In this document: positions 1 to 64,000 of the stretch, piece after piece | Position numbering within the stretch: the stretch's first letter is position 1 | Layout of the letters: every line of letters begins with the position of its first letter | Assembly: GCF_000826645.1 (NCBI RefSeq) | Contig: NZ_JXJP01000001.1 | Span: 186,001 to 250,000, forward strand | Source: Psychroserpens mesophilus | GTDB taxonomy: Bacteria > Bacteroidota > Bacteroidia > Flavobacteriales > Flavobacteriaceae | Direction: 5' to 3' | DNA length: 64,000 bases | The notes under the pieces: generated by a model | The model's database searches: none | What the model saw: the letters and a program-made list of their open reading frames with translations, nothing else | Told to the model about the DNA's origin: nothing | Position numbers and translations under genes: made by a program

Positions 1-198
1 ATGCAGGATTTAAACAGAACGTTTGTGTCGGTTACTTTAGCTTCAGGACCTGCTGCTGAATTTGATGCATTGGTTATGGATACGTTTTTGCCCATACATT
101 GGCAACTTATGGTCATTTCAGATGATGTTAGAGATTCCGATTTAGATGGTACTCCAGATAATCAAGACGCTGCTCCTTTTAATCCGAACATTCAATAG
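1..198 (+). CDS. C-terminal end of a protein cut by the left edge
   Basis: The frame is open at the first base and ends with TAG at 196-198, so this is probably the tail of a longer protein; the ATG at position 1 may be an internal methionine. The last residues (DSDLDGTPDNQDAAPFNPN) form a short acidic D-x-D-x-D run like the calcium-binding thrombospondin type 3 repeats common in exported Bacteroidota proteins, which suggests a surface or secreted protein. Nothing else identifies it. Confidence 0.55.
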   Translation: MQDLNRTFVSVTLASGPAAEFDALVMDTFLPIHWQLMVISDDVRDSDLDGTPDNQDAAPFNPNIQ

Positions 199-534
199 TG
201 TTACTTATGAACAAGTAATGAACAATATTATTAAGAAATTAAGCATTTCGTCGATAAAAATATACATTTCATCTGATTTATTTTTGTTTGAACATAAAAT
301 AGTAGTATGTTTACAGTCCTTCATAAGCCCCTAAATCACTTATCAAGGTAATTTTATTAATCCATTTTATTATTTAGATGCACTCGTGCGTTTAAAATTC
401 CCTCAGAAGTTTTAAATTTTTGACAGGTATTCCTGTATTTAAGTTAATAATCCATTCTTCCCTCGACTGGCATTTTTTGATGCTGTTTTATTATTGACAA
501 AATAGAATTTTAACAAACCCTAAATATTAAAATT
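199..534. other. Intergenic region, no gene seen
   Basis: About 336 AT-rich bases between the truncated first gene and a small exported protein. I see no convincing coding frame; an open frame across its first part overlaps the end of the preceding gene and lacks family features. A small hairpin (ACAGG-TATT-CCTGT, about 423-436) is present but has no T-tract. No clear TAnnTTTG promoter box is visible before the gene at 535. Confidence 0.5.
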
Positions 535-717
535 ATGAAGACCCTAAAAATTACATTCCTACTGTTAGCTGTAGTATTATTAACTGTTTCTGGAAAGAGC
601 AGTGATACTGTAGTTGACACAAATGAACCTACATTAAACGAGTATCAAAACTATGATTTAATGGCACATAATAAAGCAAAAATAAAGTTGCCTTCGTCTG
701 GTTTTGACAAAAGCTAA
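535..717 (+). CDS. Small exported protein, 60 aa, unknown function
   Basis: The protein starts with a lysine and a hydrophobic stretch (residues 4-20, ending near VSG) that looks like a signal peptide, followed by about 40 polar residues with many Asp, Asn and Lys. No lipobox cysteine and no known domain are visible. It stands alone, is followed 22 bases later by a strong intrinsic terminator, and is therefore likely a single-gene transcript. I do not recognise the family; the signal peptide and the terminator are the main reasons to call it real. Confidence 0.55.
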   Translation: MKTLKITFLLLAVVLLTVSGKSSDTVVDTNEPTLNEYQNYDLMAHNKAKIKLPSSGFDKS

Positions 718-739
718 ATCATTTTTAAATAATATATTT

Positions 740-775
740 AAGCTCTTACTTATATAGGTAAGAGCTTTTTTGTTT
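740..775 (+). terminator. Intrinsic terminator after the 60-aa exported protein
   Basis: Perfect 10-bp stem (AAGCTCTTAC at 740-749 with GTAAGAGCTT at 758-767), 8-base loop, then a run of T. It separates the small protein from the sensor kinase. Confidence 0.9.
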
Positions 776-822
776 GTTTTATTGCGAAACTATAATAAAG
801 TATAAAATAAAATATTCTAAAT

Positions 823-2886
823 TTGGTAGCAACATTGATAAATCAATCTATTTTGCGACATTTTGTTCTTCTTTTAATTTTATGCACTAGTCTTTCGACA
901 ATCTATTCTCAGAATATTACAAAAGATAAGGAATTAGACAGTATTATCAAGTTAAGACAACTTTCTTCAGATCAAACACTTCCATTAGAAAAACGATTAT
1001 CTTATGCTCAAAGAGCAAGTAACTTATCTCAAAAAATTAATATAGATTCTACGATTTTAATCAGTAATAAAAATCTATCGTTTTTTCATCTCATAATGAA
1101 TAATCTTGATCTTTATAGAAACATCAATATTGATAATCTTAAACTCGCAAAAAAAGTAAATGATTCTTTAGCAATAGCTAATGTCTATCACAATTTAGGT
1201 TATTATCACCATGCAAATCAACAAAATGACAGTGCTTATTATTATTATTCAAACGCATTAGAATTATATGATAAATTAAATCAAGAACGAAACGTATCAT
1301 CCGTTTTAATAAATGTTGCTAGCATTCAACAAGTAGAAAATGATTTTATTGGTGCAGAAGATAATGCCATTAAAGCAATAGAAGTTTTACAAAAATTGCC
1401 TAAATCGGAAAGTGTTTCAGATGATTTGTGGATTCTTTATAATTTATTAGGTATAAATTCATTAAATCTTAAGCTCTATAATAAATCACTCGAATATCAT
1501 AATGAAGCTTTAAGGATTAGTCGTGATATGAATTCAGGTAAATTCAATGAATTGTATTCTAGTAATAATTTAGCCTACGTTTACAGAGAATTAGGAGATT
1601 TAGATAAGGCCATTAGTTTGTATTCTAATCTGATGGAAACGGAAAACCTATTCGTAGATGATCCTTCATTTTATGCATTAATACTTGAAAATATAGCATA
1701 TACAAGATTTTTAAATGGTGATAAAAACTTGGAAGATATTGAATCCCTATTTAACAGAGCTTATCAAATTAGTGACAGTATTGATGATCCCATTACTAAG
1801 GTTGGTGTAACAGTTAGTATGTCTAAGTTTTACAGAGATCTTGGAAGAAGAACAGATGCTCTAAAATATGCTAACGAGACGTATTTGACTTCAAAACATA
1901 TAGAATCAAATGACATCTTACTGGAGTCTCTAATGATTTTATCTGAATTAAAAGAAGGTGATGAAGGTAAAGCTTATCTTAATGAACACATAAAACTAAG
2001 TGATAGTTTACTCAATGTTGAGCGTAATGTTCGTAATAAATTTGCTAGGATAGAATTTGAAACCGATAAAATTGAGGAAGAAAACGAACGTATCTCTCAA
2101 CAAAGAATGTGGTTAATGATTGTGTCTGCTGTATTACTAGTGACACTTTTTTTATTATATATTATTATTACGCAACGTGCCAGAAACAAAGAGCTTCAGT
2201 TTGAAAAAGACCAACAGAAGGCTAATGAAGAAATCTATAACCTCATGTTATCACAACAAGATAAGGTAGATGAAGCCAGAGCAAATGAGAAAAAACGAAT
2301 TTCTCAAGAAATGCATGATGGCATACTCGGACGTTTATTTGGAACTCGTCTTAGTCTCGATAGTTTAAATTTTTCAGAAGGTAAAGAAGCCATTCAAAAT
2401 AGGTCTAATTATATCAACGAATTAAAGACTATTGAAGATGACATTCGTAAAATTTCTCATGATCTGAATACCGATTTCGTTGCAGGATCTGGATTTATGG
2501 ATATTGTTTCAGAATTGATTGAAAAACAAACCAAAGCCTATCAGCTCAAATTTAAATTTGATTATACAGATGATGTGATTTGGGAAAGTGTTTCTAATAA
2601 AAATAAAATTAATATTTATCGAATTATTCAAGAGTCACTCCAAAACATTTACAAGCATGCCAATGCTGAAACGGTTAAAATTAGTTTCCATCTAAAAAAT
2701 GATGTAATTTTATTATCAATCACTGACGATGGAAAAGGGTTTGATGTTAATAAGAGTAAAAAAGGAATAGGAATTAAAAATATCAATGCCAGAGTTAGTG
2801 ACTTAGAAGGCACTGTAGAATTTGTTTCAGAAATACATAAAGGCACAACGATTAACCTAAAAATACCTTATAAAACCAACTCATAA
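823..2886 (+). CDS. TPR-containing sensor histidine kinase (HisKA_3 type)
   Basis: Membrane sensor kinase, 687 aa. In order: signal peptide (about 8-29, ending IYSQ), tetratricopeptide-like helical repeats over about 60-400 facing the periplasm, a transmembrane helix at about 429-451, a short coiled coil, a dimerisation/phosphoacceptor segment with the motif KKRISQEMHDG (His498), and a HATPase_c domain from about 599 with N-box QESLQNIYKHAN and G-boxes DDGKGF and GIGIKN. This is the NarL/DesK class of kinase, which pairs with regulators carrying a C-terminal helix-turn-helix. The stop overlaps the next start (TAATG), so the pair is an operon. The start is a TTG; no in-frame ATG lies early enough to keep the signal peptide, so a TTG (823, 835 or 853) must be used. 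The ligand is unknown. Confidence 0.9.
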   Translation: MVATLINQSILRHFVLLLILCTSLSTIYSQNITKDKELDSIIKLRQLSSDQTLPLEKRLSYAQRASNLSQKINIDSTILISNKNLSFFHLIMNNLDLYRNINIDNLKLAKKVNDSLAIANVYHNLGYYHHANQQNDSAYYYYSNALELYDKLNQERNVSSVLINVASIQQVENDFIGAEDNAIKAIEVLQKLPKSESVSDDLWILYNLLGINSLNLKLYNKSLEYHNEALRISRDMNSGKFNELYSSNNLAYVYRELGDLDKAISLYSNLMETENLFVDDPSFYALILENIAYTRFLNGDKNLEDIESLFNRAYQISDSIDDPITKVGVTVSMSKFYRDLGRRTDALKYANETYLTSKHIESNDILLESLMILSELKEGDEGKAYLNEHIKLSDSLLNVERNVRNKFARIEFETDKIEEENERISQQRMWLMIVSAVLLVTLFLLYIIITQRARNKELQFEKDQQKANEEIYNLMLSQQDKVDEARANEKKRISQEMHDGILGRLFGTRLSLDSLNFSEGKEAIQNRSNYINELKTIEDDIRKISHDLNTDFVAGSGFMDIVSELIEKQTKAYQLKFKFDYTDDVIWESVSNKNKINIYRIIQESLQNIYKHANAETVKISFHLKNDVILLSITDDGKGFDVNKSKKGIGIKNINARVSDLEGTVEFVSEIHKGTTINLKIPYKTNS

Positions 2887-3554
2887 TGCAGCATATTCAT
2901 ATTTTAATGGTTGATGATCATCCGATTATAATTGAAGGGTATCAAAATACTTTAATGGCTACTAAAAAAGACAATCAAACTTTGGTGATTGATACCGCAA
3001 ATACTTGTGATGCGGCCAATTTATTAATGGAACGAGCTGCTGACGAACGACCTTATGACGTTTGTTTCTTTGACATTAGTCTGCCGCCTTCTTCTGATGG
3101 TAAAATTACTTCGGGTGAAGATTTAGCAAAAATTGCAAAAACTATATTGCCTAATGCTAAAATTATTATTCTTACGATGTTTAACGAATCTTATCGCATT
3201 CATAGTATCGTAAAAGAAATTAATCCAGATGGTTTTCTAATTAAAAGTGATTTGACTTCAAGTGAATTGGCAGAAGCCTTTCATCATATATTGATTGATC
3301 CACCATATTATAGTAGCACAGTAACCAACTTTTTAAATAAATCGGTGATTAATGAAATTTATGTCGATGAAGTCAACCGAAAAATTCTACATCTTTTAGC
3401 TCAAGGCATGAAAACCAGAAGTCTTCCGGAGCATATTAATTTGTCTATGAGTGCCATAGAAAAACGAAAAAAGCAACTCAAATTATTATTTTCTATAGAA
3501 GACGGAAAAGATGAATCTTTGATTCAAGAGGCTCGAAAAAAAGGATTTCTATAA
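2886..3554 (+). CDS. Response regulator with C-terminal helix-turn-helix
   Basis: Partner of the preceding kinase, 222 aa. The N-terminal receiver has the acidic pair Asp10/Asp11 (MVDDHP), the phosphoacceptor Asp63 in VCFFDISLP and the conserved lysine in LIKSD. Residues from about 165 onward (ILHLLAQGMKTRSLPEHINLSMSAIEKRKKQL) form a LuxR/NarL-like DNA-binding region in which the usual T-x-K-E-I-A core is changed. Directly downstream lies a 22-bp direct repeat with a hairpin just before a promoter (3624-3690), which may be its binding site. This last link is inferred from position only. Confidence 0.9.
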   Translation: MQHIHILMVDDHPIIIEGYQNTLMATKKDNQTLVIDTANTCDAANLLMERAADERPYDVCFFDISLPPSSDGKITSGEDLAKIAKTILPNAKIIILTMFNESYRIHSIVKEINPDGFLIKSDLTSSELAEAFHHILIDPPYYSSTVTNFLNKSVINEIYVDEVNRKILHLLAQGMKTRSLPEHINLSMSAIEKRKKQLKLLFSIEDGKDESLIQEARKKGFL

Positions 3555-3623
3555 TAAAACTAGATTATTTTACTGTTTTAACATTAAAATAGACGACTTC
3601 AAAGCCTTGTCAATACTAGAAAC

Positions 3624-3660
3624 TACGGTTTTTCCACATCAAGTTTACGGTTTTTCCGTA
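3624..3660 (+). promoter_or_regulatory. Direct repeat and inverted repeat, possible response-regulator operator
   Basis: TACGGTTTTTCC occurs at 3624-3635 and again at 3646-3657, a 22-bp period. The second copy continues to CCGTA so that it also forms a small palindrome (TTACGG-TTTTT-CCGTAA, 3645-3661). It ends 22 bases before a TAnnTTTG promoter box at 3683. A repeated site at helical spacing immediately before a promoter and beside a regulator gene is a reasonable operator candidate. Confidence 0.55.
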
Positions 3661-3682
3661 ACTAAAAGTGATTATCTAAACT

Positions 3683-3690
3683 TATATTTG
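3683..3690 (+). promoter_or_regulatory. Predicted -7 box (TATATTTG) of a short transcript
   Basis: Exact match to the Bacteroidota -7 consensus TAnnTTTG. The next feature downstream on this strand is the terminator at 3750; no plus-strand gene begins until 4562. Confidence 0.55.
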
Positions 3691-3696
3691 AAATGT

Positions 3697-3785
3697 CAAC
3701 AGAATTAATTAATCCCTCTAAGTAATTTGTTGAATTAATAGCAAAGAAAAAAACCTAACAGCTTCATAAGTTGTTAGGTTTTATC
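3697..3785 (+). ncRNA. Candidate small RNA of about 90 nt between promoter and terminator
   Basis: Interval between the predicted -7 box at 3683-3690 and the hairpin terminator at 3750-3782. It contains only a 10-codon open frame (ATG at 3693, likely at or before the transcript start), so a non-coding RNA is more likely than a protein. The start is estimated as about 7 bases after the -7 box. No family match is claimed. Confidence 0.35.
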
Positions 3786-3786
3786 T
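3750..3786. terminator. Bidirectional intrinsic terminator
   Basis: 15-bp stem with one G-T wobble (AAAACCTAACAGCTT at 3750-3764 with AAGTTGTTAGGTTTT at 3768-3782) and a 3-base loop. T-rich on the plus strand after the stem and A-rich before it, so it can stop transcripts from both directions, including the minus-strand gene ending at 3802. Confidence 0.85.
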
Positions 3787-3801
3787 TTTATACGTTTTTA
3801 G

Positions 3802-4299
3802 TTAAAATAAAACCTCCTGATATTCAACAACTTTTACAATAAATAGACCTAAAAACACAAGTGCCACCATAAATTTTATAAAGGTAGATGCTAGAAAACC
3901 CAAAAAGGAACCAAAAGCAGCTTTAAGTGCTTTATCAAATTCACTCTTATTTAAAAGCTCACCTATTAAAGCACCAACGAATGGTCCAATTATGATACCT
4001 CCTGGAATTGGTGCCAGTAATCCTACAATCAAACCAATTGAGGTTCCAATCATGCCAGCTCTACTGCCTCCAAAGCGTTTTGTTCCAATTGCAGGAATGA
4101 TATAATCGAGAATCCATATGGTAATGGCTACAAAAAGTGTTAGGCCTAAAAAAGTCCAGTTCATTGGGACAACATCAGTAAGATGAAAAATGAGCAAACC
4201 AACCCAACTGGTTAAAGGACCTGGTAAAACGGGTAAAAAACTTCCAATGAGTCCTAAAATCATTAAAAGGGCTGATAGAATGATTAGAAAAATATCCAC
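3802..4299 (-). CDS. DUF456 family membrane protein
   Basis: 165-aa integral membrane protein with about four to five hydrophobic segments. The N-terminal pattern LGLIGSFLPVLPGPLTSWVGL and the glycine-rich central part (GTSIGLIVGLLAPIPGGIIIGPFVGALIGELL) are typical of DUF456. The function of the family is not known. Single gene on the minus strand, ending just before a bidirectional terminator. The 262 bases between it and the next plus-strand gene show no coding frame; TACTTTTC near 4535 is a 7/8 match to a -7 box for the gene at 4562. Confidence 0.85.
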   Translation of the reverse strand: MDIFLIILSALLMILGLIGSFLPVLPGPLTSWVGLLIFHLTDVVPMNWTFLGLTLFVAITIWILDYIIPAIGTKRFGGSRAGMIGTSIGLIVGLLAPIPGGIIIGPFVGALIGELLNKSEFDKALKAAFGSFLGFLASTFIKFMVALVFLGLFIVKVVEYQEVLF

Positions 4300-4561
4300 T
4301 TTATTGTATTAAAATTCAATTTATTAGACGATAATAGCGTTGATTTGTTACAAATTTTAAATGATGGTTTAAAGCTTTAAAACAAAACATGACGGTCATC
4401 AAGGTCAGTCAAGAATTTATAATTAACAAGTTCTTATGACCTCTCAAAGGATTTCTAAACCTGAGCTTTAATTATTAGAATAAAAAAAAATTATTAGGGA
4501 ACATGTGTAAACCACCATAATATCTAAAAAAATTGTACTTTTCGCTTTCAGTTCAACCAAC

Positions 4562-5038
4562 ATGAAGCGCATTTTTATCTTCTTAGTGTTCATCAACGTG
4601 ATGTCTTGTGATTACTTCAACAAGAAAAAGGTATATTCTGAAGACTTATTAGAAAATGAATTGGAAATGTTCACATGGAATGAAGTGGATGAGTATCCAA
4701 CATTTTCATCTTGTGACTCAACGACAGGAAAAGAAAATAAAAAACAGTGTTTTGAAAACACCTTAAGAGATATTTTGAACACTAATTTATCTCAATATCA
4801 CATCATCGTTTCTGAAGCTATTGAAGATACCGTTCAATTAAAAATTACGATTGATAAAGAAGGTAATTTTTCTATTAATTCGATTGAAAGCGATCCATTG
4901 ACCAAACAGGAAATTCCTCAGTTAGATAGTTTGTTGCGTCGAAGTTTAGATTCTTTACCCAAAATATTTCCAGCAATAAAAAGGAGTCAGCAAGTCACGA
5001 CTCAGTTTAGCTTACCTGTGATTATTAAAATTGAATAA
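4562..5038 (+). CDS. Lipoprotein with TonB-C-like domain
   Basis: 158 aa. Lipoprotein signal with Cys16 (INVMSC). The mature part has the pattern EYPTFSSCDS...KKQCFENTLRDIL and then a beta-alpha-beta region (VQLKITIDKEGNFSINSI), the arrangement seen in many small Flavobacteriaceae proteins that resemble the C-terminal domain of TonB ('energy transducer TonB' in annotations). It lacks the Pro-rich spacer and N-terminal anchor of a true TonB, so an energy-transducing role is doubtful. Two cysteines (SSC and QCF) may form a disulfide. Confidence 0.6.
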   Translation: MKRIFIFLVFINVMSCDYFNKKKVYSEDLLENELEMFTWNEVDEYPTFSSCDSTTGKENKKQCFENTLRDILNTNLSQYHIIVSEAIEDTVQLKITIDKEGNFSINSIESDPLTKQEIPQLDSLLRRSLDSLPKIFPAIKRSQQVTTQFSLPVIIKIE

Positions 5039-5058
5039 AAATTTGTTTTAATATGTTT

Positions 5059-5098
5059 GTCATTTCAACAGAGCGAAGTATGAGCGACGAGAAATCTC
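5059..5098. repeat. Dispersed REP-like intergenic repeat, copy 1
   Basis: GTCATTTCAACAGAGCGAAG...GAGCGACGAGAAATCT resembles the GTCATTTCGA...GAGAAATCT repeats scattered between genes in many Flavobacteriaceae. Related copies are at 13223-13258 and, as a variant, inside hemW at 11601-11620. Confidence 0.6.
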
Positions 5099-5151
5099 TA
5101 TTTAAATTATAAAATATTCTTCATTTCACTCTGAATGGCACACAAAGTAAA

Positions 5152-5889
5152 CTAAAATCGAATAGCCAATTTTTGCATCAACCTTAAAATTTCTACATAG
5201 AGCCAGATAAGTGTAGCTAGAAGTCCCCATGTGGCTAACCATTCTTTAAATTTTGGCGCTTTATTTTTATAACGCTCAATATAGTCAAAGTCTAAAAGAA
5301 GCGCAAAGGAAGCCACCAATGCGGCAATGCAATTAAACACGATTGCAAACCATGATGTTCCCCAAATGTAACTTTTAATCCCAAAGAAATTTAAAATCAT
5401 TGATATTAGATAAACAATCATAATACTTACCGTTGCCGTAATAATTACACTTCTTAATTTCTTAGTAACAACAATAATTCTAGTTTGATATAAAACAAGC
5501 ATCACAAAAAATGTAACGATAGTCACACCAATGGCCTGATAAGGCATATCAGGAAAATGTTTATGAGCATATGCTGAAAATCCACCAAGAAAAATACCCT
5601 TAGCAATGGTGTAAAGTGGAACTAAAAAAGGCGCCCAATGTTGTCGCACTGAAATCACGACACTTATGATAACTGCTGCTAACATGCCTCCAAGAGTAAA
5701 CCATTTTACAGGCATGCCATTTTCATTGAGTTTCCATATATAGGCTGTAATAGCTGCAATAACCAGAATACATAACAATGATTTTATAAAAATTCCAGAA
5801 ACCGTCATTTTTTTGTTGGACTGGTTCTGATTTTCCCAGAAGTATTCTGAAAAGACAGGATTATTGGTTTTGTAGTTAGTTAAGCGCAT
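5152..5889 (-). CDS. Bax inhibitor-1/YccA family membrane protein
   Basis: 245 aa with a polar N-terminus (about 1-28) followed by seven predicted membrane helices. The long hydrophobic succession with the segment QHWAPFLVPLYTIAKGIFLGGFSAYAHKHFPDMPYQAIGVT is characteristic of the bacterial Bax1-I/YccA-like family (putative pH-sensitive calcium leak channels or protease-interacting proteins; exact role in Bacteroidota unknown). Translationally coupled to the upstream outer-membrane gene by a TAATG overlap at 5887-5891. Confidence 0.8.
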   Translation of the reverse strand: MRLTNYKTNNPVFSEYFWENQNQSNKKMTVSGIFIKSLLCILVIAAITAYIWKLNENGMPVKWFTLGGMLAAVIISVVISVRQHWAPFLVPLYTIAKGIFLGGFSAYAHKHFPDMPYQAIGVTIVTFFVMLVLYQTRIIVVTKKLRSVIITATVSIMIVYLISMILNFFGIKSYIWGTSWFAIVFNCIAALVASFALLLDFDYIERYKNKAPKFKEWLATWGLLATLIWLYVEILRLMQKLAIRF

Positions 5890-6761
5890 TACAATTTAAA
5901 CTTGTAGCCAATAGCGAAGTCGGTTGAAAAATTACCTTGATTATCTAAAAACAATGCAAAGAGTTCATTATATGCTAAAGTGATAAAGCTGTTTTTGCTT
6001 AAATTAATATCGGCACCTAAACCAAAAATAAATGGCACATCAAAGGCTGTATCGCTAAATTCCTGAGTGGTAATCATACCATTAGTATTGGTAACAAGAG
6101 TGGCTTTTGAAAAGTTAAGGGTTGCAAATTTCATATTGGCATAAAGGCTAAATGTTTCTTTGTTAATCACTCTAAAACGATAACCTAAAGCTACTTCAGT
6201 AGTTGAATAGTTGATATTTTCTTGCTCAAGTACATGTTTCAATTGCATAAAAACAGCGTGTCTGGAAATGCGTTCGGCTTCTAAAACTTCTAATTCTGCT
6301 CCAAATAAAGGCGTTTTTTCATTATTAGGATTGGTTATAAACGGACTGTTTGTTATTCCACCAAAAAGACCAAGTCTAAATTGAAACTTACTTCGGCTCA
6401 CATTTGTTTGGTAGTTACTGTCTGCTGAAATATTATAAGTGTCAATAAATTCTTTCAAACTGAATAATGTCAAGTTCAGACGTTTTGTTGATAGCGAATT
6501 ATTGGTCAATTGGTTAAGTAAGGTTTTGTATTCCTCCTGAAATTTTCGATCTACTTTAGTGTTTTTGAGCTCTGTAATTGTATTATCTTCAGTCCTCACA
6601 AAATAACGGTATTCGCCATCGATAATATTCCAAAGTAAATCCAGTTGACCTTCGACTTCAGTTTTTAATTCGATTGTTTCTCCATTTACAGTATAGCTTT
6701 CTTGAGCTTGTATAAACGAAACACATAGAACAAAGCATAAAACACAGATTATTTTTTTCAT
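5889..6761 (-). CDS. Exported protein with C-terminal outer-membrane beta-barrel
   Basis: 290 aa. Signal peptide at 1-19 (CVSFIQAQ). Residues 20-115 are a mixed region of unknown fold; from about 128 the alternating hydrophobic/polar pattern and final aromatic-rich strand (FSTDFAIGYKFKL) indicate an eight- to ten-stranded beta-barrel. No family name can be assigned. First gene of a two-gene unit with the Bax-inhibitor-like protein. Confidence 0.65.
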   Translation of the reverse strand: MKKIICVLCFVLCVSFIQAQESYTVNGETIELKTEVEGQLDLLWNIIDGEYRYFVRTEDNTITELKNTKVDRKFQEEYKTLLNQLTNNSLSTKRLNLTLFSLKEFIDTYNISADSNYQTNVSRSKFQFRLGLFGGITNSPFITNPNNEKTPLFGAELEVLEAERISRHAVFMQLKHVLEQENINYSTTEVALGYRFRVINKETFSLYANMKFATLNFSKATLVTNTNGMITTQEFSDTAFDVPFIFGLGADINLSKNSFITLAYNELFALFLDNQGNFSTDFAIGYKFKL

Positions 6762-6814
6762 CAGGACATCAGATTATTATTAATGTAAATCTAACAAAAA
6801 TAAATGAGAAAGTA

Positions 6815-7939
6815 CTATTTCCTGTATGTGCGATCTTTCCATTTATAACCTTTAAATACTGAAATAAATACGACATAAACAGAAAAAATAGGATACAAAA
6901 AACTGGAAAAAAAGAATGATGCCAGATACGATTCCTGATTAAAAAATCGGACTGTTTTGAACAGTAATAAAAAATCGATACAAAACTTTATTATGAAGGT
7001 ATATAACAATGTTTTAATTGAAATGAAATTTGCAAGATATAACAGAGGAGAACATACTAAAAAGCCATTCATTACAAACACCACAATTCCTGTGAGTTTT
7101 CCAAAAAGGCTATTGTAGCTTGATGTTTTGCCTGCCCAGCGTACACGTTGTGATACTAAATTTTTAAAGTCATGCTGAGGTATAGTTTTTACAATAGCGC
7201 TTTCAGACTTTAAATATTGAATCTTATTTGGGTATTTCTGAATAGCCTTTTGTAATAAGAAAATATCATCACCACTTGAAATATTGGAGTTGCCATCAAA
7301 GCCTTCTAATTCAAAAAACAATGTTTTTGTATACGCTAAATTTGCACCATTACATAATATGGGCTTATTAATTCCAAAAGCGCCAATGCTTACACCTTGA
7401 AGACTTAAAAAATCGAGTAATTGAAAGCGTTTCAAAAATGAAGTTGTTGTGTGGTAAGTAACAGGAGCAACGATGAATTTTATGTCGTTTTTTTGAATAA
7501 AATCATCAAAACTGTCTAACCAATATTTCGGTAATTTACAGTCGGCATCTGTGGTGACCATCCAGTCATATTTAGACTGAGAAATCGCTTTTGTTATGGC
7601 ATCTTTTTTTGGTGAATTTGAATGGTGTTCATTGTGTAATATGCTGAAATCAATTTTAGATTTGCTTAATTTACTTCTTATAAGTTTAACTGAATCATCT
7701 TCAGAATCGTCATCAATAAAAAGAATTTCAAATTTGTGTTTCGGATAATTCAACTCTAAGATAGATGCTAATAAATCTGGTAAGGCTTCAGCTTCATTTC
7801 TAAACGGAATGATCATGCTAAAATCAATTTTAGCTTTAACATCTTCAAGAGGAGTTGTTTTTACCTTATCAAAACCATAGGCAAAGCTGCCAATTAAGAG
7901 CAGATATAATAATAGGATGACAATAGTGATGATTAGCAT
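6815..7939 (-). CDS. Membrane-bound GT2 family glycosyltransferase
   Basis: 374 aa. An N-terminal membrane helix, then a GT-A domain: SMIIPFRNEAEALP (nucleotide binding), FIDDDSEDDS, the metal-binding DADC, the acceptor-site motif SGDDIFLL and the QRVRWAGK motif equivalent to the QxxRW of processive synthases. Three C-terminal membrane helices follow. It resembles hopanoid- or lipid-type and cellulose-synthase-like GT2 enzymes; the substrate is unknown. Its start overlaps the preceding gene by 7 bp, so the two form an operon with the LPG-synthase-TM protein, a combination that suggests glycosylation of a membrane lipid. Confidence 0.8.
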   Translation of the reverse strand: MLIITIVILLLYLLLIGSFAYGFDKVKTTPLEDVKAKIDFSMIIPFRNEAEALPDLLASILELNYPKHKFEILFIDDDSEDDSVKLIRSKLSKSKIDFSILHNEHHSNSPKKDAITKAISQSKYDWMVTTDADCKLPKYWLDSFDDFIQKNDIKFIVAPVTYHTTTSFLKRFQLLDFLSLQGVSIGAFGINKPILCNGANLAYTKTLFFELEGFDGNSNISSGDDIFLLQKAIQKYPNKIQYLKSESAIVKTIPQHDFKNLVSQRVRWAGKTSSYNSLFGKLTGIVVFVMNGFLVCSPLLYLANFISIKTLLYTFIIKFCIDFLLLFKTVRFFNQESYLASFFFSSFLYPIFSVYVVFISVFKGYKWKDRTYRK

Positions 7940-8913
7940 TGCAAGGTGTCGTCTTTAGGAAAATTAAAATTAAGTACGTAATAGCTTCCAAATAAACTTG
8001 GCAGCACAAAATTAAGAAGCCACATTAAAGTAACAATGCTGAGTGTTGTAAAATCATTGACACCAACAATTGAAAATAAATAGACAGCAACACTGCTTTT
8101 GATGATGACGTCAAAAATAAAAACAGAAGGAATTATAGATGCCAAAAGATACATCGATGTGATAACAATCATGGCATTGTAATAGCTAACACTTACGCCA
8201 AAAATTGTTAGAAGAACATAAAACTGAAACGAGAACACAAAATATCGCAATACAGATAGAAGCATTCCTAAAACCTTCGATTTAATCGAAATATTTTTGA
8301 AAAATTGTAGTAAGCGCTTTACTGAAAATCCTTTGATTTTGAATGACTTCTGTTTGTAAGCAAAAGCAGTAAAAATTAAAATGACGATAATGATCACTAC
8401 TAAGCGAGAGACTTTAAAATAATCTATGTTTAAGTCGTATTTTGAATTCAAAAGTAATAAGCCAATACCACCAAATACGATGGTTGTGCCCATTTGCATC
8501 ATGTTACTGAGTAAGTTGAGCAGTACTATTTTTTTGCGTTTGCCAGTCGTATAATAAATGGCTTTGGCACCATATTCACCAATTCGATTAGGTGTAAATA
8601 AGGATGCGGTTAATGATCCTAAGCTTTGTTCCAACGCATTTTTGAAGCTAATCTGTTCTACTGTAGCAACTAATGTCTTCCATTTTAAAATTTCTAAAAA
8701 CCAGTTAAAAAAGGTTAAAAACAATAAAAAAAGCATCATTTTTATTGAAAAAGCTTCATTTTCTCTTAAAAATTGAATAAAAACATGAAAATCAAGCTCT
8801 TCATTTTCGGTTAATTTTTTATAAATAAAATAAAAAGCACCAACAACAATACTTAATTTAATAAGTAAAAGAAAGAATTGTTTAGTTTTGTAAGTAAGGC
8901 TTCCAAAATGCAT
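7933..8913 (-). CDS. Lysylphosphatidylglycerol synthase TM region family protein (UPF0104)
   Basis: 326 aa, about eight to nine membrane helices. The pattern FLEILKWKTLVATVEQISFKNALEQSLGSLTASLFTPNRIGEYGAKA is the diagnostic region of the LPG_synthase_TM/YbhN family (W-K, S...TPxRxGE). These proteins are flippase-like membrane parts and often accompany glycosyltransferases, as here. The catalytic domain of MprF is absent. Confidence 0.8.
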   Translation of the reverse strand: MHFGSLTYKTKQFFLLLIKLSIVVGAFYFIYKKLTENEELDFHVFIQFLRENEAFSIKMMLFLLFLTFFNWFLEILKWKTLVATVEQISFKNALEQSLGSLTASLFTPNRIGEYGAKAIYYTTGKRKKIVLLNLLSNMMQMGTTIVFGGIGLLLLNSKYDLNIDYFKVSRLVVIIIVILIFTAFAYKQKSFKIKGFSVKRLLQFFKNISIKSKVLGMLLSVLRYFVFSFQFYVLLTIFGVSVSYYNAMIVITSMYLLASIIPSVFIFDVIIKSSVAVYLFSIVGVNDFTTLSIVTLMWLLNFVLPSLFGSYYVLNFNFPKDDTLQC

Positions 8914-8966
8914 AGGAACTTATCTGAACTATTTGTTTCACCTGCAAAATAAACCATTATAATAAC

Positions 8967-9599
8967 ATGATGTCGATTTTTAAAACTCTAAAGCACAAAT
9001 TACTGATAGTCATTGTATTCTTCACAACACTTTCATTTGCTCAAAAAGATACCAATAAGTGGAAAGCGCAAATCGCCCTCGGTGTTAATAGTCCGTCGCA
9101 ATCTGGTTTTGTGGAAGGATTTGAATCCAAGTCGGTAAATTTTCCAACGGTCAATGCAGGAATTCAGTACATGTTTAAGCGACAGTTAGGTGCAAAATTC
9201 GATTTCGGATTTAACCGATTTTCAAATGGTGATAACTCACCTGAATTTAAAATAAATTACTCAAGAATCAATGCGCAGATTGTCTATGATCCTACAGAAG
9301 TAATTGGGTTTTTACCACAACGAATAGGCTTAGTAACTCATGCTGGTCCTGGTTATACTTTTGTGAAACCACTTGGGAATTATTCAAATAATAAAGCGTC
9401 ATTTTTAAATGTAATGGCAGGACTTGAAGTGCATTATGCCTTAAGTGAATACATGTCGCTATATACAGATGTATCATATATACTCGGATTAGGAAAAGAT
9501 TTTGATCCCATAATAAATGGTTTTGGTTCTTTTAATGGTAATTTGCTAACCATTACTTTCGGAATTACATTCTCCTTAAGCGGATGTCACTATTGTTAA
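8967..9599 (+). CDS. Outer-membrane beta-barrel protein
   Basis: 210 aa. Signal peptide to about residue 26 (TTLSFAQ) and then a small beta-barrel with repeated G-x-Q/N-x strands (VNAGIQYMFKRQLGAKFDFGFNRFS; LLTITFGITFSL). Resembles OmpA-like N-terminal barrels or porin-family proteins of Flavobacteriaceae without the peptidoglycan-binding domain. Only 3 bases separate it from ruvC, so they are probably co-transcribed. It ends in an unusual CHYC. Confidence 0.65.
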   Translation: MMSIFKTLKHKLLIVIVFFTTLSFAQKDTNKWKAQIALGVNSPSQSGFVEGFESKSVNFPTVNAGIQYMFKRQLGAKFDFGFNRFSNGDNSPEFKINYSRINAQIVYDPTEVIGFLPQRIGLVTHAGPGYTFVKPLGNYSNNKASFLNVMAGLEVHYALSEYMSLYTDVSYILGLGKDFDPIINGFGSFNGNLLTITFGITFSLSGCHYC

Positions 9600-9602
9600 T
9601 AC

Positions 9603-10157
9603 ATGGCTAAAGAAAAAATTATTTTAGGAATTGATCCAGGAACAACAATTATGGGTTTCGGACTCATAAAAGTTGTAGGAAAGACAATGACCTTTCTTCA
9701 ACTCAATGAATTGGATCTAAAAAAATACAGTGATCATTATCTTAAATTGAAACTCATTTTTGAACGCACCATTGAATTGATCGATACGCATCATCCTGAT
9801 GAAATTGCCATTGAAGCACCTTTTTTTGGAAAGAATGTGCAAAGTATGCTCAAACTAGGAAGAGCGCAAGGGGTTGCCATGGCAGCAGGTTTGTCTCGTG
9901 AAGTTCCTATTACAGAATATTCGCCTAAAAAAATTAAAATGGCCATTACCGGAAGTGGAAATGCCAGTAAGGAACAAGTGGCTAAAATGTTGCAGAGCTT
10001 ATTAGGATTAAAAACATTACCTAAAAATTTAGATTCTATGGATGGATTGGCTGCTGCTGTTTGTCATTTTTATAACGAAGGTCGAATTGAAATTGGTAAA
10101 AGCTATTCAGGTTGGGCAAGTTTTGTGAAACAAAACGAGGATCGTGTGAAAAAGTAG
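9603..10157 (+). CDS. ruvC: Crossover junction endodeoxyribonuclease RuvC
   Basis: 184 aa, the usual length. RuvC cuts Holliday junctions symmetrically with RuvAB. The RNase-H-like fold has all four acidic catalytic positions: Asp11 (GIDPGT), Glu71 (IAIEAPFFG), Asp144 and Asp147 (LDSMDGLAAAVCH). The QSMLKLGRAQGVAMAA and PKKIKMAITGSGNASKEQV motifs are typical. It has no ruvAB neighbours here. Confidence 0.97.
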   Translation: MAKEKIILGIDPGTTIMGFGLIKVVGKTMTFLQLNELDLKKYSDHYLKLKLIFERTIELIDTHHPDEIAIEAPFFGKNVQSMLKLGRAQGVAMAAGLSREVPITEYSPKKIKMAITGSGNASKEQVAKMLQSLLGLKTLPKNLDSMDGLAAAVCHFYNEGRIEIGKSYSGWASFVKQNEDRVKK

Positions 10158-10327
10158 TATGTGGTAAACCGTTAAGTCTTAAAGTTGTGGAGTCGCTGAT
10201 TTTTAATTTTCTTTTGATGTAGAATCTATTTGGCTCGTTATTTAGAAAAATAACTCTATTAATTCATTTAAAACTAGGAATTAGCTATCATTTTTTTAAT
10301 CTTCGTCAAAACTCTAAATAAATCAAA

Positions 10328-11209
10328 ATGAAAAAAATTATTAATCTATTATTTATTTCAGCACTTATTTCCTTGTCTGGATGTTCTTCGTCAGACGATG
10401 GTAATGAACAACAACAACTATCTACAGAAAATTCTTTTACTGTTACAATTGACGGTACGCTCTATACATTCGATACGTTTTTTGCTACAAAAACCTTCGA
10501 TAACTATGAAGTACTTGGTTTTAATGGTAATAACGAAAACTTCTTTATACGATTCAATAAAAATGGTGTTTTAGATCGTGCTAATTTTTACATTTTAGAT
10601 GGAACATTAGACAATAATTTTAATTCGGCATTTTACAATCCAGATTTCAGTCTTTCAAATTTAACGATCGATTTATCTCAAAATGTGGTGAGCGCTAATT
10701 TTAGTGGTAATGTATATGAAGATGATTTAGATGTTATAAATAGTGAGGTTAGAGCTGTACAAAGTGGAAGTTTTAATTTAGTATTTGTAGAAAATCAATT
10801 AGATCCGTTGTTAAATGAATTTACTGATGCCACAATTAATGGCACTTTATTCGAATCTGTAAAGCATGGTACATCTGGCGGATTTGGAGGAAACACAGTA
10901 TATGAGCTTTTCGGAATTTCCGATGACACGCTTACGCTTTCTGTTGTTGTTGATGCTAACGCGCTTCAAGAAGGGACTTATAACTTTACAACAGATGCTT
11001 CTGTGAACAGAATAAATGTTGAGTACGTTAATCCGTTTGATGAAGTTAATGATTACGAAGATTTAAGCGTTTCTGGAACTTTAGTCATTGATGCCGTAAT
11101 TGAAGGTTCTACCTTTGATATTATACAAGGTAGTTTTACAGCTACAGCAACTAGTGATGGAGGAGAAGTTTATACCATTGAAAACGGAACATTTAATCTC
11201 AGTATCTAG
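10328..11209 (+). CDS. Lipoprotein of unknown function
   Basis: 293 aa with a lipoprotein signal (LSGC, Cys19) followed by an acidic Ser/Asp linker (SSSDDGNEQQ). The body looks all-beta and appears to contain two related halves, each with a 'NSFTVTIDGTLYTF / DATINGTLFESV' opening, so it may be a duplicated beta-sandwich. No family recognised. Followed by a terminator; likely monocistronic. Confidence 0.7.
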   Translation: MKKIINLLFISALISLSGCSSSDDGNEQQQLSTENSFTVTIDGTLYTFDTFFATKTFDNYEVLGFNGNNENFFIRFNKNGVLDRANFYILDGTLDNNFNSAFYNPDFSLSNLTIDLSQNVVSANFSGNVYEDDLDVINSEVRAVQSGSFNLVFVENQLDPLLNEFTDATINGTLFESVKHGTSGGFGGNTVYELFGISDDTLTLSVVVDANALQEGTYNFTTDASVNRINVEYVNPFDEVNDYEDLSVSGTLVIDAVIEGSTFDIIQGSFTATATSDGGEVYTIENGTFNLSI

Positions 11210-11238
11210 AAATTATTAAAATAAAATTAATATCATTG

Positions 11239-11267
11239 AAAGACTTCTTATTTTAAGGAGTCTTTTT
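11239..11267 (+). terminator. Intrinsic terminator after the lipoprotein gene
   Basis: 11-bp stem with one G-T pair (AAAGACTTCTT at 11239-11249, AAGGAGTCTTT at 11255-11265), loop ATTTT, short T-tract. It ends only about 8 bases before the hemW start, so hemW must be transcribed by read-through or from a promoter inside or beyond this hairpin. Confidence 0.8.
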
Positions 11268-11275
11268 AGTTCACT

Positions 11276-12460
11276 ATGTCAGGTATTTACATCCACATCC
11301 CATTTTGCAAACAAGCTTGTCACTATTGCGATTTTCACTTTTCTACCAGTTTAAAGAAAAGAGATGACATGGTTTATGCCTTGGCTCAAGAATTACAACT
11401 TCGTAAAGATGAATTTAAAAATACAACTGTCGAAACCATTTATTTTGGAGGAGGCACACCGAGTTTATTAACCATTAAAGAGCTACAGTTTTTAATAGCA
11501 ACGATTTACACGAATTATCAAGTAGCTTCAAATCCGGAAATTACACTGGAGGCCAATCCTGATGATTTATTAAAAGCAGGAATCCATAACGATAATGTCC
11601 CACTGAGCGCAGTCGAAGTGTCTAATAGGTCAATTTTCAAAGCGTATAAAGCTATTGGCATCAATCGATTATCAATTGGAATCCAATCGTTTTTCGAAAA
11701 TGACCTCAAACTCATGAATCGTGCACATAATGCTGAAGAAGCAAAAGAATGTTTGTCTGAAGCCATTAAGTATTTCGATAATATTTCAGTGGATTTAATA
11801 TATGGCATTCCAGGTTTAACACATGAGCGATGGAAGCAAAATATTGAAACAGCCCTGTCATTTAAAATTCCGCACATTTCAAGTTATGCATTAACTGTTG
11901 AGCCAAAAACAGCGTTATACAGCTTCATAAAAAAAGGGCTTATCGATAATGTTGATGACGAGCAGGCACATGAACAATTTCACATATTAAAAGACACTTT
12001 AGAAGCTTCAGATTTTATCCATTATGAATTATCTAACTTCGGAAAAGAAAACTATTTCAGCAAGAATAATTCAGCCTATTGGCAAAGAAAATCGTATATC
12101 GGCATTGGTCCTTCGGCACATTCATTTAATGGGACAGAACGAGGATGGAATATACGTAACAATTCAAAATACATCAATGCCATTCAAAGTAATATACTTC
12201 CGATAGAAACAGAAATGCTAACCAAAACCGATCAGTATAATGAATATGTCATGACTGGTTTACGAACCATTTGGGGCGTTTCGTTTGATAAAGTTGAACA
12301 TGACTTCGGAACAGTTTTTAAAGACTACTTAATTGAACAATCCAAAATTTTTATAAATCAACATTTATTGTATATTGATGATGAGCATTTACGAGTCACT
12401 AAAAAAGGACAATTTTTAAGTGATGGTATTGCTTCTCAACTTTTTAAAATTAATTTATAG
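11276..12460 (+). CDS. hemW: HemW, radical SAM heme chaperone
   Basis: 394 aa. Radical SAM fold with the 4Fe-4S motif Cys11-x3-Cys15-x2-Cys18 (IPFCKQACHYCDF), GGGTPS, LEANPDD, INRLSIGIQSF and the C-terminal HemW-type domain. HemW proteins (formerly annotated as coproporphyrinogen III oxidase HemN-like) bind heme and deliver it to respiratory proteins. Odd feature: between LEANPDD and INRLSIG there are about 18 residues more than usual (about 102-119), and the DNA there (11601-11620) reads CACTGAGCGCAGTCGAAGTG, a sequence of the dispersed-repeat type. The frame is kept. The stop overlaps the next start (TAGTG). Confidence 0.93.
   Translation: MSGIYIHIPFCKQACHYCDFHFSTSLKKRDDMVYALAQELQLRKDEFKNTTVETIYFGGGTPSLLTIKELQFLIATIYTNYQVASNPEITLEANPDDLLKAGIHNDNVPLSAVEVSNRSIFKAYKAIGINRLSIGIQSFFENDLKLMNRAHNAEEAKECLSEAIKYFDNISVDLIYGIPGLTHERWKQNIETALSFKIPHISSYALTVEPKTALYSFIKKGLIDNVDDEQAHEQFHILKDTLEASDFIHYELSNFGKENYFSKNNSAYWQRKSYIGIGPSAHSFNGTERGWNIRNNSKYINAIQSNILPIETEMLTKTDQYNEYVMTGLRTIWGVSFDKVEHDFGTVFKDYLIEQSKIFINQHLLYIDDEHLRVTKKGQFLSDGIASQLFKINL
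11601..11620. repeat. REP-like repeat variant inside hemW
   Basis: CACTGAGCGCAGTCGAAGTG, with CACT/AGTG ends, is a common flavobacterial dispersed-repeat sequence; here it lies inside a coding region and is translated as PLSAVEV. Confidence 0.5.
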
Positions 12461-13209
12461 TGCTTACAACCATTCAATATAATTCTAGAAAACTACAAAT
12501 AGATTTATCAAAACCTTTGGATATCTCAATTCCGATGCGAGCGTCAAAAAAAAACGTGAATGCATGGTATATTGATGAGCCAAAAATAGAGGCAGTTAAA
12601 CTAGACGATTGGGTTGGTCGTGTTGCTGAAGGCGCAGATGTAAATTTCAACAACATTCAATTTAATCCGCATGCACATGGAACGCATACCGAATGTGTTG
12701 GTCATATCACTGAAGAATTTCATTCGGTTAACAAAAACCTAAAACAGTTTTTTTTCTTAGCCGAAGTGGTGTCGGTTGCTCCAGAGCCAGAAGGTGATGA
12801 TACTGTCATATCAAAAACACAGTTGCAATTTGCTTTAGGAAATAAAAAACGTGATGCTATTGTGATTCGAACCTTACCCAATATGAAAGATAAATTGACT
12901 AAGCACTATTCAAAAACCAATTGGACCTATTTAAAGGAAGATGCTGTTGCTTATTTGGTAAGTAAAGGCATTAAACATTTGTTGATTGATTTGCCAAGTG
13001 TTGATAAAGAAGACGATGGAGGCGAATTAAAAGCACATAAAGCATTTTGGAATTTTGATGGGAAACTTCGGAAGGATTGTACGATAACAGAGTTTATCTA
13101 TGTTCCAAATAAAGTTGATGATGGTGAATATCTGCTGAATTTGCAAATTGCACCTTTTGAAAATGATGCTACGCCAAGTAAACCTGTTTTGTTTAAAGTA
13201 TTAGAATAA
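12460..13209 (+). CDS. Cyclase family protein (kynurenine formamidase-like)
   Basis: 249 aa. Contains the metal-binding signature HAHGTHTECVGHI (pattern HxGTHxDxPxH of the cyclase/kynurenine formamidase family) and the later DLPSVDKEDDGGELKAHKAFW. Family members are metal-dependent hydrolases acting on amide or lactone bonds; no kyn genes are nearby, so the substrate is not known. GTG start overlaps the hemW stop by one base, indicating coupling. Confidence 0.8.
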   Translation: MLTTIQYNSRKLQIDLSKPLDISIPMRASKKNVNAWYIDEPKIEAVKLDDWVGRVAEGADVNFNNIQFNPHAHGTHTECVGHITEEFHSVNKNLKQFFFLAEVVSVAPEPEGDDTVISKTQLQFALGNKKRDAIVIRTLPNMKDKLTKHYSKTNWTYLKEDAVAYLVSKGIKHLLIDLPSVDKEDDGGELKAHKAFWNFDGKLRKDCTITEFIYVPNKVDDGEYLLNLQIAPFENDATPSKPVLFKVLE

Positions 13210-13222
13210 ATTAAAAAGAATC

Positions 13223-13258
13223 TGTCATTTCGAGCTTGTCGAGAAATCTATTATGACA
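13223..13258. repeat. Dispersed REP-like intergenic repeat, copy 2
   Basis: TGTCATTTCGAGCTTGTCGA followed by GAAATCT; outer ends TGTCAT (13223-13228) and ATGACA (13253-13258) are complementary, so the element can fold as a hairpin. It lies between the cyclase and the DUF4230 gene and supplies an ATG at 13253 that is probably not the real start. Confidence 0.6.
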
Positions 13259-13273
13259 GATATAAATTACAAT

Positions 13274-13882
13274 ATGGAAACATTTTTTATCATCATCATA
13301 AGTATTTTAGTCACTTTAGCGATTGTGACTTTGGTAAAACAATTTAGAATAAAAAAACGCACCAATTCGCAGTCTGTAATCTTATTAGATAAGATTAAAA
13401 AAGTATGTAAGTTTATTACTGTTGAAGGTGATTTTGCTGAGATTTATCATTATGAAGATGTCAAAGAACGCTATCTTAAACTCATCACAAGTCGAAAAAA
13501 AGCACTGGTAGTTATTAACGCCAAAGCACATGTTGGATTTGACTTGTCTAAAATTAAGTTAGATTCTGATGTGAAAACCAAAACTGTTACCCTATTTCAT
13601 TTTCCACAACCAGAAGTGTTATCGATTGAAACTGACCTAAATTATTACGATAAAAAGGATGGTATGTTCAATAAATTTGAAGCATCCGATTTAACCGAAT
13701 TACATAATGAGGCTAAAAATCATATCATGAACAAAGTCCCAGAAAGCGGTTTATATGAAATAGCAAAAAAAGAAGCCTTAGAATCGGTATTACTTATTGA
13801 AAATATAGTTGAAACCATTGGTTGGAAGCTGGATTATTCAGCATTAAAAATTGAAGATAAAAGTAATAAGCTTTTAAAATGA
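13274..13882 (+). CDS. DUF4230 domain protein, membrane-anchored
   Basis: About 202 aa from the ATG at 13274. One N-terminal membrane helix (FFIIIISILVTLAIVTLV) and then a DUF4230 domain (VCKFITVEGDFAEIYHYED ... SRKKALVVINAKAHVGFDLSKIKL). Function of the family unknown. An in-frame ATG at 13253 would add 7 residues but sits inside the inverted repeat, so 13274 is preferred. The stop overlaps the next start (ATGA). Confidence 0.8.
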   Translation: METFFIIIISILVTLAIVTLVKQFRIKKRTNSQSVILLDKIKKVCKFITVEGDFAEIYHYEDVKERYLKLITSRKKALVVINAKAHVGFDLSKIKLDSDVKTKTVTLFHFPQPEVLSIETDLNYYDKKDGMFNKFEASDLTELHNEAKNHIMNKVPESGLYEIAKKEALESVLLIENIVETIGWKLDYSALKIEDKSNKLLK

Positions 13883-14241
13883 ACATCGAAGACTATAGAA
13901 ATTACTGCATGAATAAAAAAGCAGTAACCGAACATTTCCCTTTTGATAATGATACCTTAGTTTTTAAAGTTTTAGGTAAAATGTTCGCCTTAGTCTCCTT
14001 AAAAAAATGGGAAGCAGGCGAGGCTTTTATCAATTTAAAATGCGATCCAGAATACGCACAAGAACTTAGAGCTGAATACGACAGTATCAAACCTGGTTAC
14101 CACATGCATAAACAACAATGGAACAGCGTTTATGTGCATACAGGAGAACTTCAAACAACACTTATTCTAAAACTTATCGACCATTCATATGATATGGTTG
14201 TTAAAGGTATGTCAAAAAAAATGCGCCAGGAATTGGAGTGA
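13879..14241 (+). CDS. MmcQ/YjbR family DNA-binding protein
   Basis: 120 aa, the usual length for the MmcQ/YjbR fold: N-terminal MNIEDYRNYCMNKKAVTEHFPFD, then VFKVLGKMFALVSL, INLKCDPEYAQELR and the closing SYDMVVKGMSKKMRQEL. The fold resembles a 'double-wing' DNA-binding domain, but the biological role is unclear. Overlaps the DUF4230 gene by 4 bp. Confidence 0.85.
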   Translation: MNIEDYRNYCMNKKAVTEHFPFDNDTLVFKVLGKMFALVSLKKWEAGEAFINLKCDPEYAQELRAEYDSIKPGYHMHKQQWNSVYVHTGELQTTLILKLIDHSYDMVVKGMSKKMRQELE

Positions 14242-14246
14242 TTTTC

Positions 14247-14335
14247 CATTCGTCTACACTTTTATGCATTACAACTACCATAATTTTAATCCTATAGAAT
14301 ATTTAAATTTTCATGAATAGATAGCCATAGTTTTG
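14247..14335 (+). promoter_or_regulatory. LytTR-type site and promoter, gene 14362
   Basis: CATTCGTCTACA at 14247-14258; a weaker second unit follows 21 bp later. The -7 box TAGTTTTG (TAnnTTTG) is at 14328-14335, exactly 81 bp from the first base of the element. The start codon of the 93-aa protein follows at 14362. Confidence 0.7.
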
Positions 14336-14361
14336 TCTCAGGATTAATTAAGAGCGTAATC

Positions 14362-14643
14362 ATGAAATCATTAAACCAATTTAAAAACTTATTGACATCA
14401 TCATTTGAAAAGAAAACACACCTTGCCGAAATTAATACAAAAGAGAAGGATATGGATTCTGAAAACAGTTTTCAAAAACAACTGCTAGATACAAGTTTAA
14501 GAAGACTGGAATTTATTAATTATTTTGAAACTGCAATTGATAAAAATAATCAAGATAAATTTTCATTGGGATTTCTGTTAGAGCTAGAGAATATGAAATA
14601 TACACTTCAATTAAAAGCACTAGATTTAATACATTCTGCATAA
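14362..14643 (+). CDS. Small uncharacterised protein of the LytTR regulon, 93 aa
   Basis: Soluble, mostly helical 93-aa protein without a signal peptide or membrane segment; polar N-terminal half rich in Lys and Glu, C-terminal half LLDTSLRRLEFINYF...SLGFLLELENMKYTLQLKALDLI probably two amphipathic helices. No family recognised. It has its own LytTR-type promoter with the exact 81-bp spacing and stands directly before the relay operon, so it is likely a regulated accessory or adaptor protein (inference). Confidence 0.6.
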   Translation: MKSLNQFKNLLTSSFEKKTHLAEINTKEKDMDSENSFQKQLLDTSLRRLEFINYFETAIDKNNQDKFSLGFLLELENMKYTLQLKALDLIHSA

Positions 14644-14654
14644 ACACCAATTAC

Positions 14655-14743
14655 CATTCGTCTACACATAAACGTCATTCGTCTACAGTTAATTCAGGTT
14701 AAACGAAATTTAATGTCCATCCTTCATATTTAGCTTATTTTTC
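14655..14743 (+). promoter_or_regulatory. Tandem LytTR-type sites before the relay operon
   Basis: Two identical CATTCGTCTACA units at 14655-14666 and 14676-14687, period 21 bp, which is two turns of DNA as expected for LytTR direct repeats. TATTTTTC at 14736-14743 (7/8 of TAnnTTTG) is 81 bp from the first unit. Predicts autoregulation of the operon starting at 14773. Confidence 0.7.
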
Positions 14744-14772
14744 TATAATAAATTAGGAAAACATACCCTCTC

Positions 14773-15186
14773 ATGAGTAACCTTTTAAAAATTCTATTAA
14801 TAGAAGATGATGCCATTGAAGTCATGAAACTCAATAGAGCTATCACATCATTGGAATTAAAACACCAGATTATTGAAGCAAATAATGGTGAAGAGGCTTT
14901 AGAAATTTTAAAGAAAAAAGAGATACTTCCAGACATTATTTTGTTAGATTTAAACATGCCTAAAATAAATGGAATTGAATTTTTAGGGATATTAAAAGAA
15001 GATGACACTTTAAAATATATACCAACGATTATTTTGACAACATCTAATAATCAAAAAGATTTATTATCATGTTATAAAATTGGTGTTGCTGGTTATGTTT
15101 TAAAGCCTTTAAAATACGAAGAATACGTTTCAAAAATCGAAAGCCTATTATCGTATTGGAGTATCAACGAATTAATTAAAGTATAG
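14773..15186 (+). CDS. Single-domain response regulator (CheY/Rcp1/Spo0F-like)
   Basis: 137 aa, receiver domain only: acidic pair Glu11/Asp12/Asp13 (LIEDDA), phosphoacceptor Asp59 (ILLDLNMPKING), Thr in ILTTSN and Lys in VLKPLKY. No output domain, so it can only pass or hold phosphate or bind a partner. As the first gene of an operon with two non-hybrid kinases, an Hpt protein and a LytTR regulator, it is the natural second step of a four-step relay, like Spo0F (inference). Seven bases separate it from the H-NOX gene. Confidence 0.92.
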   Translation: MSNLLKILLIEDDAIEVMKLNRAITSLELKHQIIEANNGEEALEILKKKEILPDIILLDLNMPKINGIEFLGILKEDDTLKYIPTIILTTSNNQKDLLSCYKIGVAGYVLKPLKYEEYVSKIESLLSYWSINELIKV

Positions 15187-15193
15187 CACAAGA

Positions 15194-15733
15194 ATGAAAG
15201 GAATTGTTTTTACAGAATTTTTAGAGCTCGTAGAAGATAAGTTTGGGTTAGAAATGGTAGATCATATTATTTCAAGTTCAGAATTAGAGTCTGAAGGTAT
15301 TTACACTTCAGTTGGAACTTACAGTTTTTCAGAAATGTTGCAGTTATTACAACATTTAAGCGCCAGAACAGAGATATCCATTGATAATTTATTACTAGTC
15401 TATGCAGAACATTTTTTCAGTGTTATCGAAGATAGTTATCCTGGTCTTTTAGCAACTTATAAGGACCCAATCGAAATGATTTCTTCTATTGAAAATCATA
15501 TCCATGTTGAAGTGAGAAAAATATATCCTGACGCAGAGTTACCAGCTTTTGAAGTTGTCGAAAAAACCGACAATTCGCTTGTGATGATTTATAAATCTAG
15601 TCGAGCAATGCATCATTTTGGTCTAGGACTGATGAATAAAACATTTGAACATTTCAACTCTACCGCAACCATAGATTTAGAAAAGATAAAAGAAGACGGT
15701 ACAGAAGTTAGGTTTATCATACATAAGAATTAA
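15194..15733 (+). CDS. H-NOX (heme NO-binding, HNOB) sensor protein
   Basis: 179 aa, a stand-alone H-NOX domain. It opens with MKGIVFTEFLELVEDKFG, the standard H-NOX start. The proximal heme ligand is His104 (NHIHVEV), followed by the conserved proline in IYPDAELP (Pro112), and the heme-propionate motif Y-x-S-x-R is intact at Tyr133, Ser135, Arg137 (YKSSR). Stand-alone bacterial H-NOX proteins bind nitric oxide and control the kinase or cyclase encoded next to them; here the next gene, overlapping by one base (TAATG), is a histidine kinase. NO as the ligand is inferred from family; oxygen binding would need a distal tyrosine that cannot be judged by eye. Confidence 0.93.
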   Translation: MKGIVFTEFLELVEDKFGLEMVDHIISSSELESEGIYTSVGTYSFSEMLQLLQHLSARTEISIDNLLLVYAEHFFSVIEDSYPGLLATYKDPIEMISSIENHIHVEVRKIYPDAELPAFEVVEKTDNSLVMIYKSSRAMHHFGLGLMNKTFEHFNSTATIDLEKIKEDGTEVRFIIHKN

Positions 15734-17691
15734 TGAGTCAAGATCAGCTTGACATACTGCAACGTGCTTTGGAGCGCGAAAAAAAGGCGAGGAAGGCTGC
15801 CGAAAGAATTCTTGAAGAGAAATCTCGGGAACTGTTTCAAACGTCGCAACAAATCGAACAACTTTTACAAGAAAAATCTTCTCAATTACAAGGAATATTC
15901 GAAAACATTGTGGATGCTTATGTCGTGATGGATCTAGATGGAAATATACTTAAATTTAATGAAGCGGCAACTACATTGTTTGGTTATGATTTAGACATAG
16001 AATCTGTAAATGTTATGAATCTTATACATAAAGACGATTATCAATACGCAATGTCTTCTTTTCTGGATTTGCAAACAAATGGCCTTTTTAAAAACTATGA
16101 AACTAGAGTATGCACAAAATCTGGAGAAGTCAAATGGGTGCATGTTAACGGAAGTCTTGTTTTAGATAATACCAATACACCTATTGCTGCTCAAGGTATT
16201 GTTCGTGATATTACAGATCAAAAAACCTCAAAAGAAAAGCTTATTGAATCTGAAAACAGATTAGCAGCACTTGTTTTAAATCTCGATAGTGGTATTGTAT
16301 TAGAAGATGAAAATCGAAAAATAGTCTTGACCAATAAAAAATTCTGTGAACTTTTTAATCTTAGCGCGCAACCTGAAGATTTAATAGGTATGGATTGCAT
16401 TGCAGCATCAGAACAAAACAAACTATTATTTAAAAATCCAAAAGCTTTCTTAGAACGAATGAAAGAAATAAATCTGGATAAAAAACCTGTAGTAGGTGAT
16501 GAGTTAGAAATGCTTGATGGTAAAATATTAGAGCGCGATTATATGCCAATTACTATTGGAGAAAAATCTAAGGGTTTCCTTTGGACTTTTACAGACGTCA
16601 CCTTAAAAAGGACTTATAGAAAAAGTTTAGAAGCACAAAAACAAAAATATTACAGCATTATTGCTAACATGCACTTAGGTTTGGTTGAAGTTAATAATGA
16701 GGATGAAATCCTGATGATTAATCAAAGCTTCTCTGAGATGTCTGGTTATACGCAGGATGAGGTCATTGGTAAAAAAGGAAGTGAATTATTTCCTGTTGAA
16801 GGTGGTTCTGAAATTATCTCCCAAGAAAATGAAAATAGGAAACAAGGAAAATCGAATTCTTATGAGATTAAAGTTAAAACCAAACAAGGTGAGATTCGAT
16901 ATTGGTTAATAAGTGGAGCACCAAACTATAACCTGAAAGGAGAAGTTGTTGGGTCTATAGGTATTCATTTAGACATAACAGATTTAAAAACCTTAGAGTT
17001 TCAAAAAGAATCATTGCTTTTAGAACTTGAAAAAAGTAACAACGAACTTCAAGAATATGCACACATCGTTTCTCATGATTTAAAATCTCCTTTACGAAGT
17101 ATAGATGCACTTGTAACCTGGATAAAAGAAGATAATAAGGGCAAACTGGATGATGTTAGTTTGCAAAACTTCACTCATATTGAAGGAACTTTAGAAAAAA
17201 TGGAATTACTAATTTCAGATATTTTAAATTATTCAAGTATTGGTGCTTTTCAGATTGAAAAAGTTGAAGTTAATACAGACCTATTAGTAAAAGAGATAAT
17301 CAAAATTATATATGTACCTGAACATATTTCTATTGCTATAAATAAAACATTGCCAACTTTGAAAGGCGACAAAGTTAAACTTCAACAATTGTTTCAAAAC
17401 CTTATAAGCAACGCAATTAAATTCATAAATAAACCTGAAGGTGAAATTGTTATAGACGTGACATCTAAAGACGGTTTTTATGAATTCTCAATTTCAGATA
17501 ATGGCATAGGTATTGAAAAACAATTTCATGATAAAATTTTTAAAATTTTTCATGCACTAAATAAAAGTAAAGACTCAACAGGTATTGGTTTATCAATTGT
17601 GAAAAAAATTATTGACCAGCACGAAGGAAAAATTTGGTTAGAAAGCGAATTAAATAAGGGGACAACGTTCTTTTTTACATTAAAAAAATAA
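15733..17691 (+). CDS. Multi-PAS histidine kinase, H-NOX-associated
   Basis: 652 aa, no membrane helix. Order: charged coiled coil (about 5-50, with EREKKARKAAERILEEKSREL, shared in type with kinases linked to sensory partner proteins), PAS1 (about 51-160), PAS2 (about 170-290), PAS3 with PAC (about 295-420), HisKA with YAHIVSHDLKSPLRSID (His448), HATPase_c with N-box QLFQNLISNAIKF, DNGIGI and STGIGLSIVKKI. No receiver is fused. Overlaps the H-NOX gene by one base, so H-NOX very likely controls it. The kinase core is highly similar to that of the second kinase at 18833. Confidence 0.93.
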   Translation: MSQDQLDILQRALEREKKARKAAERILEEKSRELFQTSQQIEQLLQEKSSQLQGIFENIVDAYVVMDLDGNILKFNEAATTLFGYDLDIESVNVMNLIHKDDYQYAMSSFLDLQTNGLFKNYETRVCTKSGEVKWVHVNGSLVLDNTNTPIAAQGIVRDITDQKTSKEKLIESENRLAALVLNLDSGIVLEDENRKIVLTNKKFCELFNLSAQPEDLIGMDCIAASEQNKLLFKNPKAFLERMKEINLDKKPVVGDELEMLDGKILERDYMPITIGEKSKGFLWTFTDVTLKRTYRKSLEAQKQKYYSIIANMHLGLVEVNNEDEILMINQSFSEMSGYTQDEVIGKKGSELFPVEGGSEIISQENENRKQGKSNSYEIKVKTKQGEIRYWLISGAPNYNLKGEVVGSIGIHLDITDLKTLEFQKESLLLELEKSNNELQEYAHIVSHDLKSPLRSIDALVTWIKEDNKGKLDDVSLQNFTHIEGTLEKMELLISDILNYSSIGAFQIEKVEVNTDLLVKEIIKIIYVPEHISIAINKTLPTLKGDKVKLQQLFQNLISNAIKFINKPEGEIVIDVTSKDGFYEFSISDNGIGIEKQFHDKIFKIFHALNKSKDSTGIGLSIVKKIIDQHEGKIWLESELNKGTTFFFTLKK

Positions 17692-17693
17692 CA

Positions 17694-18833
17694 ATGAAAA
17701 CAGTACAGTTAGTTAAACAAAAACATAAGAATAACCAGTGGACATACGTTGGTCAAAATCAAAAATTAAAAGAACCGTTAGTTCTCGTATTTGGAAACAG
17801 GTATATGTTAGAAGAGGATTCTGTATATGAAGAAATAAGAAAATTGTTTCCAGATGGTCATATCATATTTGGTTCTGCCTGTGCGGAAATTTCATTAAAT
17901 ACAGTAAACGAAGAGAGTATTACGATAACAGCAATAGAATTTGAAAAAAGTAATTTTTTAATTAAAACGAGTAATGTTTTAAATTCAGATTTAGATAGTT
18001 TTAAAACGGGAAATGAACTTATTCAACAATTTCCAGAAGAAGGTTTGAAGTATGTATTCGTGGTGTCTGAAGGGAGTTTTATTAATGGAAGTCAGCTTAC
18101 CAAAGGCATGAATACTTCTACCCAAAATAATTTATTAATTACGGGAGGATTGTGTGGAGATGATGCACGTTTTGAAAAAACTCTAGCTTCGTACAATGAA
18201 AACCCAAAGGAGGGAGAAATTGTAGCTATTGGATTTTATGGTGAAACTTTAGAGGTGTCGTTTTCAATTCATGGTGGCTGGACACCTTTTGGCCCAGAAC
18301 GAATCGTTACAAAATCAAAAGATAATACATTGTATGAGTTAGATGGTCAACCTGCTTTAGATTTATATAAAACCTATTTAGGCGATAAAGCGAGAGATTT
18401 ACCTGGTACAGCTTTGCTATATCCATTAAATGTGACTTCAACTGAAGAAAAACAATCTATAGTGCGGTCGATTTTGAATATTAATGAAGAAGATAATGCT
18501 GTAATACTAGCTGGAGATATTCCTGTTAACTCAAAAGTGCAATTAATGATGACTAATGTCGATAATATTGCTAATGCTTCAGAACAAGCAGCAAGACAAG
18601 CATTAGAATTCAGAAAAAACAAACCTGAAATCGCCTTTTTAGTCAGTTGCATTGGTAGAAAATTAGTTTTAGATCAAAGAGTAGAAGAAGAAATAGAAGA
18701 AGTGATAGAGGTTTTAGGTAATAATACAGTTACATGCGGTTTTTATTCATACGGAGAAATAGCTCCTTTCCATGGTGAAGTAGCCTGTCAATTACACAAC
18801 CAGACGATGACCATAACATTAATGAGTGAATAA
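17694..18833 (+). CDS. FIST domain sensor protein (NosP-like)
   Basis: 379 aa with FIST N (about 20-210: VLVFGNR...IIFGSACAEISLNTVNEESITITAIEF...GGLCGDDA) and FIST C (about 230-375: LYELDGQPALDLYKTYLGD...GRKLVLDQRVEEEIEEV...GFYSYGEIAPFHGEVACQLHNQTMTIT). FIST proteins are cytoplasmic ligand sensors; one branch, NosP, has been described as a heme protein that senses NO and acts on a co-encoded kinase. This gene is followed by a kinase with a one-base overlap. Whether it binds heme cannot be decided from sequence by eye, so 'NosP-like' is inference from domain and context. Confidence 0.9.
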   Translation: MKTVQLVKQKHKNNQWTYVGQNQKLKEPLVLVFGNRYMLEEDSVYEEIRKLFPDGHIIFGSACAEISLNTVNEESITITAIEFEKSNFLIKTSNVLNSDLDSFKTGNELIQQFPEEGLKYVFVVSEGSFINGSQLTKGMNTSTQNNLLITGGLCGDDARFEKTLASYNENPKEGEIVAIGFYGETLEVSFSIHGGWTPFGPERIVTKSKDNTLYELDGQPALDLYKTYLGDKARDLPGTALLYPLNVTSTEEKQSIVRSILNINEEDNAVILAGDIPVNSKVQLMMTNVDNIANASEQAARQALEFRKNKPEIAFLVSCIGRKLVLDQRVEEEIEEVIEVLGNNTVTCGFYSYGEIAPFHGEVACQLHNQTMTITLMSE

Positions 18834-19879
18834 TGAATTCTTTGCTAAAACGACAAATTCGTAAATATTTAAGTGATGAATTAAAGCACAATGAGTCTTT
18901 GAAAGATTTTATTAATGCTGTTGATAGTTCATACGACAATTTTGACGAGCAGTCGGCAATGATTCAAAGAGCAATGTCTATTAGTTCAGACGAATTATTT
19001 ACTGCTAATAGACAATTACAAAAAGAAGCTAGCGAGCAAAAGCAATTAATTGATAAGCTAAAAAACGTTATTAATACACTTAAGTTTTATGACCTTAAGG
19101 AAGGCAATGCAATAGAAAATCTGGATTTAAGTGGTTCGAAACTGGTTGATTTTATTGATAATCAAACCAAAGAAATTGTTGAAATAAATAAGCAAAAGGA
19201 ATCTCTTTTAAATGAATTAGCGCATCAAAACCAAGAACTTAGTGATTATGCGCATATGGTATCACACGATTTAAAATCTCCATTACGAAGCATAGACACT
19301 TTGACAGCCTGGTTAAAGGAGGATTATCATGATAAATTAGATGAAAATGGTAAAAACAGTATCAAACTTATAAGAAACAATGTTGAAAAAATGGATACCC
19401 TAATTAATGGTATTCTAGAGTACTCTACCATTGGGAAAAATCAGATTGAAATTTATGATGTCCATATTAATACGCTTATAGATAATATTCTTAAGATTAT
19501 TCAGGTTCCAGAACATATCAAAATTATTAAACAGAACTTACCTATTATAAAAGGCGATAAATACAGACTGCAACAATTGTTTCAGAATTTAATTGATAAT
19601 GCCATCTCCTACAATGATAAAGAGAAGGGGCTTATTGAAATTGGTGTCCAAGATTCTGGAGATTTTTGGCAGTTTTATGTTAAAGATAATGGCAAAGGAA
19701 TTCCAGAGGTTTATTTTGAAAAGATTTTTAAAACCTTTGAAAAATTAGAAAGTGGAGATCAATCAACAGGTATTGGATTATCAATAGTAAGAAAAATAGT
19801 TGAGCTTTATGGTGGTCAAATTTGGGTAACATCTAAAGTCAATGATGGTACTACCTTTCATTTTACACTCAAAAAATAA
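18833..19879 (+). CDS. Histidine kinase, FIST-associated
   Basis: 348 aa, soluble. A helical N-terminal region (about 1-95, including AMSISSDELFTANRQLQKEASEQKQLIDKL in part) replaces PAS domains, then a coiled coil (KQKESLLNELAHQNQELSDY), HisKA with YAHMVSHDLKSPLRSID (His145) and HATPase_c (QLFQNLIDNAISY, DNGKGI, STGIGLSIVRKI). The core is nearly the same as in the H-NOX-associated kinase, including the following WLKEDYHDKLDE / WIKEDNKGKLDD segment, indicating a duplication. It overlaps the FIST gene (TAATG) and is 2 bases before the Hpt gene. Confidence 0.93.
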   Translation: MNSLLKRQIRKYLSDELKHNESLKDFINAVDSSYDNFDEQSAMIQRAMSISSDELFTANRQLQKEASEQKQLIDKLKNVINTLKFYDLKEGNAIENLDLSGSKLVDFIDNQTKEIVEINKQKESLLNELAHQNQELSDYAHMVSHDLKSPLRSIDTLTAWLKEDYHDKLDENGKNSIKLIRNNVEKMDTLINGILEYSTIGKNQIEIYDVHINTLIDNILKIIQVPEHIKIIKQNLPIIKGDKYRLQQLFQNLIDNAISYNDKEKGLIEIGVQDSGDFWQFYVKDNGKGIPEVYFEKIFKTFEKLESGDQSTGIGLSIVRKIVELYGGQIWVTSKVNDGTTFHFTLKK

Positions 19880-19881
19880 TT

Positions 19882-20199
19882 ATGGAACAACCTAATTTGT
19901 CTTATATACATAGCATGTCCGGTGGTGATAAAGCTTTTGAACAAAAGTTAATCAATATTATTAAAGTAGAATTTCCAGAAGAAAAACAAATCTATTTTGA
20001 TAACATAACTGCTGAAAACTATAAACTTACTGCTGAGAATGTTCATAAACTTAAACATAAAATTAGTATTTTAGGCCTTGAGAAAAGTTATGAGATTGCA
20101 GTAGCGTTCGAAAATAATTTGCTTGAGGGTGAAACAACACTGCGAGACGAATTTGAATCTATTTTAACCATCATGACTAATTATTTACAACAGTTATAA
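19882..20199 (+). CDS. Stand-alone Hpt phosphotransfer protein
   Basis: 105 aa, four-helix Hpt fold. The phosphohistidine is His55 in ENVHKLKHKISILGL, matching the Hpt pattern H-K-L-K-G with His in the place of Gly. Moves phosphate between receivers; in this operon it would connect the single-domain receiver with the LytTR regulator. Fifteen bases separate it from the LytTR gene. Confidence 0.88.
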   Translation: MEQPNLSYIHSMSGGDKAFEQKLINIIKVEFPEEKQIYFDNITAENYKLTAENVHKLKHKISILGLEKSYEIAVAFENNLLEGETTLRDEFESILTIMTNYLQQL

Positions 20200-20214
20200 T
20201 TAGGTATAAAATTT

Positions 20215-20922
20215 ATGAATTGTATTATTATTGATGATGAGGCTACAGCTAGAGCAATCATTGGCCAATTGTGTTCTAATGTAGAAAGTTTAAATGTCTT
20301 AGAAGAATTTCCAAATGCAATTCAGGCTATTAAGTATTTAAATCAAAATGAAATTGATTTGATTTTCTTGGATATTCACATGCCAGATTTTACCGGGTTT
20401 GATTTCATTGAAACCTTAAAAAATCCACCAAAAATAATACTGACAACCTCTGATGCCAACTTTGCCATTCAAGCTTTTGAGTATGATTGTATTGTAGATT
20501 ATCTCGTAAAGCCTATAACTCCTGAGCGTTTTCAAAAGGCCATTCAAAAAGCAGAATCTAAGACAAGTGTTTCCGCGTCATCCAATTCAGAAAAAGTTGA
20601 AACGACGTCTGGGAATGACTTATATGTAAACATTGACCGTAGACTTATTAAAATTGATATTCCAAGTATTTATTTAGTCGAAGCTAAAGGCGATTATATC
20701 CACGTTAAAACTGAGAATCAAAATTATACAGTGCATTCAACCTTGAAAAAGATTGAAGACAAATTACCTAATGATTTATTCTTAAAAGTCCACCGATCAT
20801 TTATCATTAATGTTGATAAAATCATTGATATTGAAGATAATAGTGTCCTTATCAAAAAAGACGTTATCCCTGTTAGTCGCTCTAATCGACCAGAATTAAT
20901 GAAACGTCTTAATTTACTTTAA
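20215..20922 (+). CDS. LytTR-family response regulator
   Basis: 235 aa. Receiver 1-118 with Asp7/Asp8 (IIIDDEA), phosphoacceptor Asp53 (FLDIHMPDFTG) and Lys in YLVKPI; a Ser/Thr-rich linker; LytTR DNA-binding domain about 135-235 (IDIPSIYLVEAKGDYIHVKTE...HSTLKKIEDKLP...FLKVHRSFIINVDKI...ISRSNR-like PVSRSNRPELMK). LytTR domains bind pairs of short direct repeats about 21-22 bp apart, and such repeats (CATTCGTCTACA) precede this operon and several nearby genes. It is the expected terminal output of the relay. Confidence 0.95.
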   Translation: MNCIIIDDEATARAIIGQLCSNVESLNVLEEFPNAIQAIKYLNQNEIDLIFLDIHMPDFTGFDFIETLKNPPKIILTTSDANFAIQAFEYDCIVDYLVKPITPERFQKAIQKAESKTSVSASSNSEKVETTSGNDLYVNIDRRLIKIDIPSIYLVEAKGDYIHVKTENQNYTVHSTLKKIEDKLPNDLFLKVHRSFIINVDKIIDIEDNSVLIKKDVIPVSRSNRPELMKRLNLL

Positions 20923-20925
20923 AAC

Positions 20926-21014
20926 CATTCGTCGATACTTAACTGTCAACCAACGAAGTAAATGTTCATCCAAGCGAAAAGAAGCGTTCAGTAAACTCAT
21001 CGGTATTATATTTG
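20926..21014 (+). promoter_or_regulatory. LytTR-type site and promoter, short transcript
   Basis: CATTCGTCGATA at 20926-20937, second unit CAACCAACGAAG 21 bp later, and TATATTTG at 21007-21014, exactly 81 bp from the first unit. A terminator follows at 21058, before any gene. Confidence 0.65.
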
Positions 21015-21020
21015 TTTTCA

Positions 21021-21090
21021 GTAATCATAACAATTTTGTGATTAATAGCAAAAGTTTAGGCAAAGGAGACATCTTTTGCCTTTTCTGTTT
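21021..21090 (+). ncRNA. Candidate LytTR-controlled small RNA, about 70 nt
   Basis: Interval from about 7 bases after the TATATTTG box at 21007 to the T-tract of the terminator at 21058-21090. It has no plausible coding frame of its own and is separated from the next gene by a second complete promoter (21120-21208). The end points are estimated. Confidence 0.45.
21058..21090 (+). terminator. Intrinsic terminator
   Basis: 10-bp stem with one G-T pair (AGGCAAAGGA at 21058-21067, TCTTTTGCCT at 21072-21081), loop GACA, T-rich tail TTTCTGTTTT. Confidence 0.8.
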
Positions 21091-21119
21091 TATACAAGGT
21101 TGTAAAAAGTTAGAAAAAC

Positions 21120-21208
21120 CATTCATCTACACTTATTTGTCAGCCAACGTTCTAAGCTTTGTGTCAATCGAAAATCAATTAATACACTGCCCTAACAAGA
21201 TATATTTG
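21120..21208 (+). promoter_or_regulatory. LytTR-type site and promoter, gene 21230
   Basis: CATTCATCTACA at 21120-21131, second unit CAGCCAACGTTC 21 bp later, and TATATTTG at 21201-21208, again exactly 81 bp from the first base. This places the transcript start near 21215, just before the ATG at 21230. Confidence 0.72.
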
Positions 21209-21229
21209 CCTCAGAATCTAAAAGATAAG

Positions 21230-23833
21230 ATGATGAGTAAATTTTACACGATAAAAAATCTATTAATTGTATTGGGATATTTTTTGATAAGTTTAATCAC
21301 AAATGCTCAAGATATTCCATTCAATTGTGATTACAACGCTTACTTATTTCAATTTAATGATGTGTACGCTATAGATTTAGCTTCAGGGAATTCATATCAA
21401 GTTGCGGCAGATGTAACAACAGGAAACATTAATGCAGCAGCTTATAATCCTGCTGACGGCTTTATTTGGGGATCTTTAACGTCTCCGGAAAAATCTATTG
21501 TTCGTATTGGTAAAAACTTTACAACAACAACGTTTTATATAGAAGAATTACCAACAAGTAACAGATATGTTGGTGACGTTAGTAGTGAAGGGATCTATTA
21601 TCTTAAAGGCGGTGGGACAACGTATTACAAAATTGATCTTAATCCAGATTCTGAAAACTATATTCAACATCAGGCTACAGAAACTTTATCTCAAAACATA
21701 AATGTTCATGATTGGGCATTCAATGCTGTAGACGGCATGATGTATACAGTTGAGAAGAATTCTAACATATTATATCGTATCGATCCTTCAAATGGAAACG
21801 TTCAAGCTATCGGCGAAGTGCCAATCTTATCAGGATTAAGCTACACATATGGTGCAGTTTATTTTGATGCAGACGGTCGCTTTTATGTTTCAGCAAATCA
21901 AACAGGAACTATATATGTCATTCAAAGTGTTCAGAATTTAACTGTAAACGGAGGAATGAATTCTAATTTGTTCGCTTTCGGACCTTCAAGTTCAAGTAAT
22001 GATGGAGCTCGTTGTCCAACAGCTCCTGTACTTCAGGAAATTTGCGATAATGGAATTGATGATGATGGTGACGGGCTTATTGATTGTGAAGATCCGTCAT
22101 GTTCTGGTTTTGGCGATTGTGCAGTGATTGTTCCACCAACTTCAGGAGGAAACGCTGGAGGACTTGAAAGTAATAATAGACTTTCAGAACAAATTAATAA
22201 GCGAAACTTTAATCGCGCTAAAACAAGTTTTAAATTTGATATGAGTTCAGCAAGACGAATAGAGAAATCTAATAGTTATGCACAACGCAATGCGAACTCT
22301 TCATTTACTCTTGAAGATTTTATTCCTATCGAAACTATTAATGAAGATGAGGTTATTGAGTCAACACCTTCAGATTTATTGAGCATAACGAATGCTACAG
22401 ATATATACGCCGTAGATTATCTCAAAAACGGCAGTCCGATAGCTTCAATATTGGCTTTAAAAACCGAGAATGGCGTTTACGAGCACACCAAATATATATG
22501 TGATAGATTATTAGGAGCAGAATTAATTTCGGTGTCAACTATAGATATTAATGAGCAGTCATTTATTAAATCAATTATAAAAAATGTAGATGGAACTTTT
22601 GAATTTGTTTTAAGCTTATCAGCAAAAGTGATTAATAACGATGAAAACTTTGCCATCGAGAGTCACTGGAATTTAGATCAGTACGAACAAGACGTGACAT
22701 TTTATAACTTTCAGATTTGGTCAAACTCTATGGATGATTTATATCGTTTAGGAGAAGAAGTTCTTAACTTGATTAACATTGAAAAACCAATTTCAGATTA
22801 TAACAACTCATCAGCACCAACCGTATTTGTTAGAAAAGGAAGATATACAAATGGTGCATTAGATTTACAAATTATTAATACAAATGCAACAGATAATGTA
22901 ACCTTTGATGCTGGTTTCAGAATAACAGAAACGAGTGAATTTGATAACATGAGTTCTACAATTGATTTGAATTCCAACTACATTACAAACCTTCAAGTAG
23001 AAACTGGTAACCTTTTTGATGTCGGATTCAGAATTGGCGATGGCATAGCAACACCAGATGATTTATTTATGTCTGATGGTCCATGGGGAATTGATGATTC
23101 GCAAGCGGGTACAACAGTATCGACATATGACGTACTACCAAATGTTTTTAATTTTGAAACCGATGAATTTCCTGTTGAACGTAACGTGCAATTACATGCA
23201 AGTACAAATACCTATGTTGCTGCATACAGAGCGTTAACACCTAGGTTTAAGGCCGTAGATTTAACCTTTTTCAATAGTTTGAAATTTCAAGCTGAAGGCA
23301 CAGGGACTTTAGAAATTACCTTAGTAAAACAAAGTATTTCTAGTTGGGAAAATCAATTTAAAACAACTATTGATTTATCATCTAACTTATTAGATTATGC
23401 ATTGCCAATATCGAGTTTTACATCTGCAATTGGAGGTGAACTAGTATTAAACGATGTAGTTACAATCGTGTTTACCATGGTGTCTGAATCTGGAATGACA
23501 GAAACAAAAATGTTAACGTTAAATGATTTACGTTTTTCAAAGGAAGATGCGTTATCTGTTGTTAGTTCTAAATTGGAACAAAACCAAATGATAGCCTACC
23601 CAAATCCAATGACCTCTAAGACAACTATTCAGTTTACTACGAATAAAACGGAAACTGTTCAATTTGTAATATATGATCAATTAGGAAAAGTTGTGTTTCA
23701 AACCAATTATAGAACAACACCTGGGACCAATAAAATTCAATTAAACAAACAACTGTTTCGTTCAGGTCTATACATCGCCAAATTAATAAGTCAGCATAAC
23801 CTTTATAATCCCCTAAAATTGATAGCTAGATAA
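21230..23833 (+). CDS. T9SS-exported protein with DUF6923-like propeller and MopE-type motif
   Basis: 867 aa from ATG 21230 (or 21233). Signal peptide (IVLGYFLISLITNAQ). Residues about 25-260 look like a DUF6923-type beta-propeller (FQFNDVYAIDLASGNSYQV; AYNPADGFIWG; YKIDLNPDSENYI; GAVYFDADGRFYVSAN). At about 270-291 is a MopE-type metal-binding motif, EICDNGIDDDGDGLIDCED. A LruC-like or adhesin-like region of unknown fold follows (LKNGSPIASILALKTENGVYEHTKYICDRLLGAE in outline). The C-terminus (about 795-867, YPNPMTSKTTIQF ... SGLYIAKLI) is a T9SS type A sorting domain. The frame is open further upstream, but the predicted promoter at 21201 rules out that longer start. Its own LytTR-type promoter makes it a likely matrix or surface protein of the regulon. 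Confidence 0.85.
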   Translation: MMSKFYTIKNLLIVLGYFLISLITNAQDIPFNCDYNAYLFQFNDVYAIDLASGNSYQVAADVTTGNINAAAYNPADGFIWGSLTSPEKSIVRIGKNFTTTTFYIEELPTSNRYVGDVSSEGIYYLKGGGTTYYKIDLNPDSENYIQHQATETLSQNINVHDWAFNAVDGMMYTVEKNSNILYRIDPSNGNVQAIGEVPILSGLSYTYGAVYFDADGRFYVSANQTGTIYVIQSVQNLTVNGGMNSNLFAFGPSSSSNDGARCPTAPVLQEICDNGIDDDGDGLIDCEDPSCSGFGDCAVIVPPTSGGNAGGLESNNRLSEQINKRNFNRAKTSFKFDMSSARRIEKSNSYAQRNANSSFTLEDFIPIETINEDEVIESTPSDLLSITNATDIYAVDYLKNGSPIASILALKTENGVYEHTKYICDRLLGAELISVSTIDINEQSFIKSIIKNVDGTFEFVLSLSAKVINNDENFAIESHWNLDQYEQDVTFYNFQIWSNSMDDLYRLGEEVLNLINIEKPISDYNNSSAPTVFVRKGRYTNGALDLQIINTNATDNVTFDAGFRITETSEFDNMSSTIDLNSNYITNLQVETGNLFDVGFRIGDGIATPDDLFMSDGPWGIDDSQAGTTVSTYDVLPNVFNFETDEFPVERNVQLHASTNTYVAAYRALTPRFKAVDLTFFNSLKFQAEGTGTLEITLVKQSISSWENQFKTTIDLSSNLLDYALPISSFTSAIGGELVLNDVVTIVFTMVSESGMTETKMLTLNDLRFSKEDALSVVSSKLEQNQMIAYPNPMTSKTTIQFTTNKTETVQFVIYDQLGKVVFQTNYRTTPGTNKIQLNKQLFRSGLYIAKLISQHNLYNPLKLIAR

Positions 23834-23896
23834 TCCCTATAGCTGATTACTTATTGCATCTTAGACAGGAGATTTGTAACTAAGGTGTTTTAAGGT

Positions 23897-23929
23897 AAAG
23901 GCAAAAGCTTACGCTTTTGCCTTTTTTTG
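23897..23929 (+). terminator. Strong intrinsic terminator
   Basis: Perfect 12-bp stem (AAAGGCAAAAGC at 23897-23908, GCTTTTGCCTTT at 23913-23924), loop TTAC, long T-tract. Its GGCAAA/TTTTGCC core is like that of the terminator at 21058, so similar hairpins bracket the exported-protein gene. Confidence 0.92.
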
Positions 23930-23978
23930 ATTTTAATTCATTTCCGAATTAATTATTCTAACATGTTCATATGAAAAC

Positions 23979-25046
23979 TCAAATATGTGTTAGAATCCAT
24001 AATTCAACTTCTTCTGAAGAGCGCCAATATTGGTTTCGTTTAGTTTTACTTGAAGCTGCTTTTACTGATTTTTTCAAACATTTTTCCAATTGAAATCTAT
24101 TGCCTTCTGCTAATTCTATTTCAATTGGGTGTTTACTCGTGACATTAGTGATTTGTGCTAAATTTGAGAAGATCAATACTAATTTTCCTTCAGGTAAGAG
24201 CCTTTTTTTTGCAGCAATAAAGAAATCTAAGAATAAGGTCTTATTGTAATATATAGCCCTATCAATACTTTCTAAATCATGAGATTTAGGCATCCAAGGT
24301 GGATTAAATACAATTAATTCAGTTTGCTTTTCCCATTTACCAAATAGATGAGCAACATCCAGCTCAATTTTTCGAGAGAGCTTTGAAGTTCCCATAAATT
24401 CTTTTAATCCAAAAATGGCATTAGGATTAATATCAGTTGCATATACTTTTTGAAAGTTGTGTTGTACCATTTGTAAGGATAATACTCCACAACCAATACC
24501 AACTTCTATGGCAGACTTTTTCAGGCCTGTATAGCGTTTGAGCCAATTATCAAATAGTACTAAATGTTCAAAACGGGTAGGAAAATATGTGCCGTAATAA
24601 GGATGCATTTTATTGCGTAATACCGGAATCGAAACACCATTTTTATACCATTGCCAAGCACTATTTAATCCTTGAATTTGAGGAAAGGTTAGAAAGAAAT
24701 GATTGTTTTCAGGATAAAACATTTTCAACCAGCCAATGCTCGGAGACTTCTTAGCACATAGTTTTTGATCAACAATTTCTAATAAAATTAAATTTGAGAG
24801 TTTATGATATTCAGCTCGATACGCATTCTGCTCAAGGTAAGATGTGTTTGGTAAGATTCGTTTTAGATACTGGTGTAAATCTTTTAGAAGTCTTATTCCG
24901 TCACTATAAAATTCTTTGATGTGTATGGGTTTTCCTTCTGTTAAACCTTTAATTGTAGAGCTCGTTTCAATTCCATGTTTTAAATAATTTAGTTTTTTAA
25001 ATACGAGAATAGGCTCTGGTTTGTTGACTTGAATTTCAGTAATCAT
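23979..25046 (-). CDS. Class I SAM-dependent methyltransferase
   Basis: 355 aa. Rossmann methyltransferase motifs: motif I AIEVGIGCGVLSLQM, motif II YATDINPNAI, and NPPW (IVFNPPWMPKS), the latter typical of enzymes that methylate an amide or amino nitrogen (PrmC/HemK, N6-adenine). An N-terminal region of about 170 residues of unknown fold precedes the catalytic domain. Substrate unknown; 'methyltransferase small domain' is the safest description. It has no overlap with its neighbours. Confidence 0.8.
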   Translation of the reverse strand: MITEIQVNKPEPILVFKKLNYLKHGIETSSTIKGLTEGKPIHIKEFYSDGIRLLKDLHQYLKRILPNTSYLEQNAYRAEYHKLSNLILLEIVDQKLCAKKSPSIGWLKMFYPENNHFFLTFPQIQGLNSAWQWYKNGVSIPVLRNKMHPYYGTYFPTRFEHLVLFDNWLKRYTGLKKSAIEVGIGCGVLSLQMVQHNFQKVYATDINPNAIFGLKEFMGTSKLSRKIELDVAHLFGKWEKQTELIVFNPPWMPKSHDLESIDRAIYYNKTLFLDFFIAAKKRLLPEGKLVLIFSNLAQITNVTSKHPIEIELAEGNRFQLEKCLKKSVKAASSKTKRNQYWRSSEEVELWILTHI

Positions 25047-25147
25047 AGATTGGTTTCCTTTTTTGATAAGGTAGGCAATCCCATCTGTTTATTACTGTGA
25101 TTTACAGATATCTATATATGATTGATAAAGTACGTGTCGTATCGACC

Positions 25148-27211
25148 TTATTTTCTAAATACTGGTCCGTCAAATAAACGCCATTTAAACCGTAAGCCAA
25201 GTTCAGTAAAGGTAAAACCAGAAGCTGTAGCTGAAGCGATATTACTATGTGTTCCATAGAGATTTAACATGCTGCGTTCTGAAAACTTATAACCTAACTT
25301 TCCCTGAAATCTGTATGTGGATTGCCTTTCATCATCTTCAATAAATTGTACACCAGTAGCAGCTGTTAATTCATAAAACCATTGTTTTGCTTTAGCTGTG
25401 TTTTCATCTTTAATGAGATTTAAAAATATTTCTCCTGCATTAAAACGTTCGGGACTAAAATAAATCGTTGGTACTTGATCCTTAAACGTGATGTATTGAT
25501 AATTGAATCCAACTTTTAAAGATGGTTTTCGAAGTACGTTGTAATACAGCGATGTGAATAGTAAATTTCTATTGTTGCCATCATTTTGTGAGGTGTACAT
25601 ATATTGTGTAAACCAACCTAAGTTAAAGTTTGTACTCAAATTATAATTTGCATAATAGTTGTTTTGAATGATCTCACGATCTAACAAATCGGCATTAAAA
25701 CTTTGCACTTCGCTTTTGTAACCAATATCTAAAGTTTGTAATTTAAATGGTTTGATATTAAATGACACATCGGTTAGTAATTGGGTGTAATCATTGTTTT
25801 CTGCTTTTGCTGAGGTTAATCCTGTTGTACCATTAAATGTTACATTATTTAGTAATTGATAAGATAGGCCTATTGAGAAATCATTAGAACTCGCACTATT
25901 CTTAGTGAATGTATTTGTAGTATTTCTATAATTATAATTACCTAATATTTTCAGTTTAGTCGATAATGGAAATGCGACCATAGTATTAAAATAATAAGCG
26001 TTGTTGTCGCCATTATCAAATGTATATGCAGCTCGTGAATCTAAAGTTGGAGAAAAATTAATGTTCAATTGGTTGATGAAATTAACAGCATCTTTTTGAT
26101 TATCGTAAATGTTTAATGTTTGCTCTGCTGCTGAATACGCATCATCATAAAACCCTAAAGCTTTTAAAACATTGGCTTTTCCAAGGTTTCCATCAAAAGA
26201 TGTACTATCGTTTACTAAGATTCTATTATAATCTTCAAGGCTCTTTTTAAAATTACTTTTGTAAACATTTAATGTTGCTCTTAAAGCTAATATCCAATTT
26301 TCATTTGACTCTTTTTCGATTAACATATTGATTACTTTTTCAGCTTGCTTATACTTTCTATTCCAAATTAAAGCTTGAACATGACGTTCTGTAGTTTGTT
26401 GAATTTGCTTCGCTTCGGTTTCAGATGTTAAACTATCATAAGCTTGTTGGCTAATTTGTAATGCCTTGATATCTTTTTCATTTAAATGCGACACCAAAGA
26501 TAAACCGTTTAATGATTCTAATTGATTGTCATTATTTTCTCCTAATCTTTCATAAGTGGCCTTTGCATCATCTAACTTATTCCAAATCAAATACAGATTA
26601 GCAAGGTTTAATAAAGTTTCTTTGTCTTCTCCAAACAACTCTAAGTTTTTGGTTAATAATAATTCGGCTTTATCATAATTTTGTGTTTGCTGATTTTGAT
26701 AAGCATAACCTAAATAGATATACTTTTTAGAAACCAGTGCATTTGGGTTTTCAGGTAAAACATCTAATGCTTTATTGACATAAGTTAAGGCAGTATCATA
26801 TTCCTTTAAATTAGATAAGGTATTTGCATAACCTAATAGTGCAGGAAAGCTTTGAGGAGATTCAGTAACTAAATCTGAATAGTAGAATTTGGCAGCTTTA
26901 AACTTTGAGTTCCATAATAAGGATTCACCATAATTTAACTTCACTTCAAAATCGTTTGGGTAATCATTTAAAAGATTTGTAAATATTACATTAGCTGCTT
27001 CAGCATTACCATTTAACCCAATAGCTCTTCCGTAACATAACCGAGCTGTTTTATGTTCTGGATAGTCAGTTAATATCGTTTCAAAAAAAGTTTCCGCTTG
27101 CGCATATTGTCCAGTTTCTAAATAGGTAAATCCTTCTTGCATTTCTTGTGCATTACTCATAAAAAAGAGTAGTAAAAGCATACTTATAATTACTGATTTT
27201 AAAGTCTTCAT
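25148..27211 (-). CDS. TPR and outer-membrane beta-barrel protein, possible polysaccharide exporter
   Basis: 687 aa from the ATG at 27211 (MKTLKSV; longer upstream frames lose the signal peptide). Signal peptide ends near FFMSNAQ. About 25-400 are tetratricopeptide repeats (YLETGQYAQAETFFETIL; ALLGYANTLSNLKEYDTAL; LANLYLIWNKLDDAKATYE). About 410-687 is a beta-barrel of 14-16 strands ending in ELGLRFKWRLFDGPVFRK. A periplasmic TPR scaffold joined to a C-terminal barrel is the architecture of the exopolysaccharide outer-membrane exporters BcsC, PgaA and PelB; the final barrel is like YaiO-type proteins. The neighbouring STAS, flippase and glycosyltransferase genes support that role, but no direct homology to a specific exporter is claimed. 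Confidence 0.75.
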   Translation of the reverse strand: MKTLKSVIISMLLLLFFMSNAQEMQEGFTYLETGQYAQAETFFETILTDYPEHKTARLCYGRAIGLNGNAEAANVIFTNLLNDYPNDFEVKLNYGESLLWNSKFKAAKFYYSDLVTESPQSFPALLGYANTLSNLKEYDTALTYVNKALDVLPENPNALVSKKYIYLGYAYQNQQTQNYDKAELLLTKNLELFGEDKETLLNLANLYLIWNKLDDAKATYERLGENNDNQLESLNGLSLVSHLNEKDIKALQISQQAYDSLTSETEAKQIQQTTERHVQALIWNRKYKQAEKVINMLIEKESNENWILALRATLNVYKSNFKKSLEDYNRILVNDSTSFDGNLGKANVLKALGFYDDAYSAAEQTLNIYDNQKDAVNFINQLNINFSPTLDSRAAYTFDNGDNNAYYFNTMVAFPLSTKLKILGNYNYRNTTNTFTKNSASSNDFSIGLSYQLLNNVTFNGTTGLTSAKAENNDYTQLLTDVSFNIKPFKLQTLDIGYKSEVQSFNADLLDREIIQNNYYANYNLSTNFNLGWFTQYMYTSQNDGNNRNLLFTSLYYNVLRKPSLKVGFNYQYITFKDQVPTIYFSPERFNAGEIFLNLIKDENTAKAKQWFYELTAATGVQFIEDDERQSTYRFQGKLGYKFSERSMLNLYGTHSNIASATASGFTFTELGLRFKWRLFDGPVFRK

Positions 27212-27256
27212 ATCTGTTAGATTTGTATAACTGCAAGTTACGGACGAATACCACTT

Positions 27257-27289
27257 CATTCATCTACAGCAAACTACCATCCGTCGAAA
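27257..27289 (+). promoter_or_regulatory. LytTR-type direct repeat between exporter and STAS genes
   Basis: CATTCATCTACA at 27257-27268 and CATCCGTCGAAA at 27278-27289, 21 bp apart. It lies between the divergent genes at 27211 and 27365. Unlike the other sites there is no TAnnTTTG at the expected distance (27338), so the controlled promoter is unclear. Confidence 0.5.
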
Positions 27290-27364
27290 TCAAAAGGGTA
27301 TACAAGGAATATGTTAAGATATTAGCGTCAGATTTAAACACATAATCACTTAAAAATTACCATT

Positions 27365-27643
27365 ATGGCTTTACAAATTTTAGAAGAAAACGGAACATTT
27401 CAATTACATGGAAGTTTAACTACAACAAACACCAAATCGTTTATTATACACTTTGAACATATTATCAAATCCATGAAAGATGTGACTGTAAATATTGATA
27501 AAGTTGATGTTATTGACCACAACGGAGTAGAAGCGCTTAAAGCTTTGATGCGTTTGGCTTTACATTCTAACCATATCTTTTCGGTTATTGGAAATGGATG
27601 TAAAGAGATTTATGATGATTATAAAAGTTCATTTGCTGCTTAA
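27365..27643 (+). CDS. STAS domain protein, atypical
   Basis: 92 aa, anti-sigma factor antagonist fold (GTFQLHGSLTTTNTKSFIIHFEHII; VTVNIDKVDVIDHNGVEALKALM). The position normally holding the phosphorylated serine (D-S-S-G) reads D-H-N-G, so regulation by an RsbW-type kinase is unlikely. It ends with the motif GNGCKEIYDDYKS, shared with the second STAS protein at 41938. It is 28 bases before the flippase gene and probably co-transcribed. Upstream TTAGCGTCA (27322-27330) resembles TTAGCGCCA before the paralogue. Confidence 0.8.
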   Translation: MALQILEENGTFQLHGSLTTTNTKSFIIHFEHIIKSMKDVTVNIDKVDVIDHNGVEALKALMRLALHSNHIFSVIGNGCKEIYDDYKSSFAA

Positions 27644-27671
27644 GAAGATAACATTTTAAAACACAATTGCT

Positions 27672-28919
27672 ATGCAAGTTATTTCAATTATTAAAAACAA
27701 ACAGTTGTCTCCAGAACAGTTATTTATGTTAAGTGTATTGGCTGTAAATGGAGGAAATTATTTGTACAATCTCATTTTAGGACGTGTTTTAGGTCCTGAA
27801 CAATTTGCAGATGCAGCAGTGTTAATTACCTTTTTATTGGTTTTGTCATTTGTTGCCATGACGTTTCAATTGGTGACGGCAAAATTCTCTGTCGTTTTTG
27901 AAAAAAATATTTTCAATACTTTCATTTCCAGAATATATAAAAACGCTACAATTGTTGGTGTTGGTTTAGGTGTTTTAATCATAGTATTTTCAAATCAATT
28001 GCAGCAGGTTTTTCATACTTCAAGTACGACCATGTTTGTCATTTTTGGTATTGGTGTTCCACTATATTTTCTAATGAGTGTGAATCGGGGCATTTATCAA
28101 GGTCAAAAATCCTTTAAAAAGTTATCGGTTACTTATCAGGCTGAAATGTTAAGCAGATTAGGCATTACATTAGTATTACTGTTTTTGTTTACTGTTCAAT
28201 CTTCAGTGGTTATAGCTATTGGAATATTAATCTCTTTCGGATTTGGATTAGTGCCATTTGAACTTAAAAATTTACGCTTCAAAACTTCGGTATCACTTGA
28301 AAGAGAACAATCAAAGCAAGTTCGAAATTTTTTCATCATTACAGCATTTTATGAACTGACACAAATCATTATAAACAATAGTGATATTCTATTAGTAAAA
28401 CATTATTTTGAATCGTATGAAGCAGGCTTGTATGCATCTTTAGCTTTAATTGGTCGTATTGTTTATTTTATTGCCTGGATGTTTGTTATGTTATTATTAC
28501 CAACAGTAGTTCAACTTAAAAAGGAAGGGAAGGCAACAGCTCCAGTCTTATTTAAATATGTTGGGTATATTGTTGTCATTGCATTGACTATTATTTTGGC
28601 CTGTGCTTTGTTCCCTGAAACAGCAATCACACTATTATTTGGGGAGCAATATTTAGCAATGGCACCATTACTATGGAAATATGCTTTGGCAACCGGAGTT
28701 TTTGCCATCTCAAACATTTTTGCGTATTACTATTTGTCTTTAGATCGGTATGTACCAGTAATTTTATCAGGTCTCTTCGGACTGCTTCAAATGGGATTGG
28801 TTATCTTCTTTCATGAGAGTTTAGAACAAGTCGTTCATATGCAAATTGTAGCCATGTTTATGCTATTACTATTTCAAATGATCTATTTCAGTTTTGATTC
28901 TAAATCGAAATCTTCATAA
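27672..28919 (+). CDS. Polysaccharide flippase-like membrane protein (MATE/MVF fold)
   Basis: 415 aa with about 12 membrane helices. The N-terminus VLAVNGGNYLYNLILGRVLGPEQFADAAVLIT is the characteristic opening of Wzx/PST-type polysaccharide transporters, and helices 7-8 (NNSDILLVKHYFESYEAGLYASLALIGRIVYF) match the family as well. Such proteins move lipid-linked sugars or support polymer export across the inner membrane. Position next to a GT4 enzyme and a TPR/barrel protein suggests a role comparable to PelG, on functional grounds only. Confidence 0.85.
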   Translation: MQVISIIKNKQLSPEQLFMLSVLAVNGGNYLYNLILGRVLGPEQFADAAVLITFLLVLSFVAMTFQLVTAKFSVVFEKNIFNTFISRIYKNATIVGVGLGVLIIVFSNQLQQVFHTSSTTMFVIFGIGVPLYFLMSVNRGIYQGQKSFKKLSVTYQAEMLSRLGITLVLLFLFTVQSSVVIAIGILISFGFGLVPFELKNLRFKTSVSLEREQSKQVRNFFIITAFYELTQIIINNSDILLVKHYFESYEAGLYASLALIGRIVYFIAWMFVMLLLPTVVQLKKEGKATAPVLFKYVGYIVVIALTIILACALFPETAITLLFGEQYLAMAPLLWKYALATGVFAISNIFAYYYLSLDRYVPVILSGLFGLLQMGLVIFFHESLEQVVHMQIVAMFMLLLFQMIYFSFDSKSKSS

Positions 28920-28941
28920 AGCTAAATCGCAAGCTTCTTTC

Positions 28942-29010
28942 CATTCATCTATAGTAAAAAGCATCCTGTCTACACTCGTCAATTTTACTCAGATTTATAG
29001 TGCAAATTTG
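28942..29010 (+). promoter_or_regulatory. LytTR-type direct repeat and promoter, GT4 gene
   Basis: CATTCATCTATA at 28942-28953 and ATCCTGTCTACA at 28963-28974; the TCTAYA cores are 21 bp apart. CAAATTTG at 29003-29010 is a 7/8 match to TAnnTTTG and lies 61 bp after the first unit. Transcript start would be near 29017, before the ATG at 29048. Confidence 0.55.
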
Positions 29011-29047
29011 TAGTATCAATTATAAAACACACATAAAAAATACGACC

Positions 29048-30253
29048 ATGAAGTTAGCAATCGTTACAGCATATCCACCAAGTAAAGTCACTTTAAATGA
29101 ATATGCTTTCCATTTAGTAAAACAGTTTAGACAAAAAGATACCGTTTCTGAAATTATACTCCTAACAGATAAAACTGAAGGCGCGAAAGATTTGGCGTTT
29201 ACTGAAGATGGATGTAAAATAACAGTGAAAGAGTGTTGGTCATTTAACAGCTACACTAACCTTATCAAGGTCACAAAAGCAATTCATACTTCAAAACCAG
29301 ATGCAGTGCTGTTTAACTTACAATTCATGAAATTTGGTGATAAAAAAATCGCTGCAGCTTTAGGTTTGATGTTACCGTTAGTTTGTAAATTGAAACGTGT
29401 TCCAAACATTGTATTATTACATAATATTTTAGAAGAAGTCGATTTAGGATCTGCTGGATTCACCACTAATAAATTTATGCAAAAAGTTTATGGATTTATA
29501 GGAACAAGCTTAACGAAATTAATTCTTCAAGCAGATACCGTTGCAGTAACCATGCATAAATATGTTAGCATTTTAGAAGAAAAATATAAGGCGAAGAATG
29601 TCCAGTTAATTCCACATGGAACGTTTGAAATTACTGAAGAACATCCCGATTATACCATACCTGAAGGACCATTACAAGTGATGACTTTTGGAAAGTTTGG
29701 AACTTACAAAAAAGTAGAAGCTATGATTGAAGCAGTAGAACTGGTTCGCGCGTCTTCAGGATTAGATTTAGAAGTTGTAATCGCAGGAACAGACAATCCA
29801 AATGTGCCAGGATATTTAGCTAAGGCTCAGGAAGATTATAAACATGTGCCTCAAGTTCGATTTACAGGTTATGTTGAAGAAGATGAGGTGCCAACATTGT
29901 TTAATGAAAGTGCGGTTGTTGTGTTTCCATATACATCTACAACAGGAAGCTCTGGCGTTTTGCATCAAGCAGGAAGTTACGGAAAAGCCGTTGTGATGCC
30001 AGATTTGGGAGATTTAGCGTTGTTGGTTAAAGATGAAGGTTATCAAGGTGAGTTTTTTGAGCCAACTTCAGTGGAAAGTTTAGCAACAGCAATCGAAGCT
30101 ATTGTAACCAATGAAACTTATAGAATATCTTTAGGAAAAGCAAATTATAAAGCCGCTACTGCATTTCCTATGTCTAAAATTACAGATATGTATTTGAATG
30201 CATTTCAAACTATAATAACTAGTAAGGCAAAATTAGAATCGTCTATTGCTTAG
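29048..30253 (+). CDS. GT4 family glycosyltransferase
   Basis: 401 aa, GT-B fold. N-terminal acceptor domain (MKLAIVTAYPPSKVTLNEYAF), and in the C-terminal nucleotide-sugar domain VMTFGKFGTYKKVEAMIEA, LEVVIAGTD, VRFTGYVEEDEVPTLFNES and the donor-binding region VVFPYTSTTGSSGVLHQAGSYGKAVV in which the usual E-x7-E is replaced by a Ser/Gly-rich loop. Probably adds a sugar to an exopolysaccharide precursor. A GTG at 29000 is in frame but falls before the predicted transcript start, so ATG 29048 is chosen. Its 3' end overlaps the convergent hydrolase gene by 11 bp. Confidence 0.87.
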   Translation: MKLAIVTAYPPSKVTLNEYAFHLVKQFRQKDTVSEIILLTDKTEGAKDLAFTEDGCKITVKECWSFNSYTNLIKVTKAIHTSKPDAVLFNLQFMKFGDKKIAAALGLMLPLVCKLKRVPNIVLLHNILEEVDLGSAGFTTNKFMQKVYGFIGTSLTKLILQADTVAVTMHKYVSILEEKYKAKNVQLIPHGTFEITEEHPDYTIPEGPLQVMTFGKFGTYKKVEAMIEAVELVRASSGLDLEVVIAGTDNPNVPGYLAKAQEDYKHVPQVRFTGYVEEDEVPTLFNESAVVVFPYTSTTGSSGVLHQAGSYGKAVVMPDLGDLALLVKDEGYQGEFFEPTSVESLATAIEAIVTNETYRISLGKANYKAATAFPMSKITDMYLNAFQTIITSKAKLESSIA

Positions 30254-31760
30254 TGATATATGTAAAGGATTCTTTTTCATTTCCTTTTTTATCAATAAAC
30301 CCATAATGCTTTTGAGCATTTTTACGCCAAGGAAGTCTACCAACGACTTCCTTTGGTATTTCAGTAAAGTCGTATAATGTCCAAGACATATATTGCATAT
30401 TTGTTTTTGCAATGATTTCTTGGGCTTTTTTGTAATAGTTGGCTTGGTCTTCTTCTGAACTCCCAAAAGGTTTCCAAAAGCCACTATAAGATGATATTCC
30501 AAATTCTCCCATCACTATAGGTTTGTTTGGGATTTCTCTTTTTAATGCATGGATTGAAGTTTCTAATTGGTTTACATCTTCATAATAATGAAAGCTTATA
30601 AAATCAACCTTGTCTTTAAGAATCGTAGCACTTTCTGTATTAGACCAACCTATGGTTACAGGATGAATGTTGTCAATAGATTTAACATGGTTAATCATGT
30701 TCTCAAGCCATGAGGTCACATTGTGTTGCCCTCTAGATTCAAAATCTAAATTAGGTTCATTTTTAATATCCCAAGCAAGAAGTGCACTGTGATGTTTTAA
30801 AGTAGACACTATGGTTTCAGCATGGCGCATATTAAGTGTCCAGTCCATAACTGAATAATCACCATAAAAATCAAAAAGAGTAATCATGACCTTCAATCCC
30901 GAAGCTTCAGCTAAATCTAAGGTGCGTTTTAGTTTTTCTAATTTCTTTGGATTAACATTTGCTTTGCCGAAATCTTCATATTGAACAAAAATCCGAACCA
31001 TATTTAATCCAGCATTTTTAATGATGTTGAAATCTTTAGAAATAATTGCTTCAGAAAACGAATCGCCAAACATATCCCAAGGAGAATCTTGCGGATAATA
31101 ATTAATGCCTTGAATGTCAAGATGTTTTGTGTTCAAGGCTAAAGCTACGTTTTCAGTTTCCTGAGTTGTTTCTTTCACCTGATGCCTGATGCGCCAAAAT
31201 CCATCTTCTAACAAAAGTACAACTTTATAGGTTGAGGTTTCAGTGGTTTCTAACACAAGGGATTCATCTTTAAATACGCGTTTGTACTCCACAACATCAT
31301 GGTCTGTGATGATAGCTAATTGTCCATCTTCACTAAAAAACTCTAGAGTTGGATGATGCTCTAAGGTTGTAGATTCAATGCTAATGTTTTCAGCAGTATT
31401 AGACGCAATAAATTCATACAGATTTTTACGTGCATTATCGGTATAAAAGTCTTTGATGCCTTCAGTTGTGTTGGTTTTATAGGCAATATGTTTTACGTAC
31501 CATGCATCTAAATAATTGTTTTCAATTGCTTTTAGGTTTTCATTATCCATAAAACGACCTTCATTGGTCAGTGGTGACCAAACAACAGATGGTGAATATT
31601 GATCTATTTTCTTCAACTCTGTGTGAAGTATTGTACTTCTATCAGCTCCTGTATTTAGGTAACCCAACAAAGCACTAATTCCTGAAATTACTAAAGCAAC
31701 AATCATGATATAGGAGGCTATTATTATAACGCGTAGTATATTCTTATTGAGGTTTACCAT
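30243..31760 (-). CDS. Membrane-anchored glycoside hydrolase, GH5-like
   Basis: 505 aa. One N-terminal membrane helix (about 9-33, IIIASYIMIVALVISGISALLGY), a region of about 170 residues of uncertain fold, and a (beta/alpha)8 domain from about 210 (GINYYPQDSPWDMFGDSF). The two catalytic glutamates of clan GH-A are visible: acid/base Glu335 (WDIKNEP) and nucleophile Glu419 (VMGEFGI). Related to cellulase family 5 / mannanase-type enzymes. A hydrolase tethered on the periplasmic side in a polysaccharide export locus is comparable to PslG or the hydrolase part of PelA, which trim or release polymer (functional inference). Last gene of a three-gene minus-strand operon. Confidence 0.8.
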   Translation of the reverse strand: MVNLNKNILRVIIIASYIMIVALVISGISALLGYLNTGADRSTILHTELKKIDQYSPSVVWSPLTNEGRFMDNENLKAIENNYLDAWYVKHIAYKTNTTEGIKDFYTDNARKNLYEFIASNTAENISIESTTLEHHPTLEFFSEDGQLAIITDHDVVEYKRVFKDESLVLETTETSTYKVVLLLEDGFWRIRHQVKETTQETENVALALNTKHLDIQGINYYPQDSPWDMFGDSFSEAIISKDFNIIKNAGLNMVRIFVQYEDFGKANVNPKKLEKLKRTLDLAEASGLKVMITLFDFYGDYSVMDWTLNMRHAETIVSTLKHHSALLAWDIKNEPNLDFESRGQHNVTSWLENMINHVKSIDNIHPVTIGWSNTESATILKDKVDFISFHYYEDVNQLETSIHALKREIPNKPIVMGEFGISSYSGFWKPFGSSEEDQANYYKKAQEIIAKTNMQYMSWTLYDFTEIPKEVVGRLPWRKNAQKHYGFIDKKGNEKESFTYITKQ

Positions 31761-32971
31761 AGCGTTGTATTTTTAAATGTTTTTTCTAATCCAGCAGTTT
31801 GAATAACGATTGTATAATCATCGTTTTTTACAAGATCTGGTTTTAACTTAAATTGAGCATAACCATTTGCAGAGGTTGTTTTTATTGACTCAATAGTCGT
31901 GTTGTTTTTATAAATCTGAAGTTTTACAGATAAGCCATCTGGTATCATTTGATCCATAAAACTTTTCAAAGGACCAATAGTGATTACTCTATTATTTTCT
32001 GAAAATTGTACTTCAAAATCAGAAATTGCTTGTTTATAGTTTAGGCTTAAAATATTGCTTTGTGCCATTCCAATGACATAAGCTTGAATTTGCCAATGTG
32101 AACCATAATCTGGATGAATCATTTTGGCTGTAGCAATACCATTAATCGTGCTCCCGTAAGTTTTTAAGATGTTATTTTTTTCGTTAGATATACTAAAAGT
32201 TACAAAAGTGCCATCACTAACAATATTGTTGTCTTTATCTTTTAAAATTGACGTTTCAAATGTTGTAATTTGATTCCCATCGGCATACCCATGAGGCCGT
32301 TTTGCAGAAATTGAAAATCCTACCGGAATTGCGGGCATTACATTAATGGTAAATTCTTTTGAATTGATATTTAAACATTCGGAAGACACTAGCATTCGTC
32401 CGCTTTCTTTTTTAGAATAAATGTTTTTATAGGCGACTAAATGCTTGGTTTTTATCGTATCACTAATTTCAGTACTTAAAAACTGATGCTTGGTTTTAAC
32501 GGTTGTGTCTTCTGGTAAAGGGTTGTCTAAAGCGTCGGTTGGTATAACCACCATCATGGTATAATCTGTTCCTCCAGCTTGTATACTTGGCGGACCAATA
32601 TACGTTTCCATAGAGGCAACTTCTGGTTTGGCTTTAATGGTAAATTGTCCTGAAAGAGAGATGTTACCATGAATCAATTTCCAACTAACTATTCCTTTTT
32701 TTTGAGTTATATGTTTCGGAATAGAATAATTTAAAATACCTCCTTCTATATACGGTCGAATTAAAGTTGAACCATAACTATTTGTACAATACAACAAGGG
32801 TTCTACGCCTTCAGAATTTGAAAAACGTAATGTGATTTTATGCCCTGCAATAAATTCAGTTTGTACAGTTTGAAGCTCTATTTCTGAAGCCTTATCAGCT
32901 TGTTTGATAGCCGCAAAAGATGATAAGGATATCAATACAAGTAAAAATAAATATGCAGGTAGAACTCTCAT
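31754..32971 (-). CDS. Exported Ig-like multidomain protein
   Basis: 405 aa. Signal peptide to about residue 20 (ISLSSFA). All-beta: probable Ig-like or bacterial-invasin-like domains, with segments such as FIAGHKITLRFSNSEGV, SISAKRPHGYADGNQITTFET and ILKDKDNNIVSDGTFVTFSI (the 'V-x-D-G-T-x-V-x-F' pattern of Big_1/invasin domains) and GIATAKM. Likely periplasmic or surface scaffold. It overlaps the hydrolase gene by 7 bp and the large membrane protein gene by one base, so the three proteins are tightly coupled and may act as a complex. Confidence 0.7.
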   Translation of the reverse strand: MRVLPAYLFLLVLISLSSFAAIKQADKASEIELQTVQTEFIAGHKITLRFSNSEGVEPLLYCTNSYGSTLIRPYIEGGILNYSIPKHITQKKGIVSWKLIHGNISLSGQFTIKAKPEVASMETYIGPPSIQAGGTDYTMMVVIPTDALDNPLPEDTTVKTKHQFLSTEISDTIKTKHLVAYKNIYSKKESGRMLVSSECLNINSKEFTINVMPAIPVGFSISAKRPHGYADGNQITTFETSILKDKDNNIVSDGTFVTFSISNEKNNILKTYGSTINGIATAKMIHPDYGSHWQIQAYVIGMAQSNILSLNYKQAISDFEVQFSENNRVITIGPLKSFMDQMIPDGLSVKLQIYKNNTTIESIKTTSANGYAQFKLKPDLVKNDDYTIVIQTAGLEKTFKNTTLW

Positions 32972-35900
32972 TAGTTAGGATTGCCAATATAAGAATTAGT
33001 TTCTATTTTAATAAAGCTATAATTTGGATGTGAGACTGGTTGCAACTCTGAATTAGCGTGGTTATCTATTCGTTTAGAGATAATCTTCCTCGAAATTTGG
33101 TCGTTTGGAAGACCGTTGACATAAATATTATCCATAATATCATTAATGACATTAACCTTGCTTTCATTAAGAATGGCATATTCAAAATCTTGCTTTCGTT
33201 GTTGTCTAATGCCTTCTTTTACAAACAGGTGATCTACCCACAGTATGGTTTTATGTTCATCATAATATGTGATTAATAATTGCGGAATTGTAATTTCTTG
33301 TAATCCACTATTAAATAATTGTCCGTTAATTTCCTTTTCAGAAATCTCAATATTACTTAGTGTTAAGTTTTTAAATAAATCAGAACCTGAAACATTACCT
33401 GCGGCTTGTAAATTGAATTTTGTTGGTTGTTCTTCAAATTCTACAGGAGTAAATTCATCAGGATTAAATGTGTCTGGAATCGAGTCTTTCGTTCTAGACC
33501 AAGCAATACCTTCAAAATTAATTTTAAATGCAGTAGTTTCTTTTGGCATTAACTTATGCTTCATATGATACTTAGCATTATAACTAGCGAGTTCTTTATT
33601 GACGTCATTATAGAGTGTTCCTTTTAGCACGACATCTGCAGGAACATTATCTATATTTTGTATTTCTCCAACTATGGCATAGTGGTTTTCGTATTTAACT
33701 AATTTAGCGGAAAGCACTTCTAAAACAGGCTGTTTTAAAACATCTTCATGATGTGTTTGTTCTGTAGTGATACGTCTACGACCTTGATTATGATAACTGG
33801 TTGAATTAGCTGAATATAATTGGTCAGGTGGTAAATCTGTATTGAGTTGATCAGGTTCTAAATACCATTTGCCATTGAGTTTAGACAATATTTTGTAGTC
33901 TACTTTATTAATCTTTTCTAACGGTGTAATCCATTTTGTAATTACTTTTACAGTCGCCATGTTATTGGTTTGTGTAGTCACCATAGTTTCAATAGCATCA
34001 AGCTTTGCATAACTACTTAGTAAACCATCGGTAACAGAGACTTCAAGCATGTATTGGGAAATGGTCATGTTGCTATTTGGGTTTATCAAATTAAAAGCCG
34101 TCTCAAATTCTTTAAAATCTAATGCATCATAGTAGGCTATAATTGCATTTTCAGGATTGTGTTGCGAATCATTCTTGATGTAAAATTGATACATGGCCAA
34201 ACAGACTAATAATGCAAGGACAAGAGACCAAATATGAGTAACTTTTAAAACTGTAGGCGAGAATTTTGAATAGTCATGTTTAAAGTTTAAAAACGCAGGT
34301 GATGCTTTAAATTTCGTTTTTAAAGCATTGATCCATAACATGTGTATGTTAAGAAGGAAGGCCAATAATACTGTTAATAATGGTATCGTACCCCAAAGTA
34401 TCTTTTGCCATTTTGCAACATCATCTTTGGGTAAAATCGAAGAGACAGGCGGAATGTTTAAGCGTTCCCAAACCATGATTCCATTTTCTAATTGTCTTAA
34501 ACGTTGCCAGCCGCAGAAATAAAGGATCGGGTCGTAAAATTTGTCATTAGAAAAAATATATTTAAGATTATATTTTTCAGGCCTTGTTAAAAATTGTTGC
34601 AAAGATCCAATTCCTGCAACGCCTTTAAATTTTGAATTCTCTAAACGTTCTATAGGTCTAGTTGTTAATTCTGGAAGTCGTCTTGCCGAATGATAATTTC
34701 CATCAACTGTCATTGCATTCGTTTGCGCACTTAACCAAGCCATTTGATCTCCAAAGCCTAAAGTTAGAAATCGCCATTGATCATGGTTATCTTGATTTAA
34801 GAAATTCACGATTGGGAGCATTTTAATTGTATCAGGTTGTGATGGCCTGAAATAACTAAGGCTCATTGTGAAAATGGTCATAAAAATAAATAAACCAGCA
34901 AGTATTCCGCCAATTATTCTATGATACACGGCACCAAATTTAGACTGAATTAAAGTTTTTAAATCACCTTGAACAAAACGATAAGCGAATTCACCCATAA
35001 TAGGTAAAGCCATAATGGAAGCCCAAAGCGTAAAGCGATCGAGTGTTAAAATATTAAAAGCAGTTTCTCCAAGTATCGTTTTGGGGATGGCAGTTGTTCC
35101 TCCAGTTCCTAATATCGTCAATAAGGTGAATGATAATCCGAAAAACAAATAGCGTTTGCTATAATATCTGTAAAATAAATATGGTAATAGGATTAGTAAA
35201 ATGCCCCAAGGAATGATAAAAAACACTAGTCCAGAAGACGTAATTTCTAAAAAGTTATCACGTGAACCATGCGGAATAGGAACCTGAGTAATAGGATTGT
35301 TTTTTGAATTAATCCAATACGGTAGTATACAGCCTATTATGATGATAAGAGATAATAGTCCAAAGCTTATAATACGTTTTAAAAGTTTGAGAAAACTTTG
35401 TATAAACACTCTAATGGTAACGGCTTTTATGGTGTCCACACTTTCACGAGATACATCCATAATTACCATGCCTATTAAAGGGAAAATAAAGAAAATCATT
35501 CCAAAAATTGGAGTCACATGATGTGATGTAACGGTTACAGCTATGAGGGATAAGGAGGTGGCTAAATACCAGTACTTACCTGTCTTTAGCCACAAATAAA
35601 TTTCGGGTAAGGCATGCATTAAAACTGAAATACCTACAATACTAGGTAATTGACCAAAAAGATGAAGTGTTTCAACAAATGAAGAAGAAAATACAGCTAA
35701 CAAGGCTGCGTAACCTGCAGTTGTTCTGTTTCCCGTGATTAATAAAGAGAAGCGATAAACACCTGTAATAAATAAAAGGATACTAATTATTGCAACAGTA
35801 AAAAGTCCAAACTTTAAACCACCAATCATAGACAGTAACGCAATAGATTGATGTACTAGTGGAGGATAACTCATCACTGTAAATCCAGTATACCATTTGT

Positions 35901-36060
35901 AGTTCCAAGGTTCAAACCAACTATTGGCATAATGGTCAGCGAAGAATAAATGAATTAGCGCATCATAAGTTGTTTCCAAAGTGAAAAAGATGGAACTTCC
36001 ATGAAATGCTAAACCTAAAAGTAGAGCTACAATTAAATATTTATTCGTTGTTTCTTTCAT
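32971..36060 (-). CDS. Large GT-C-like membrane protein (PTPS-related domain) with periplasmic tail
   Basis: 1029 aa. The first about 560 residues hold 12 or more membrane helices. The first loop reads TTYDALIHLFFADHYANSWFEPWNYKWYTGF, the acidic first-loop motif (D..H) of GT-C glycosyltransferases, and the protein resembles the '6-pyruvoyl-tetrahydropterin synthase-related' membrane family. Another helix lies near 605-625 (HIWSLVLALLVCLAMYQFYI), followed by a soluble part that contains an NTF2-like stretch (NAIIAYYDALDFKEFETAFNLINP) and FxLYD-like beta domains (VLEVLSAKLVKYENHYAIVGEI). Proposed role: polymerisation or transfer of an undecaprenyl-linked sugar on the periplasmic face. First gene of the minus-strand operon; TATCTTTA (7/8 of a -7 box) occurs twice on the minus strand at 36088-36108. 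Confidence 0.75.
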   Translation of the reverse strand: MKETTNKYLIVALLLGLAFHGSSIFFTLETTYDALIHLFFADHYANSWFEPWNYKWYTGFTVMSYPPLVHQSIALLSMIGGLKFGLFTVAIISILLFITGVYRFSLLITGNRTTAGYAALLAVFSSSFVETLHLFGQLPSIVGISVLMHALPEIYLWLKTGKYWYLATSLSLIAVTVTSHHVTPIFGMIFFIFPLIGMVIMDVSRESVDTIKAVTIRVFIQSFLKLLKRIISFGLLSLIIIIGCILPYWINSKNNPITQVPIPHGSRDNFLEITSSGLVFFIIPWGILLILLPYLFYRYYSKRYLFFGLSFTLLTILGTGGTTAIPKTILGETAFNILTLDRFTLWASIMALPIMGEFAYRFVQGDLKTLIQSKFGAVYHRIIGGILAGLFIFMTIFTMSLSYFRPSQPDTIKMLPIVNFLNQDNHDQWRFLTLGFGDQMAWLSAQTNAMTVDGNYHSARRLPELTTRPIERLENSKFKGVAGIGSLQQFLTRPEKYNLKYIFSNDKFYDPILYFCGWQRLRQLENGIMVWERLNIPPVSSILPKDDVAKWQKILWGTIPLLTVLLAFLLNIHMLWINALKTKFKASPAFLNFKHDYSKFSPTVLKVTHIWSLVLALLVCLAMYQFYIKNDSQHNPENAIIAYYDALDFKEFETAFNLINPNSNMTISQYMLEVSVTDGLLSSYAKLDAIETMVTTQTNNMATVKVITKWITPLEKINKVDYKILSKLNGKWYLEPDQLNTDLPPDQLYSANSTSYHNQGRRRITTEQTHHEDVLKQPVLEVLSAKLVKYENHYAIVGEIQNIDNVPADVVLKGTLYNDVNKELASYNAKYHMKHKLMPKETTAFKINFEGIAWSRTKDSIPDTFNPDEFTPVEFEEQPTKFNLQAAGNVSGSDLFKNLTLSNIEISEKEINGQLFNSGLQEITIPQLLITYYDEHKTILWVDHLFVKEGIRQQRKQDFEYAILNESKVNVINDIMDNIYVNGLPNDQISRKIISKRIDNHANSELQPVSHPNYSFIKIETNSYIGNPN

Positions 36061-36121
36061 TAGAAATAGTTGTCAATTTTGATAATGTAAAGATATATAA
36101 TAAAGATAGCCAGTCAGTTAT

Positions 36122-36210
36122 TAGTCATCTACAGAAATCTACCATTCGTCTACATTAACTGTTGTACCAACTAAATAAACAATTTTAAGGCGTCAATCAG
36201 AGTACATTTG
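36122..36210 (+). promoter_or_regulatory. LytTR-type direct repeat and promoter, receiver-GT2 gene
   Basis: TAGTCATCTACA at 36122-36133 and CATTCGTCTACA at 36143-36154 (21 bp), third weaker unit GTACCAACTAAA at 36164. TACATTTG, an exact -7 box, at 36203-36210 is 81 bp from the first unit and 60 bp from the second. The minus-strand operon starting at 36060 diverges from the same region. Confidence 0.72.
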
Positions 36211-36237
36211 ACCCAACAAACACATCAAAATAGTATT

Positions 36238-37422
36238 ATGAGAGTATTAGCAATAGACGATCAACAATTAGTTTTATTACCATTAGAAAAACGATTAACA
36301 GCCCTAGGATACGACGTAAAAATTGAGACTGATGCGCTGAAGAGTTTTGAACTTTTCAACGAATTCAAACCAGACTTGGTAATCGTCGACATTAATATGC
36401 CTGGTATCTCTGGCTTAGAAATTGTAAAATATATCAGGCATACAAAAGATTCTGATACACCTATCATGGTTTTATCAGGTAATACTCAAGATCTTATTAT
36501 TACAAATGGGTTCGATTTGGGTATTGATGACTATATGAAAAAGCCCTTGAGTTTAAATGAAATTTGCGCTCGGGTTAAGCGCCTTATTGGTACTCCAGAA
36601 TTGCAAGGGAAAACAGAGCGCTGTGATGTGATGATTCAACAAAGATGCGTTGGTGTGGTCATTCCTTGTTATAATGAAGAGGAGCGATTATTAAGTAAAG
36701 AATTTACTAATTACATTGATAAAAATTCAGGATATCATTTGTGTTTCGTGAATGATGGTAGCAAAGATCAAACCTTAAAAGTGTTAAAAGATTTACAAAA
36801 AGGAAGAGAAGATTTTATTACTGTTTATGATTGTGAGCAAAATGGAGGTAAAGCTGAAGCTGTAAGATTAGGAATGTTGCACATGGCTAAAAAAGAAGAT
36901 TTAGATTATATCGGGTTTTTAGATGCCGATTTATCAACAGACTTAGCCGATTTCGATGACCTAGTGAAAACAATAGAGCATTCAGAATTCAAAATTGTTA
37001 GTGGATCCAGAATCTCTAGAATGGGAGCTAATATAACTAAAGAATCTGCTAGAAAGATTATTAGCTTAAGTATCAATTTTATTATCAGAAAGATTTTATC
37101 AATGGACTTTAAAGACACTCAGTGTGGCGCTAAGATTTTCCATAAAGATGTTATCAAAATTGCGTTCAGTGAAAAATTCGTGACACAATGGATTTTTGAC
37201 GTTGAAATTTTCAAAAGAATGACCATTCATTTTGGTTTGAAAGAAGCAAAATCAATGTTGTGTGAACAACCTTTAAAACGTTGGATTCATGCAGATGGGT
37301 CTAAACTTTCAATGAAAGATTCTTTTAAAATTATAGGTCAATTAGGACAAATTGCATGGGTTTATAGAAGAAAAAAAAGCAAAAATAAGATTGCTGTTTC
37401 TTCAACAATGAAAGTGGCTTAA
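36238..37422 (+). CDS. Response regulator receiver fused to GT2 glycosyltransferase
   Basis: 394 aa. Receiver about 1-118: MRVLAIDDQQ (Asp8/Asp9), phosphoacceptor Asp51 (LVIVDINMPGISG), Lys in YMKKPLS. Then a full DPM1-like GT2 domain from about 137: GVVIPCYNEEERLL (139 onward), FVNDGSKDQT, metal-binding Asp229-Ala-Asp231 (FLDADLSTD), VSGSRISRMGANITKESARK and DTQCGAKIFHKDVIK, as in polyprenyl-phosphate glucosyl/mannosyl transferases. The fusion means that sugar transfer to a polyprenyl phosphate could be switched by phosphorylation. The start is ATG 36238: an in-frame TTG at 36208 overlaps the -7 box and cannot be transcribed. Own LytTR-type promoter. Confidence 0.92.
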   Translation: MRVLAIDDQQLVLLPLEKRLTALGYDVKIETDALKSFELFNEFKPDLVIVDINMPGISGLEIVKYIRHTKDSDTPIMVLSGNTQDLIITNGFDLGIDDYMKKPLSLNEICARVKRLIGTPELQGKTERCDVMIQQRCVGVVIPCYNEEERLLSKEFTNYIDKNSGYHLCFVNDGSKDQTLKVLKDLQKGREDFITVYDCEQNGGKAEAVRLGMLHMAKKEDLDYIGFLDADLSTDLADFDDLVKTIEHSEFKIVSGSRISRMGANITKESARKIISLSINFIIRKILSMDFKDTQCGAKIFHKDVIKIAFSEKFVTQWIFDVEIFKRMTIHFGLKEAKSMLCEQPLKRWIHADGSKLSMKDSFKIIGQLGQIAWVYRRKKSKNKIAVSSTMKVA

Positions 37423-37432
37423 TAAAATCTAC

Positions 37433-37957
37433 ATGTATTTACCAGTAAAAACAGGAATTATACTCGTATTCCATAATTATGAAAAGGAGATGGATATCAA
37501 TCTGTTTCTAAACTGCTGTAATAATGCGAAAAGCATTCAATTTTGTTTAGTCAATAATGATAGCAAAGATAACACCTATTCTATGCTCAAGGCAGTTAAA
37601 GAATCTTGTGAAAATGTTTCAATCGTAAACATTAAAAAATTTAAGTCTGATATCTCTGCAGTGAAAGCTGGCGCAAGATATATGTATAATAATTTCAACT
37701 TAAATCATATAGGATTTGTAAATCTTAATTTAATAAATAGACGTTATCAAAGTTTAGATAAAGTAATCTATAAAATTGTTGAACATCAAGATTCTATAAT
37801 TAAATATGACCAAGCAATTTTAAAAAGTCATCGTATGAAAAGAACATTGTTTCAAAAGCTGTTTTCAGTAATCGATTATTTAAAAAGAATAGAGATTGAA
37901 AGAGAAATGCATCAGATTCAATATCAAAATGAAATATTTAAAAAGCTATTAAAATGA
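37433..37957 (+). CDS. Degenerate GT2-like protein (pseudo-glycosyltransferase)
   Basis: 174 aa. It aligns by eye with the GT2 domain of the preceding gene: LVNNDSKDNTYSMLKAVKE against FVNDGSKDQTLKVLKDLQK, and HIGFVNLNLINRR against YIGFLDADLSTDL. The metal-binding D-A-D is N-L-N and the nucleotide-binding N-D-G is N-N-D, so it should be inactive. The domain stops early and is replaced by a basic helical C-terminus (IEIEREMHQIQYQNEIFKKLLK). Ten bases after the fusion gene and overlapping manA by 4 bp, so it is part of the operon. Probable regulatory or structural partner of the active GT2 (inference). Confidence 0.7.
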   Translation: MYLPVKTGIILVFHNYEKEMDINLFLNCCNNAKSIQFCLVNNDSKDNTYSMLKAVKESCENVSIVNIKKFKSDISAVKAGARYMYNNFNLNHIGFVNLNLINRRYQSLDKVIYKIVEHQDSIIKYDQAILKSHRMKRTLFQKLFSVIDYLKRIEIEREMHQIQYQNEIFKKLLK

Positions 37958-38925
37958 AAGTATATCCCATAAAATTTAATCCAATCCTTAAAGAAAAAAT
38001 TTGGGGAGGAAATAAACTCAGTACAATTTTTGCAAAACAAACCAATAAGCAAGATGTAGGTGAAAGTTGGGAGGTTTCTGATGTGAATGGGAATATTTCT
38101 GTAGTAAGCAATGGCATTTATAAAGGCAAAAACCTCAAATCTTTATTAATAGAGCATGAAGCTCTTTTTTTGGGAGCATCCAATTTTGAAAACTTTGGCC
38201 ATCAATTCCCACTCCTAATAAAATTTTTAGATGCCAATACAGATTTGTCTGTTCAAGTACATCCCGATAATGATATGGCTAAAAAATACCATAACTCTTT
38301 TGGTAAAACCGAAATGTGGTATATCATGGACAGTGATGATGATGCCAATATTGTGATGGGATTAAAGAACGAAAATGCCAATCCACAAATCTTAAATCAC
38401 ATCACTTCAGAAAATATTGAAAGTGTATTCAATAGAGAATGTGTAAAAAAAGGTGATAGCTTTTTTATTCCAGCTGGTAAAATTCATGCCATTGGCGCAG
38501 GAGTTTTAGCAGCAGAGATTCAACAAACCTCAGATATAACCTATCGTGTTTACGATTGGGATCGCACAGATGATAAAGGTGAAAAAAGGGAGTTACATAC
38601 AAAGTTAGCAGAAAAAGCAACAAAGCAATTTCACTCTAACGGAAAGTCAAACTATCAACTTCAATCTAATAGAAGTTCGAATATTGTTGACTGTGAGTAT
38701 TTCACAACAAATATTATTAATGTTGAAAGTGAGTGCGTTAAAGATTATTCAAATTTAGATTCCTTTCTCATTTTTATGTGTGTAGAAGGCCAAGTTAACA
38801 TCACTGCAGATGGAGAATTCGAAACTTTACAAATGGGAGAGACCATTTTGTTACCAGCAATTACCAATCGGGTGATGTTTAGTTCTGAAAATGCTAAATT
38901 GTTAGAAGTTTATGTAAATGCATAG
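37954..38925 (+). CDS. manA: Type I mannose-6-phosphate isomerase
   Basis: 323 aa. Interconverts mannose-6-phosphate and fructose-6-phosphate, feeding GDP-mannose synthesis. Cupin zinc-site residues are present: DLSVQVHPDN (His103), KTEMWY (Glu120) and IPAGKIHAIGAG; the QQTSDITYRVYDWDR segment is typical of the short bacterial PMI type. Overlaps the pseudo-GT2 gene by 4 bp (ATGA), linking mannose precursor supply to the polysaccharide locus. Confidence 0.92.
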   Translation: MKVYPIKFNPILKEKIWGGNKLSTIFAKQTNKQDVGESWEVSDVNGNISVVSNGIYKGKNLKSLLIEHEALFLGASNFENFGHQFPLLIKFLDANTDLSVQVHPDNDMAKKYHNSFGKTEMWYIMDSDDDANIVMGLKNENANPQILNHITSENIESVFNRECVKKGDSFFIPAGKIHAIGAGVLAAEIQQTSDITYRVYDWDRTDDKGEKRELHTKLAEKATKQFHSNGKSNYQLQSNRSSNIVDCEYFTTNIINVESECVKDYSNLDSFLIFMCVEGQVNITADGEFETLQMGETILLPAITNRVMFSSENAKLLEVYVNA

Positions 38926-38988
38926 GATTGCAATAGCTTACTAAGTGTATCATATTTTATTTTATAAGCATTACCAATTGACAATTCA

Positions 38989-38996
38989 TATATTTG
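38989..38996 (+). promoter_or_regulatory. Predicted -7 box (TATATTTG), phnA
   Basis: Exact TAnnTTTG match 22 bases before the phnA-like start codon; no LytTR-type element precedes it, so the regulon seems to end before this gene. Confidence 0.5.
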
Positions 38997-39017
38997 TATA
39001 CCTAATTAATAATCAAA

Positions 39018-39596
39018 ATGAGCGTACTACAAACCCTTCAAGAACGAAGTAATAACAACTGCGAATTGTGCAGTGCAAGTAATAATTTATCTCAATATAC
39101 CATTCCACCTTCTTTAAATGAAAATGTAGCCAACGATGTTCTTATCTGTAATACGTGCAAGGATCAAATAGAAGGCAATACAGACATGGATCCTAACCAT
39201 TGGAGGTGTTTAAACGATAGCATGTGGAGTGAACATGTTGCTGTTCAAATTATGGCTTGGCGCATGTTGCAACGACTTAGAAGTGAAGGCTGGCCAAAAG
39301 ACTTATTAGACATGATGTACTTAGATGACGAAGCTTTAGCTTTAGCAAGAGCCACAGGAGAACATGAAGATGACGCTAATAAAATCATTCATAGAGATGT
39401 GAATGGTGTAATTTTAGAGTCTGGAGATTCGGTTGTTTTGATAAAAGATTTGAAAGTTAAAGGTTCAAGTATGGTAGCCAAACAAGGCACAGCAGTTAGA
39501 AATATTCGATTAGATCATGAAAATTCAGAATATATCGAAGGTAAAGTTGGAGCACAACAAATCGTAATCATTACCAAATACGTAAAGAAACTTTAG
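39018..39596 (+). CDS. PhnA domain protein
   Basis: 192 aa. Zinc-ribbon N-terminus with Cys pairs (NNCELCSAS, LICNTCKDQ) and the C-terminal PhnA domain (VILESGDSVVLIKDLKVKGSSMVAKQGTAVRNIRL...IVIITKYVKKL). Despite the name from the E. coli phn locus, the family has no established phosphonate role. Convergent with a small minus-strand gene, overlapping it by 4 bp. Confidence 0.9.
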   Translation: MSVLQTLQERSNNNCELCSASNNLSQYTIPPSLNENVANDVLICNTCKDQIEGNTDMDPNHWRCLNDSMWSEHVAVQIMAWRMLQRLRSEGWPKDLLDMMYLDDEALALARATGEHEDDANKIIHRDVNGVILESGDSVVLIKDLKVKGSSMVAKQGTAVRNIRLDHENSEYIEGKVGAQQIVIITKYVKKL

Positions 39597-39730
39597 TCGT
39601 TTTTCTTTTTAAAAAAGCTGAACCCTAAAGGAAGCATAAAGATTAAAAACAAAAATTTTCCAGAAACAATTCCGTAAATTGTGATGCTAGCCAAAATGAC
39701 ATAAAGAATAACTTGGTAAGATGGTTTCAT
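39593..39730 (-). CDS. Small membrane protein, 45 aa
   Basis: Read on the minus strand: ATG at 39730, TAA at 39593-39595, 45 codons. Sequence begins MKPSYQVILYVILASITIYG and has two short hydrophobic helices (about 7-20 and 26-39) with a basic C-terminus (FFKKKND), consistent with a two-helix inner-membrane protein. Too short for family assignment; the clean membrane topology and the fit between its neighbours support it as a gene. Confidence 0.5.
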   Translation of the reverse strand: MKPSYQVILYVILASITIYGIVSGKFLFLIFMLPLGFSFFKKKND

Positions 39731-39746
39731 AATACAAAATTAAATA

Positions 39747-40013
39747 ATGTTAGAAATAAGACCAACTTGTGAGCATTGTAATAAGGCCTTGCATTTCAAT
39801 TCTACAGAGGCCATGATTTGTACTTTTGAATGTACCTTTTGTAAAGATTGCGTCGACGGAGTTTTGCAAGAGGTTTGTCCTAATTGCGGAGGTGGTTTTG
39901 AAAAACGACCAATTCGTCCAGAACATTTACTAGAAGAATATCCGGTTTCAACTACTGTTGTTCATAAGCCTGTTGATCTTAAAAAACATCAGGAGCGTTT
40001 AACTAAAAATTAA
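39747..40013 (+). CDS. DUF1272 domain protein (zinc-binding)
   Basis: 88 aa, typical length. Four Cys-x2-Cys-like pairs: TCEHCNKAL, CTFECTFCKDC and VCPNCGGG, ending PIRPEHLLEEYP, the conserved DUF1272 layout. Probably a small zinc protein; function unknown. Four bases separate it from the next gene. Confidence 0.9.
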   Translation: MLEIRPTCEHCNKALHFNSTEAMICTFECTFCKDCVDGVLQEVCPNCGGGFEKRPIRPEHLLEEYPVSTTVVHKPVDLKKHQERLTKN

Positions 40014-40017
40014 ATCC

Positions 40018-41751
40018 ATGTCGTATTCAAAATATATCATTACAATTCTTATTTTCAGTTTGTTTACATGCCAAGAGGAAGAGAAGTCAGTTAGTGCTTC
40101 GGAAGCCTTAGAAATAATTATAAATGATTACCAGGATCATGAAACTTATGATAAAAATGAATATCCTTTAGGCGATTTTTCAGAAGAATATTATAAATCT
40201 GAAGCTGAGTTTGCTCAGGAAAAGTTAGAAGCACTTTCTGAAATAAAACCAGAAACTTTAAGCGAAACTGAACAAATTTCATTAACACTTTTAAAGTTTG
40301 TATTACAAGACCAAATTGATTTTTATGAATTTGAAGAGTTTTTAAATCCGTTACTGTCTGATACAGGATTCCATACCAATTTAACGTATGAAGTTAGACC
40401 TTTAACCAATTACTGGCAGGTTAGGGAATATCTTAAGAAGTTAAATGCCATTCCTAAATTTGTAAGTCAAAATTTAGAGCACTTGCGTAAAGGTTTAGAA
40501 AAAGGGGTTTCTCAACCAAGGGTTATTTTCAATGGTTACGAATCGACTTATGATACGCATATCGTTGGTAATTTTGAAGAGAGTTATTATTTTTCACCAT
40601 TTAAAAACCTTCCGAATGATTTAAGTGAAACTCAAAGGGATTCCGTTTTAACTGCTGCAAAAACAGCTATTGAAACTCAGGTGATTCCTCAGTTCAAACG
40701 AATTAAAACCTTCTTTGAAACCGAATACTTTCCGAAGACAAGAACGACCTTAGGCGTTTCTGAAACTCCAAATGGAAAAGCCTATTACCAGAATAGAATA
40801 AATTATTATACAACGAGTACGCAATACAGTGCTGATGATATTCATCAAATCGGACTCAAAGAAGTGGCACGTATCAAAGCTGAAATGGAAACCATTATCA
40901 GTGATTTAAATTTTAAAGGAAGCTTTGAAGATTTCTTTCATTTTTTAAGAACAGATAAGCAATTCTATGCCGAAACTCCAGAGCAACTTTTAATGATAGC
41001 TCGTGATATGGCAAAACGAGCAGATGCACAGTTACCACGATTTTTTAAAACATTGCCACGCAAACCTTATGGAGTGGCTCCAGTGCCAGATGCCATTGCA
41101 CCAAAATATACAACAGGTCGCTATATTGGTACAACCAAAGAAAGCACAGATCCAGGTTACTATTGGTTAAATACCTATGATTTGCCTAGTAGAACCTTAT
41201 ATACCATGCCGTCTTTAACAGTTCATGAAGCAGTTCCTGGCCATCATTTACAAGGAAGTTTAAATAATGAACTAGGTGATAGTATTCCAAGCTTTCGAAA
41301 AAACATGTATTTGTCTGCTTATGGTGAAGGTTGGGGATTATATTGTGAGTTTTTAGCTGAAGAAATGGGAATGTACACCACACCTTATGAGCAATTTGGA
41401 AAACTAACGTATGAAATGTGGAGAGCCTGCAGATTGGTTGTAGATACTGGAATTCATGCAAAAGGCTGGACACGTGAGCAAGTTGTAAATTATATGGCTT
41501 CAAATACGGCTTTATCACTGCATGAAATTAATACTGAAACTGATCGCTATATTTCCTGGCCTGGTCAAGCTTTGTCATATAAAATTGGCGAACTAAAAAT
41601 AAGAGAGCTTCGTAAAAAAGCTGAAACTACATTAGGTGCGAAGTTTGATATCAGAGAATTTCATGATGTGATTTTAAATCAAGGTACTGTGACACTTGCA
41701 ATTTTAGAAGATAGAATTAATAACTACATAGCAAAAACGAACAAAGAGTAA
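40018..41751 (+). CDS. DUF885 family lipoprotein, putative metallopeptidase
   Basis: 577 aa. Lipoprotein signal with Cys18 (LFTC). The DUF885 domain covers nearly the whole protein, with the zinc-type motif HEAVPGHHLQG, followed by EGWGLYCEFLAEEMGMY and the C-terminal WPGQALSYKIGELKIRELR. DUF885 proteins are related to thermolysin-like/M32-type peptidases and are usually exported. Substrate unknown. Confidence 0.88.
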   Translation: MSYSKYIITILIFSLFTCQEEEKSVSASEALEIIINDYQDHETYDKNEYPLGDFSEEYYKSEAEFAQEKLEALSEIKPETLSETEQISLTLLKFVLQDQIDFYEFEEFLNPLLSDTGFHTNLTYEVRPLTNYWQVREYLKKLNAIPKFVSQNLEHLRKGLEKGVSQPRVIFNGYESTYDTHIVGNFEESYYFSPFKNLPNDLSETQRDSVLTAAKTAIETQVIPQFKRIKTFFETEYFPKTRTTLGVSETPNGKAYYQNRINYYTTSTQYSADDIHQIGLKEVARIKAEMETIISDLNFKGSFEDFFHFLRTDKQFYAETPEQLLMIARDMAKRADAQLPRFFKTLPRKPYGVAPVPDAIAPKYTTGRYIGTTKESTDPGYYWLNTYDLPSRTLYTMPSLTVHEAVPGHHLQGSLNNELGDSIPSFRKNMYLSAYGEGWGLYCEFLAEEMGMYTTPYEQFGKLTYEMWRACRLVVDTGIHAKGWTREQVVNYMASNTALSLHEINTETDRYISWPGQALSYKIGELKIRELRKKAETTLGAKFDIREFHDVILNQGTVTLAILEDRINNYIAKTNKE

Positions 41752-41937
41752 CGATTTAAGTTGCTGTTGTCGTGTATTTTATCGGATAAAAAATGCTATT
41801 TATGAACGAAATCTTACCAATGATACATTTAGTCGAAAAAATAGCATAAGCTATGTTTAATTTTGGATATTTAATTCAGAAATCATTGATTTTAGCGCCA
41901 AAATTTACAACAACATTAACCTCAAAATGCTATTATT

Positions 41938-42231
41938 ATGGACTTAGAAATTACAAACTCAAACAACTTCTTTAAAGTAAAAGGGTCTTTAGACAGACAT
42001 AATATTCACTTGTTTAAAAGTAAATTCAGAAATATTTTTGAAAAAGCGAATGCCATTACAATTAGTATTGAAGATTTAAAAAGTATTGATCGTCACGGTG
42101 TTACTGCTATTGCACAATTACACAATGAATCGATAATAAAACAAAAACGTTTATCAATTATTGGTTTGGGTTGTCAAGAAGTGTTTAATCACTTTAAAAC
42201 GAAAGAACGAGAAACAGTAACTGCAGCTTAA
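41938..42231 (+). CDS. STAS domain protein, second atypical copy
   Basis: 97 aa, STAS fold. Paralogue of the protein at 27365: ISIEDLKSIDRHGVTAIAQL against VNIDKVDVIDHNGVEALKAL, and IIGLGCQEVFNHFKT against VIGNGCKEIYDDYKS. The phosphoserine position is again lost (D-R-H-G). Upstream TTAGCGCCA (41892-41900) matches TTAGCGTCA of the first copy. There is no LytTR-type element. Function unknown; the 186 bases before it contain only a small ATAGC-ATAA-GCTAT hairpin. Confidence 0.75.
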   Translation: MDLEITNSNNFFKVKGSLDRHNIHLFKSKFRNIFEKANAITISIEDLKSIDRHGVTAIAQLHNESIIKQKRLSIIGLGCQEVFNHFKTKERETVTAA

Positions 42232-42239
42232 ATAAAATA

Positions 42240-43340
42240 CTACAAGGCATTTTTTTGATGTTTAAAAAAAGCATCAGCTTGCAATTGCATTAATTCTCTT
42301 GCCTTTTTGCGTTTATAGGCATAAAGCTCATCTTCTTCGGCAATGTCATTATAAATTCTGTTATTTATGGTTTGATCTGTTTTAAGAAGAATTTTACGCT
42401 CGTTAACTTTCTGTTCTACCCATGTTTTAACGGCTGTTTCTGCATCTTCTAATTTATAGTCATATTCACCTTTTGGAGATAGTAATTTGGCGAATATTGG
42501 AGATGTTTCTATAGCTAGAAATAATAATAAAATGAAGAGTGAAGGTAGCCAAGGCAACTCAGCCAAGGCACTTACACGAGCCATCAAACCATCGAAACCA
42601 TCAATGATAGGTTGAGAGCTTGTGATCTGAGTCTCATAATTTGTTTTTAATTGTGTAATCTGATTTTCAATGGAAGCAATTTTTGCTTTGTTTTCTGTTT
42701 TTAGTTGTTGTAATTCAGCTAAGGCTGCATCGTGTTTTTCTCTTTTTTCTTTATACACAGGACCTTTTCCTAACAGCTGCGTTCCAGCTGTGCCTTCAGC
42801 TTCAGAAATATAAGTGTCATACAGCGCGTTAACTTCTGCCTCTTTAGTGCTTATTTGACCCTGTAACGCTTTGACGTCATTTTCTAAAGCTTCAACATTA
42901 GGGGTAAATTGTAGCGCAATTTGTTCTTTATTAGCTAACGTTAAATCGTTTTTTTGTTCTAAAAGCACCTGATTAATTTCCTTTTCAAAAATCTTCAACT
43001 CTAAGGGCTTTGAAATCACTATGGCAATAATTACAGCTAAAAGTAATCGAGGTGAAGCCTGTATAATTTCATCAATACTATTATTTCGTTTTTTAATTGT
43101 TGACACGATAAAACGATCTAAATTAAAAATCAACAGTCCCCAAATAAATCCAAAAGCAATGGCTGCATAAAGCTGATCAAAAACGGTATATAAGGCATAA
43201 CTACAAGCAATAAATGCCATGACAGCCGTGAAAAATACAGTGGCTCCAATGCCAGCAAATTTGTTTTGTTCTCCTATAGAACAATTGGCTAAGATGTCTG
43301 TATCAGAACCAGAACAGATAATGAAGAATTTCTTAAGCAT
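42240..43340 (-). CDS. DUF4407 domain membrane protein
   Basis: 366 aa. Three N-terminal membrane helices (VFFTAVMAFIACSYALY; LYAAIAFGFIWGLLIFNLDRFIVS; RLLLAVIIAIVISKPLELKIF), a long coiled coil (about 125-250) and a further helix (WLPSLFILLLFLAIETSPIFAKL), the DUF4407 pattern including IFNLDRF and the SKPLELKIFE motif. Function unknown. Convergent with the STAS gene; 8 bases apart. Confidence 0.9.
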   Translation of the reverse strand: MLKKFFIICSGSDTDILANCSIGEQNKFAGIGATVFFTAVMAFIACSYALYTVFDQLYAAIAFGFIWGLLIFNLDRFIVSTIKKRNNSIDEIIQASPRLLLAVIIAIVISKPLELKIFEKEINQVLLEQKNDLTLANKEQIALQFTPNVEALENDVKALQGQISTKEAEVNALYDTYISEAEGTAGTQLLGKGPVYKEKREKHDAALAELQQLKTENKAKIASIENQITQLKTNYETQITSSQPIIDGFDGLMARVSALAELPWLPSLFILLLFLAIETSPIFAKLLSPKGEYDYKLEDAETAVKTWVEQKVNERKILLKTDQTINNRIYNDIAEEDELYAYKRKKARELMQLQADAFFKHQKNAL

Positions 43341-43497
43341 GATTGATTAGATTTTGATTGATTGTCTATTAGAACGCAAAAATGCTTCAGATGTTACACT
43401 TTTTTAAAATAAAAGACTTGATCTGGCGAGCTTAGCAGGCGCTTATATTGTTAAAATCCACTATATTTGATAAAAATTAAAAGAAAAATTGCCCACA

Positions 43498-44892
43498 ATG
43501 AATACTTTTAGAACTACTATTATATGTCTTTTTTTAAGTGTATTTAATTCTTATGCACAATCCATACAAGATATAATCGATAAGGTTGATTTAGATACAT
43601 TATCACTTACACTTCAAGAATTTTCAGGTGAAATTTCTACAGTTGTTGATGGCAATACCGTTACTATATTGAACAGGCAACAAGCAAATAATGAGTTGGC
43701 AGGTGATTATTTAGTACAAAAATTTGAAGCATTAGATAATATCGTTATCAACGACCAACAATTTGATTCAAACGGAAGAAATATAATTGCAACTCAACTA
43801 GGGAAAACCAATCCTAATGATATTTATATCATTTGTGCGCATTATGATACTTTAGCCGATTATTGTGCTGACGATAATGCAACAGGTACAGCAGCAGTCT
43901 TGGAAGCGGCTAGAATTTTGTCAACCCAATGTTTAGAAAATACCATTGTATATGCCTTATGGGATGAAGAGGAAATCGGATTAAATGGATCGTCGTTTTA
44001 TGCTGATCAAGCATTTAGCAATGGAGATAATATATTAGGTGTATTGAATCTGGATATGATGGGTTATGATGGTGATGCTCCAGGAGCACCAGGTGATAAT
44101 GAGTTTGATATAGACTATAGAAATCTTGCTGATTCGGAAGGGATGAAAGACGATATCATTAATGTATTAAATACATATTCATTTAATTTATCTGTCATTG
44201 AGGTTAATCCAGGCACTATTAACAGTGATCATGCTAGTTTTTGGGCAGTTGGTAATTTTCCTGAAGACGCATACTCTGCTGTATTGCTAGGTGAGTCGTG
44301 GGAAACGAATGATCAAACACCTTTTTATCATACGTCTGGTGATCGTTTTAGTACTTTAGATTTACCTTATTTTCATGAACTTACTAAACTAACCACGGCT
44401 TATATGGCAACTGTAGGAGGTTTAGTTGATGTTGATAATGGTATAAGTCAAACGGTTACCATGTTAACAGCAGATCAAGCTTCAGCAGCTTATCAGTGGA
44501 TTAATTGTGATACGAATACTCCAATTTCTGGAGCTACCTCGCAATCTTATATGCCAACAGTAACTGGAAATTATGCTGTTGAAATTACTTCTGGTACTTG
44601 CATTGAGCGCAGTGAATGTATCCAATTTGACACTTTAGGACAAGATCAATTTTTAACTTCTGAAGTTAGACTATTTCCAAATCCGGTTTCTACAAATCTT
44701 ACGATTGAAATCGTTAATAATTCAGGAACCATTGCATTAAATTTGTTTGATGTATCAGGGAAGTTGATATTACAAAAAAACGTTTCTAATAATGCGACAG
44801 CATTAAATATGAAAAATTTGCCTCAAGGTATTTACTTCCTCAAAGTTTCTTCTTCTGAGAAAACCGGAACATATAAAATTGTGAAAGAGTAG
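43498..44892 (+). CDS. Secreted M28 family metallopeptidase with T9SS signal
   Basis: 464 aa from ATG 43498 (an in-frame TTG 9 bases earlier is less likely). Signal peptide ends at NSYAQ. The M28 zinc aminopeptidase domain is complete: CAHYDTLAD, DDNATGTAAVLEAA, ALWDEEEIGLNGS, LNLDMMGYDGD and NSDHASFW carry the metal ligands and catalytic Glu. After a short Ig-like part (TADQASAAYQWINCDT) comes a T9SS type A sorting domain (LFPNPVSTNLTIEI ... GIYFLKV). Exported peptidase for protein or peptide use. Confidence 0.92.
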   Translation: MNTFRTTIICLFLSVFNSYAQSIQDIIDKVDLDTLSLTLQEFSGEISTVVDGNTVTILNRQQANNELAGDYLVQKFEALDNIVINDQQFDSNGRNIIATQLGKTNPNDIYIICAHYDTLADYCADDNATGTAAVLEAARILSTQCLENTIVYALWDEEEIGLNGSSFYADQAFSNGDNILGVLNLDMMGYDGDAPGAPGDNEFDIDYRNLADSEGMKDDIINVLNTYSFNLSVIEVNPGTINSDHASFWAVGNFPEDAYSAVLLGESWETNDQTPFYHTSGDRFSTLDLPYFHELTKLTTAYMATVGGLVDVDNGISQTVTMLTADQASAAYQWINCDTNTPISGATSQSYMPTVTGNYAVEITSGTCIERSECIQFDTLGQDQFLTSEVRLFPNPVSTNLTIEIVNNSGTIALNLFDVSGKLILQKNVSNNATALNMKNLPQGIYFLKVSSSEKTGTYKIVKE

Positions 44893-44898
44893 TTGATA

Positions 44899-46287
44899 CT
44901 ATTTGCTTAATTCAGTAAAATACTTATAAAATAAAGGAATTGTTTCAATACCTTTAAAATAGTTCCACACGCCAAAATGTTCGTTAGGAGAGTGGATGGC
45001 ATCACTATTTAATCCGAAGCCCATTAAAATAGTTTTACTCTTCAATTCTTGTTCAAAAAGCGATACAATAGGAATACTTCCACCACTACGCTGAGGTATT
45101 GGTGTTCTTCCAAACGTATCCTGATATGCTTTTGAAGCTGCTTGATAACCTATACTGTCTATAGGAGTGACATAACCTTGTCCACCATGATGAGGTTTCA
45201 CTTTAACTCTTACACCTTCAGGAGCAATGCTTTCAAAATGAGTTTTAAAAAGCTCAGTAATCTCTTCCCATTCTTGATGAGGTACCAATCTCATGGAAAT
45301 TTTAGCATAGGCTTTACTTGCAATTACAGTTTTTGCACCTTCACCTGTGTAGCCTCCCCAAATTCCGTTGACATCAAGAGTTGGTCTTATAGAGTTTCTT
45401 TCGTTGGTTGTGTATCCTTTTTCACCATATACAGCATCAATATCTATTGATTTTTTATAAGCTTCTAAAGAGAAAGGCGCTTTTGCCATTTCAGCACGTT
45501 CCTCGTCTGAAAGCTCTTCGACTTTATCATAAAAGCCTGGAATTGTAATGTGATTGTTTTCATCATGAAGTGACGCTATCATTTTTGTCAAAATGTTGAT
45601 AGGGTTTGCAACAGCGCCTCCATATAGACCAGAGTGCAAATCTCTATTTGGACCAGTCACTTCAACTTCAACATAACTTAAACCTCTTAAACCCGTTGTA
45701 ATCGATGGTACATCTTGAGCAATCATTCCAGTATCGGAAATTAAGATGACGTCATTCTTTAGTTTTTCCTGATTGTTTTTTACAAACTTGGAAAGGTTAA
45801 CACTTCCAACTTCTTCTTCACCTTCAATCATAAATTTTACATTGCAAGGCAATTGATTTGTTTCGGTCATGAATTCCATAGCCTTTACATGCATGTACAT
45901 CTGACCTTTATCATCACAAGCACCTCGTGCAAAAATGGCTCCTTCGGGATGTATTTCAGTTTTTTTAATCACAGGTTCGTAAGGTGGTGAATCCCATAAA
46001 TCTAATGGATCGGCTGGTTGCACATCATAATGCCCATAGACTAAAACTGTCGGAAGATTTTTATCAATCATTTTTTCACCATACACAATAGGAAAACCAT
46101 CGGTTTGACAAATTTCTGCGTTATCACAACCGGCTTTTAGTAGGCTTTCTTTAATAACATCAGCTGTTTTAAACACATGGTCCTTAAACGATGGATCTGC
46201 ACTTACTGAAGGGATTTTTAGCAGTTCTATTAATTCATTTAGAAAACGATCTTTATGGTTTTTTATGTACGATTGAATGTGTTGCAT
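44899..46287 (-). CDS. M20 family dipeptidase
   Basis: 462 aa. M20/CPG2-type metallopeptidase with the zinc motifs VLVYGHYDVQPAD and ARGACDDKGQMY, the catalytic MIEGEEEVGS, the dimerisation segment LHSGLYGGAVANPI and the final HSPNEHF histidine. Matches the cytosolic non-specific dipeptidase/carnosinase-like branch. Convergent with the M28 gene, 6 bases apart. Confidence 0.92.
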   Translation of the reverse strand: MQHIQSYIKNHKDRFLNELIELLKIPSVSADPSFKDHVFKTADVIKESLLKAGCDNAEICQTDGFPIVYGEKMIDKNLPTVLVYGHYDVQPADPLDLWDSPPYEPVIKKTEIHPEGAIFARGACDDKGQMYMHVKAMEFMTETNQLPCNVKFMIEGEEEVGSVNLSKFVKNNQEKLKNDVILISDTGMIAQDVPSITTGLRGLSYVEVEVTGPNRDLHSGLYGGAVANPINILTKMIASLHDENNHITIPGFYDKVEELSDEERAEMAKAPFSLEAYKKSIDIDAVYGEKGYTTNERNSIRPTLDVNGIWGGYTGEGAKTVIASKAYAKISMRLVPHQEWEEITELFKTHFESIAPEGVRVKVKPHHGGQGYVTPIDSIGYQAASKAYQDTFGRTPIPQRSGGSIPIVSLFEQELKSKTILMGFGLNSDAIHSPNEHFGVWNYFKGIETIPLFYKYFTELSK

Positions 46288-46353
46288 TTACTTTTGTTTT
46301 AGGATTCATTCAAAAATACAAAATGAAGACGATTTTTTCGTTATTAAAGTTAT

Positions 46354-46382
46354 TTGAATATTGAAACTATTGTTTATATTTG
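46354..46382 (+). promoter_or_regulatory. Bacteroidota promoter of tRNA-Leu
   Basis: TTG at 46354-46356, 18-base spacer, TATATTTG at 46375-46382: a near-perfect -33/-7 promoter. tRNA begins 25 bases after the -7 box. Confidence 0.8.
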
Positions 46383-46406
46383 CATCCCAATATTTATTGG
46401 AAAGTT

Positions 46407-46488
46407 GCAGGCGTGGTGGAATTGGTAGACACGCTAGACTTAGGATCTAGTGCCGCGAGGTGTGAGAGTTCGAGTCTCTCCGCCTGTA
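46407..46488 (+). tRNA. tRNA-Leu (anticodon UAG)
   Basis: 82 bases without encoded CCA. Acceptor stem GCAGGCG with CGCCTGT (first pair G-T), D-arm with GGTAGACAC, anticodon stem CTAGA/TCTAG with loop CTTAGGA giving anticodon TAG, a long class-II variable arm (TGCCGCGAGGTGT), and the T-arm GAGAGTTCGAGTCTCTC. Reads CUN leucine codons. Confidence 0.95.
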
Positions 46489-46496
46489 CAATATAT

Positions 46497-46526
46497 AAGC
46501 TAACTTTAACGAGTTAGCTTTTTTTA
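46497..46526 (+). terminator. Terminator of tRNA-Leu
   Basis: 9-bp stem AAGCTAACT (46497-46505) and AGTTAGCTT (46512-46520) followed by T-tract. Confidence 0.88.
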
Positions 46527-46544
46527 TGGACTTATTTTAAATAA

Positions 46545-46577
46545 AAAAAGCTTTCCATAATAGTTGGAAAGCTTTTT
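46545..46577. terminator. Bidirectional terminator after the amylase gene
   Basis: Perfect 13-bp stem AAAAAGCTTTCCA (46545-46557) with TGGAAAGCTTTTT (46565-46577), 7-base loop. T-tract on both strands. Ends the minus-strand sus operon. Confidence 0.9.
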
Positions 46578-46607
46578 CAGGCTAATTCAAATTGCTATAA
46601 AATCAAT

Positions 46608-49490
46608 TTAAAGTTTTAAAATTTTTGAAGTCAGTGTTTGACCATTCTTATTTTCTATTTTAACTAAATAAAGACTTGGCTTCAAATCTGAAATGTCATA
46701 CGAGTCATTTTTAGTAAACGCACCATGAAATGATTTCACTAATTTGCCTGTGATATCAAAAATTTGTAAGCTTTCTAAAGCTTTATTCGTTTTAAACGTA
46801 TCGTTTACAGGATTAGGATAAATGCTAAACGCTTCATTAGAAGCAAATGATTCGCTACTTAAAGTAGAAGGCTGATTACCAAATATTCTAAATTGTCCAG
46901 CAGGAATACTTATAGTTGAGGCACTGTAAGTTGTATTTCCAGTTTCGTCCATTAAATCATACCAGGTTCCACCAGTTGGAAAACTTGTATTAATAGTTCT
47001 TGAAACTACATCAAAATTAGCTAATATAATAACATTTTGTATTTGTCCACTAGGAAGTGAAGTATCAAAAATATCAATTCTAGGAGTTAAACTTCCAGAA
47101 GTAATTGCATAATCACCTTCAAATACAGGCTCATTAATTTTTAGATCAATTAGTCTCGCCCAATCATCATAAATTTGTCTTCTGTTGGCATCTCCTAACC
47201 AATTCTCTACCCATTGAGGTTGAGGTTTGGTATCTAATTTGCAGTTTCCATCAGTACCACTTTCATCGTTTACAGTACCATTTGGGCATGTGTAAATAGA
47301 ATTATCCATACCTAAAGGAGCAAAATGCCATAACATTTTTGGACCAGGCACACAAATAGATACAGCGCCTAATGCAGACATTCTGGATAAAGCAGTGTTT
47401 AAATCTCTCACATTATGAGAACCGTTTGATTGGTTTCCAAACGTTACATTTTTATACATTAAACGCTCTTCATCATGGCTTTCTGGATAACCCATCACTC
47501 TTGGTCCTAGAAACTGAGAACGCGATTTGTGCCCAATACCATTTATGTTATTGTTAGAATTGAATCCCATAGTAAGTTGGTTGTAAGGATCTGTCATTTT
47601 TCCCCACATCATGACGCCTTTACCTTCGTTATAACGATAATTTGCCCATTCTTTTTCTTCGTTTTCTGAACCTAAATGCTCAAAAATCACATAATGTGTA
47701 TCGTCAAGAGACCAAGAATAATCAGCGTATGCTTTTAACACATCTACGCGATCTTGTTGATAGCTGTTAGTACACCCTTCGTTATTTTCACAATTTTGAG
47801 TAAATCCTTTTGTTAAGTCCCAACGGAATCCATCAATTTTAAAATCTTCAATCCAATGTTTTACAACACGTCTAGTGTATTCTTGTGTTAAAGCACTTTG
47901 ATGATTAAAGTCTGAACCTACATTATAACTATGTTTAGGCACTTCATTAAAATAAGGGTTATCACTACTCGGTCCGCCCCAACCATCACCTTCAGGATCA
48001 TTCATCCACATACGTTGCATAGGATTTCTTCCGAAAGCATGATTTAAAGCCACATCGAGAATAACTGCTATTCCGTTTTGATGACATAAATCAATAAACT
48101 CTTTAAACTTATTTTCTGTACCATAATATTTGTCTAATGCCATGTGGAAAGAAGTATTGTAGCCCCAACTTTCATTACCTTCATATTCCATGACTGGCAT
48201 TAATTGTATAGCATTTACATTCAGATTTTTAAAATAATCTATACGATCAATTAAATCCTGATAATTACGGTCTGCATCAAAATCTCTTACTAACACTTCG
48301 TAAACAACTAAATCTTCCTTTTTTGGTTTCTGAAAATTTGTTACCTGCCAGTTGTACGGTGTTTGTCCAGTTTGAAGAACAGTTACTTCTCGTTCTTGAC
48401 CCGCTGGATATACTGGTAAATTAGGATAACTATTACTTGGAATGAAAGGATCATCAAAAGGTGATAATACTAGAGTTGAAAAGGGATCTGCAGTTTTTAC
48501 TAATCCAGGAGAATTCGTGATTGGGTTAGTATCAAAAACCCAGTATTGATATGTTTCAATTTGTCCAGGAGTTAAACCTGTTATTTCTAACCAGTACTTT
48601 CCAGTACTAGGATCACGTTTCATAACGTCTGAATTGGTAGGCATGTAGTTGTTAAAGCTACCAGCTACTTGAATAAATTCTTTACCTGGTGCTGAAAGCA
48701 CTAAAGTTGCTTTGGTGGGATCAGCTCCATAATTAATACCGTCAATTACCCCTGAAGGAAGTGCTTGTTCAGTAACAGAGGTCACAACATACACCTCAAA
48801 ACTCGCTTCTCCAGTATCTGAAGTTCCAGGAGGAGAACCAACAATACGAACCGTACCACTTTCAGTAATATTTGAAATCGTACTGCTACAAGTTGGGAAA
48901 CCACATGTTCCATTTGCGACAGAAACATTATTGTAGAATACTTCAAAACTTCCCTGTACCGTAGTTGAACCTTGGAAAGCTATTATAGCACTTACAGTTA
49001 GATTAGATCCAGAATTCACAACCACTTGCGAACTTGAAGGTTGAGTAATTGTAACATTTACAGTTCCTACTGGAAATATATAATCGCTGCAGCCACTATC
49101 TTTTAATTCTTGAGAGCCATCTTCATTTCTAAATACCATTCCAATTTGGGTGGCAGCGCCTGCTTGAGGCTGAGTTAAACCATAATAATCCTGAGGTGTT
49201 ATGGTAATTGTAAAAATACCACCTCCTTGGTTTATCATTTGGCCAACACCATCATCTTGTCCCCAATTTCCGATAACGTTAAAACCAAAAGCATCTGAAT
49301 TATCACCAATTCCTGAGTGCATATAAACCTTATTGGGATTAACAAATCCGTTACAGTTTGTTCCAGTAGTATTATTTATATCAACAGTAATGGTAACTGG
49401 TTGATCAACTTCAATAGCACCAACACTTAGTGATACTTGTGCGTTTGAATAGAAAGATAGTAATAGTAATAATAGTAAAACTTTTTTCAT
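46608..49490 (-). CDS. Secreted GH13 alpha-amylase with T9SS sorting domain
   Basis: 960 aa from the ATG at 49490; an upstream ATG would put 14 residues before the signal peptide MKKVLLLLLLLSFYSNAQ. Two N-terminal beta domains (about 20-250), a CBM48/E-set-like domain (DPTKATLVLSAPGKEFIQVAGSFNNYMPT), GH13 catalytic domain from about 395 with VQLMPVMEYEG, nucleophile Asp558 (GFRWDLTKGF), acid/base Glu604 (VIFEHLGSE) and YPESHDEERLMY, and a C-terminal T9SS type A domain (IYPNPVNDTFKTN). Outer or surface amylase supplying malto-oligosaccharides to the SusCD system. A hairpin separates it from the susE-like gene, so its level may be lower than that of susCDE. Confidence 0.93.
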   Translation of the reverse strand: MKKVLLLLLLLSFYSNAQVSLSVGAIEVDQPVTITVDINNTTGTNCNGFVNPNKVYMHSGIGDNSDAFGFNVIGNWGQDDGVGQMINQGGGIFTITITPQDYYGLTQPQAGAATQIGMVFRNEDGSQELKDSGCSDYIFPVGTVNVTITQPSSSQVVVNSGSNLTVSAIIAFQGSTTVQGSFEVFYNNVSVANGTCGFPTCSSTISNITESGTVRIVGSPPGTSDTGEASFEVYVVTSVTEQALPSGVIDGINYGADPTKATLVLSAPGKEFIQVAGSFNNYMPTNSDVMKRDPSTGKYWLEITGLTPGQIETYQYWVFDTNPITNSPGLVKTADPFSTLVLSPFDDPFIPSNSYPNLPVYPAGQEREVTVLQTGQTPYNWQVTNFQKPKKEDLVVYEVLVRDFDADRNYQDLIDRIDYFKNLNVNAIQLMPVMEYEGNESWGYNTSFHMALDKYYGTENKFKEFIDLCHQNGIAVILDVALNHAFGRNPMQRMWMNDPEGDGWGGPSSDNPYFNEVPKHSYNVGSDFNHQSALTQEYTRRVVKHWIEDFKIDGFRWDLTKGFTQNCENNEGCTNSYQQDRVDVLKAYADYSWSLDDTHYVIFEHLGSENEEKEWANYRYNEGKGVMMWGKMTDPYNQLTMGFNSNNNINGIGHKSRSQFLGPRVMGYPESHDEERLMYKNVTFGNQSNGSHNVRDLNTALSRMSALGAVSICVPGPKMLWHFAPLGMDNSIYTCPNGTVNDESGTDGNCKLDTKPQPQWVENWLGDANRRQIYDDWARLIDLKINEPVFEGDYAITSGSLTPRIDIFDTSLPSGQIQNVIILANFDVVSRTINTSFPTGGTWYDLMDETGNTTYSASTISIPAGQFRIFGNQPSTLSSESFASNEAFSIYPNPVNDTFKTNKALESLQIFDITGKLVKSFHGAFTKNDSYDISDLKPSLYLVKIENKNGQTLTSKILKL

Positions 49491-49506
49491 AGCAAGTATT
49501 TTAAAA

Positions 49507-49540
49507 AAAAGGCTATGTTGTATAAATACCATAGCCTTTT
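49507..49540 (-). terminator. Hairpin between susE-like and amylase genes
   Basis: 11-bp stem (AAAAGGCTATG at 49507-49517 with CATAGCCTTTT at 49530-49540) with a T-tract on the minus strand; an intercistronic terminator or partial terminator. Confidence 0.75.
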
Positions 49541-49565
49541 ATATTATTATTAAAGATAATATGGT

Positions 49566-50777
49566 TTAATCTAACGTAATTGTAAGGTTATTGGTGTCAA
49601 TAGTTATGGTGTATGTTCCAGTTGTACCAACAAAAGCAAAATTAAAATCACCATCTTCAGCATTTACTAACTCACTATCAATAGTGTAACCTGCATCTAC
49701 ATAGTAAGGATAATTTCTACCTGAAGCCCATTCATCAAGGATTGTAAAGAATCTAAAGTTGTTATCTGCTCCACCGTTATTTTGTAAAGCTACGCTTCCA
49801 GACCAAACACCATCAGAAGTACATACAAACTGTGCAGGATTTGCCCAGTCCCAGCCAGTGTCAACTAAGCCAGTTCCAACACCATAAAGAACATCAAATT
49901 CACAAGTCCCTTCAGCATTAGGTGTTCCTAGTGTTATCTCTAAGTTATTGGTATCAATTGTTAACAAGTAAGTGCCATTAGTTCCAACGAAAGCAAAATT
50001 ATTATCGCCATCCATAGCATCAACAAGGTTACTATCAATCGTATATCCTTCAGCTACATACCATGGATAATTTCTTCCAGAAGCCCATTCACCACTTTCA
50101 GTAAAGAATCTGAAATTATTGTTATCTACTGTATTTTGGAATTCTACATTTCCAGACCAAACACCATCTTGTGTACACATTAATTCAACTGGAGTTCCCC
50201 AGTCCCATCCTGCAGCAGGTAATCCAGCACCAACACCATAAAGGATGTCAACTTCACATTCGCCAGTTTCTACAACTATGGATTGTTCTTGAAGTTCAAC
50301 ATTTAATGCTTGAATTTCAGACATGGTTGGTAAACCGTCATCACCTACAACAGCCATCAATCTAAAATATAGTACTCCAATATTAGAAGCCTCTGTTGCA
50401 GGATCATTATCTAGGCCTGCTACTTCAGCTAAATCAATCATTTCTCCAACTGTTACAGGAATTTCATTACCTGAAGTATTTCCTATATTATATAAATCAT
50501 CACCTGCAATGTAGTCACTAAAATCTTCTAATGTAGCAGCTTGTAAGCTATACGTAACATTGGTAGCTACGCCAAAATTGGCATCATCCCATGTAAAGCG
50601 CTCAGCTAGGTTTTCACTCACTGTTGAGTTTAAAACATAGTTGGATAAAAAAGTTGTTGTAAATGCTAAGTCTGTTGCTTCTGTAGCTACAAACTCTAAA
50701 TCGTCATCTTGCTGACAAGCTGTAAAAGATAATACAGCGATACACGTTAATAATATAAATTTTAAATTTTTCATCAT
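49566..50777 (-). CDS. susE: SusE/SusF-like starch-binding lipoprotein
   Basis: 403 aa, lipoprotein with Cys21 (FTAC). N-terminal SusE domain (about 25-165) and two consecutive starch-binding repeats (about 177-290 and 291-403), each with DxLYGVGxGL, GWDW, DGVWSG, NNFRFF, EWASGRNYP and IDTNNLxITL. Surface glycan-binding protein that holds alpha-glucan next to SusCD. Follows the susD-like gene by 11 bases in the same operon. Confidence 0.85.
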   Translation of the reverse strand: MMKNLKFILLTCIAVLSFTACQQDDDLEFVATEATDLAFTTTFLSNYVLNSTVSENLAERFTWDDANFGVATNVTYSLQAATLEDFSDYIAGDDLYNIGNTSGNEIPVTVGEMIDLAEVAGLDNDPATEASNIGVLYFRLMAVVGDDGLPTMSEIQALNVELQEQSIVVETGECEVDILYGVGAGLPAAGWDWGTPVELMCTQDGVWSGNVEFQNTVDNNNFRFFTESGEWASGRNYPWYVAEGYTIDSNLVDAMDGDNNFAFVGTNGTYLLTIDTNNLEITLGTPNAEGTCEFDVLYGVGTGLVDTGWDWANPAQFVCTSDGVWSGSVALQNNGGADNNFRFFTILDEWASGRNYPYYVDAGYTIDSELVNAEDGDFNFAFVGTTGTYTITIDTNNLTITLD

Positions 50778-50788
50778 GTTATTATTTA

Positions 50789-52393
50789 TTAATATCCTGG
50801 GTTTTGTGTTAAATTAGGGTTTGCTTGTATGGCATTTGTTGGAATTGGAAACAATCGGTAATTCGTTGAAATTGAGGTGCCACTAGCTGTTCCACCTTTC
50901 CATGGCCATATATAAGAACCACCAGTAAATTTGTTAAATCTGATTAAGTCTGTTCTCCTATGCCCTTCAAGGTTTAATTCTCTTGCTCTTTCATCTAATA
51001 TAAATTGTTCATCAATATCTGAAGCAGTAATGGTTGAAGCATTTGATCTTTCTCTTACTAAATTCACATATTGAGAAGCAGTATTAAGATCTGTTCCAGC
51101 AGCTCCTCTCCAAGCTAATTCTGCATACATAAGATACGCATCTGCTAAACGAAATAAAGGAAAATCTGTACTAGAGAAATCTGTTGGAGACGTATTGGCA
51201 TTTAAATTAGAATTTCTAAATTTAATTGATGGATATCCATCTTCCCAAGATCTATAATCTGCCATTTCAAAATTATGTAAGTCAACAGGTAAATTTGTAA
51301 TCGGATCTATACCTTCCCCAATCCAAAATAATTGAGATCTTACATCATTACAATTTCTTAATTCATCAGAATTATTAATACCACCACAGAATAAGCCGTA
51401 CCATGCTTTGGATGATCTGTGGCCTGTCCAACCTTGTGTTGCTCCAAAATCATTTGGATTCATAGTTTCTGTACTAAGGCTACCATTTACAATATAAGTT
51501 GTGTTTCCAAAACTCTGACTTATAGAGGCATCAGCTATTAAAGGAAAAATAATCTCAGGAGAATCATCATTATCAGAAGAGAAATTTAATCTAAAATCAT
51601 CTGCTAACGAAAATTCACCACCATTAATTATTCTATTAACATAAGTAGCGGCATCATCATATCTAGGTGAATTGGTATAAACTTCAGCGTTAAGATAAAG
51701 TTTGCTCAAAAGCATTTGAGCCGCTGCTTTATTAGCTCGACCGTAACTGTTGCTACTTGGTAAAAGAGGTTCAATAGCTAACAATTCAGATTCTACATAA
51801 TTAAATAATTCTTGTCTTGAAGCTTCAGGAAGAGGAGTTGTTACTCCAAAATCAGCTTCAGTTACTAATGCTCCTTTACCGAAAGAATCAATAAGATAAT
51901 AGTAAGCTAAAGCTCTAATAAATCTTATTTCAGACGATACAACTTCTTCATTTTCTACATCTACTGCAGATAAAACATTTATTAAGTTATTTGCTTGTGG
52001 GATAGTATAATAGATTCTATTATACAAGTATCTAAAAAACTTATTGTCTGAGGTCCAATCAGATGTAGTAGTAAGCTGGTCTAAACCATTATCACCCCAA
52101 CGATTCTTCATAGCATCAGCAGTAAAGTCTTGAAGATTTATAATTCCCCTAAGAAAAGGAGACTCTCCAGGATCATCGGGTATATCTGAACTACCTGGTC
52201 CATCTGGTCCAGAAAGCGCAAAAGAACCATAAAGTCGCGATAAAACACCTTCAATTGCACGAGGATCTTGTTCAAGTAATTCTTCTAAAGATAACTCGAC
52301 AATTGGTTTTGTGTTTAAGTCATCAGTGCAACCCAACGTCGTTAAGAGCGCCAATGTAATTAAAACATAATTTAAATAATTTTTCATAGTCAT
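50789..52393 (-). CDS. susD: SusD/RagB family nutrient-binding lipoprotein
   Basis: 534 aa, lipoprotein with Cys22 (TLGC; 20 if the second ATG at 52387 is used). SusD fold: helical TPR-like N-terminal part (RFIRALAYYYLIDSFGKGALVTE), and the C-terminal YAELAWRGA, ILDERARELNLEGHRRTDLIRFNKF and LFPIPTNAIQANPNLTQNPGY, which is the standard SusD ending. Binds malto-oligosaccharides over the SusC pore. Five bases after susC. Confidence 0.95.
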   Translation of the reverse strand: MTMKNYLNYVLITLALLTTLGCTDDLNTKPIVELSLEELLEQDPRAIEGVLSRLYGSFALSGPDGPGSSDIPDDPGESPFLRGIINLQDFTADAMKNRWGDNGLDQLTTTSDWTSDNKFFRYLYNRIYYTIPQANNLINVLSAVDVENEEVVSSEIRFIRALAYYYLIDSFGKGALVTEADFGVTTPLPEASRQELFNYVESELLAIEPLLPSSNSYGRANKAAAQMLLSKLYLNAEVYTNSPRYDDAATYVNRIINGGEFSLADDFRLNFSSDNDDSPEIIFPLIADASISQSFGNTTYIVNGSLSTETMNPNDFGATQGWTGHRSSKAWYGLFCGGINNSDELRNCNDVRSQLFWIGEGIDPITNLPVDLHNFEMADYRSWEDGYPSIKFRNSNLNANTSPTDFSSTDFPLFRLADAYLMYAELAWRGAAGTDLNTASQYVNLVRERSNASTITASDIDEQFILDERARELNLEGHRRTDLIRFNKFTGGSYIWPWKGGTASGTSISTNYRLFPIPTNAIQANPNLTQNPGY

Positions 52394-52398
52394 TTATT

Positions 52399-55300
52399 TT
52401 AGAAATCTAAGTTAATACCTAAAGTATAAACAGTAGGTCTTGGATAAAAGTTATTATCAAGCCCGTTAAAATTTTCAGGGTCTTGACCTGAGTAATTAGT
52501 GATCAAAAATGGGTTTGTCACTGCTCCATATATTTTAAGTCGTGTATCTTTTAAGATTTCATTAAAAGTATGACCTAAAGCTATGTTTTCACAACGTAGA
52601 AACGCTGCATCTTCTAAGAAATAATCAGATAATGCTTGCTGATTAATGATATCACTGAACACAGGATTTGCTGCACCTGAATTAAAATCTAAAACGTTAT
52701 TTAAAGCTTCGTTTTGAGTTTCGATAGCACGATCTGTATATCCAGCAATTAATCTTGCTGAGTTATAAATTTTCCCATCAAACTGACCTCTGAAAGAAGC
52801 ACTTAAATCCCAGTTTTTATAATTTGCAGAGAAACCAAAACCAAATGTCCAATTAGGTCTTATAGGTTGATAATATCTATCTTCAGAAGTAATTGCATTG
52901 TCACCATTTAAATCTACGAAAGCCCCTGGTATTGGGTTTCCATTTGCGTCATAAACTTGTTTGTAAACAAAAGCTGAATATGCTTGCTCACCTAAAGCAT
53001 GTTGGAAAAGAAATGTTCCAGTACCATCTGGTATAGTCGGTGTTTGATTAATAGCTTCAGCACCATCTAAATTTGTAACTTCAGTTAAATTATACGCAAT
53101 ATTTCCGTTGAATGAAAGATCAAAATTATCTGAATCAATAGCATCAATATTTAAATTTAATTCAAATCCTTTGCTTTCTGTTTCTCCAACGTTTTGAATA
53201 ACAGCCGTACTTAAACCTTGTCCTGGAGGAACATCAGTTAATGCTAATAGATCAGATGTATATCTTTTATAGATATCAAAACTTCCTGATAATCTACTGC
53301 TTTCAAAAAATGCAAAATCAAGACCTAAGTTATAAGTAGTTGTTTTTTCCCAAGTTAAGTCAGGGTTGAATTCTTTTGCAGAGTAAAGATTTACACCAGT
53401 TAGATATTGACTATTAGGAGAACCGATTTCAAATAATGGAACAGAAGGGAAAAATCCAATTCCGTTTCCAGTAATATCTTGTTGACCAGTTTCACCCCAA
53501 CCTAATCTAACCTTTAAAGAGTTGATAAATTTAGAGTTTTCTAAAAACTTTTCTTCATCAATTTGCCAAGCTAATGCAGCAGCTGGGAAATATCCCCAAC
53601 GATTGTCTTCTGTAAATAATGAAGAGCCATCCGCTCTAAAAGATACCGTTAAAAGATATTTTTCATTGAAATTAACATTTGCACGCCCAAAAAAAGATTG
53701 TAAATTTAACGGATTAAAGTATCTGTTATTAGGGTTATTAGGATCAAAGTTTAAAATACGAGTACCTAAGTCTCCTTGGTCTTCATTAGCGTAGATATAT
53801 TCTTCTTTATTACCATCATTTTTAAAATCTTGATAAGCATAACCACCTTGAACCTCAACGCTTTTTACAAATCCTTCGAAGCTTTTATTGTACACTAAGT
53901 AAGCATCCATTGTTGTATTTGTAATGTGCTGTTCTTCTCTGTAATTAACACCTGGATTAAAAATATAACTATTAGTAGCTGCTTCAGATAATCTATAAGT
54001 GGCTATTGAATTATCTGAAAAACGTTCTTCAATGTTTGTTCTTGAAGCTTCAATACCTAAATTTAAAACTGCACGTAAATCAGGAAAGAAATGAAGTTTG
54101 TAATCAAACTGAATGTTAGCCAATAATCGTTTAACCTCTTCTGGTCTTGTACGTTGCTCTAATAATGCAAGTGGATTAGATGCACCAATTAATGCATTAG
54201 GAGTTGTAGATGAAGCGCTACCAATTTGATTGTAAAAACCTCCAAATGGACTATTTGAATCATAAACGGGTTTAGTTGGATCCATATTCAAAGCTCCTCC
54301 AAGTGCCCCATTGCCATCTATAGCATTCTTTTCTATATATAGCCCTTTAGCATTTAAGTCTATTTTTAAATGATCATCAAATAACTTAGGTGTTAATTTT
54401 AACGAGGCCGTGTATCTTTCGTAATCATCAGTATCCACAACACCTTCAGAATTGTTATATCCAATAGAAGCACGAAATGGTATTTTTTCAAACAAATTAG
54501 CTCTTGCACTAAAGTTGTAATCTGAAGATATAGCTGTTCTAAGTATAGCGTCTTGCCAATTTGTATTATATACTTCTCTTAATCCAGATGTAGTATTAAT
54601 TATCTGAGAAGGTGTTTCAGAAGTAATCACTGATCCAACAGGAACACCTAATTTTTCTGATTCATTTGGATAAAACTGTTGAATAAAACTAGTGTATTGA
54701 TTACCGTCCATTACGTCAATTCTATTTGATTCAGAAATACTGCTAACCGAAGTATTTGCGGAGAAGTTGAATTTAACATCACCTGAAGTACCTTTTTTAG
54801 TAGTAATAATAATTACACCATTTGATGCTCTAGAACCGTAAATTGCTGTTGCAGAAGCGTCTTTGAGTATAGAAAAACTTTCAATGTCATTGGGATTAAT
54901 TAAGTTCAGAGGGTTGCTAATACCAGCAGTTCCTCCGTTGTCAAGAGGAATACCATCAATAACAATTAGAGGGCTATTGTTTCCTGATAAGGAAGCACCA
55001 CCTCTGATTCTAATATTTGGAGCCGCGTCAGGAGAACCTCCTGCTGTAGTAATCCTTACGCCAGCAGCCTTACCTTGTAAAAGTTGATCTGCAGAAATTA
55101 TGGCTCCTTGGTTAAAGTCTTTTTCAGAAACAACGTCAACAGAACCAGTGGCGTCTTCCTTTTTTACAGATCCATATCCAATAATTACAATTTCATCTAA
55201 TTGCGCAGTATCTTCAACTAACATAATATCTAAGGTTGATTGTCCCGAATATGTGATTTCCTGAGTTACATATCCTAAATATGAGAATACTAAGATATCT

Positions 55301-55500
55301 CCTTGATTAACCTTGATGCTATAAATACCATCAAAATCAGTTGAAGCTCCAGTGGTTGTCCCCTTTACGAGAATATTAACACCTGGTAAAGGAGATGCAT
55401 CAGCTTGATCTGTCACTGTTCCTGTTACCATTGTTTGAGCAATTAAGGTTGCAGGTAACAATAGAGCGAGTAATAGCAAGCTATTTAAAAATGTTTTCAT
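52399..55500 (-). CDS. susC: SusC/RagA family TonB-dependent transporter
   Basis: 1033 aa. Signal peptide (LLPATLIAQ), CarboxypepD_reg-like domain (VTGTVTDQADASPLPGVNIL ... YLGYV), the SusC signature LDEIVIIGYGSVKKEDATGSV as TonB-box region, plug domain (QLLQGKAAGVRI, IRIRGGASLSG, IEVI-like VIDGIPL, SFSILKDASATAIYGSRASNGVI), and a 22-strand barrel ending in YTLGINLDF. Imports oligosaccharides across the outer membrane using TonB energy. Confidence 0.97.
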   Translation of the reverse strand: MKTFLNSLLLLALLLPATLIAQTMVTGTVTDQADASPLPGVNILVKGTTTGASTDFDGIYSIKVNQGDILVFSYLGYVTQEITYSGQSTLDIMLVEDTAQLDEIVIIGYGSVKKEDATGSVDVVSEKDFNQGAIISADQLLQGKAAGVRITTAGGSPDAAPNIRIRGGASLSGNNSPLIVIDGIPLDNGGTAGISNPLNLINPNDIESFSILKDASATAIYGSRASNGVIIITTKKGTSGDVKFNFSANTSVSSISESNRIDVMDGNQYTSFIQQFYPNESEKLGVPVGSVITSETPSQIINTTSGLREVYNTNWQDAILRTAISSDYNFSARANLFEKIPFRASIGYNNSEGVVDTDDYERYTASLKLTPKLFDDHLKIDLNAKGLYIEKNAIDGNGALGGALNMDPTKPVYDSNSPFGGFYNQIGSASSTTPNALIGASNPLALLEQRTRPEEVKRLLANIQFDYKLHFFPDLRAVLNLGIEASRTNIEERFSDNSIATYRLSEAATNSYIFNPGVNYREEQHITNTTMDAYLVYNKSFEGFVKSVEVQGGYAYQDFKNDGNKEEYIYANEDQGDLGTRILNFDPNNPNNRYFNPLNLQSFFGRANVNFNEKYLLTVSFRADGSSLFTEDNRWGYFPAAALAWQIDEEKFLENSKFINSLKVRLGWGETGQQDITGNGIGFFPSVPLFEIGSPNSQYLTGVNLYSAKEFNPDLTWEKTTTYNLGLDFAFFESSRLSGSFDIYKRYTSDLLALTDVPPGQGLSTAVIQNVGETESKGFELNLNIDAIDSDNFDLSFNGNIAYNLTEVTNLDGAEAINQTPTIPDGTGTFLFQHALGEQAYSAFVYKQVYDANGNPIPGAFVDLNGDNAITSEDRYYQPIRPNWTFGFGFSANYKNWDLSASFRGQFDGKIYNSARLIAGYTDRAIETQNEALNNVLDFNSGAANPVFSDIINQQALSDYFLEDAAFLRCENIALGHTFNEILKDTRLKIYGAVTNPFLITNYSGQDPENFNGLDNNFYPRPTVYTLGINLDF

Positions 55501-55841
55501 ACACTATTTTTAAGTTAATTTCAGTTAATTGTTGTTTATATTTTCACTTCTTGGGTTAAAATTATGTAAATTTTAAGTAAATACTCTATAATCAGATTCT
55601 ATTTACAAAGCGAAAACGTTTTCGTGTTAAAAACTTTTTTTAAATTAACAGAAATCAATAATAAATGACCTATAATTATGGATTTTACAATAAAATAATA
55701 TCTTTATTGCCATATTAAGAACTATAGGAGCAACCTTTTTTCTTTAAAGTTAAGTAAAAAATCATAAAAAGACAATTCTAAAATTTATACTAAAGTTTGA
55801 TGTTTTTAACTAACATTGAATTTTGGTTTTATACTCAATAA
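55501..55841. other. Divergent regulatory region between susC and the LacI regulator
   Basis: 341 bases without a gene. Holds the palindrome CGAAAACGTTTTCG (55611-55624) and a TTTG on the minus strand just downstream of it that may be a -33 element for susC. AT-rich elsewhere; I see no second operator and no clear TAnnTTTG box for either direction. Confidence 0.6.
55611..55624. promoter_or_regulatory. Probable LacI-family operator
   Basis: CGAAAACGTTTTCG, a perfect 14-bp palindrome with the central CG pair typical of LacI/GalR-type operators. It lies about 110 bp before susC and beside the lacI-type gene. Confidence 0.75.
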
Positions 55842-56894
55842 ATGAAAAGAAAAGTAACGCTAAAACAAATTGCCAAAGAATTAGATGTTTCAATATCTAC
55901 AGTCTCCAAAGCCCTCAGAAACAGTATTGAAATTAGCGAAGATACTAGACAAAAAGTTCAGGCGTTTGCTAAGTTGTATAATTACAGACCTAATAATATC
56001 GCCCTAAGTCTCAAAAACAGAAAAACAAAAACTATTGGTATTATCATACCTGAAATTGTGCATCATTTCTTTTCAAAAGTGATTACTGGTATCGAGCTGG
56101 TAGCCAATAAAAGAGGCTATAATGTTATTGTCGGACTTTCAAACGAATCCTTTGATAAAGAGGTGATTAATATGCAAATGCTGGCAAACGGGAGTATAGA
56201 TGGTTTTATTTTATCTATTGCTAAAGAAACCTTACAACAACAAGATTATCATCATTTCACTGAAACTATAAATCAAGGGATGCCTATTGTGATGTTTGAT
56301 CGTGTAGTAAATGAAATTCCTTGTGATAAAGTTATTGTAGATGATGTCAAAGGGGCCAAAAAAGCAGTAGAAAAGCTTATAGCTAACGATTGTAAAAATA
56401 TAGCAATCATTACAACTAAAGATTACGTGAGTGTTGGTAAATTAAGAACTCAAGGTTATTTGGAAGCTCTTGAAGATCATAAAATAAATCCTAAGGCGTC
56501 ATTAATATTAAAAATTGAAGATAAGCTGTTGTCTGACGACCACTTAGATAATTTGGAAAATGAAATTGAGCAATTATTTAAAGCGAACAAATCAATTGAT
56601 GGTATATTTGCTGTAAATGAACTGTATGCTGTAACAGCCATTAAATTAGCAAGAAAGCTGGGATTAGAAATTCCGAAATCGCTTCAGGTAGTTAGTTTTT
56701 CTGATGGTGTGCTCTCAAAGCATTCAACGCCTAGTCTAACAACAATAAGTCAACACGGACAACAGATAGGTGAAAAAGCTGCTGATTTATTGATTAACAG
56801 ATTGGAACTGGATGAAACAGATGACGAAGAAGAAGAAGTTTACGAAACCGTTGTTATTGAAACCGATTTAATTGAAAGAGAATCGACCAAATAG
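55842..56894 (+). CDS. LacI family transcriptional regulator of the alpha-glucan locus
   Basis: 350 aa. N-terminal LacI helix-turn-helix (VTLKQIAKELDVSISTVSKALRNS, then hinge NNIALSLKNRKT) and a periplasmic-binding-like sugar domain (TIGIIIPEIVHHFFSKVITGIE; MFDRVVNEIPCDKVIVDD; KSIDGIFAVNELYAVTAIKLA; PSLTTISQHGQQIGEKAADLL). Divergent from susC and in front of the sugar metabolism genes; the palindrome at 55611 is its likely site and a maltose-type sugar its likely effector. Confidence 0.95.
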   Translation: MKRKVTLKQIAKELDVSISTVSKALRNSIEISEDTRQKVQAFAKLYNYRPNNIALSLKNRKTKTIGIIIPEIVHHFFSKVITGIELVANKRGYNVIVGLSNESFDKEVINMQMLANGSIDGFILSIAKETLQQQDYHHFTETINQGMPIVMFDRVVNEIPCDKVIVDDVKGAKKAVEKLIANDCKNIAIITTKDYVSVGKLRTQGYLEALEDHKINPKASLILKIEDKLLSDDHLDNLENEIEQLFKANKSIDGIFAVNELYAVTAIKLARKLGLEIPKSLQVVSFSDGVLSKHSTPSLTTISQHGQQIGEKAADLLINRLELDETDDEEEEVYETVVIETDLIERESTK

Positions 56895-56940
56895 CACATT
56901 TATGTGTAATAATTAAAAACTTTAGTATATTTACACCCTA

Positions 56941-56980
56941 ATCAAAACTTATATTTTCACTTCTACATTTAAGTTTTGAT
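56941..56980 (+). promoter_or_regulatory. Inverted repeat before the MFS transporter gene
   Basis: ATCAAAACTTA (56941-56951) and TAAGTTTTGAT (56970-56980), perfect 11-bp arms 18 bases apart, just after TATATTTA (7/8 of a -7 box). Lies in the 129-base gap between the regulator and transporter genes; may be an operator or a leader hairpin. Confidence 0.5.
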
Positions 56981-57023
56981 AAGTTTTATCGCTTGTCAAT
57001 AGTATTAATTTAAACATACTATT

Positions 57024-58385
57024 ATGAAAAAGCGCACGCTAGGTTTCTGGGAAATTTGGAACATGAGTTTCGGTTTCTTGGGAATTCAAATGGGTTTTGC
57101 CCTACAAAATGCCAACGCAAGCAGAATTTTACAAATTTTTGGAGCTGATGTTCATGAGTTATCATGGTTTTGGCTTATTGCGCCATTTATGGGACTCATT
57201 GTTCAGCCCATAATTGGCCATTACAGCGATAATACTTGGACAAGATTTGGTCGTAGAAAACCGTTCTTTTTATTAGGAGCTGTTTTAGCTTCAATAGGAA
57301 TGATTTTAATTCCTCAAGCCGATTTTATGATTGCTATCCTTCCAGCTCTTTGGGTTGGAGCTGGAATGCTCATGATAATGGATGCGTCATTTAATATTGC
57401 AATGGAACCATTTCGTGCTCTTGTGGCTGATAACCTCTCTGACGAGCAAACTACAAAAGGGTTTAGTATTCAAACAGCTTTAATAGGAATTGGTGCAGTT
57501 ATTGGATCATGGTTACCTTGGATGTTGGCCAATTGGTTTGGTGTCACTCAGGTATCTGAAGAAGGTACTGTACCTGCTAATTTATTATGGTCGTTTATCA
57601 TTGGAGCTATTGTTTTAGTAGGTTCAATTTTAGTAACCATTTTTACAACTAAAGAATATTCGCCAGAGGAATTAGCTCAATTTGAAGCAGAAACAAATCC
57701 AGATTTACTTAATGAAACTGGTGAAAAGCGAAAAGCCAAACTCACTGATATTTTTGACGATTTTAGAACGATGCCTGAAACAATGAGGCAGTTGAGTTGG
57801 GTGCAATTCTTTTCTTGGTTTGCATTATTTGGAATGTGGGTTTTTGCAGTGCCAGCAATCGCACAACATATTTACGGACTACCACCTGAAGATTCCAGTA
57901 GTGAAACGTATCAACAAGCGGGTAATTGGGTTGGTATTCTCTTCGGAATCTATAATGGGATTTCTGCAATATTTGCATTTCTATTACCTATTCTAGCTAA
58001 AAAAATTAGCAGAAAAAAAACACATGCTTATGCTTTATTTGTTGGTGGTATTGGTTTAATACTAATTTATTTTATGCCTAATGAGAATTGGTTAATTCTT
58101 CCAATGGTATGTATTGGTATTGCTTGGGCAAGTATTTTGTCTATGCCTTATGCAATGTTAGCTGGATCTATTTCGGCAAAAAAGATGGGAGTATATATGG
58201 GAATTTTTAATTTCTTCATTGTAATTCCCCAAATTATTAACGGAATAATAGGAGGGCCTCTTGTAAAATACGCATACGACAATCACGCAATTTATGCTCT
58301 AATTGTGAGTGGAGCTAGTTTTATTATCGCTGGAATATTGTCCTTCAAAATAAATGATAAAAAAGATACAGTTTACAATGCATAA
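57024..58385 (+). CDS. MFS transporter, SLC45-like, probable maltose/oligosaccharide importer
   Basis: 453 aa with 12 predicted membrane helices. Opens with LGFWEIWNMSFGFLGIQMGFALQ and carries the MFS loop 2-3 motif GHYSDNTWTRFGRRKPF, as in the SLC45/GPH-like sugar carriers found in Bacteroidota alpha-glucan loci. Would move maltose or maltodextrin across the inner membrane. Its 3' end overlaps the start of the beta-phosphoglucomutase gene by 8 bp. Confidence 0.9.
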   Translation: MKKRTLGFWEIWNMSFGFLGIQMGFALQNANASRILQIFGADVHELSWFWLIAPFMGLIVQPIIGHYSDNTWTRFGRRKPFFLLGAVLASIGMILIPQADFMIAILPALWVGAGMLMIMDASFNIAMEPFRALVADNLSDEQTTKGFSIQTALIGIGAVIGSWLPWMLANWFGVTQVSEEGTVPANLLWSFIIGAIVLVGSILVTIFTTKEYSPEELAQFEAETNPDLLNETGEKRKAKLTDIFDDFRTMPETMRQLSWVQFFSWFALFGMWVFAVPAIAQHIYGLPPEDSSSETYQQAGNWVGILFGIYNGISAIFAFLLPILAKKISRKKTHAYALFVGGIGLILIYFMPNENWLILPMVCIGIAWASILSMPYAMLAGSISAKKMGVYMGIFNFFIVIPQIINGIIGGPLVKYAYDNHAIYALIVSGASFIIAGILSFKINDKKDTVYNA

Positions 58386-59076
58386 AAAAGGATTCATATT
58401 TGACCTCGATGGTGTCATCGTTGATACGGCTAAGTATCACTTTTTAGCTTGGAAAAAATTAGCCAATAGTATAGGTGTTGATTTTTCCGAAACACAAAAT
58501 GAACAGCTTAAAGGTGTAAGCCGAGTACGTTCATTAGAGAAAATATTACAATGGGGAAATAAAACCCTTTCAGAAGAAGAATTTATAGCGTTAATGGCTC
58601 AAAAAAATGAGGATTACTTAAGTTATATCAATAAGATGGATGCTTCAGAAATTCTACCAGATGTATCCAGAGTTTTAGATTTTCTTATTGAAAAACAACA
58701 GGCAATAGCTTTAGGGTCTGCGAGTAAAAATGCGACTCCAATTTTAAAAAAAGTTCACCTTTTAGAAAAATTTGAAGCTATTGTTGATGGCAATGATGTG
58801 TCAAAAGCAAAACCAAATCCAGAAGTGTTTTTAATAGGCGCTAAACTTTTAGGAATAGCACCAGAGGACTGTATTGTTTTTGAGGATTCAGTTGCTGGAG
58901 TTCAAGCAGCTAATACGGCCAATATCATATCTATAGGTATTGGCGAAAAATCAGTGTTACATGAAGCTGATTATATTTTTAAAGATTTTACTGAAATGTC
59001 TCAAGAGTTTATAGAGCAAATTATTTCAGGAGAAATACAGAAACAATCAAATAGTGATTTATCAATCAATAACTGA
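58378..59076 (+). CDS. pgmB: Beta-phosphoglucomutase
   Basis: 232 aa from ATG 58378 (MHKKGFIFDLDG); a longer upstream frame is part of the preceding gene. HAD superfamily: nucleophile Asp9 and general acid Asp11 (FDLDGVIVDT), cap with KGVSRVRSLEKIL, ALGSASKNA, KAKPNPEVF and EDSVAGVQAA. Converts beta-glucose-1-phosphate from the GH65 phosphorylase into glucose-6-phosphate. Translationally coupled to the transporter and 13 bases before the GH65 gene. Confidence 0.95.
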   Translation: MHKKGFIFDLDGVIVDTAKYHFLAWKKLANSIGVDFSETQNEQLKGVSRVRSLEKILQWGNKTLSEEEFIALMAQKNEDYLSYINKMDASEILPDVSRVLDFLIEKQQAIALGSASKNATPILKKVHLLEKFEAIVDGNDVSKAKPNPEVFLIGAKLLGIAPEDCIVFEDSVAGVQAANTANIISIGIGEKSVLHEADYIFKDFTEMSQEFIEQIISGEIQKQSNSDLSINN

Positions 59077-59089
59077 TTTATAAAGAATA

Positions 59090-61396
59090 ATGAATAATAA
59101 TTATATACAACCAGATAGCTGGTCAATTATCGAAGAAGGATTTGACGCAAAACACGTTAAGTCTACAGAAAGCTTAATGAGTCTTGGAAATGGAGCCATG
59201 GGACAGCGTGCTAATTTTGAAGAGCACTATTCAGGCGAAACGTTTCAAGGCAGTTATGTCGCAGGTGTTTACTATCCTGATAAAACCAGAGTAGGTTGGT
59301 GGAAAAATGGATATCCTGAATATTTTGCTAAGGTATTAAATGCACCAAATTGGATTGGAATTAACGTTACAATTAATGGCGAGGCTTTAGATCTGGCTAA
59401 ATGTATTAAGGTAGAAAACTTTAGAAGAGAACTCAACATGAAAGAAGGCTGGTTGTCCAGAAGTTTTATGGCAACACTTCATAATTTCATCGAAGTTAAA
59501 GTTGAAACGAAGCGTTTTTTAAGTTTAGATATCGACGAAGTTGGAGCAATTGTATACCATGTGACACCTTTAAATAATGATGCTCAAATTGACTTTTCAC
59601 CTTATTTAGATAACGGAATTACAAATGAAGATTCAAATTGGGACGATAAGTTTTGGGACGTTCTTAGTGTTAATCATGAAGATGAACAGGCATTCATAGT
59701 ATCTAAAACTATGAAAACACATTTTTATGTCTGCACATCGATGCAAACACAGGTGTCTTTAAACGGAACAATTCTAAAACAAGATAAAATAGTCAATGAT
59801 GCCATTGATAAAATCGCCTTTACATATCAAAATCAAGTGTCTAAAGGTGATACGATTACACTTACCAAATTTGGAGGCTATACGTCAGACAGAAACCACG
59901 ATAAAAACGCATTGGTTTCCGAAGCTAAGAAAACATTAAACCAGGTTTCAGAATTAGGTTTTGATACTTTGCTAGAAAAACAAAGGCAAGCTTGGGCGAA
60001 AATCTGGGATATGGCAGATATTACTATTGAAGGTGATGTTGCTGCACAGCAAGGAATTCGATTTAATATTTTTCATTTAAACCAAACCTATTTAGGAAAA
60101 GATGCCAGATTAAATATTGGTCCGAAAGGATTTACAGGTGAAAAATATGGTGGAAGTACCTATTGGGATACGGAAGCCTATTGCATTCCGTTTTACATGG
60201 CTACAAAAGATCAAAATGTCGCCAAAAGTCTATTGGAATATCGATACCATCACCTCGAAAAAGCAATTGAAAATGCTGAAAAATTAGGATTTACAAATGG
60301 TGCAGCTTTATTTCCAATGGTAACCATGAATGGAGAAGAATGTCATAATGAATGGGAAATTACATTTGAAGAAATTCATCGTAATGGAGCCATTGCATTC
60401 GCTATTTTTAATTACCATCGTTTTACAGGAGATTACAGTTACATACCTCAAAAAGGCTTGGAGGTTTTAATTGGAATTGCAAGATTCTGGCAACAACGTG
60501 CCAATTTTTCTGAAGCAAAACAACAGTATGTTATTCTTGGTGTAACTGGTCCTAATGAATATGAGAACAATGTTAATAACAACTGGTACACAAATTATAT
60601 TGCAAAATGGTGTATTGATTATGCTTTAGAAACTATTGAAAGAGTAGAACGTGAGTATAGTTCTGATTTCACGAGAATTATGCACAAAGCCAAATTGTCT
60701 AAATCTGAATTGTCTGAGTGGAAAGCTGTAGCAGACAATATGTATTTTCCATTTGATGAAGAACGAAATGTCTATTTGCAACAAGATGGGTTCTTAGATA
60801 AAGAATTAATAACCGTTTCAGATTTACCAAAGCGCGAACGACCAATCAATCAAAAATGGTCTTGGGATCGCATCTTACGTTCACCTTACATTAAGCAAGC
60901 CGATATTTTGCAAGGGTTCTACTTCTTTGAAGACCATTTTTCTACTGAAGAATTAGAACGCCATTTTAATTTCTACGAACCTTTTACTGTTCATGAAAGC
61001 TCTTTGTCACCTTGTGTTCATAGTATTCAGGCAGCTAAATTAAATCGTATGGATCAGGCTTATGCCTTTTATTTACGAACGTCTCGTTTAGATTTAGATG
61101 ATTATAATCATGAAGTTGAAGAAGGACTCCACATAACATCCATGGCAGGAACGTGGATGAGCATTGTTGAAGGTTTTGGCGGCATGCGAATTGTAAATGA
61201 TACCTTATCCTTTGAGCCTAAAATTCCAGAACAATGGGAAGGGTTTTCATTTAAAATCAACTTTAGAAATCAAATCATAAAAGTTAAAGCGCATAAAGGT
61301 CAAACTCATTTCGAACTTGAAGGCAATCAAGATTTAGAAATTTTAGTTCACGGAAATAAAGTAATGATAAGTCCGAATAACTTGGTGACCGTATAA
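59090..61396 (+). CDS. GH65 glycoside phosphorylase, probable maltose phosphorylase
   Basis: 768 aa, full GH65: N-terminal beta-sandwich (SIIEEGFDAKHVKSTESLMSLGNGAMGQR), (alpha/alpha)6 barrel and C-terminal domain. Catalytic Glu490 in GVTGPNEYENNVNNNWYTN, a motif typical of maltose phosphorylases, and phosphate-binding HEVEEGLHITSMAGTW. It splits maltose with phosphate to glucose and beta-glucose-1-phosphate, which fits the pgmB gene before it. Trehalose or kojibiose phosphorylase are the alternatives. Confidence 0.92.
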   Translation: MNNNYIQPDSWSIIEEGFDAKHVKSTESLMSLGNGAMGQRANFEEHYSGETFQGSYVAGVYYPDKTRVGWWKNGYPEYFAKVLNAPNWIGINVTINGEALDLAKCIKVENFRRELNMKEGWLSRSFMATLHNFIEVKVETKRFLSLDIDEVGAIVYHVTPLNNDAQIDFSPYLDNGITNEDSNWDDKFWDVLSVNHEDEQAFIVSKTMKTHFYVCTSMQTQVSLNGTILKQDKIVNDAIDKIAFTYQNQVSKGDTITLTKFGGYTSDRNHDKNALVSEAKKTLNQVSELGFDTLLEKQRQAWAKIWDMADITIEGDVAAQQGIRFNIFHLNQTYLGKDARLNIGPKGFTGEKYGGSTYWDTEAYCIPFYMATKDQNVAKSLLEYRYHHLEKAIENAEKLGFTNGAALFPMVTMNGEECHNEWEITFEEIHRNGAIAFAIFNYHRFTGDYSYIPQKGLEVLIGIARFWQQRANFSEAKQQYVILGVTGPNEYENNVNNNWYTNYIAKWCIDYALETIERVEREYSSDFTRIMHKAKLSKSELSEWKAVADNMYFPFDEERNVYLQQDGFLDKELITVSDLPKRERPINQKWSWDRILRSPYIKQADILQGFYFFEDHFSTEELERHFNFYEPFTVHESSLSPCVHSIQAAKLNRMDQAYAFYLRTSRLDLDDYNHEVEEGLHITSMAGTWMSIVEGFGGMRIVNDTLSFEPKIPEQWEGFSFKINFRNQIIKVKAHKGQTHFELEGNQDLEILVHGNKVMISPNNLVTV

Positions 61397-61419
61397 ATAA
61401 TTAACACACTTAAAATATT

Positions 61420-61454
61420 AACCTGCAAGGTTTCACAAACCTTGTAGGTTTTAT
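61420..61454 (+). terminator. Hairpin between GH65 and GH13 genes
   Basis: 14-bp stem with one G-T pair (AACCTGCAAGGTTT at 61420-61433, AAACCTTGTAGGTT at 61437-61450), 3-base loop CAC, short T-tract. May cause partial termination within the operon. Confidence 0.75.
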
Positions 61455-61483
61455 TACAGTTAAAGTCTAAAACAACAAAAATT

Positions 61484-63451
61484 ATGAAACACATTTTTAA
61501 ATATCTTTCTGTTTTTGCAATTGTTTTAAGTGTGTCTTGTAAAGAAAATACTTCAGATAGAGAAGCATCGCAGAAACTTCAAACTGAATTTATAAATCAA
61601 AGTCAGATTGAACGTATTGAACCTCCAAACTGGTGGATTGGTTTTCAAAATGATGAACTTCAGCTTTTAATTAAGCACGATAATATTGCTAATTATACAC
61701 CTCATATTTCTTATTCTGGTGTGTCTATAGAAAAAGTTTCCAAAGGAAATAATAGTAACAACTACTTATTTATCGATTTAAAAATTTCTGAACATGCTTC
61801 TGCAGAAAAATTCAATATTACATTTAAAAATGACTCAGGAGATGAGTTGATAGAGGTTTACGAATTAAAATCACGTCAAAAACCTTCAGAAGATTATATC
61901 GGATTTAATAGTTCAGACGCTATATATCTTATTACTCCAGATCGTTTTGCTAATGCCAATACAAATAACGATTCGCCTTTAGCAATGGAAGGTCAGCCAG
62001 AATTATTGGAACGTACCATAGACAGAACCAATGATTATGCTAGACATGGAGGCGATATTCAAGGCATCACACAACATCTGGATTACATTCACGACTTGGG
62101 TTTTACAGCTGTATGGCCTCAGCCTTTGCTTACTAATAATATGAAACGAGGTTCGTATCATGGCTATGCTATTACAGATTTATATCAGATTGATCCTCGC
62201 TTTGGAACTTTAAAGGAATATCAGAACCTGTCTCTTAAGTTAAAAGATAAAGGCATGAAACTGATCATGGATCAGGTGGCTAATCACTGTGGATTAGAAC
62301 ATTGGTGGATGAAAGATTTGCCGTTTAAAGATTGGGTAAATCTTCAGGAAAACTATGAGAAGAACATCGATAAGTGGAATAATGATGTGACGATTAATTC
62401 GAATCACAGACGAACAACAAATCAGGATACCTATGCGTCAAAATATGATAGCGATGGTAATTCTCAAGGTTGGTTTGTAGCTACGATGCCAGATTTAAAT
62501 CAGCGAAATCCATTTATGGCTAAGTATATTATTCAAAATAGTATTTGGTGGATTGAAACGGCTCAACTCGATGGCATTCGTCAAGACACCTATCCATATC
62601 CAGATAAAGATTTTATGAGTGATTGGGCTGGTGCAATAATGATCGAATATCCTAACTTCAGTATTGTTGGAGAAGAATGGAGTTATAATCCTTTACTTAT
62701 TGGCTATTGGCAGGAAGGTGCTAATAATCGTGATGGTTATAATTCTAACTTGAAGTCATCTATGGATTTTGCCATGCAGAGAAACGTTGTTGAAGCAATG
62801 AATGAAGAAGAATCCTGGGATAAAGGTTTGGTGAAAATCTATGAAGGTCTGGCTAACGATTTCCATTATGCGAGTCCGAAAGACATCATGGTATTTCCAG
62901 ATAATCATGATATGAGTCGCATTTTCACACAATTGAATGGCGATATAACCAATACCAAAATGGCTTTGGCAACCTATGCAACAATGCCTAGAATTTTACA
63001 AATGTATTATGGTGCCGAAATCTTAATGAATGATTTTGAAAAGCCTGGTGATCATGGTTTAATTCGTACCGATTTTCCTGGAGGTTGGGAAGGTGATACT
63101 AAAAATGCATTTACTGGAAAAGGTTTGTCTGATGATGAAAAAGACATGCAATCGTTTGTAAAAAAAATATTGAATTACCGAAAAAAGAGCAAAGCTATTC
63201 ACGATGGAAAAACCATTCATTTTGCACCTTTTAATGGTATTTATGTTTTGACCCGCTCTTCAGAAGATGAAACTGTCGTACTCATTTTAAATAAGAATGA
63301 AAATCCGATAACTCTTGATCTAGAACGCTATGCTGAAATAGGTCTTGATGGAAAAACCTTAAGAAATGTCATTTCAGATGAAACGATAATTTGGAAAGAT
63401 ACTATCACTTTAAACGCTAAAGGTGTAACACTGTTAACCACAAAGAATTAA
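61484..63451 (+). CDS. GH13 lipoprotein, neopullulanase/SusA-like
   Basis: 655 aa. Lipoprotein signal with Cys19 (LSVSC). N-terminal cyclomaltodextrinase-type domain (IERIEPPNWWIGFQNDELQLLIKH), then the catalytic barrel: LDYIHDLGFTAVWPQPLL, MDQVANHCG, nucleophile Asp368 (DGIRQDTYPYPD), acid/base Glu397 (VGEEWSYN) and FPDNHDMSRIF. Most like the periplasmic SusA-type enzymes that break imported malto-oligosaccharides into maltose and glucose. Confidence 0.93.
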   Translation: MKHIFKYLSVFAIVLSVSCKENTSDREASQKLQTEFINQSQIERIEPPNWWIGFQNDELQLLIKHDNIANYTPHISYSGVSIEKVSKGNNSNNYLFIDLKISEHASAEKFNITFKNDSGDELIEVYELKSRQKPSEDYIGFNSSDAIYLITPDRFANANTNNDSPLAMEGQPELLERTIDRTNDYARHGGDIQGITQHLDYIHDLGFTAVWPQPLLTNNMKRGSYHGYAITDLYQIDPRFGTLKEYQNLSLKLKDKGMKLIMDQVANHCGLEHWWMKDLPFKDWVNLQENYEKNIDKWNNDVTINSNHRRTTNQDTYASKYDSDGNSQGWFVATMPDLNQRNPFMAKYIIQNSIWWIETAQLDGIRQDTYPYPDKDFMSDWAGAIMIEYPNFSIVGEEWSYNPLLIGYWQEGANNRDGYNSNLKSSMDFAMQRNVVEAMNEEESWDKGLVKIYEGLANDFHYASPKDIMVFPDNHDMSRIFTQLNGDITNTKMALATYATMPRILQMYYGAEILMNDFEKPGDHGLIRTDFPGGWEGDTKNAFTGKGLSDDEKDMQSFVKKILNYRKKSKAIHDGKTIHFAPFNGIYVLTRSSEDETVVLILNKNENPITLDLERYAEIGLDGKTLRNVISDETIIWKDTITLNAKGVTLLTTKN

Positions 63452-63458
63452 TTTCTAA

Positions 63459-64000
63459 ATGAAAAAAATCGCATACATTTTAGCCTTACTTATCGGATTT
63501 ACTGTTTCTGCGCAAGTAACAATTATAGTAGAAAGTCTTCCGACAGAAACACCTGATAATGCTTCAATTTTTATTTCAGGAAGTTTTGAAGGCTGGTCTG
63601 GTGGAAAAAAGGAATACCGGCTAGAACATAAGAATGATGCGTATTCAATTACATTACCACAAATGTCTGAAAACATTCAATTTAAATTTACACAAGGCTC
63701 TTGGGAGTCGGTTGAATGTAGCAAAAAAGGACAAGCTGTAGATAATCGCACGTATGCTTTCAATCAGCCAAACGATACAATAAATGTAAAAATTGCTGGT
63801 TGGACCAACCTTTTTGATTTAGAAAAGGTATCGACAGCAGTTAAAAATGTTTCTGTTTTATCTGAAGATTATCACATGCCTCAACTCAATAGAAAGCGAC
63901 GTGTCTGGATCTATTTGCCACCAAATTATAAGACATCAAATGAATCCTATCCAGTTGTGTATATGCATGATGGACAGAATCTATTCGATAATAGCACCTC
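63459..64000 (+). CDS. Exported esterase with starch-binding-like N-terminus, cut by the right edge
   Basis: The frame opens with ATG 63459 and runs to the window end without a stop, 180 codons visible. Signal peptide IAYILALLIGFTVSAQ, a CBM20/E-set-like domain (ASIFISGSFEGWSGGKKEY), and the start of a Fes/IroE-type alpha/beta hydrolase (RVWIYLPPNYKTSNESYPVVYMHDGQNLFD). The nucleophile motif lies beyond the edge. It follows the GH13 lipoprotein by 7 bases and so belongs to the locus. Confidence 0.85.
   Translation, partial: MKKIAYILALLIGFTVSAQVTIIVESLPTETPDNASIFISGSFEGWSGGKKEYRLEHKNDAYSITLPQMSENIQFKFTQGSWESVECSKKGQAVDNRTYAFNQPNDTINVKIAGWTNLFDLEKVSTAVKNVSVLSEDYHMPQLNRKRRVWIYLPPNYKTSNESYPVVYMHDGQNLFDNST

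Follow-up and report, generated by a model that had tools for sequence, protein, structure and literature searches.

An operon with H-NOX and FIST proteins in Psychroserpens mesophilus, its predicted multi-step phosphorelay and a candidate adjacent exopolysaccharide and surface-protein regulon

Organization of the locus

The window considered here, a stretch of 64,000 nucleotides of the Psychroserpens mesophilus genome, contains an operon of seven ORFs at positions 14773-20922, all on the forward strand and encoding a receiver, an H-NOX protein, a PAS kinase, a FIST protein, a second kinase, an Hpt protein and a LytTR regulator (Table 1). A preliminary description had placed seven adjacent genes there, all of which were recovered, Pfam naming the family of every product except Hpt. 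The genes are as tightly packed as had been described and 15 bases is indeed the upper value, the actual gaps being, in order, 7, -1, 2, -1, 2 and 15 bases rather than 0 to 15. Two TAATG overlaps were found instead of the three claimed, namely H-NOX/PAS kinase and FIST/second kinase, i.e. exactly both sensor-kinase junctions. In homologous loci, stop-start overlaps are enriched at these two junctions (51/99 and 39/54 loci, vs. 9/86 to 16/38 at the others), which agrees with the earlier assignment of one kinase to each sensor. Sought in other Flavobacteriaceae, the same gene order recurs across dozens of genera, so that the arrangement is not due to chance and the operon is real.

Around the operon lie direct-repeat operators together with genes for a surface protein and, by family similarity, for polysaccharide metabolism. 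The operators, the exopolysaccharide regulon and the absence of c-di-GMP enzymes presented below all go beyond what the preliminary description covered.

Table 1. Features of the locus, with positions in the window
Feature	Position	Strand	Basis
LytTR-type operator, one strong repeat, 115 bp before ORF 14362	14245..14266	+	Model R1: E 0.005 whole genome, 8.9e-5 window
Small protein, 93 aa	14362..14643	+	Same operator precedes homologues from other genera; 12 operator targets in their cluster
Main operator, CATTCGTCTACA twice as a direct repeat (21-bp period), 118 bp before rec, with a weak third copy downstream	14653..14691	+	Best match in genome, E 1.8e-9
Stand-alone receiver (rec), Asp59	14773..15186	+	Response_reg 1.2e-22
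H-NOX, predicted heme NO sensor	15194..15733	+	HNOB 1.9e-38; best PDB matches 6bdd/6bde, E 4e-98
H-NOX-associated histidine kinase, three PAS + HisKA + HATPase_c	15733..17691	+	Pfam; TAATG overlap with H-NOX
FIST, N and C domains, putative NosP-type sensor	17694..18833	+	PF08495 6.1e-42, PF10442 3.8e-36
Second histidine kinase, HisKA + HATPase_c, no PAS	18833..19879	+	Paralogue of first; TAATG overlap with FIST
Hpt phosphotransfer protein, His55	19882..20199	+	His55 91/91; model pLDDT 95.7
LytTR response regulator, Asp53	20215..20922	+	Response_reg + LytTR
Operator 304 bp upstream of surface protein	20924..20948	+	Operator model
Operator 110 bp before likely start (21230) of surface protein	21118..21142	+	Operator model
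Secreted surface protein, DUF6923 + type IX secretion tail, operator target	21230..23833	+	Homologous cluster c9 is operator target 12 times
TPR/outer-membrane export-type protein, exopolysaccharide cluster	25148..27259	-	TPR matches; weak PgaA similarity; conserved in cluster
Operator 108 bp before STAS gene	27257..27287	+	E 9.6e-5 genome
STAS-domain protein	27365..27643	+	Borderline Pfam, 22.0 bits vs. cut-off 22.6; homologues behind operator in many genera
Polysaccharide flippase	27672..28919	+	Polysacc_synt_3 2.3e-13
Operator 106 bp before glycosyltransferase	28940..28976	+	E 0.059 genome, 0.001 window
GT4-type glycosyltransferase	29048..30253	+	Glycos_transf_1; among named NCBIfam models closest to EpsE, well under cut-off
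Glycosyl hydrolase-like (30243), 405-aa protein (31754), 1029-aa membrane protein (32971)	30243..36060	-	Conserved cluster
Operator ~115 bp before receiver-glycosyltransferase	36125..36157	+	E 1.0e-5 genome
Receiver fused to GT2 glycosyltransferase, operator target	36238..37422	+	Response_reg 1.4e-22 + Glycos_transf_2 3e-21

The two sensors and their kinases

Profile searches returned HNOB and FIST for the two sensor proteins, as had been anticipated. For H-NOX, a role as NO sensor is well supported: the HNOB profile is matched with 132.4 bits against a cut-off of 25.5, and an orthologue about 85% identical, encoded at the Kordia algicida H-NOX locus, was solved by crystallography as an H-NOX domain (6bdd). 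Among the residues previously listed as intact, axial His104 is present in 100/100 homologous loci and, within the Y-x-S-x-R heme propionate motif, Tyr133 and Ser135 are invariant (100 loci) and Arg137 is kept in at least 90%. Pro112 is conserved as well, but the canonical heme-contacting proline is presumably the invariant Pro117, judging from the distance to the axial His and from the Caldanaerobacter numbering offset. The distal Tyr is absent, Phe142 being the counterpart of Caldanaerobacter Tyr140 (by numbering offset and not by structure), as expected for an NO-selective rather than an O2-binding member; heme and NO binding are predicted.

The FIST protein had likewise been called NO-type, a label that is unproven in its case, and it is best regarded as putatively binding heme and NO. 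It has the stand-alone FIST plus FIST_C architecture of NosP (Pfam) and, again as for NosP, its gene overlaps that of a kinase devoid of PAS or any other recognised sensor domain. Its score with the NosP equivalog of NCBIfam is 57 bits for a cut-off of 450, which was rejected as proof against NO sensing since two proteobacterial FIST comparators also fall below that cut-off (75 and 55 bits). The structural model (pLDDT 90) has FBXO22 as its nearest solved fold, the fold search returning only the FIST domain of FBXO22 and Toblerone-fold relatives, with no solved NosP among the matches. The sole invariant His over 43 homologues is His368. Of note, this residue sits in a C-terminal motif common to distant FIST proteins.

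With the operon and regulon otherwise the same, the FIST protein could report heme or some other ligand instead of NO, the two inputs then integrating two signals. Such a possibility deserves serious consideration, even if it is given slightly less than an even chance. It is in line with the low NosP score, with the heme response reported for the FIST protein CdpA of V. cholerae (PMC8846402) and with that of B. thailandensis NosP, as worded in the title of a paper cited in PMC12570481; besides, FIST and its kinase form an optional cassette with 18 changes on the operon tree, as expected for a separate input. On the other hand, the characterised stand-alone FIST proteins located beside a sensor-less kinase sense NO (PMC12570481), and an operon shared with H-NOX together with paralogous kinases on one relay would fit NO redundancy equally well.

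Regarding the kinases, each is the nearest relative of the other in the genome, with cores 53% identical (31% for the next best), the clade of the second kinase having a support of 99, and their phosphoacceptor helices are similar. Co-evolution of the two helices within the same operon was discarded, identity being equal within and between operons.

A candidate four-step phosphorelay

The invariance of relay residues was scored over up to 100 homologous loci. The phospho-residues named in the preliminary description, i.e. Asp59 of the receiver, His55 of Hpt and Asp53 of the LytTR regulator, are all invariant (95, 91/91 and 87 loci, respectively), as are D12, T90 and K111 of the receiver, the D13 of which is kept in at least 90%, and D8, T78 and K99 of the LytTR regulator. 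Although a Pfam scan of the Hpt protein gave no match, its model is a helical bundle, the best PDB matches of which are HPT domains (TM 0.70-0.77, Foldseek E 0.03-0.6). With the HisKA His, the four relay residues are all present and the operon does contain, as had been claimed, two sensors, two kinases and a complete His-Asp-His-Asp set. This suggests a four-step phosphorelay, in which phosphate would probably pass from kinase to receiver, Hpt and LytTR in that order.

Direct transfer from kinase to LytTR regulator is a common two-component layout and would turn the receiver and Hpt into a side branch or phosphate sink, as could be read from one control genome (L294), where a kinase-Hpt-LytTR set only is found next to the cluster (the stretch starts at the kinase and a receiver further upstream is possible). 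It is nevertheless quite improbable here, as nearly all loci, even those devoid of H-NOX or FIST, retain the receiver and Hpt, their phospho-residues being invariant, and as it is not obvious which partner an Hpt protein would have outside a relay.

A direct-repeat operator and its targets

In most relatives, the operon is preceded by an operator composed of CCATTCGTC[G/T]ACACTTAA occurring twice as a direct repeat with a 21-bp period. A match of at least 9/12 was found in 86/100 operon upstream regions, compared with 2-24 for scrambled motifs, and 185 sites are forward vs. 2 reverse. When the 3.68-Mb genome was scanned with a model trained without the genus of the window, the seven best sites all fell within 22 kb at the operon and all in forward orientation. 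Operators stand 106-118 bp before six start codons, namely those of the operon, the small gene, the surface protein, STAS/flippase, the glycosyltransferase and the receiver-glycosyltransferase. A scan for the Bacteroidota promoter TAnnTTTG downstream of the operator gave a few matches only.

At the scale of the family, an operator match occurs in 86/105 H-NOX genomes vs. 8/194 others (p 5e-46); the 19/105 H-NOX genomes without a match at E 0.001, under strict filters, include some fragmentary ones. Among the matches listed in H-NOX genomes, 120/140 lie within 40 kb of H-NOX, all on the operon strand, and 50 of these 120 are not the operon promoter; the other 20/140 listed lie at a distance from H-NOX or on a different contig. 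From this co-conservation, the LytTR regulator is the likely ligand of the operator. The repeat could also be a generic LytTR site shared by several regulators, the exopolysaccharide genes being then not specific to the operon, inasmuch as the genome encodes 16 LytTR proteins and similar repeats might be recognised by LytTR domains related to each other. The location of the seven best matches beside the operon alone, despite the 16 LytTR proteins, and the phyletic pattern of the operator, which follows the H-NOX genomes, disfavour this view, and the operator-bearing genomes without H-NOX that were inspected keep Hpt-LytTR; a generic site is accordingly considered very unlikely.

By family similarity, the downstream genes would make a polysaccharide. 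Operator targets are kept across genera, with the same cluster in 17/20 genomes and, in the other 3, a different exopolysaccharide cluster with the same operators. The 1029-aa membrane protein is encoded in 76/299 genomes, 57/76 copies lying 11-32 kb downstream of H-NOX. The 93-aa protein had no match in Pfam and NCBIfam scans, and a PHROGs search with two unknown proteins returned nothing.

Distribution of the operon and absence of c-di-GMP enzymes

Over 299 Flavobacteriaceae genomes, FIST adjoins H-NOX in 58/108 H-NOX genes. The core comprises five genes (rec, H-NOX, kinase, Hpt and LytTR), to which FIST and its kinase are optionally added, and the same operon is present in Kordia algicida (L179). 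The preliminary description had mentioned no earlier account of H-NOX and NosP in one Bacteroidota operon ending in a LytTR regulator, but uniqueness of the arrangement had to be rejected: it is standard in Flavobacteriaceae and a neighbourhood network already places FIST genes near "group 1" hnox (PMC8738867, Fig. 6), representatives of which include Cellulophaga and Runella (PMC7108781). Both points would suit an ordinary multi-sensor two-component member of the family, H-NOX and NosP being already known; this more modest reading is judged unlikely, as the literature searched gave no account of the five/seven-gene relay, its operator or its exopolysaccharide regulon.

A search of the P. mesophilus genome for GGDEF or EAL domains found none, so that the usual c-di-GMP output is absent and was rejected for this genome. 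In Flavobacteriaceae more generally, H-NOX is frequent and the GGDEF domain almost never encountered.

Proposed mechanism and significance

It appears probable that an NO-responsive multi-step phosphorelay controls a regulon of its own next to it, made up of exopolysaccharide and surface-protein genes. This proposal draws on sequence evidence, i.e. gene content, operon structure, invariant phospho-residues, kinase paralogy, the conservation and positions of the operator, cluster linkage and the absence of GGDEF and EAL. NO-bound H-NOX would modulate the autokinase activity of the translationally coupled PAS kinase, and FIST, sensing NO or another heme-linked ligand, would likewise modulate the second kinase. 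Both kinases, as paralogues with similar phosphoacceptor helices, may load the single stand-alone receiver, from which phosphate would reach the LytTR regulator at Asp53 via Hpt. This regulator would then bind the 21-bp-phased repeat found ~110 bp before its own operon and before the exopolysaccharide and surface genes, switching their transcription, presumably by activation rather than repression. NO is expected to lower exopolysaccharide, by analogy with the kinase inhibition exerted by NO-bound H-NOX. Similar receivers and kinases in the genome could cross-talk with the operon relay.

In a family almost without c-di-GMP enzymes, a broader formulation is favoured with less assurance: NO sensors would be wired to a dedicated His-Asp-His-Asp relay and a LytTR switch controlling the linked exopolysaccharide and surface regulon through one 21-bp-phased operator, with H-NOX and FIST-kinase as exchangeable inputs on a constant Hpt-LytTR-exopolysaccharide core. 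The receiver-glycosyltransferase, a possible second phospho-output of the relay, may add a post-translational output.

In Proteobacteria, c-di-GMP and biofilms are well known to be controlled by H-NOX and NosP. Flavobacteriaceae are major marine polysaccharide users and algal partners. If true, the proposed mechanism would explain how bacteria without c-di-GMP could link nitric oxide to biofilm; besides, the role of flavobacterial NO sensors becomes directly testable through the conserved operator and the exopolysaccharide genes linked to it, for which Kordia algicida, with a solved H-NOX structure and the same operon, would suit as a natural model.

Comparison with known systems

The H-NOX of Kordia algicida (6bdd, 6bde) is a close counterpart, sharing Ala71 and His104 as well as the operon type; the literature searched offered no description of its genomic or regulatory context. 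As in the HnoX-HnoK-HnoB/C/D system of Shewanella oneidensis, a separate H-NOX protein would control an adjacent histidine kinase, and a lowering of phosphate flow by NO-bound H-NOX and a biofilm output are proposed likewise here; the output there is c-di-GMP turnover, whereas here it would be a LytTR transcription factor reached via a receiver and Hpt. The FIST protein beside a kinase without its own sensor domain recalls NosP-NahK, NosP-NosK-NosR and NosP-VpsS-LuxU, the last of which, from Vibrio, also has an Hpt-mediated relay; unlike these systems, there is no hybrid receiver and no c-di-GMP or LuxO output, and the score lies under the NosP cut-off. With H-NOX/HqsK-LuxU of Vibrio harveyi and V. 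parahaemolyticus, the locus shares the H-NOX input, the Hpt relay and a transcription regulator at the end, but that system has a kinase-fused receiver, acts downstream through LuxO and small RNAs, and includes neither LytTR nor a local operator-linked exopolysaccharide locus. Finally, BtsR (YehT)-type LytTR regulators use direct-repeat operators, and the regulator described here has their receiver plus LytTR architecture, with 128 bits to the BtsR model; it differs in falling below the equivalog cut-off (246) and in being apparently fed by a HisKA/receiver/Hpt relay rather than by a LytS-type kinase.

Operon organization and sensors

The preliminary description of this operon as combining two sensors, two kinases and the components of a putative phosphorelay is correct. 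The seven open reading frames it listed are all present on the forward strand, separated from 5' to 3' by 7, -1, 2, -1, 2 and 15 bases, with two TAATG overlaps instead of the three first counted. Pfam profile searches successively returned Response_reg; HNOB; three PAS, HisKA and HATPase_c; FIST and FIST_C; HisKA and HATPase_c; no match for the Hpt candidate; and Response_reg with LytTR, the proteins starting at 15194 and 17694 thereby belonging to the families expected of them.

Coordinates of the operon, its operator and operator-associated genes in the window
Feature	Position	Remark
93-aa protein, unknown family	14362-14643	own operator
Main operator	14653-14691	upstream of rec
Rec (stand-alone receiver)	14773-15186	
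H-NOX	15194-15733	
PAS kinase (kinase 1)	15733-17691	
FIST	17694-18833	
Second kinase (kinase 2)	18833-19879	
Hpt	19882-20199	
LytTR regulator	20215-20922	
Secreted DUF6923 protein, type IX secretion tail	start 21230	operator target
STAS-like protein + polysaccharide flippase	27365-27643 (STAS)	operator target
GT4-type glycosyltransferase	start 29048	operator target
Receiver fused to GT2 glycosyltransferase	36238-37422	operator target

The H-NOX protein matches PDB 6bdd/6bde over its full length (E = 4e-98) and is 85% identical to that of the Kordia algicida locus, Ala71 included, 6bdd being the K. algicida H-NOX (PMC7356049). PDB copies of both entries name the molecule 2,4-dihydroxyhept-2-ene-1,7-dioic acid aldolase, evidently a naming error. 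Among 100 homologues, His104, Pro117, Tyr133 and Ser135 are invariant and Arg137 is kept in at least 90%, in agreement with the intact His104 and Tyr133/Ser135/Arg137 originally reported; Pro112, then given as the heme proline, is likewise conserved but the canonical position is presumably Pro117. Since Phe142 occupies what we take, by numbering offset, to be the position of the Tyr of O2-binding H-NOX, an NO-selective sensor is expected.

The FIST protein carries both FIST domains, and the clearest solved relatives of its structure model (pLDDT 90) in a fold search are FBXO22 structures. Its NosP equivalog score is 57 bits, where the cut-off is 450. FIST proteins from plasmids of Legionella and Azospirillum (38 and 36% identity to it) also fall below, with 75 and 55 bits, so the equivalog model is narrow, and putative NO sensing by the window protein is plausible. 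Two to four tandem FIST genes occur in six Flavobacteriaceae genomes with no H-NOX match (G037, G042, G069, G101, G225, G261).

Kinases and proposed phosphorelay

The Hpt candidate is modelled as a helical bundle (pLDDT 95.7). In the PDB it best matches the HPT domains found in hybrid kinases of Shewanella and E. coli, and P. aeruginosa HptB matches it at TM 0.77; these matches have the weak E-values usual for short four-helix bundles. The residues proposed for the relay are all invariant, namely receiver Asp59 (95 loci), Hpt His55 (91) and LytTR Asp53 (87).

Within the genome, the two operon kinases are mutual best matches (53% core identity vs. at most 31% for twelve other kinases) and share 20 of the 27 residues of the phospho-His helix, where no other kinase matches at more than 11. 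Second kinases form a single clade (support 99). One ancient duplication and a shared partner appear the simplest reading. Stop-start overlaps are most frequent where a sensor gene meets a kinase gene (51/99 and 39/54, vs. 25/95, 15/55, 11/53, 16/38 and 9/86 elsewhere), which supports the suggested pairing of each sensor with its own kinase. Two loci of one large genus (L242, L244) have three kinases in the operon, with FIST, two kinases, then Hpt and LytTR.

Operator and putative exopolysaccharide/surface regulon

Two CATTCGTCTACA copies lie 21 bp apart upstream of rec. Of 100 homologous upstream regions, 86 match the 12-mer at 9 or more positions; its reverse complement does so in 7 and scrambled motifs in 2-24. 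With a weight matrix built on 81 homologues (consensus ACCATTCGTCGACACTTAANTGCCATTCGTCTACACTTAA), seven distinct sites are detected in the window with scores of 22.8-51.6, vs. at most 2.7 in controls. With a sequence model of 59 homologues, the window's genus left out, the seven best matches in the whole genome (E 1.8e-9 to 0.059) are all forward and in the window, at 14245-36157, the eighth lying elsewhere with E 0.81; while the genome encodes 16 LytTR proteins, the operator is limited to this locus. Start codons are located 106-118 bp 3' of the operator for 6/6 targets, the starts at 21230, 29048 and 36238 being conserved N-termini picked within longer ORFs, and the surface protein has a second copy 304 bp before its start.

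Interspersed among the targets in the table are genes for a TPR/outer-membrane protein, a protein resembling glycosyl hydrolases and a membrane protein of 1029 aa. Through the receiver-GT2 protein, the relay could have a second output that acts post-translationally; some genera have a separate stand-alone receiver instead of the fusion. The 93-aa protein has weakly conserved homologues at the same place in about 10 other genomes and is duplicated in one locus (L115). A second STAS-like protein (41938-42231) resembles the one at 27365, the only one of the two preceded by an operator.

The same cluster follows the operon in 17/20 genomes, operators mostly being at the same places, and a different one (a Wzc-like protein and others, assigned from sequence by eye), again with operators, in 3/20; the sites in these 20 genomes number 76 forward and 0 reverse. 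In other genera, operators precede genes whose sequences, judged by eye, resemble those of a nucleotide-sugar dehydrogenase and a mannose-1-phosphate guanylyltransferase. Of the 76 genomes with the 1029-aa marker, 68 also have H-NOX, and 57 copies of the marker are 11-32 kb downstream of H-NOX.

Across 299 Flavobacteriaceae genomes, the operator is present in 86/105 with H-NOX vs. 8/194 without (p 5e-46, kinship ignored). Of 140 matches listed for genomes with H-NOX, 120 are no more than 40 kb from the H-NOX gene and share its strand without exception; those at operon promoters are partly circular, the model being trained on such promoters, but the 50 others are not. Three inspected operator-positive genomes without H-NOX retain Hpt-LytTR (L258, L259, L260), so the operator tracks the regulator and not the sensor; another, incomplete (L261), has the exopolysaccharide cluster. 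In L294, also without H-NOX, kinase-Hpt-LytTR stands immediately 5' of the cluster. Four loci lacking H-NOX (L258, L259, L260, L294) keep rec-kinase-Hpt-LytTR, kinase-Hpt-LytTR or Hpt-LytTR; operators are clear in 3/4, and the loci represent natural examples of sensor loss or exchange.

Distribution

H-NOX was detected in 105/299 Flavobacteriaceae genomes (108 genes over cut-off) and FIST in 87/299. For 58 H-NOX genes, a FIST gene is found on the same strand at no more than 8 kb, and in all but one case it lies 1.3-2.7 kb downstream. The gene order sought in relatives, i.e. rec, H-NOX, kinase, [FIST, kinase], Hpt, LytTR, recurs in 100 neighbourhoods with few exceptions. Among 80 loci from named genomes, the full set of seven genes occurs in 43, Kordia algicida OT-1 being of this kind, and 25 show the five-gene form; genera with either include Winogradskyella, Olleya, Algibacter, Polaribacter and Tenacibaculum; the FIST-second kinase cassette changes state 18 times on the operon tree. 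In the phylum sample, 22/296 genomes have H-NOX, Flavobacteriaceae included, and one locus from another family of the class (L252) has the full operon and operator.

Proposed mechanism and comparison with known systems

NO binding to H-NOX would alter kinase 1 activity and FIST that of kinase 2, both kinases loading the stand-alone receiver and Hpt passing the phosphate on to LytTR, a transfer order that we infer. LytTR, on phased repeats about 110 bp before start codons, would then set how strongly its own operon and the exopolysaccharide/surface genes are transcribed. Elsewhere, NO-bound H-NOX inhibits its kinase (PMC8846402); by analogy, NO could lower LytTR phosphorylation and, if LytTR activates, exopolysaccharide would drop and cells disperse, the sign of the NO effect and activation by LytTR both being guesses.

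Regarding novelty, the preliminary description knew of no account of H-NOX and FIST together in one Bacteroidota operon ending in a LytTR regulator. The operon is common, and both its sensors and their occurrence near each other have partly been recorded already: FIST appears within the group 1 hnox neighbourhood in a network figure (PMC8738867), a group taking in Cellulophaga and Runella (PMC7108781). In a literature search with few subscription papers within reach, no paper was found that describes the operon as a relay or reports its targets. GGDEF and EAL gave no match in the window's genome (99.97% complete), GGDEF exceeding the cut-off in only 3/299 Flavobacteriaceae and 0/105 H-NOX genomes; the canonical c-di-GMP output of H-NOX/NosP thus appears unavailable here. 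What sets this operon apart is its operator, the putative exopolysaccharide regulon linked to it and a genome in which no c-di-GMP enzymes were detected by GGDEF and EAL, features that together make it directly testable.

Follow-up and report, generated by a model that had tools for sequence, protein, structure and literature searches.

The gene for a LytTR-type response regulator and the gene for an exported protein of Psychroserpens mesophilus are separated by an interval that holds two promoter-like units. The second of these leads to the exported-protein gene and the first leads to a terminator, which raises the question of what the first unit produces. A first-pass annotation had proposed a short RNA of about 70 nt, made from a promoter of LytTR type. 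All positions refer to the window, i.e. the whole stretch of 64,000 nucleotides that was analyzed.

Layout of the locus

20215..20922, + strand: lytTR response regulator gene (receiver and LytTR DNA-binding domains; Pfam PF00072, PF04397; 80 homologous loci), last of the upstream signalling cluster
20924..20980, + strand: upstream activator-site region of unit 1 (ACCATTCGTCGATAC... CCAACG... CAAGCGAAAA), predicted LytTR sites (copy comparison, PWM, co-occurrence with lytTR)
21007..21014, + strand: unit 1 -7 box TATATTTG at a spacing of 83 bp from its core; transcription predicted to start (+1) at about 21019
21058..21090, + strand: intrinsic terminator (terminator scan, fold), 10-bp stem at 21058-21081, about -12.9 kcal/mol, imperfect T-tract
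21118..21208, + strand: unit 2 (box 21201-21208), second complete LytTR-type promoter, for the exported-protein gene (copy and spacing)
21230..23833, + strand: exported protein gene (DUF6923 repeat, C-terminal T9SS sorting domain; Pfam PF21959, PF18962)

The lytTR gene closes a run of genes (14773-20922) in the order response regulator, H-NOX (HNOB), PAS histidine kinase, FIST, second histidine kinase, 105-aa protein and receiver-LytTR. The 105-aa protein had no Pfam match; its position would fit an HPt-like role.

Unit 1 starts at 20924 with the core ACCATTCGTC and unit 2 has its core at 21118, both conforming to ACCATTCRTC. The box TATATTTG follows at 21007 and 21201, respectively, so that the core-to-box distance is 83 bp in both units. 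The promoter reported earlier at 20926 is indeed present, its spacing of 81 bp having been counted from that position rather than from 20924. Segments 20921-20980 and 21115-21174 are direct copies with 72% identity over 60 nt. Unit 2, the complete second copy that had been described ahead of the downstream gene, leads to the ATG at 21230, and unit 1 has a lower promoter score than unit 2 in most species. The terminator expected about 45 bases past the first box was found 43 nt after it. In Flavobacterium psychrophilum TAnnTTTG at -12 to -5 was mapped as the sigma-A -7 box (PMC9723704). The same placement of the box in unit 1 puts the predicted +1 near 21019 and gives an RNA of about 68-72 nt.

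A promoter type shared among relatives

Homologous lytTR loci were fetched (80), and analyses were performed over 81 homologous loci; the lytTR homologues closest to that of the window are found in Psychroserpens, Arcticiflavibacter and Winogradskyella. In the window and its relatives, 24 of 58 distances from an exact core to TAnnTTTG are exactly 83 bp, and a second peak at 62-63 bp lies one 21-bp step nearer to the box. Units with the shorter spacing also occur in the window itself (28940-29010 and 36141-36210). An ungapped promoter PWM of 99 columns, built from 47 seeds and used with a score cut-off of at least 12, gave 180 matches in the 81 loci and 0 in reversed sequence, a count that is partly circular because these loci had also supplied the seeds. 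No such circularity attaches to the spacing peak, to the reversed control without hits or to the positions of the start codons. Gene-type units have an ATG 8-36 nt past the box in 138 of 146 cases (median 25), start codons typically lying 21-27 nt past it. The arrangement of the units is above chance and, judged from sequence comparison, they represent a genuine type of promoter.

The recognition element CATTCGTC is present in two clear copies 21 bp apart at 14653/14674; in the units at 20924 and 21118 the second one is degenerate. LytTR control is expected to involve an element that recurs ahead of the core promoter with starts about 21 bp apart, and the predicted promoters fit this.

Link of the units to the LytTR regulator

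Whole genomes were searched with R1, a sequence-only promoter model. All five strong matches (E < 1e-5) in the own genome fall within one 22-kb cluster, which includes three further units:

14245..14335, + strand: further unit, before the 93-aa gene at 14362 (PWM, R1)
14653..14743, + strand: further unit in which the 21-bp repeat is clearly seen twice; the next gene, a response regulator at 14773, heads the H-NOX/FIST/LytTR gene run (PWM, R1)
36120..36210, + strand: further unit that leads to a response regulator/glycosyltransferase gene (PWM, R1)

Strong units were found in 12 of 12 genomes of the genus that have a LytTR orthologue (best E 2.6e-18 to 2.8e-7), and in 0 of 11 genomes of the genus lacking it, none of which had a match better than 5e-4. 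Within the genus the predicted promoter type is restricted to genomes with the cognate LytTR regulator. Among 199 sampled genomes of the family, 46 carry strong units according to R1. The LytTR protein is the predicted binder and activator of the unit promoters. The clustering of the units suggests a local regulon of H-NOX/FIST signalling, of which all members could be listed with the unit promoter as a highly specific signature and simple handle. Within the 22-kb unit cluster (14245-36212) there are also genes of exopolysaccharide type (flippase, glycosyltransferases) and genes for STAS-like proteins.

The short-RNA module and what it may stand for

A module was defined automatically as a unit followed by a terminator before any ORF. 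This rule recovered 30 modules in 25 loci and inspection added 9 loci, some with degenerate units, so that the module is present in about 34 of the 81 loci and missing from more than half of them. The distance from box to stem in the 30 short-RNA units has a median of 46 nt; most values are 44-47 nt, and 25 of the 30 fall within 40-51 nt. Modules occur in tandem in L031, L043, L049, L065, L066 and L105. In a Bizionia MAG (L066:6710-7788) three consecutive RNA modules separate lytTR from the DUF6923 gene. A search for orphan modules in genomes without a copy beside lytTR gave R1 matches nearly all in the same cluster. The same-cluster matches inspected in those genomes lead to genes, and one partial R1 match was located on another contig (L212).

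The likeliest alternative, in itself unlikely, is that the terminator merely ends the upstream signalling operon, with unit 1 as a duplicated or relic promoter and any short RNA as a functionless by-product. That units 1 and 2 are direct copies would fit this, as would L042, L079 and L080, where an operon terminator comes soon after lytTR with no unit ahead of it, and the RNA body evolving nearly like spacer (see below). However, the exact 83-bp geometry of unit 1 is kept in many species, the box-to-stem length is tightly conserved, the RNA modules are found in tandem, and L069 has a separate terminator of its own between the lytTR stop codon and unit 1.

It was also considered that unit 1 is an extra promoter of the exported-protein gene and the hairpin a leaky attenuator, the product being a regulated leader instead of a small RNA; this appears distinctly improbable. 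The terminator tail in the window is imperfect (TTTTCTGTTTT), so some read-through may occur, and in L032, L060 and L064 the exported-protein gene follows unit 1 directly. A leader is difficult to reconcile with the complete second promoter that comes at once, with tandem copies, or with L038, L045, L052, L057 and L067, where the module stays behind lytTR although the next gene is not DUF6923. Furthermore, the 5' hairpin and the terminator do not overlap, so that no alternative anti-terminator is visible. The persistence of the module behind lytTR with other next genes, the tandems, the tight length and the L069 terminator together argue against a mere operon terminator as well as against a read-through leader.

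The stem at 21058-21081 is the only terminator-like site found in 20000-22500, but a lone site is not above chance, as 0.9 sites are expected in shuffles of this 2.5-kb region. The comparison of loci supports the first unit as a source of a short RNA of about 70 nt, as had been proposed, through the fixed geometry, the co-occurrence with lytTR, the kept length, the tandems and L069. The interval has the features of an independent transcript: its own predicted promoter, its own intrinsic terminator, a short length and no coding capacity. We consider it probable that 20924-21090 constitutes a small-RNA gene, complete with promoter and terminator, that is controlled by LytTR and produces a short noncoding RNA. 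The promoter type, its tie to LytTR, the fixed promoter-terminator distance, the recurrence of the module and its tandem duplication are seen directly in the sequence comparison. LytTR would bind and activate unit 1, and the RNA would accumulate.

Form and conservation of the predicted RNA

21019..21090, + strand: predicted small noncoding RNA, length about 68-72 nt (geometry shared by about 34 of the 81 loci; no Rfam match)
21022..21044, + strand: 5' hairpin TAATCATAA-CAATT-TTGTGATTA (fold)
21040..21049, + strand: GATTAATAGC box, 3' side of the hairpin, common to many homologous RNAs and recurring before other terminators

Folding of 21014-21095 (82 nt) has a z-score of -4.4. In most copies of the RNA the predicted fold has a hairpin at the 5' end, joined to the terminator by a short linker, and the hairpin and GATTAATAGC are common to close relatives. 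In the 5' segments folding is better than in their dinucleotide-shuffled versions (mean z -0.95, n = 30), and matched post-terminator spacers also fold less well (Mann-Whitney p = 0.001). RNAalifold on a mixed alignment recovered the terminator as the sole structure. Excess identity is 0.054 for the RNA body vs 0.022 for the post-terminator spacer; the terminator and promoters are conserved by contrast. The body of the predicted RNA evolves almost as fast as spacer DNA, and it is mainly the 5' hairpin, the length and the terminator that appear to be kept. Conservation of the interval in relatives, named in the first-pass annotation as a check, therefore holds for the box-to-terminator length (about 34 of 81 loci) and hardly for the RNA body, which is barely above spacer. 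The window region had no match in Rfam even at E <= 5.

A peptide encoded by the transcript is scarcely credible. A frame from GTG 21038 is open into the DUF6923 gene, for which the probability by composition is 0.7%, but the same frame is open in 0 relatives, the open stretch upstream of the ATG there being at most 45 codons and mostly below 20, and the predicted window RNA has no ATG. A peptide or extended DUF6923 frame starting at GTG 21038 was rejected since the frame is not kept in relatives. The 64 open codons of 21038-21229, running through the terminator and unit 2, are probably due to chance.

The GATTAATAGC box was considered as a seed specific to the small RNA and rejected, since it is also found elsewhere, in intergenic DNA and ahead of other terminators. 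Its core TTAATAGC had 4 occurrences within 60 nt upstream of 83 terminators vs 0.27 expected, as counted in a sample of 464 kb (20 stretches) of the own genome. Such occurrences of TTAATAGC, often as GATTAATAGC, in intergenic DNA shortly before intrinsic terminators include 3733-3741 and 21040-21049 in the window, the own-genome loci L178, L180, L186, L193 and L196, and 3' ends in relatives. This recurrence makes TTAATAGC probably a general 3'-end element; it is possibly a 3'-UTR or RNA-binding element of Flavobacteriaceae.

Possible mode of action

The likeliest role of the RNA is that of a trans-acting regulator adjusting pathway output, perhaps by base-pairing, a proposal to which we give a little less than an even chance. 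For the mRNAs of the cluster as targets, duplex energies in the start regions were on average no better than those of shuffled sRNAs, and none was consistent. The response-regulator gene was dropped as a target when its mean z of -1.4 in 7 genomes shrank to -0.34 in 33 genomes; likewise, the 93-aa gene had a mean z of -1.8 (n = 5) but -0.63 in 6 genomes. No proteins with Hfq or RRM_1 domains were detectable in the genome, and a literature search on the motif strings yielded no relevant paper among those listed. More speculatively, and with little probability, the RNA may be a pathway-specific sRNA of which the architecture (a fixed length, a hairpin at the 5' end and a TTAATAGC-type box ahead of the terminator) is selected and most of the sequence drifts, in a genome without detectable Hfq/RRM_1, TTAATAGC being the site of an RNA-binding factor.

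In the proposed mechanism the H-NOX/FIST/histidine-kinase cluster would activate the LytTR regulator, which would bind upstream of the -7 box, at sites in helical phase, and turn on a set of promoters in the 22-kb cluster, one of which would make only a short RNA. With an H-NOX domain in the pathway, nitric oxide is a candidate for the inducing signal. RNA polymerase would start near 21019 and stop near 21086-21090, and the transcript would begin with the 5' hairpin and end with the terminator hairpin, a short linker lying between them. The RNA would be made upon LytTR activation along with the secreted protein and the first gene of the signalling operon itself. If true, the output of a two-component/LytTR pathway tied to the sensor domains H-NOX and FIST in marine flavobacteria would include a small RNA; few sRNAs of this family have been studied. 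With an RNA body that drifts fast, a geometry that is kept and no detectable Hfq/RRM_1, it would offer a way to test the working of sRNAs in Bacteroidota.

Comparison with known systems

The predicted RNA is new as such, having no Rfam family; RNAs driven by response regulators are already known as a kind. In Staphylococcus the LytTR-type response regulator AgrA activates the promoter of the regulatory RNA RNAIII, which is about 514 nt long, is highly structured and encodes a peptide. Both systems would place an RNA under control of the LytTR family, but the predicted RNA of the window is about 70 nt and noncoding.

The csRNAs of streptococci are controlled by CiaR, which is not a LytTR regulator. 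As in the window, they combine a response-regulator promoter with a close terminator, are intergenic and occur in tandem copies (PMC8186281). They are 87-151 nt long, highly similar to each other and complementary to ribosome-binding sites (PMC8186281), whereas the flavobacterial RNA is shorter and varies quickly in sequence. Bacteroidetes are described as naturally lacking Shine-Dalgarno sequences (PMC6847099). By analogy, the window RNA may work similarly to the CiaR csRNAs; membership of the csRNA family is not claimed.

Rfp18 and other Rfp RNAs of F. psychrophilum are likewise independent small transcripts, from the same bacterial family, and probably act by base-pairing (PMC9723704). They differ in not being reported as LytTR-controlled (LytTR is absent from the text of PMC9723704), a distinction based on their description.

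In the LytTR Regulatory Systems of Streptococcus mutans, direct repeats that are mostly 12 bp apart are located upstream of the promoter, 4-11 bp upstream of the -35 element (PMC6193735). Recognition of direct repeats upstream of a promoter by LytTR-family regulators would be common to both. In the window, however, the first site lies 83 bp from the -7 box and the promoter has no clear -33 TTG, and unlike the S. mutans systems, which have a membrane inhibitor, the regulator here is a receiver-domain protein.

Follow-up and report, generated by a model that had tools for sequence, protein, structure and literature searches.

We describe a response regulator in which a receiver domain is fused to a family 2 glycosyltransferase (GT2), encoded in a 64,000-nucleotide stretch of the Psychroserpens mesophilus genome (hereafter, the window). 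With moderate confidence, we interpret this protein as a phosphorelay-controlled polyprenyl-phosphate hexose synthase that feeds the adjacent GT-C fold transferase and has displaced an unregulated GT2. The domains, the catalytic and phospho-acceptor residues, the promoter architecture, the synteny and the replacement pattern that underlie this interpretation are all directly apparent in the sequences (Table 1).

Table 1. Features of the window around the receiver-GT2 fusion gene and the signaling operon
Feature	Position	Strand	Remarks
LytTR-type motif, single copy	14246-14258		upstream of the signaling operon
LytTR-type direct repeat, perfect	14654-14687	+	upstream of the signaling operon
Signaling operon	14773-20922	+	gene starts: single-domain receiver 14773, H-NOX 15194, PAS histidine kinase 15733, FIST 17694, histidine kinase 18833, Hpt 19882, LytTR response regulator 20215
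Hpt	19882-20199	+	HxLK motif
LytTR response regulator	20215-20922	+	
TPR protein, PgaA-like C-terminal part	25148-27259	-	probable outer-membrane exporter
Small STAS-domain protein	27365-27643	+	just under the Pfam cut-off
Wzx-like polysaccharide flippase	27672-28919	+	
GT4 glycosyltransferase	29000-30253	+	
Glycoside hydrolase (GH)	30243-31760	-	GH2-type TIM barrel match
Big_1 domain protein	31754-32971	-	
GT-C fold membrane protein	32971-36060	-	1029 aa; divergent neighbor and constant genomic partner of the fusion
LytTR-type direct repeat	36125-36154	+	two copies, 21 bp apart
-7 promoter box TACATTTG	36203-36210	+	Bacteroidota-type; conserved 61-bp offset from the motif
Receiver-GT2 fusion	36238 (ATG)-37422 (stop)	+	394 aa
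Fusion, receiver domain	36238-36591	+	residues 1-118
Fusion, linker	36592-36645	+	residues 119-136; short
Fusion, GT2 domain	36646-37422	+	residues 137-394; NDGS, D229-A-D231, DTQCGAK and WIFDVEI motifs
Dead GT2 paralogue (pseudoenzyme)	37433-37957	+	same operon, 10 bp after the fusion
manA (mannose-6-phosphate isomerase)	37954-38925	+	4-bp overlap with the pseudoenzyme gene

The first-pass annotation of the window, the coordinates of which proved exact, had claimed that a complete receiver with Asp51 and a complete GT2 with the metal site D229-A-D231 are joined in one protein, and this is what we find: a single open reading frame (ORF) contains both Pfam domains, Response_reg (residues 3-114, 1.3e-22) and Glycos_transf_2 (residues 140-306, 2.9e-21), and the same layout recurs in more than 70 loci. 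The chance that the fusion is an assembly artefact or a frameshift merging two genes is negligible, given that we found no point in its support and that orthologues with the identical single-ORF layout in many assemblies refute it. A longer variant starting at the TTG codon at 36208 is unlikely because this codon falls within the conserved -7 box. Among 100 distinct orthologous sequences, mostly from Flavobacteriaceae, the receiver residues D7, D51, S80 and K102 are 100% conserved and D8, the second residue of the D7/D8 acidic pair, is conserved in 99%, so that the receiver possesses the acidic pair, phospho-acceptor Asp, Ser/Thr and Lys of response regulators; the metal site residues D229 and D231 are conserved in 99% of the same sequences, and the linker varies in both sequence and length. 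The residues matched, in an alignment inspected by eye, to those of the PhoB-type alpha4-beta5-alpha5 face are similarly conserved (E108 and R112 invariant, D98 in 99%). In the predicted structure of the fusion (mean pLDDT 81), the receiver half is canonical, with the best matches to YycF, VicR and KdpE (Z about 20). A plasmid search with the fusion protein as the query yielded no match. One genome placed in a different family of the same class encodes a fusion that is 83% identical to that in the window and resides in a syntenic locus (L162, 8671-9852); either the entire locus was transferred or the genome is misassigned.

The label 'DPM1-like' that had been attached to the GT2 half is fair: this half has a GT-A fold with a D-x-D site and is nearest to the polyprenyl-phosphate GT2 subgroup, the closest solved folds to its predicted structure being dolichyl-phosphate-mannose synthase (DPMS; 5mm1, Z 20.0, 215 residues aligned, rmsd 3.1, 27% identity), GtrB and ArnC. 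GtrB and ArnC have C-terminal transmembrane helices, a trait that the fusion does not share, with no 19-residue stretch in the entire protein reaching a hydropathy of 1.6; eukaryotic DPM1 likewise has no transmembrane helices. The fusion protein, therefore, must bind the membrane in some other way; a search for an amphipathic C-terminal helix as an anchor gave no striking result (moment 0.26-0.40). The enzyme probably transfers a sugar to a membrane lipid that serves exopolysaccharide synthesis, and this sugar is probably mannose because manA belongs to the operon and also adjoins a receiver-less GT2 in a relative (L138); the adjacency of manA varies, with some orthologues having no manA nearby.

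The fusion gene belongs to a conserved exopolysaccharide locus with a syntenic block that is present in most orthologues and consists of genes for a TPR/beta-barrel protein, a STAS protein, a Wzx-like flippase and a GT4, followed by the divergent genes for the GH, the Big_1 protein and the 1029-aa membrane protein. The latter has no match in Pfam or NCBIfam and was assigned by fold, from a model of moderate confidence (mean pLDDT 62): residues 1-400 adopt a GT-C fold most similar to STT3 (Z 18.4), AglB (17.8) and ArnT (16.8), with ALG12, PMT4, PimE and DPY19 also among the best matches. An NTF2-like domain (residues 634-739) follows the membrane part of this protein. GT-C enzymes draw sugars from polyprenyl carriers, and ArnC supplies ArnT with its donor; a GT-C partner that uses a polyprenyl-linked sugar is thus consistent with a DPM1/ArnC-like GT2 making the donor. 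The GT-C gene is present in 22 of the 116 genomes of relatives, and the fusion is found in 19 of these 22 and in none of the 94 without GT-C. The three remaining GT-C genomes (G027, G032 and G041) have, in place of the fusion and likewise divergent from GT-C, an intact GT2 that lacks a receiver. All 8 genomes that had no GT-C in the fetched stretch or were rechecked proved to encode one somewhere.

The genes of this locus appear to record the replacement of a stand-alone GT2 by the fusion. In the GT2 tree, which includes some long branches and has an uncertain root, the GT2 domains of the fusions form one clade (support 100/97), and the dead GT2s form one group (97/89) that joins the tree on the side of the stand-alone GT2s from the GT-C locus. 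The dead paralogue in the window, which has lost the NDGS, DAD and DTQCG motifs, is probably a descendant of the stand-alone GT2 of the locus. An intact stand-alone GT2 next to GT-C is absent from all 103 loci with both fusion and GT-C (a dead copy is present in 45 and no copy in 58), whereas 11 of the 16 GT-C loci without a fusion in the locus possess one. These counts are not independent, since several loci derive from identical or closely related genomes, and L041, counted among the 11, belongs to an assembly that looks frameshifted. We rejected this locus as a natural case of receiver loss because several of its genes are split. The replacement is not strict: in an Aquimarina genome (G453), the locus contains an intact stand-alone GT2 and the fusion is encoded outside it. 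The most likely scenario suggested by these patterns is that the fusion displaced an unregulated GT2 and thereby brought the supply of lipid-linked sugar under the control of the relay.

The dead paralogue does not look like a decaying pseudogene, a possibility that we set aside given that dN (0.17-0.44) is well below dS (>1.1), with a rough ratio of 0.14 to 0.35 and dS near saturation. Such constraint on a catalytically dead gene makes a non-catalytic role probable, and its product is likely to be a pseudoenzyme subunit. Duplicated fusions in other genomes have diverged in both directions, with the GT2 dead or altered and the receiver intact in L164 (7212-8303) and L057 (6222-7292), and with the GT2 intact and the acidic pair of the receiver altered in L163 (7445-8584) and L045 (11158-12396). 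In three loci from Algibacter-like genomes, a stand-alone receiver with an intact phospho-site, 62 to 66% identical to the receiver of the fusion, is encoded directly upstream of the fusion (L005, 10001-10372; L013, 10001-10372; L140, 8779-9150).

The first-pass annotation had also assigned a LytTR-type promoter to the fusion gene, and the upstream sequence bears this out; the relay operon has a promoter of the same type. LytTR-type sites are direct repeats of about 9 bp with a 12-bp spacer, that is, a 21-bp spacing. The region preceding the fusion contains TCATCTAC at 36125-36132 and CCATTCGTCTACA at 36142-36154, the repeated element being TCRTCTAC, with its second copy inside CCATTCGTCTACA; this direct repeat is kept in many orthologues and lies upstream of the -7 box. 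Among the 81 distinct copies in the fetched loci, a TAnnTTTG box starts 61-63 bp past the motif start in 27 and 82-83 bp past it in 4 more, compared with 5 scattered boxes in an upstream control stretch of equal length. Six sites in the 3.68-Mb genome carry the motif CCATTCRTCTACA (none in the reversed control), and 4 of them are in the window, with a chance probability of about 1e-6: those at 14246 and 14654 precede the signaling operon, that at 21119 precedes a secreted protein and that at 36142 precedes the fusion; by coordinates, the other two are inside predicted ORFs. A degenerate scan of the whole genome for direct repeats with 2 mismatches gave no excess over the reversed control, and only two exact direct-repeat sites, both in the window, stand out genome-wide. 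The LytTR protein encoded at 20215, by virtue of its proximity, may be the regulator that binds the predicted site before the fusion. The secreted protein that follows the relay genes (21038-23833) has a DUF6923 domain and a T9SS tail; its motif and a -7 box located 82 bp further downstream are both within the listed ORF, and the true start of the protein is likely to be a downstream Met-Met-Ser-Lys stretch.

The signaling operon encodes a complete gene set for a multi-step relay, with both histidine kinases devoid of receivers. The Hpt protein is present where it had been placed, and its His55 is conserved in 28 of 28 copies; each of the 19 sampled genomes with the fusion also has orthologues of Hpt and LytTR. 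The relay is found as well in genomes that lack the exopolysaccharide locus and in the three with a receiver-less GT2, indicating that it can do without the fusion. In Aquimarina, where the fusion is not linked to the locus, it adjoins an additional Hpt that is 52 to 61% identical to the Hpt of the window, with the main relay retaining its own Hpt and LytTR, and in L164, two copies of the fusion flank a LytTR gene. Both arrangements favor phosphotransfer from Hpt to the fusion; given about 20 other receivers in the genome, the assignment of the phosphodonor by neighborhood is uncertain. The H-NOX protein (15194-15733) retains, as judged by eye, the YxSxR motif and the proximal His; from these residues, it probably binds heme and could sense NO for the exopolysaccharide locus.

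Taken together, these observations suggest a response regulator with a polyprenyl-phosphate hexose (probably mannose) synthase as its output domain, which would supply the neighboring GT-C transferase of the flavobacterial exopolysaccharide locus. Phosphate would pass from the histidine kinases, with their associated H-NOX, PAS and FIST sensors, through the single-domain receiver and Hpt to two terminal receivers, namely, that of the LytTR regulator, which would drive transcription of the relay genes as well as the locus that contains the fusion gene, and that of the fusion, where Asp51 would set enzyme activity. The relay, which appears to turn genes on, could thus also control the enzyme directly, a twofold action that the first-pass annotation had proposed and that the sequence evidence supports in part. 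Phosphorylation of D51 would most likely induce dimerization of the receivers via alpha4-beta5-alpha5 and, as a result, change the activity or the membrane association of the GT2. The unregulated GT2, still at work at this locus in some relatives, would have been displaced by the fusion and would survive in the window as the dead paralogue. In this scheme, the phosphotransfer from Hpt, the effect on activity, the sugar, the lipid, the binding of LytTR and the dimer mechanism are the elements that we infer. A more specific version, which we put forward tentatively, is that an H-NOX relay acts twice, on transcription through LytTR and on the lipid-sugar synthase itself, providing fast control over polysaccharide assembly that is free of c-di-GMP, with the displaced enzyme converted to a tuning pseudoenzyme subunit.

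Several other explanations have to be weighed, in particular, for the role of the receiver. It might be a genuine phosphorylated switch that governs location or the choice of partner (GT-C, the pseudoenzyme or membrane docking) rather than turnover. The lack of a transmembrane segment, which makes some form of recruitment necessary, would fit this possibility, as would the purifying selection on the dead paralogue in the same operon and the extra stand-alone receivers beside the fusion in three loci; however, the retained PhoB-type dimerization residues favor self-association, and the partner itself is hypothetical, so we consider this explanation rather unlikely. The receiver could also be passive, a dimerization module or a phosphate sink, in a locus regulated purely at the level of transcription via LytTR, considering that the locus operates with a receiver-less GT2 in three relatives that have the same relay, and that the loss of D8 is tolerated in duplicate copies (L163 and L045). 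The invariance of D51, S80 and K102 in 100 sequences and the persistence of an intact phospho-site in a copy whose GT2 is dead (L164, 7212) are hard to reconcile with passivity, which makes such a role improbable.

Alternatively, the GT2 could transfer its sugar to a non-polyprenyl acceptor, such as a glycan chain or a protein, with the receiver regulating that reaction. The GT2 fold is broad, and the identity of the GT2 half to DPMS, ArnC and GtrB is only about 17 to 27%, but the top structural matches are polyprenyl-phosphate enzymes, the fusion is constantly paired with a GT-C fold protein, and in four of the loci L165-L169, related stand-alone GT2s adjoin putative membrane proteins of 448-478 aa, judged membrane-like from their first residues. 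We accordingly assign a low probability, slightly below that of a passive receiver, to a different acceptor, and prefer the synthase whose activity would be set by Asp51.

If this interpretation is correct, two-component signaling would reach beyond gene expression to govern how much polyprenyl-linked sugar donor is supplied, and sensing through H-NOX and FIST would be tied to exopolysaccharide in marine flavobacteria. Natural matched controls exist, namely, versions of this locus with a receiver-less GT2, versions with the fusion, and fusion duplicates in which either the receiver or the GT half has decayed; such variants make the value of direct phospho-control testable through gene swaps.

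The principle of a receiver joined to a GT2 is already known: MTH_548 of Methanobacteriaceae combines one or more receiver domains with a BcsA-like GT2 (PMC5847659). The GT2 type, the lineage, the locus and the replacement history are different here. The archaeal protein contains a BcsA/cellulose synthase-like domain (PF13641), for which the fusion scores 24.6 bits, below the cut-off of 27, compared with 76.6 bits for PF00535, the family of its DPM1/ArnC-type domain in Bacteroidota; furthermore, unlike MTH_548, the fusion is embedded in a relay and a polysaccharide locus. The two proteins probably arose independently. Beyond MTH_548, our literature search, conducted outside the main reviews of response regulator outputs, returned no paper dealing with this locus or with response regulators of a DPM1-like type.

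With DPMS, GtrB and ArnC, the fusion shares the fold, the D-A-D site and, likely, a GT-C partner, as in the case of ArnC and ArnT, in contrast to the absence of a transmembrane helix that sets it apart from ArnC and GtrB; to our knowledge, none of these three enzymes carries a receiver. PleD, CheB and PorX similarly couple a receiver to an enzyme with activity presumed to be controlled by phosphorylation, but their output is a signal molecule or a signaling modification, whereas that of the fusion is predicted to be a biosynthetic lipid-linked donor. Finally, the locus resembles Pel/Pga-type loci in bringing together a TPR outer-membrane exporter, a GT4, a flippase-like membrane protein and a glycoside hydrolase, with no Pel-specific family detected at the profile level (Pfam and NCBIfam, E 0.001). 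In the Pel system, the c-di-GMP receptor is PelD; in this locus, a phosphorelay acting on the lipid-sugar synthase would exert control instead.
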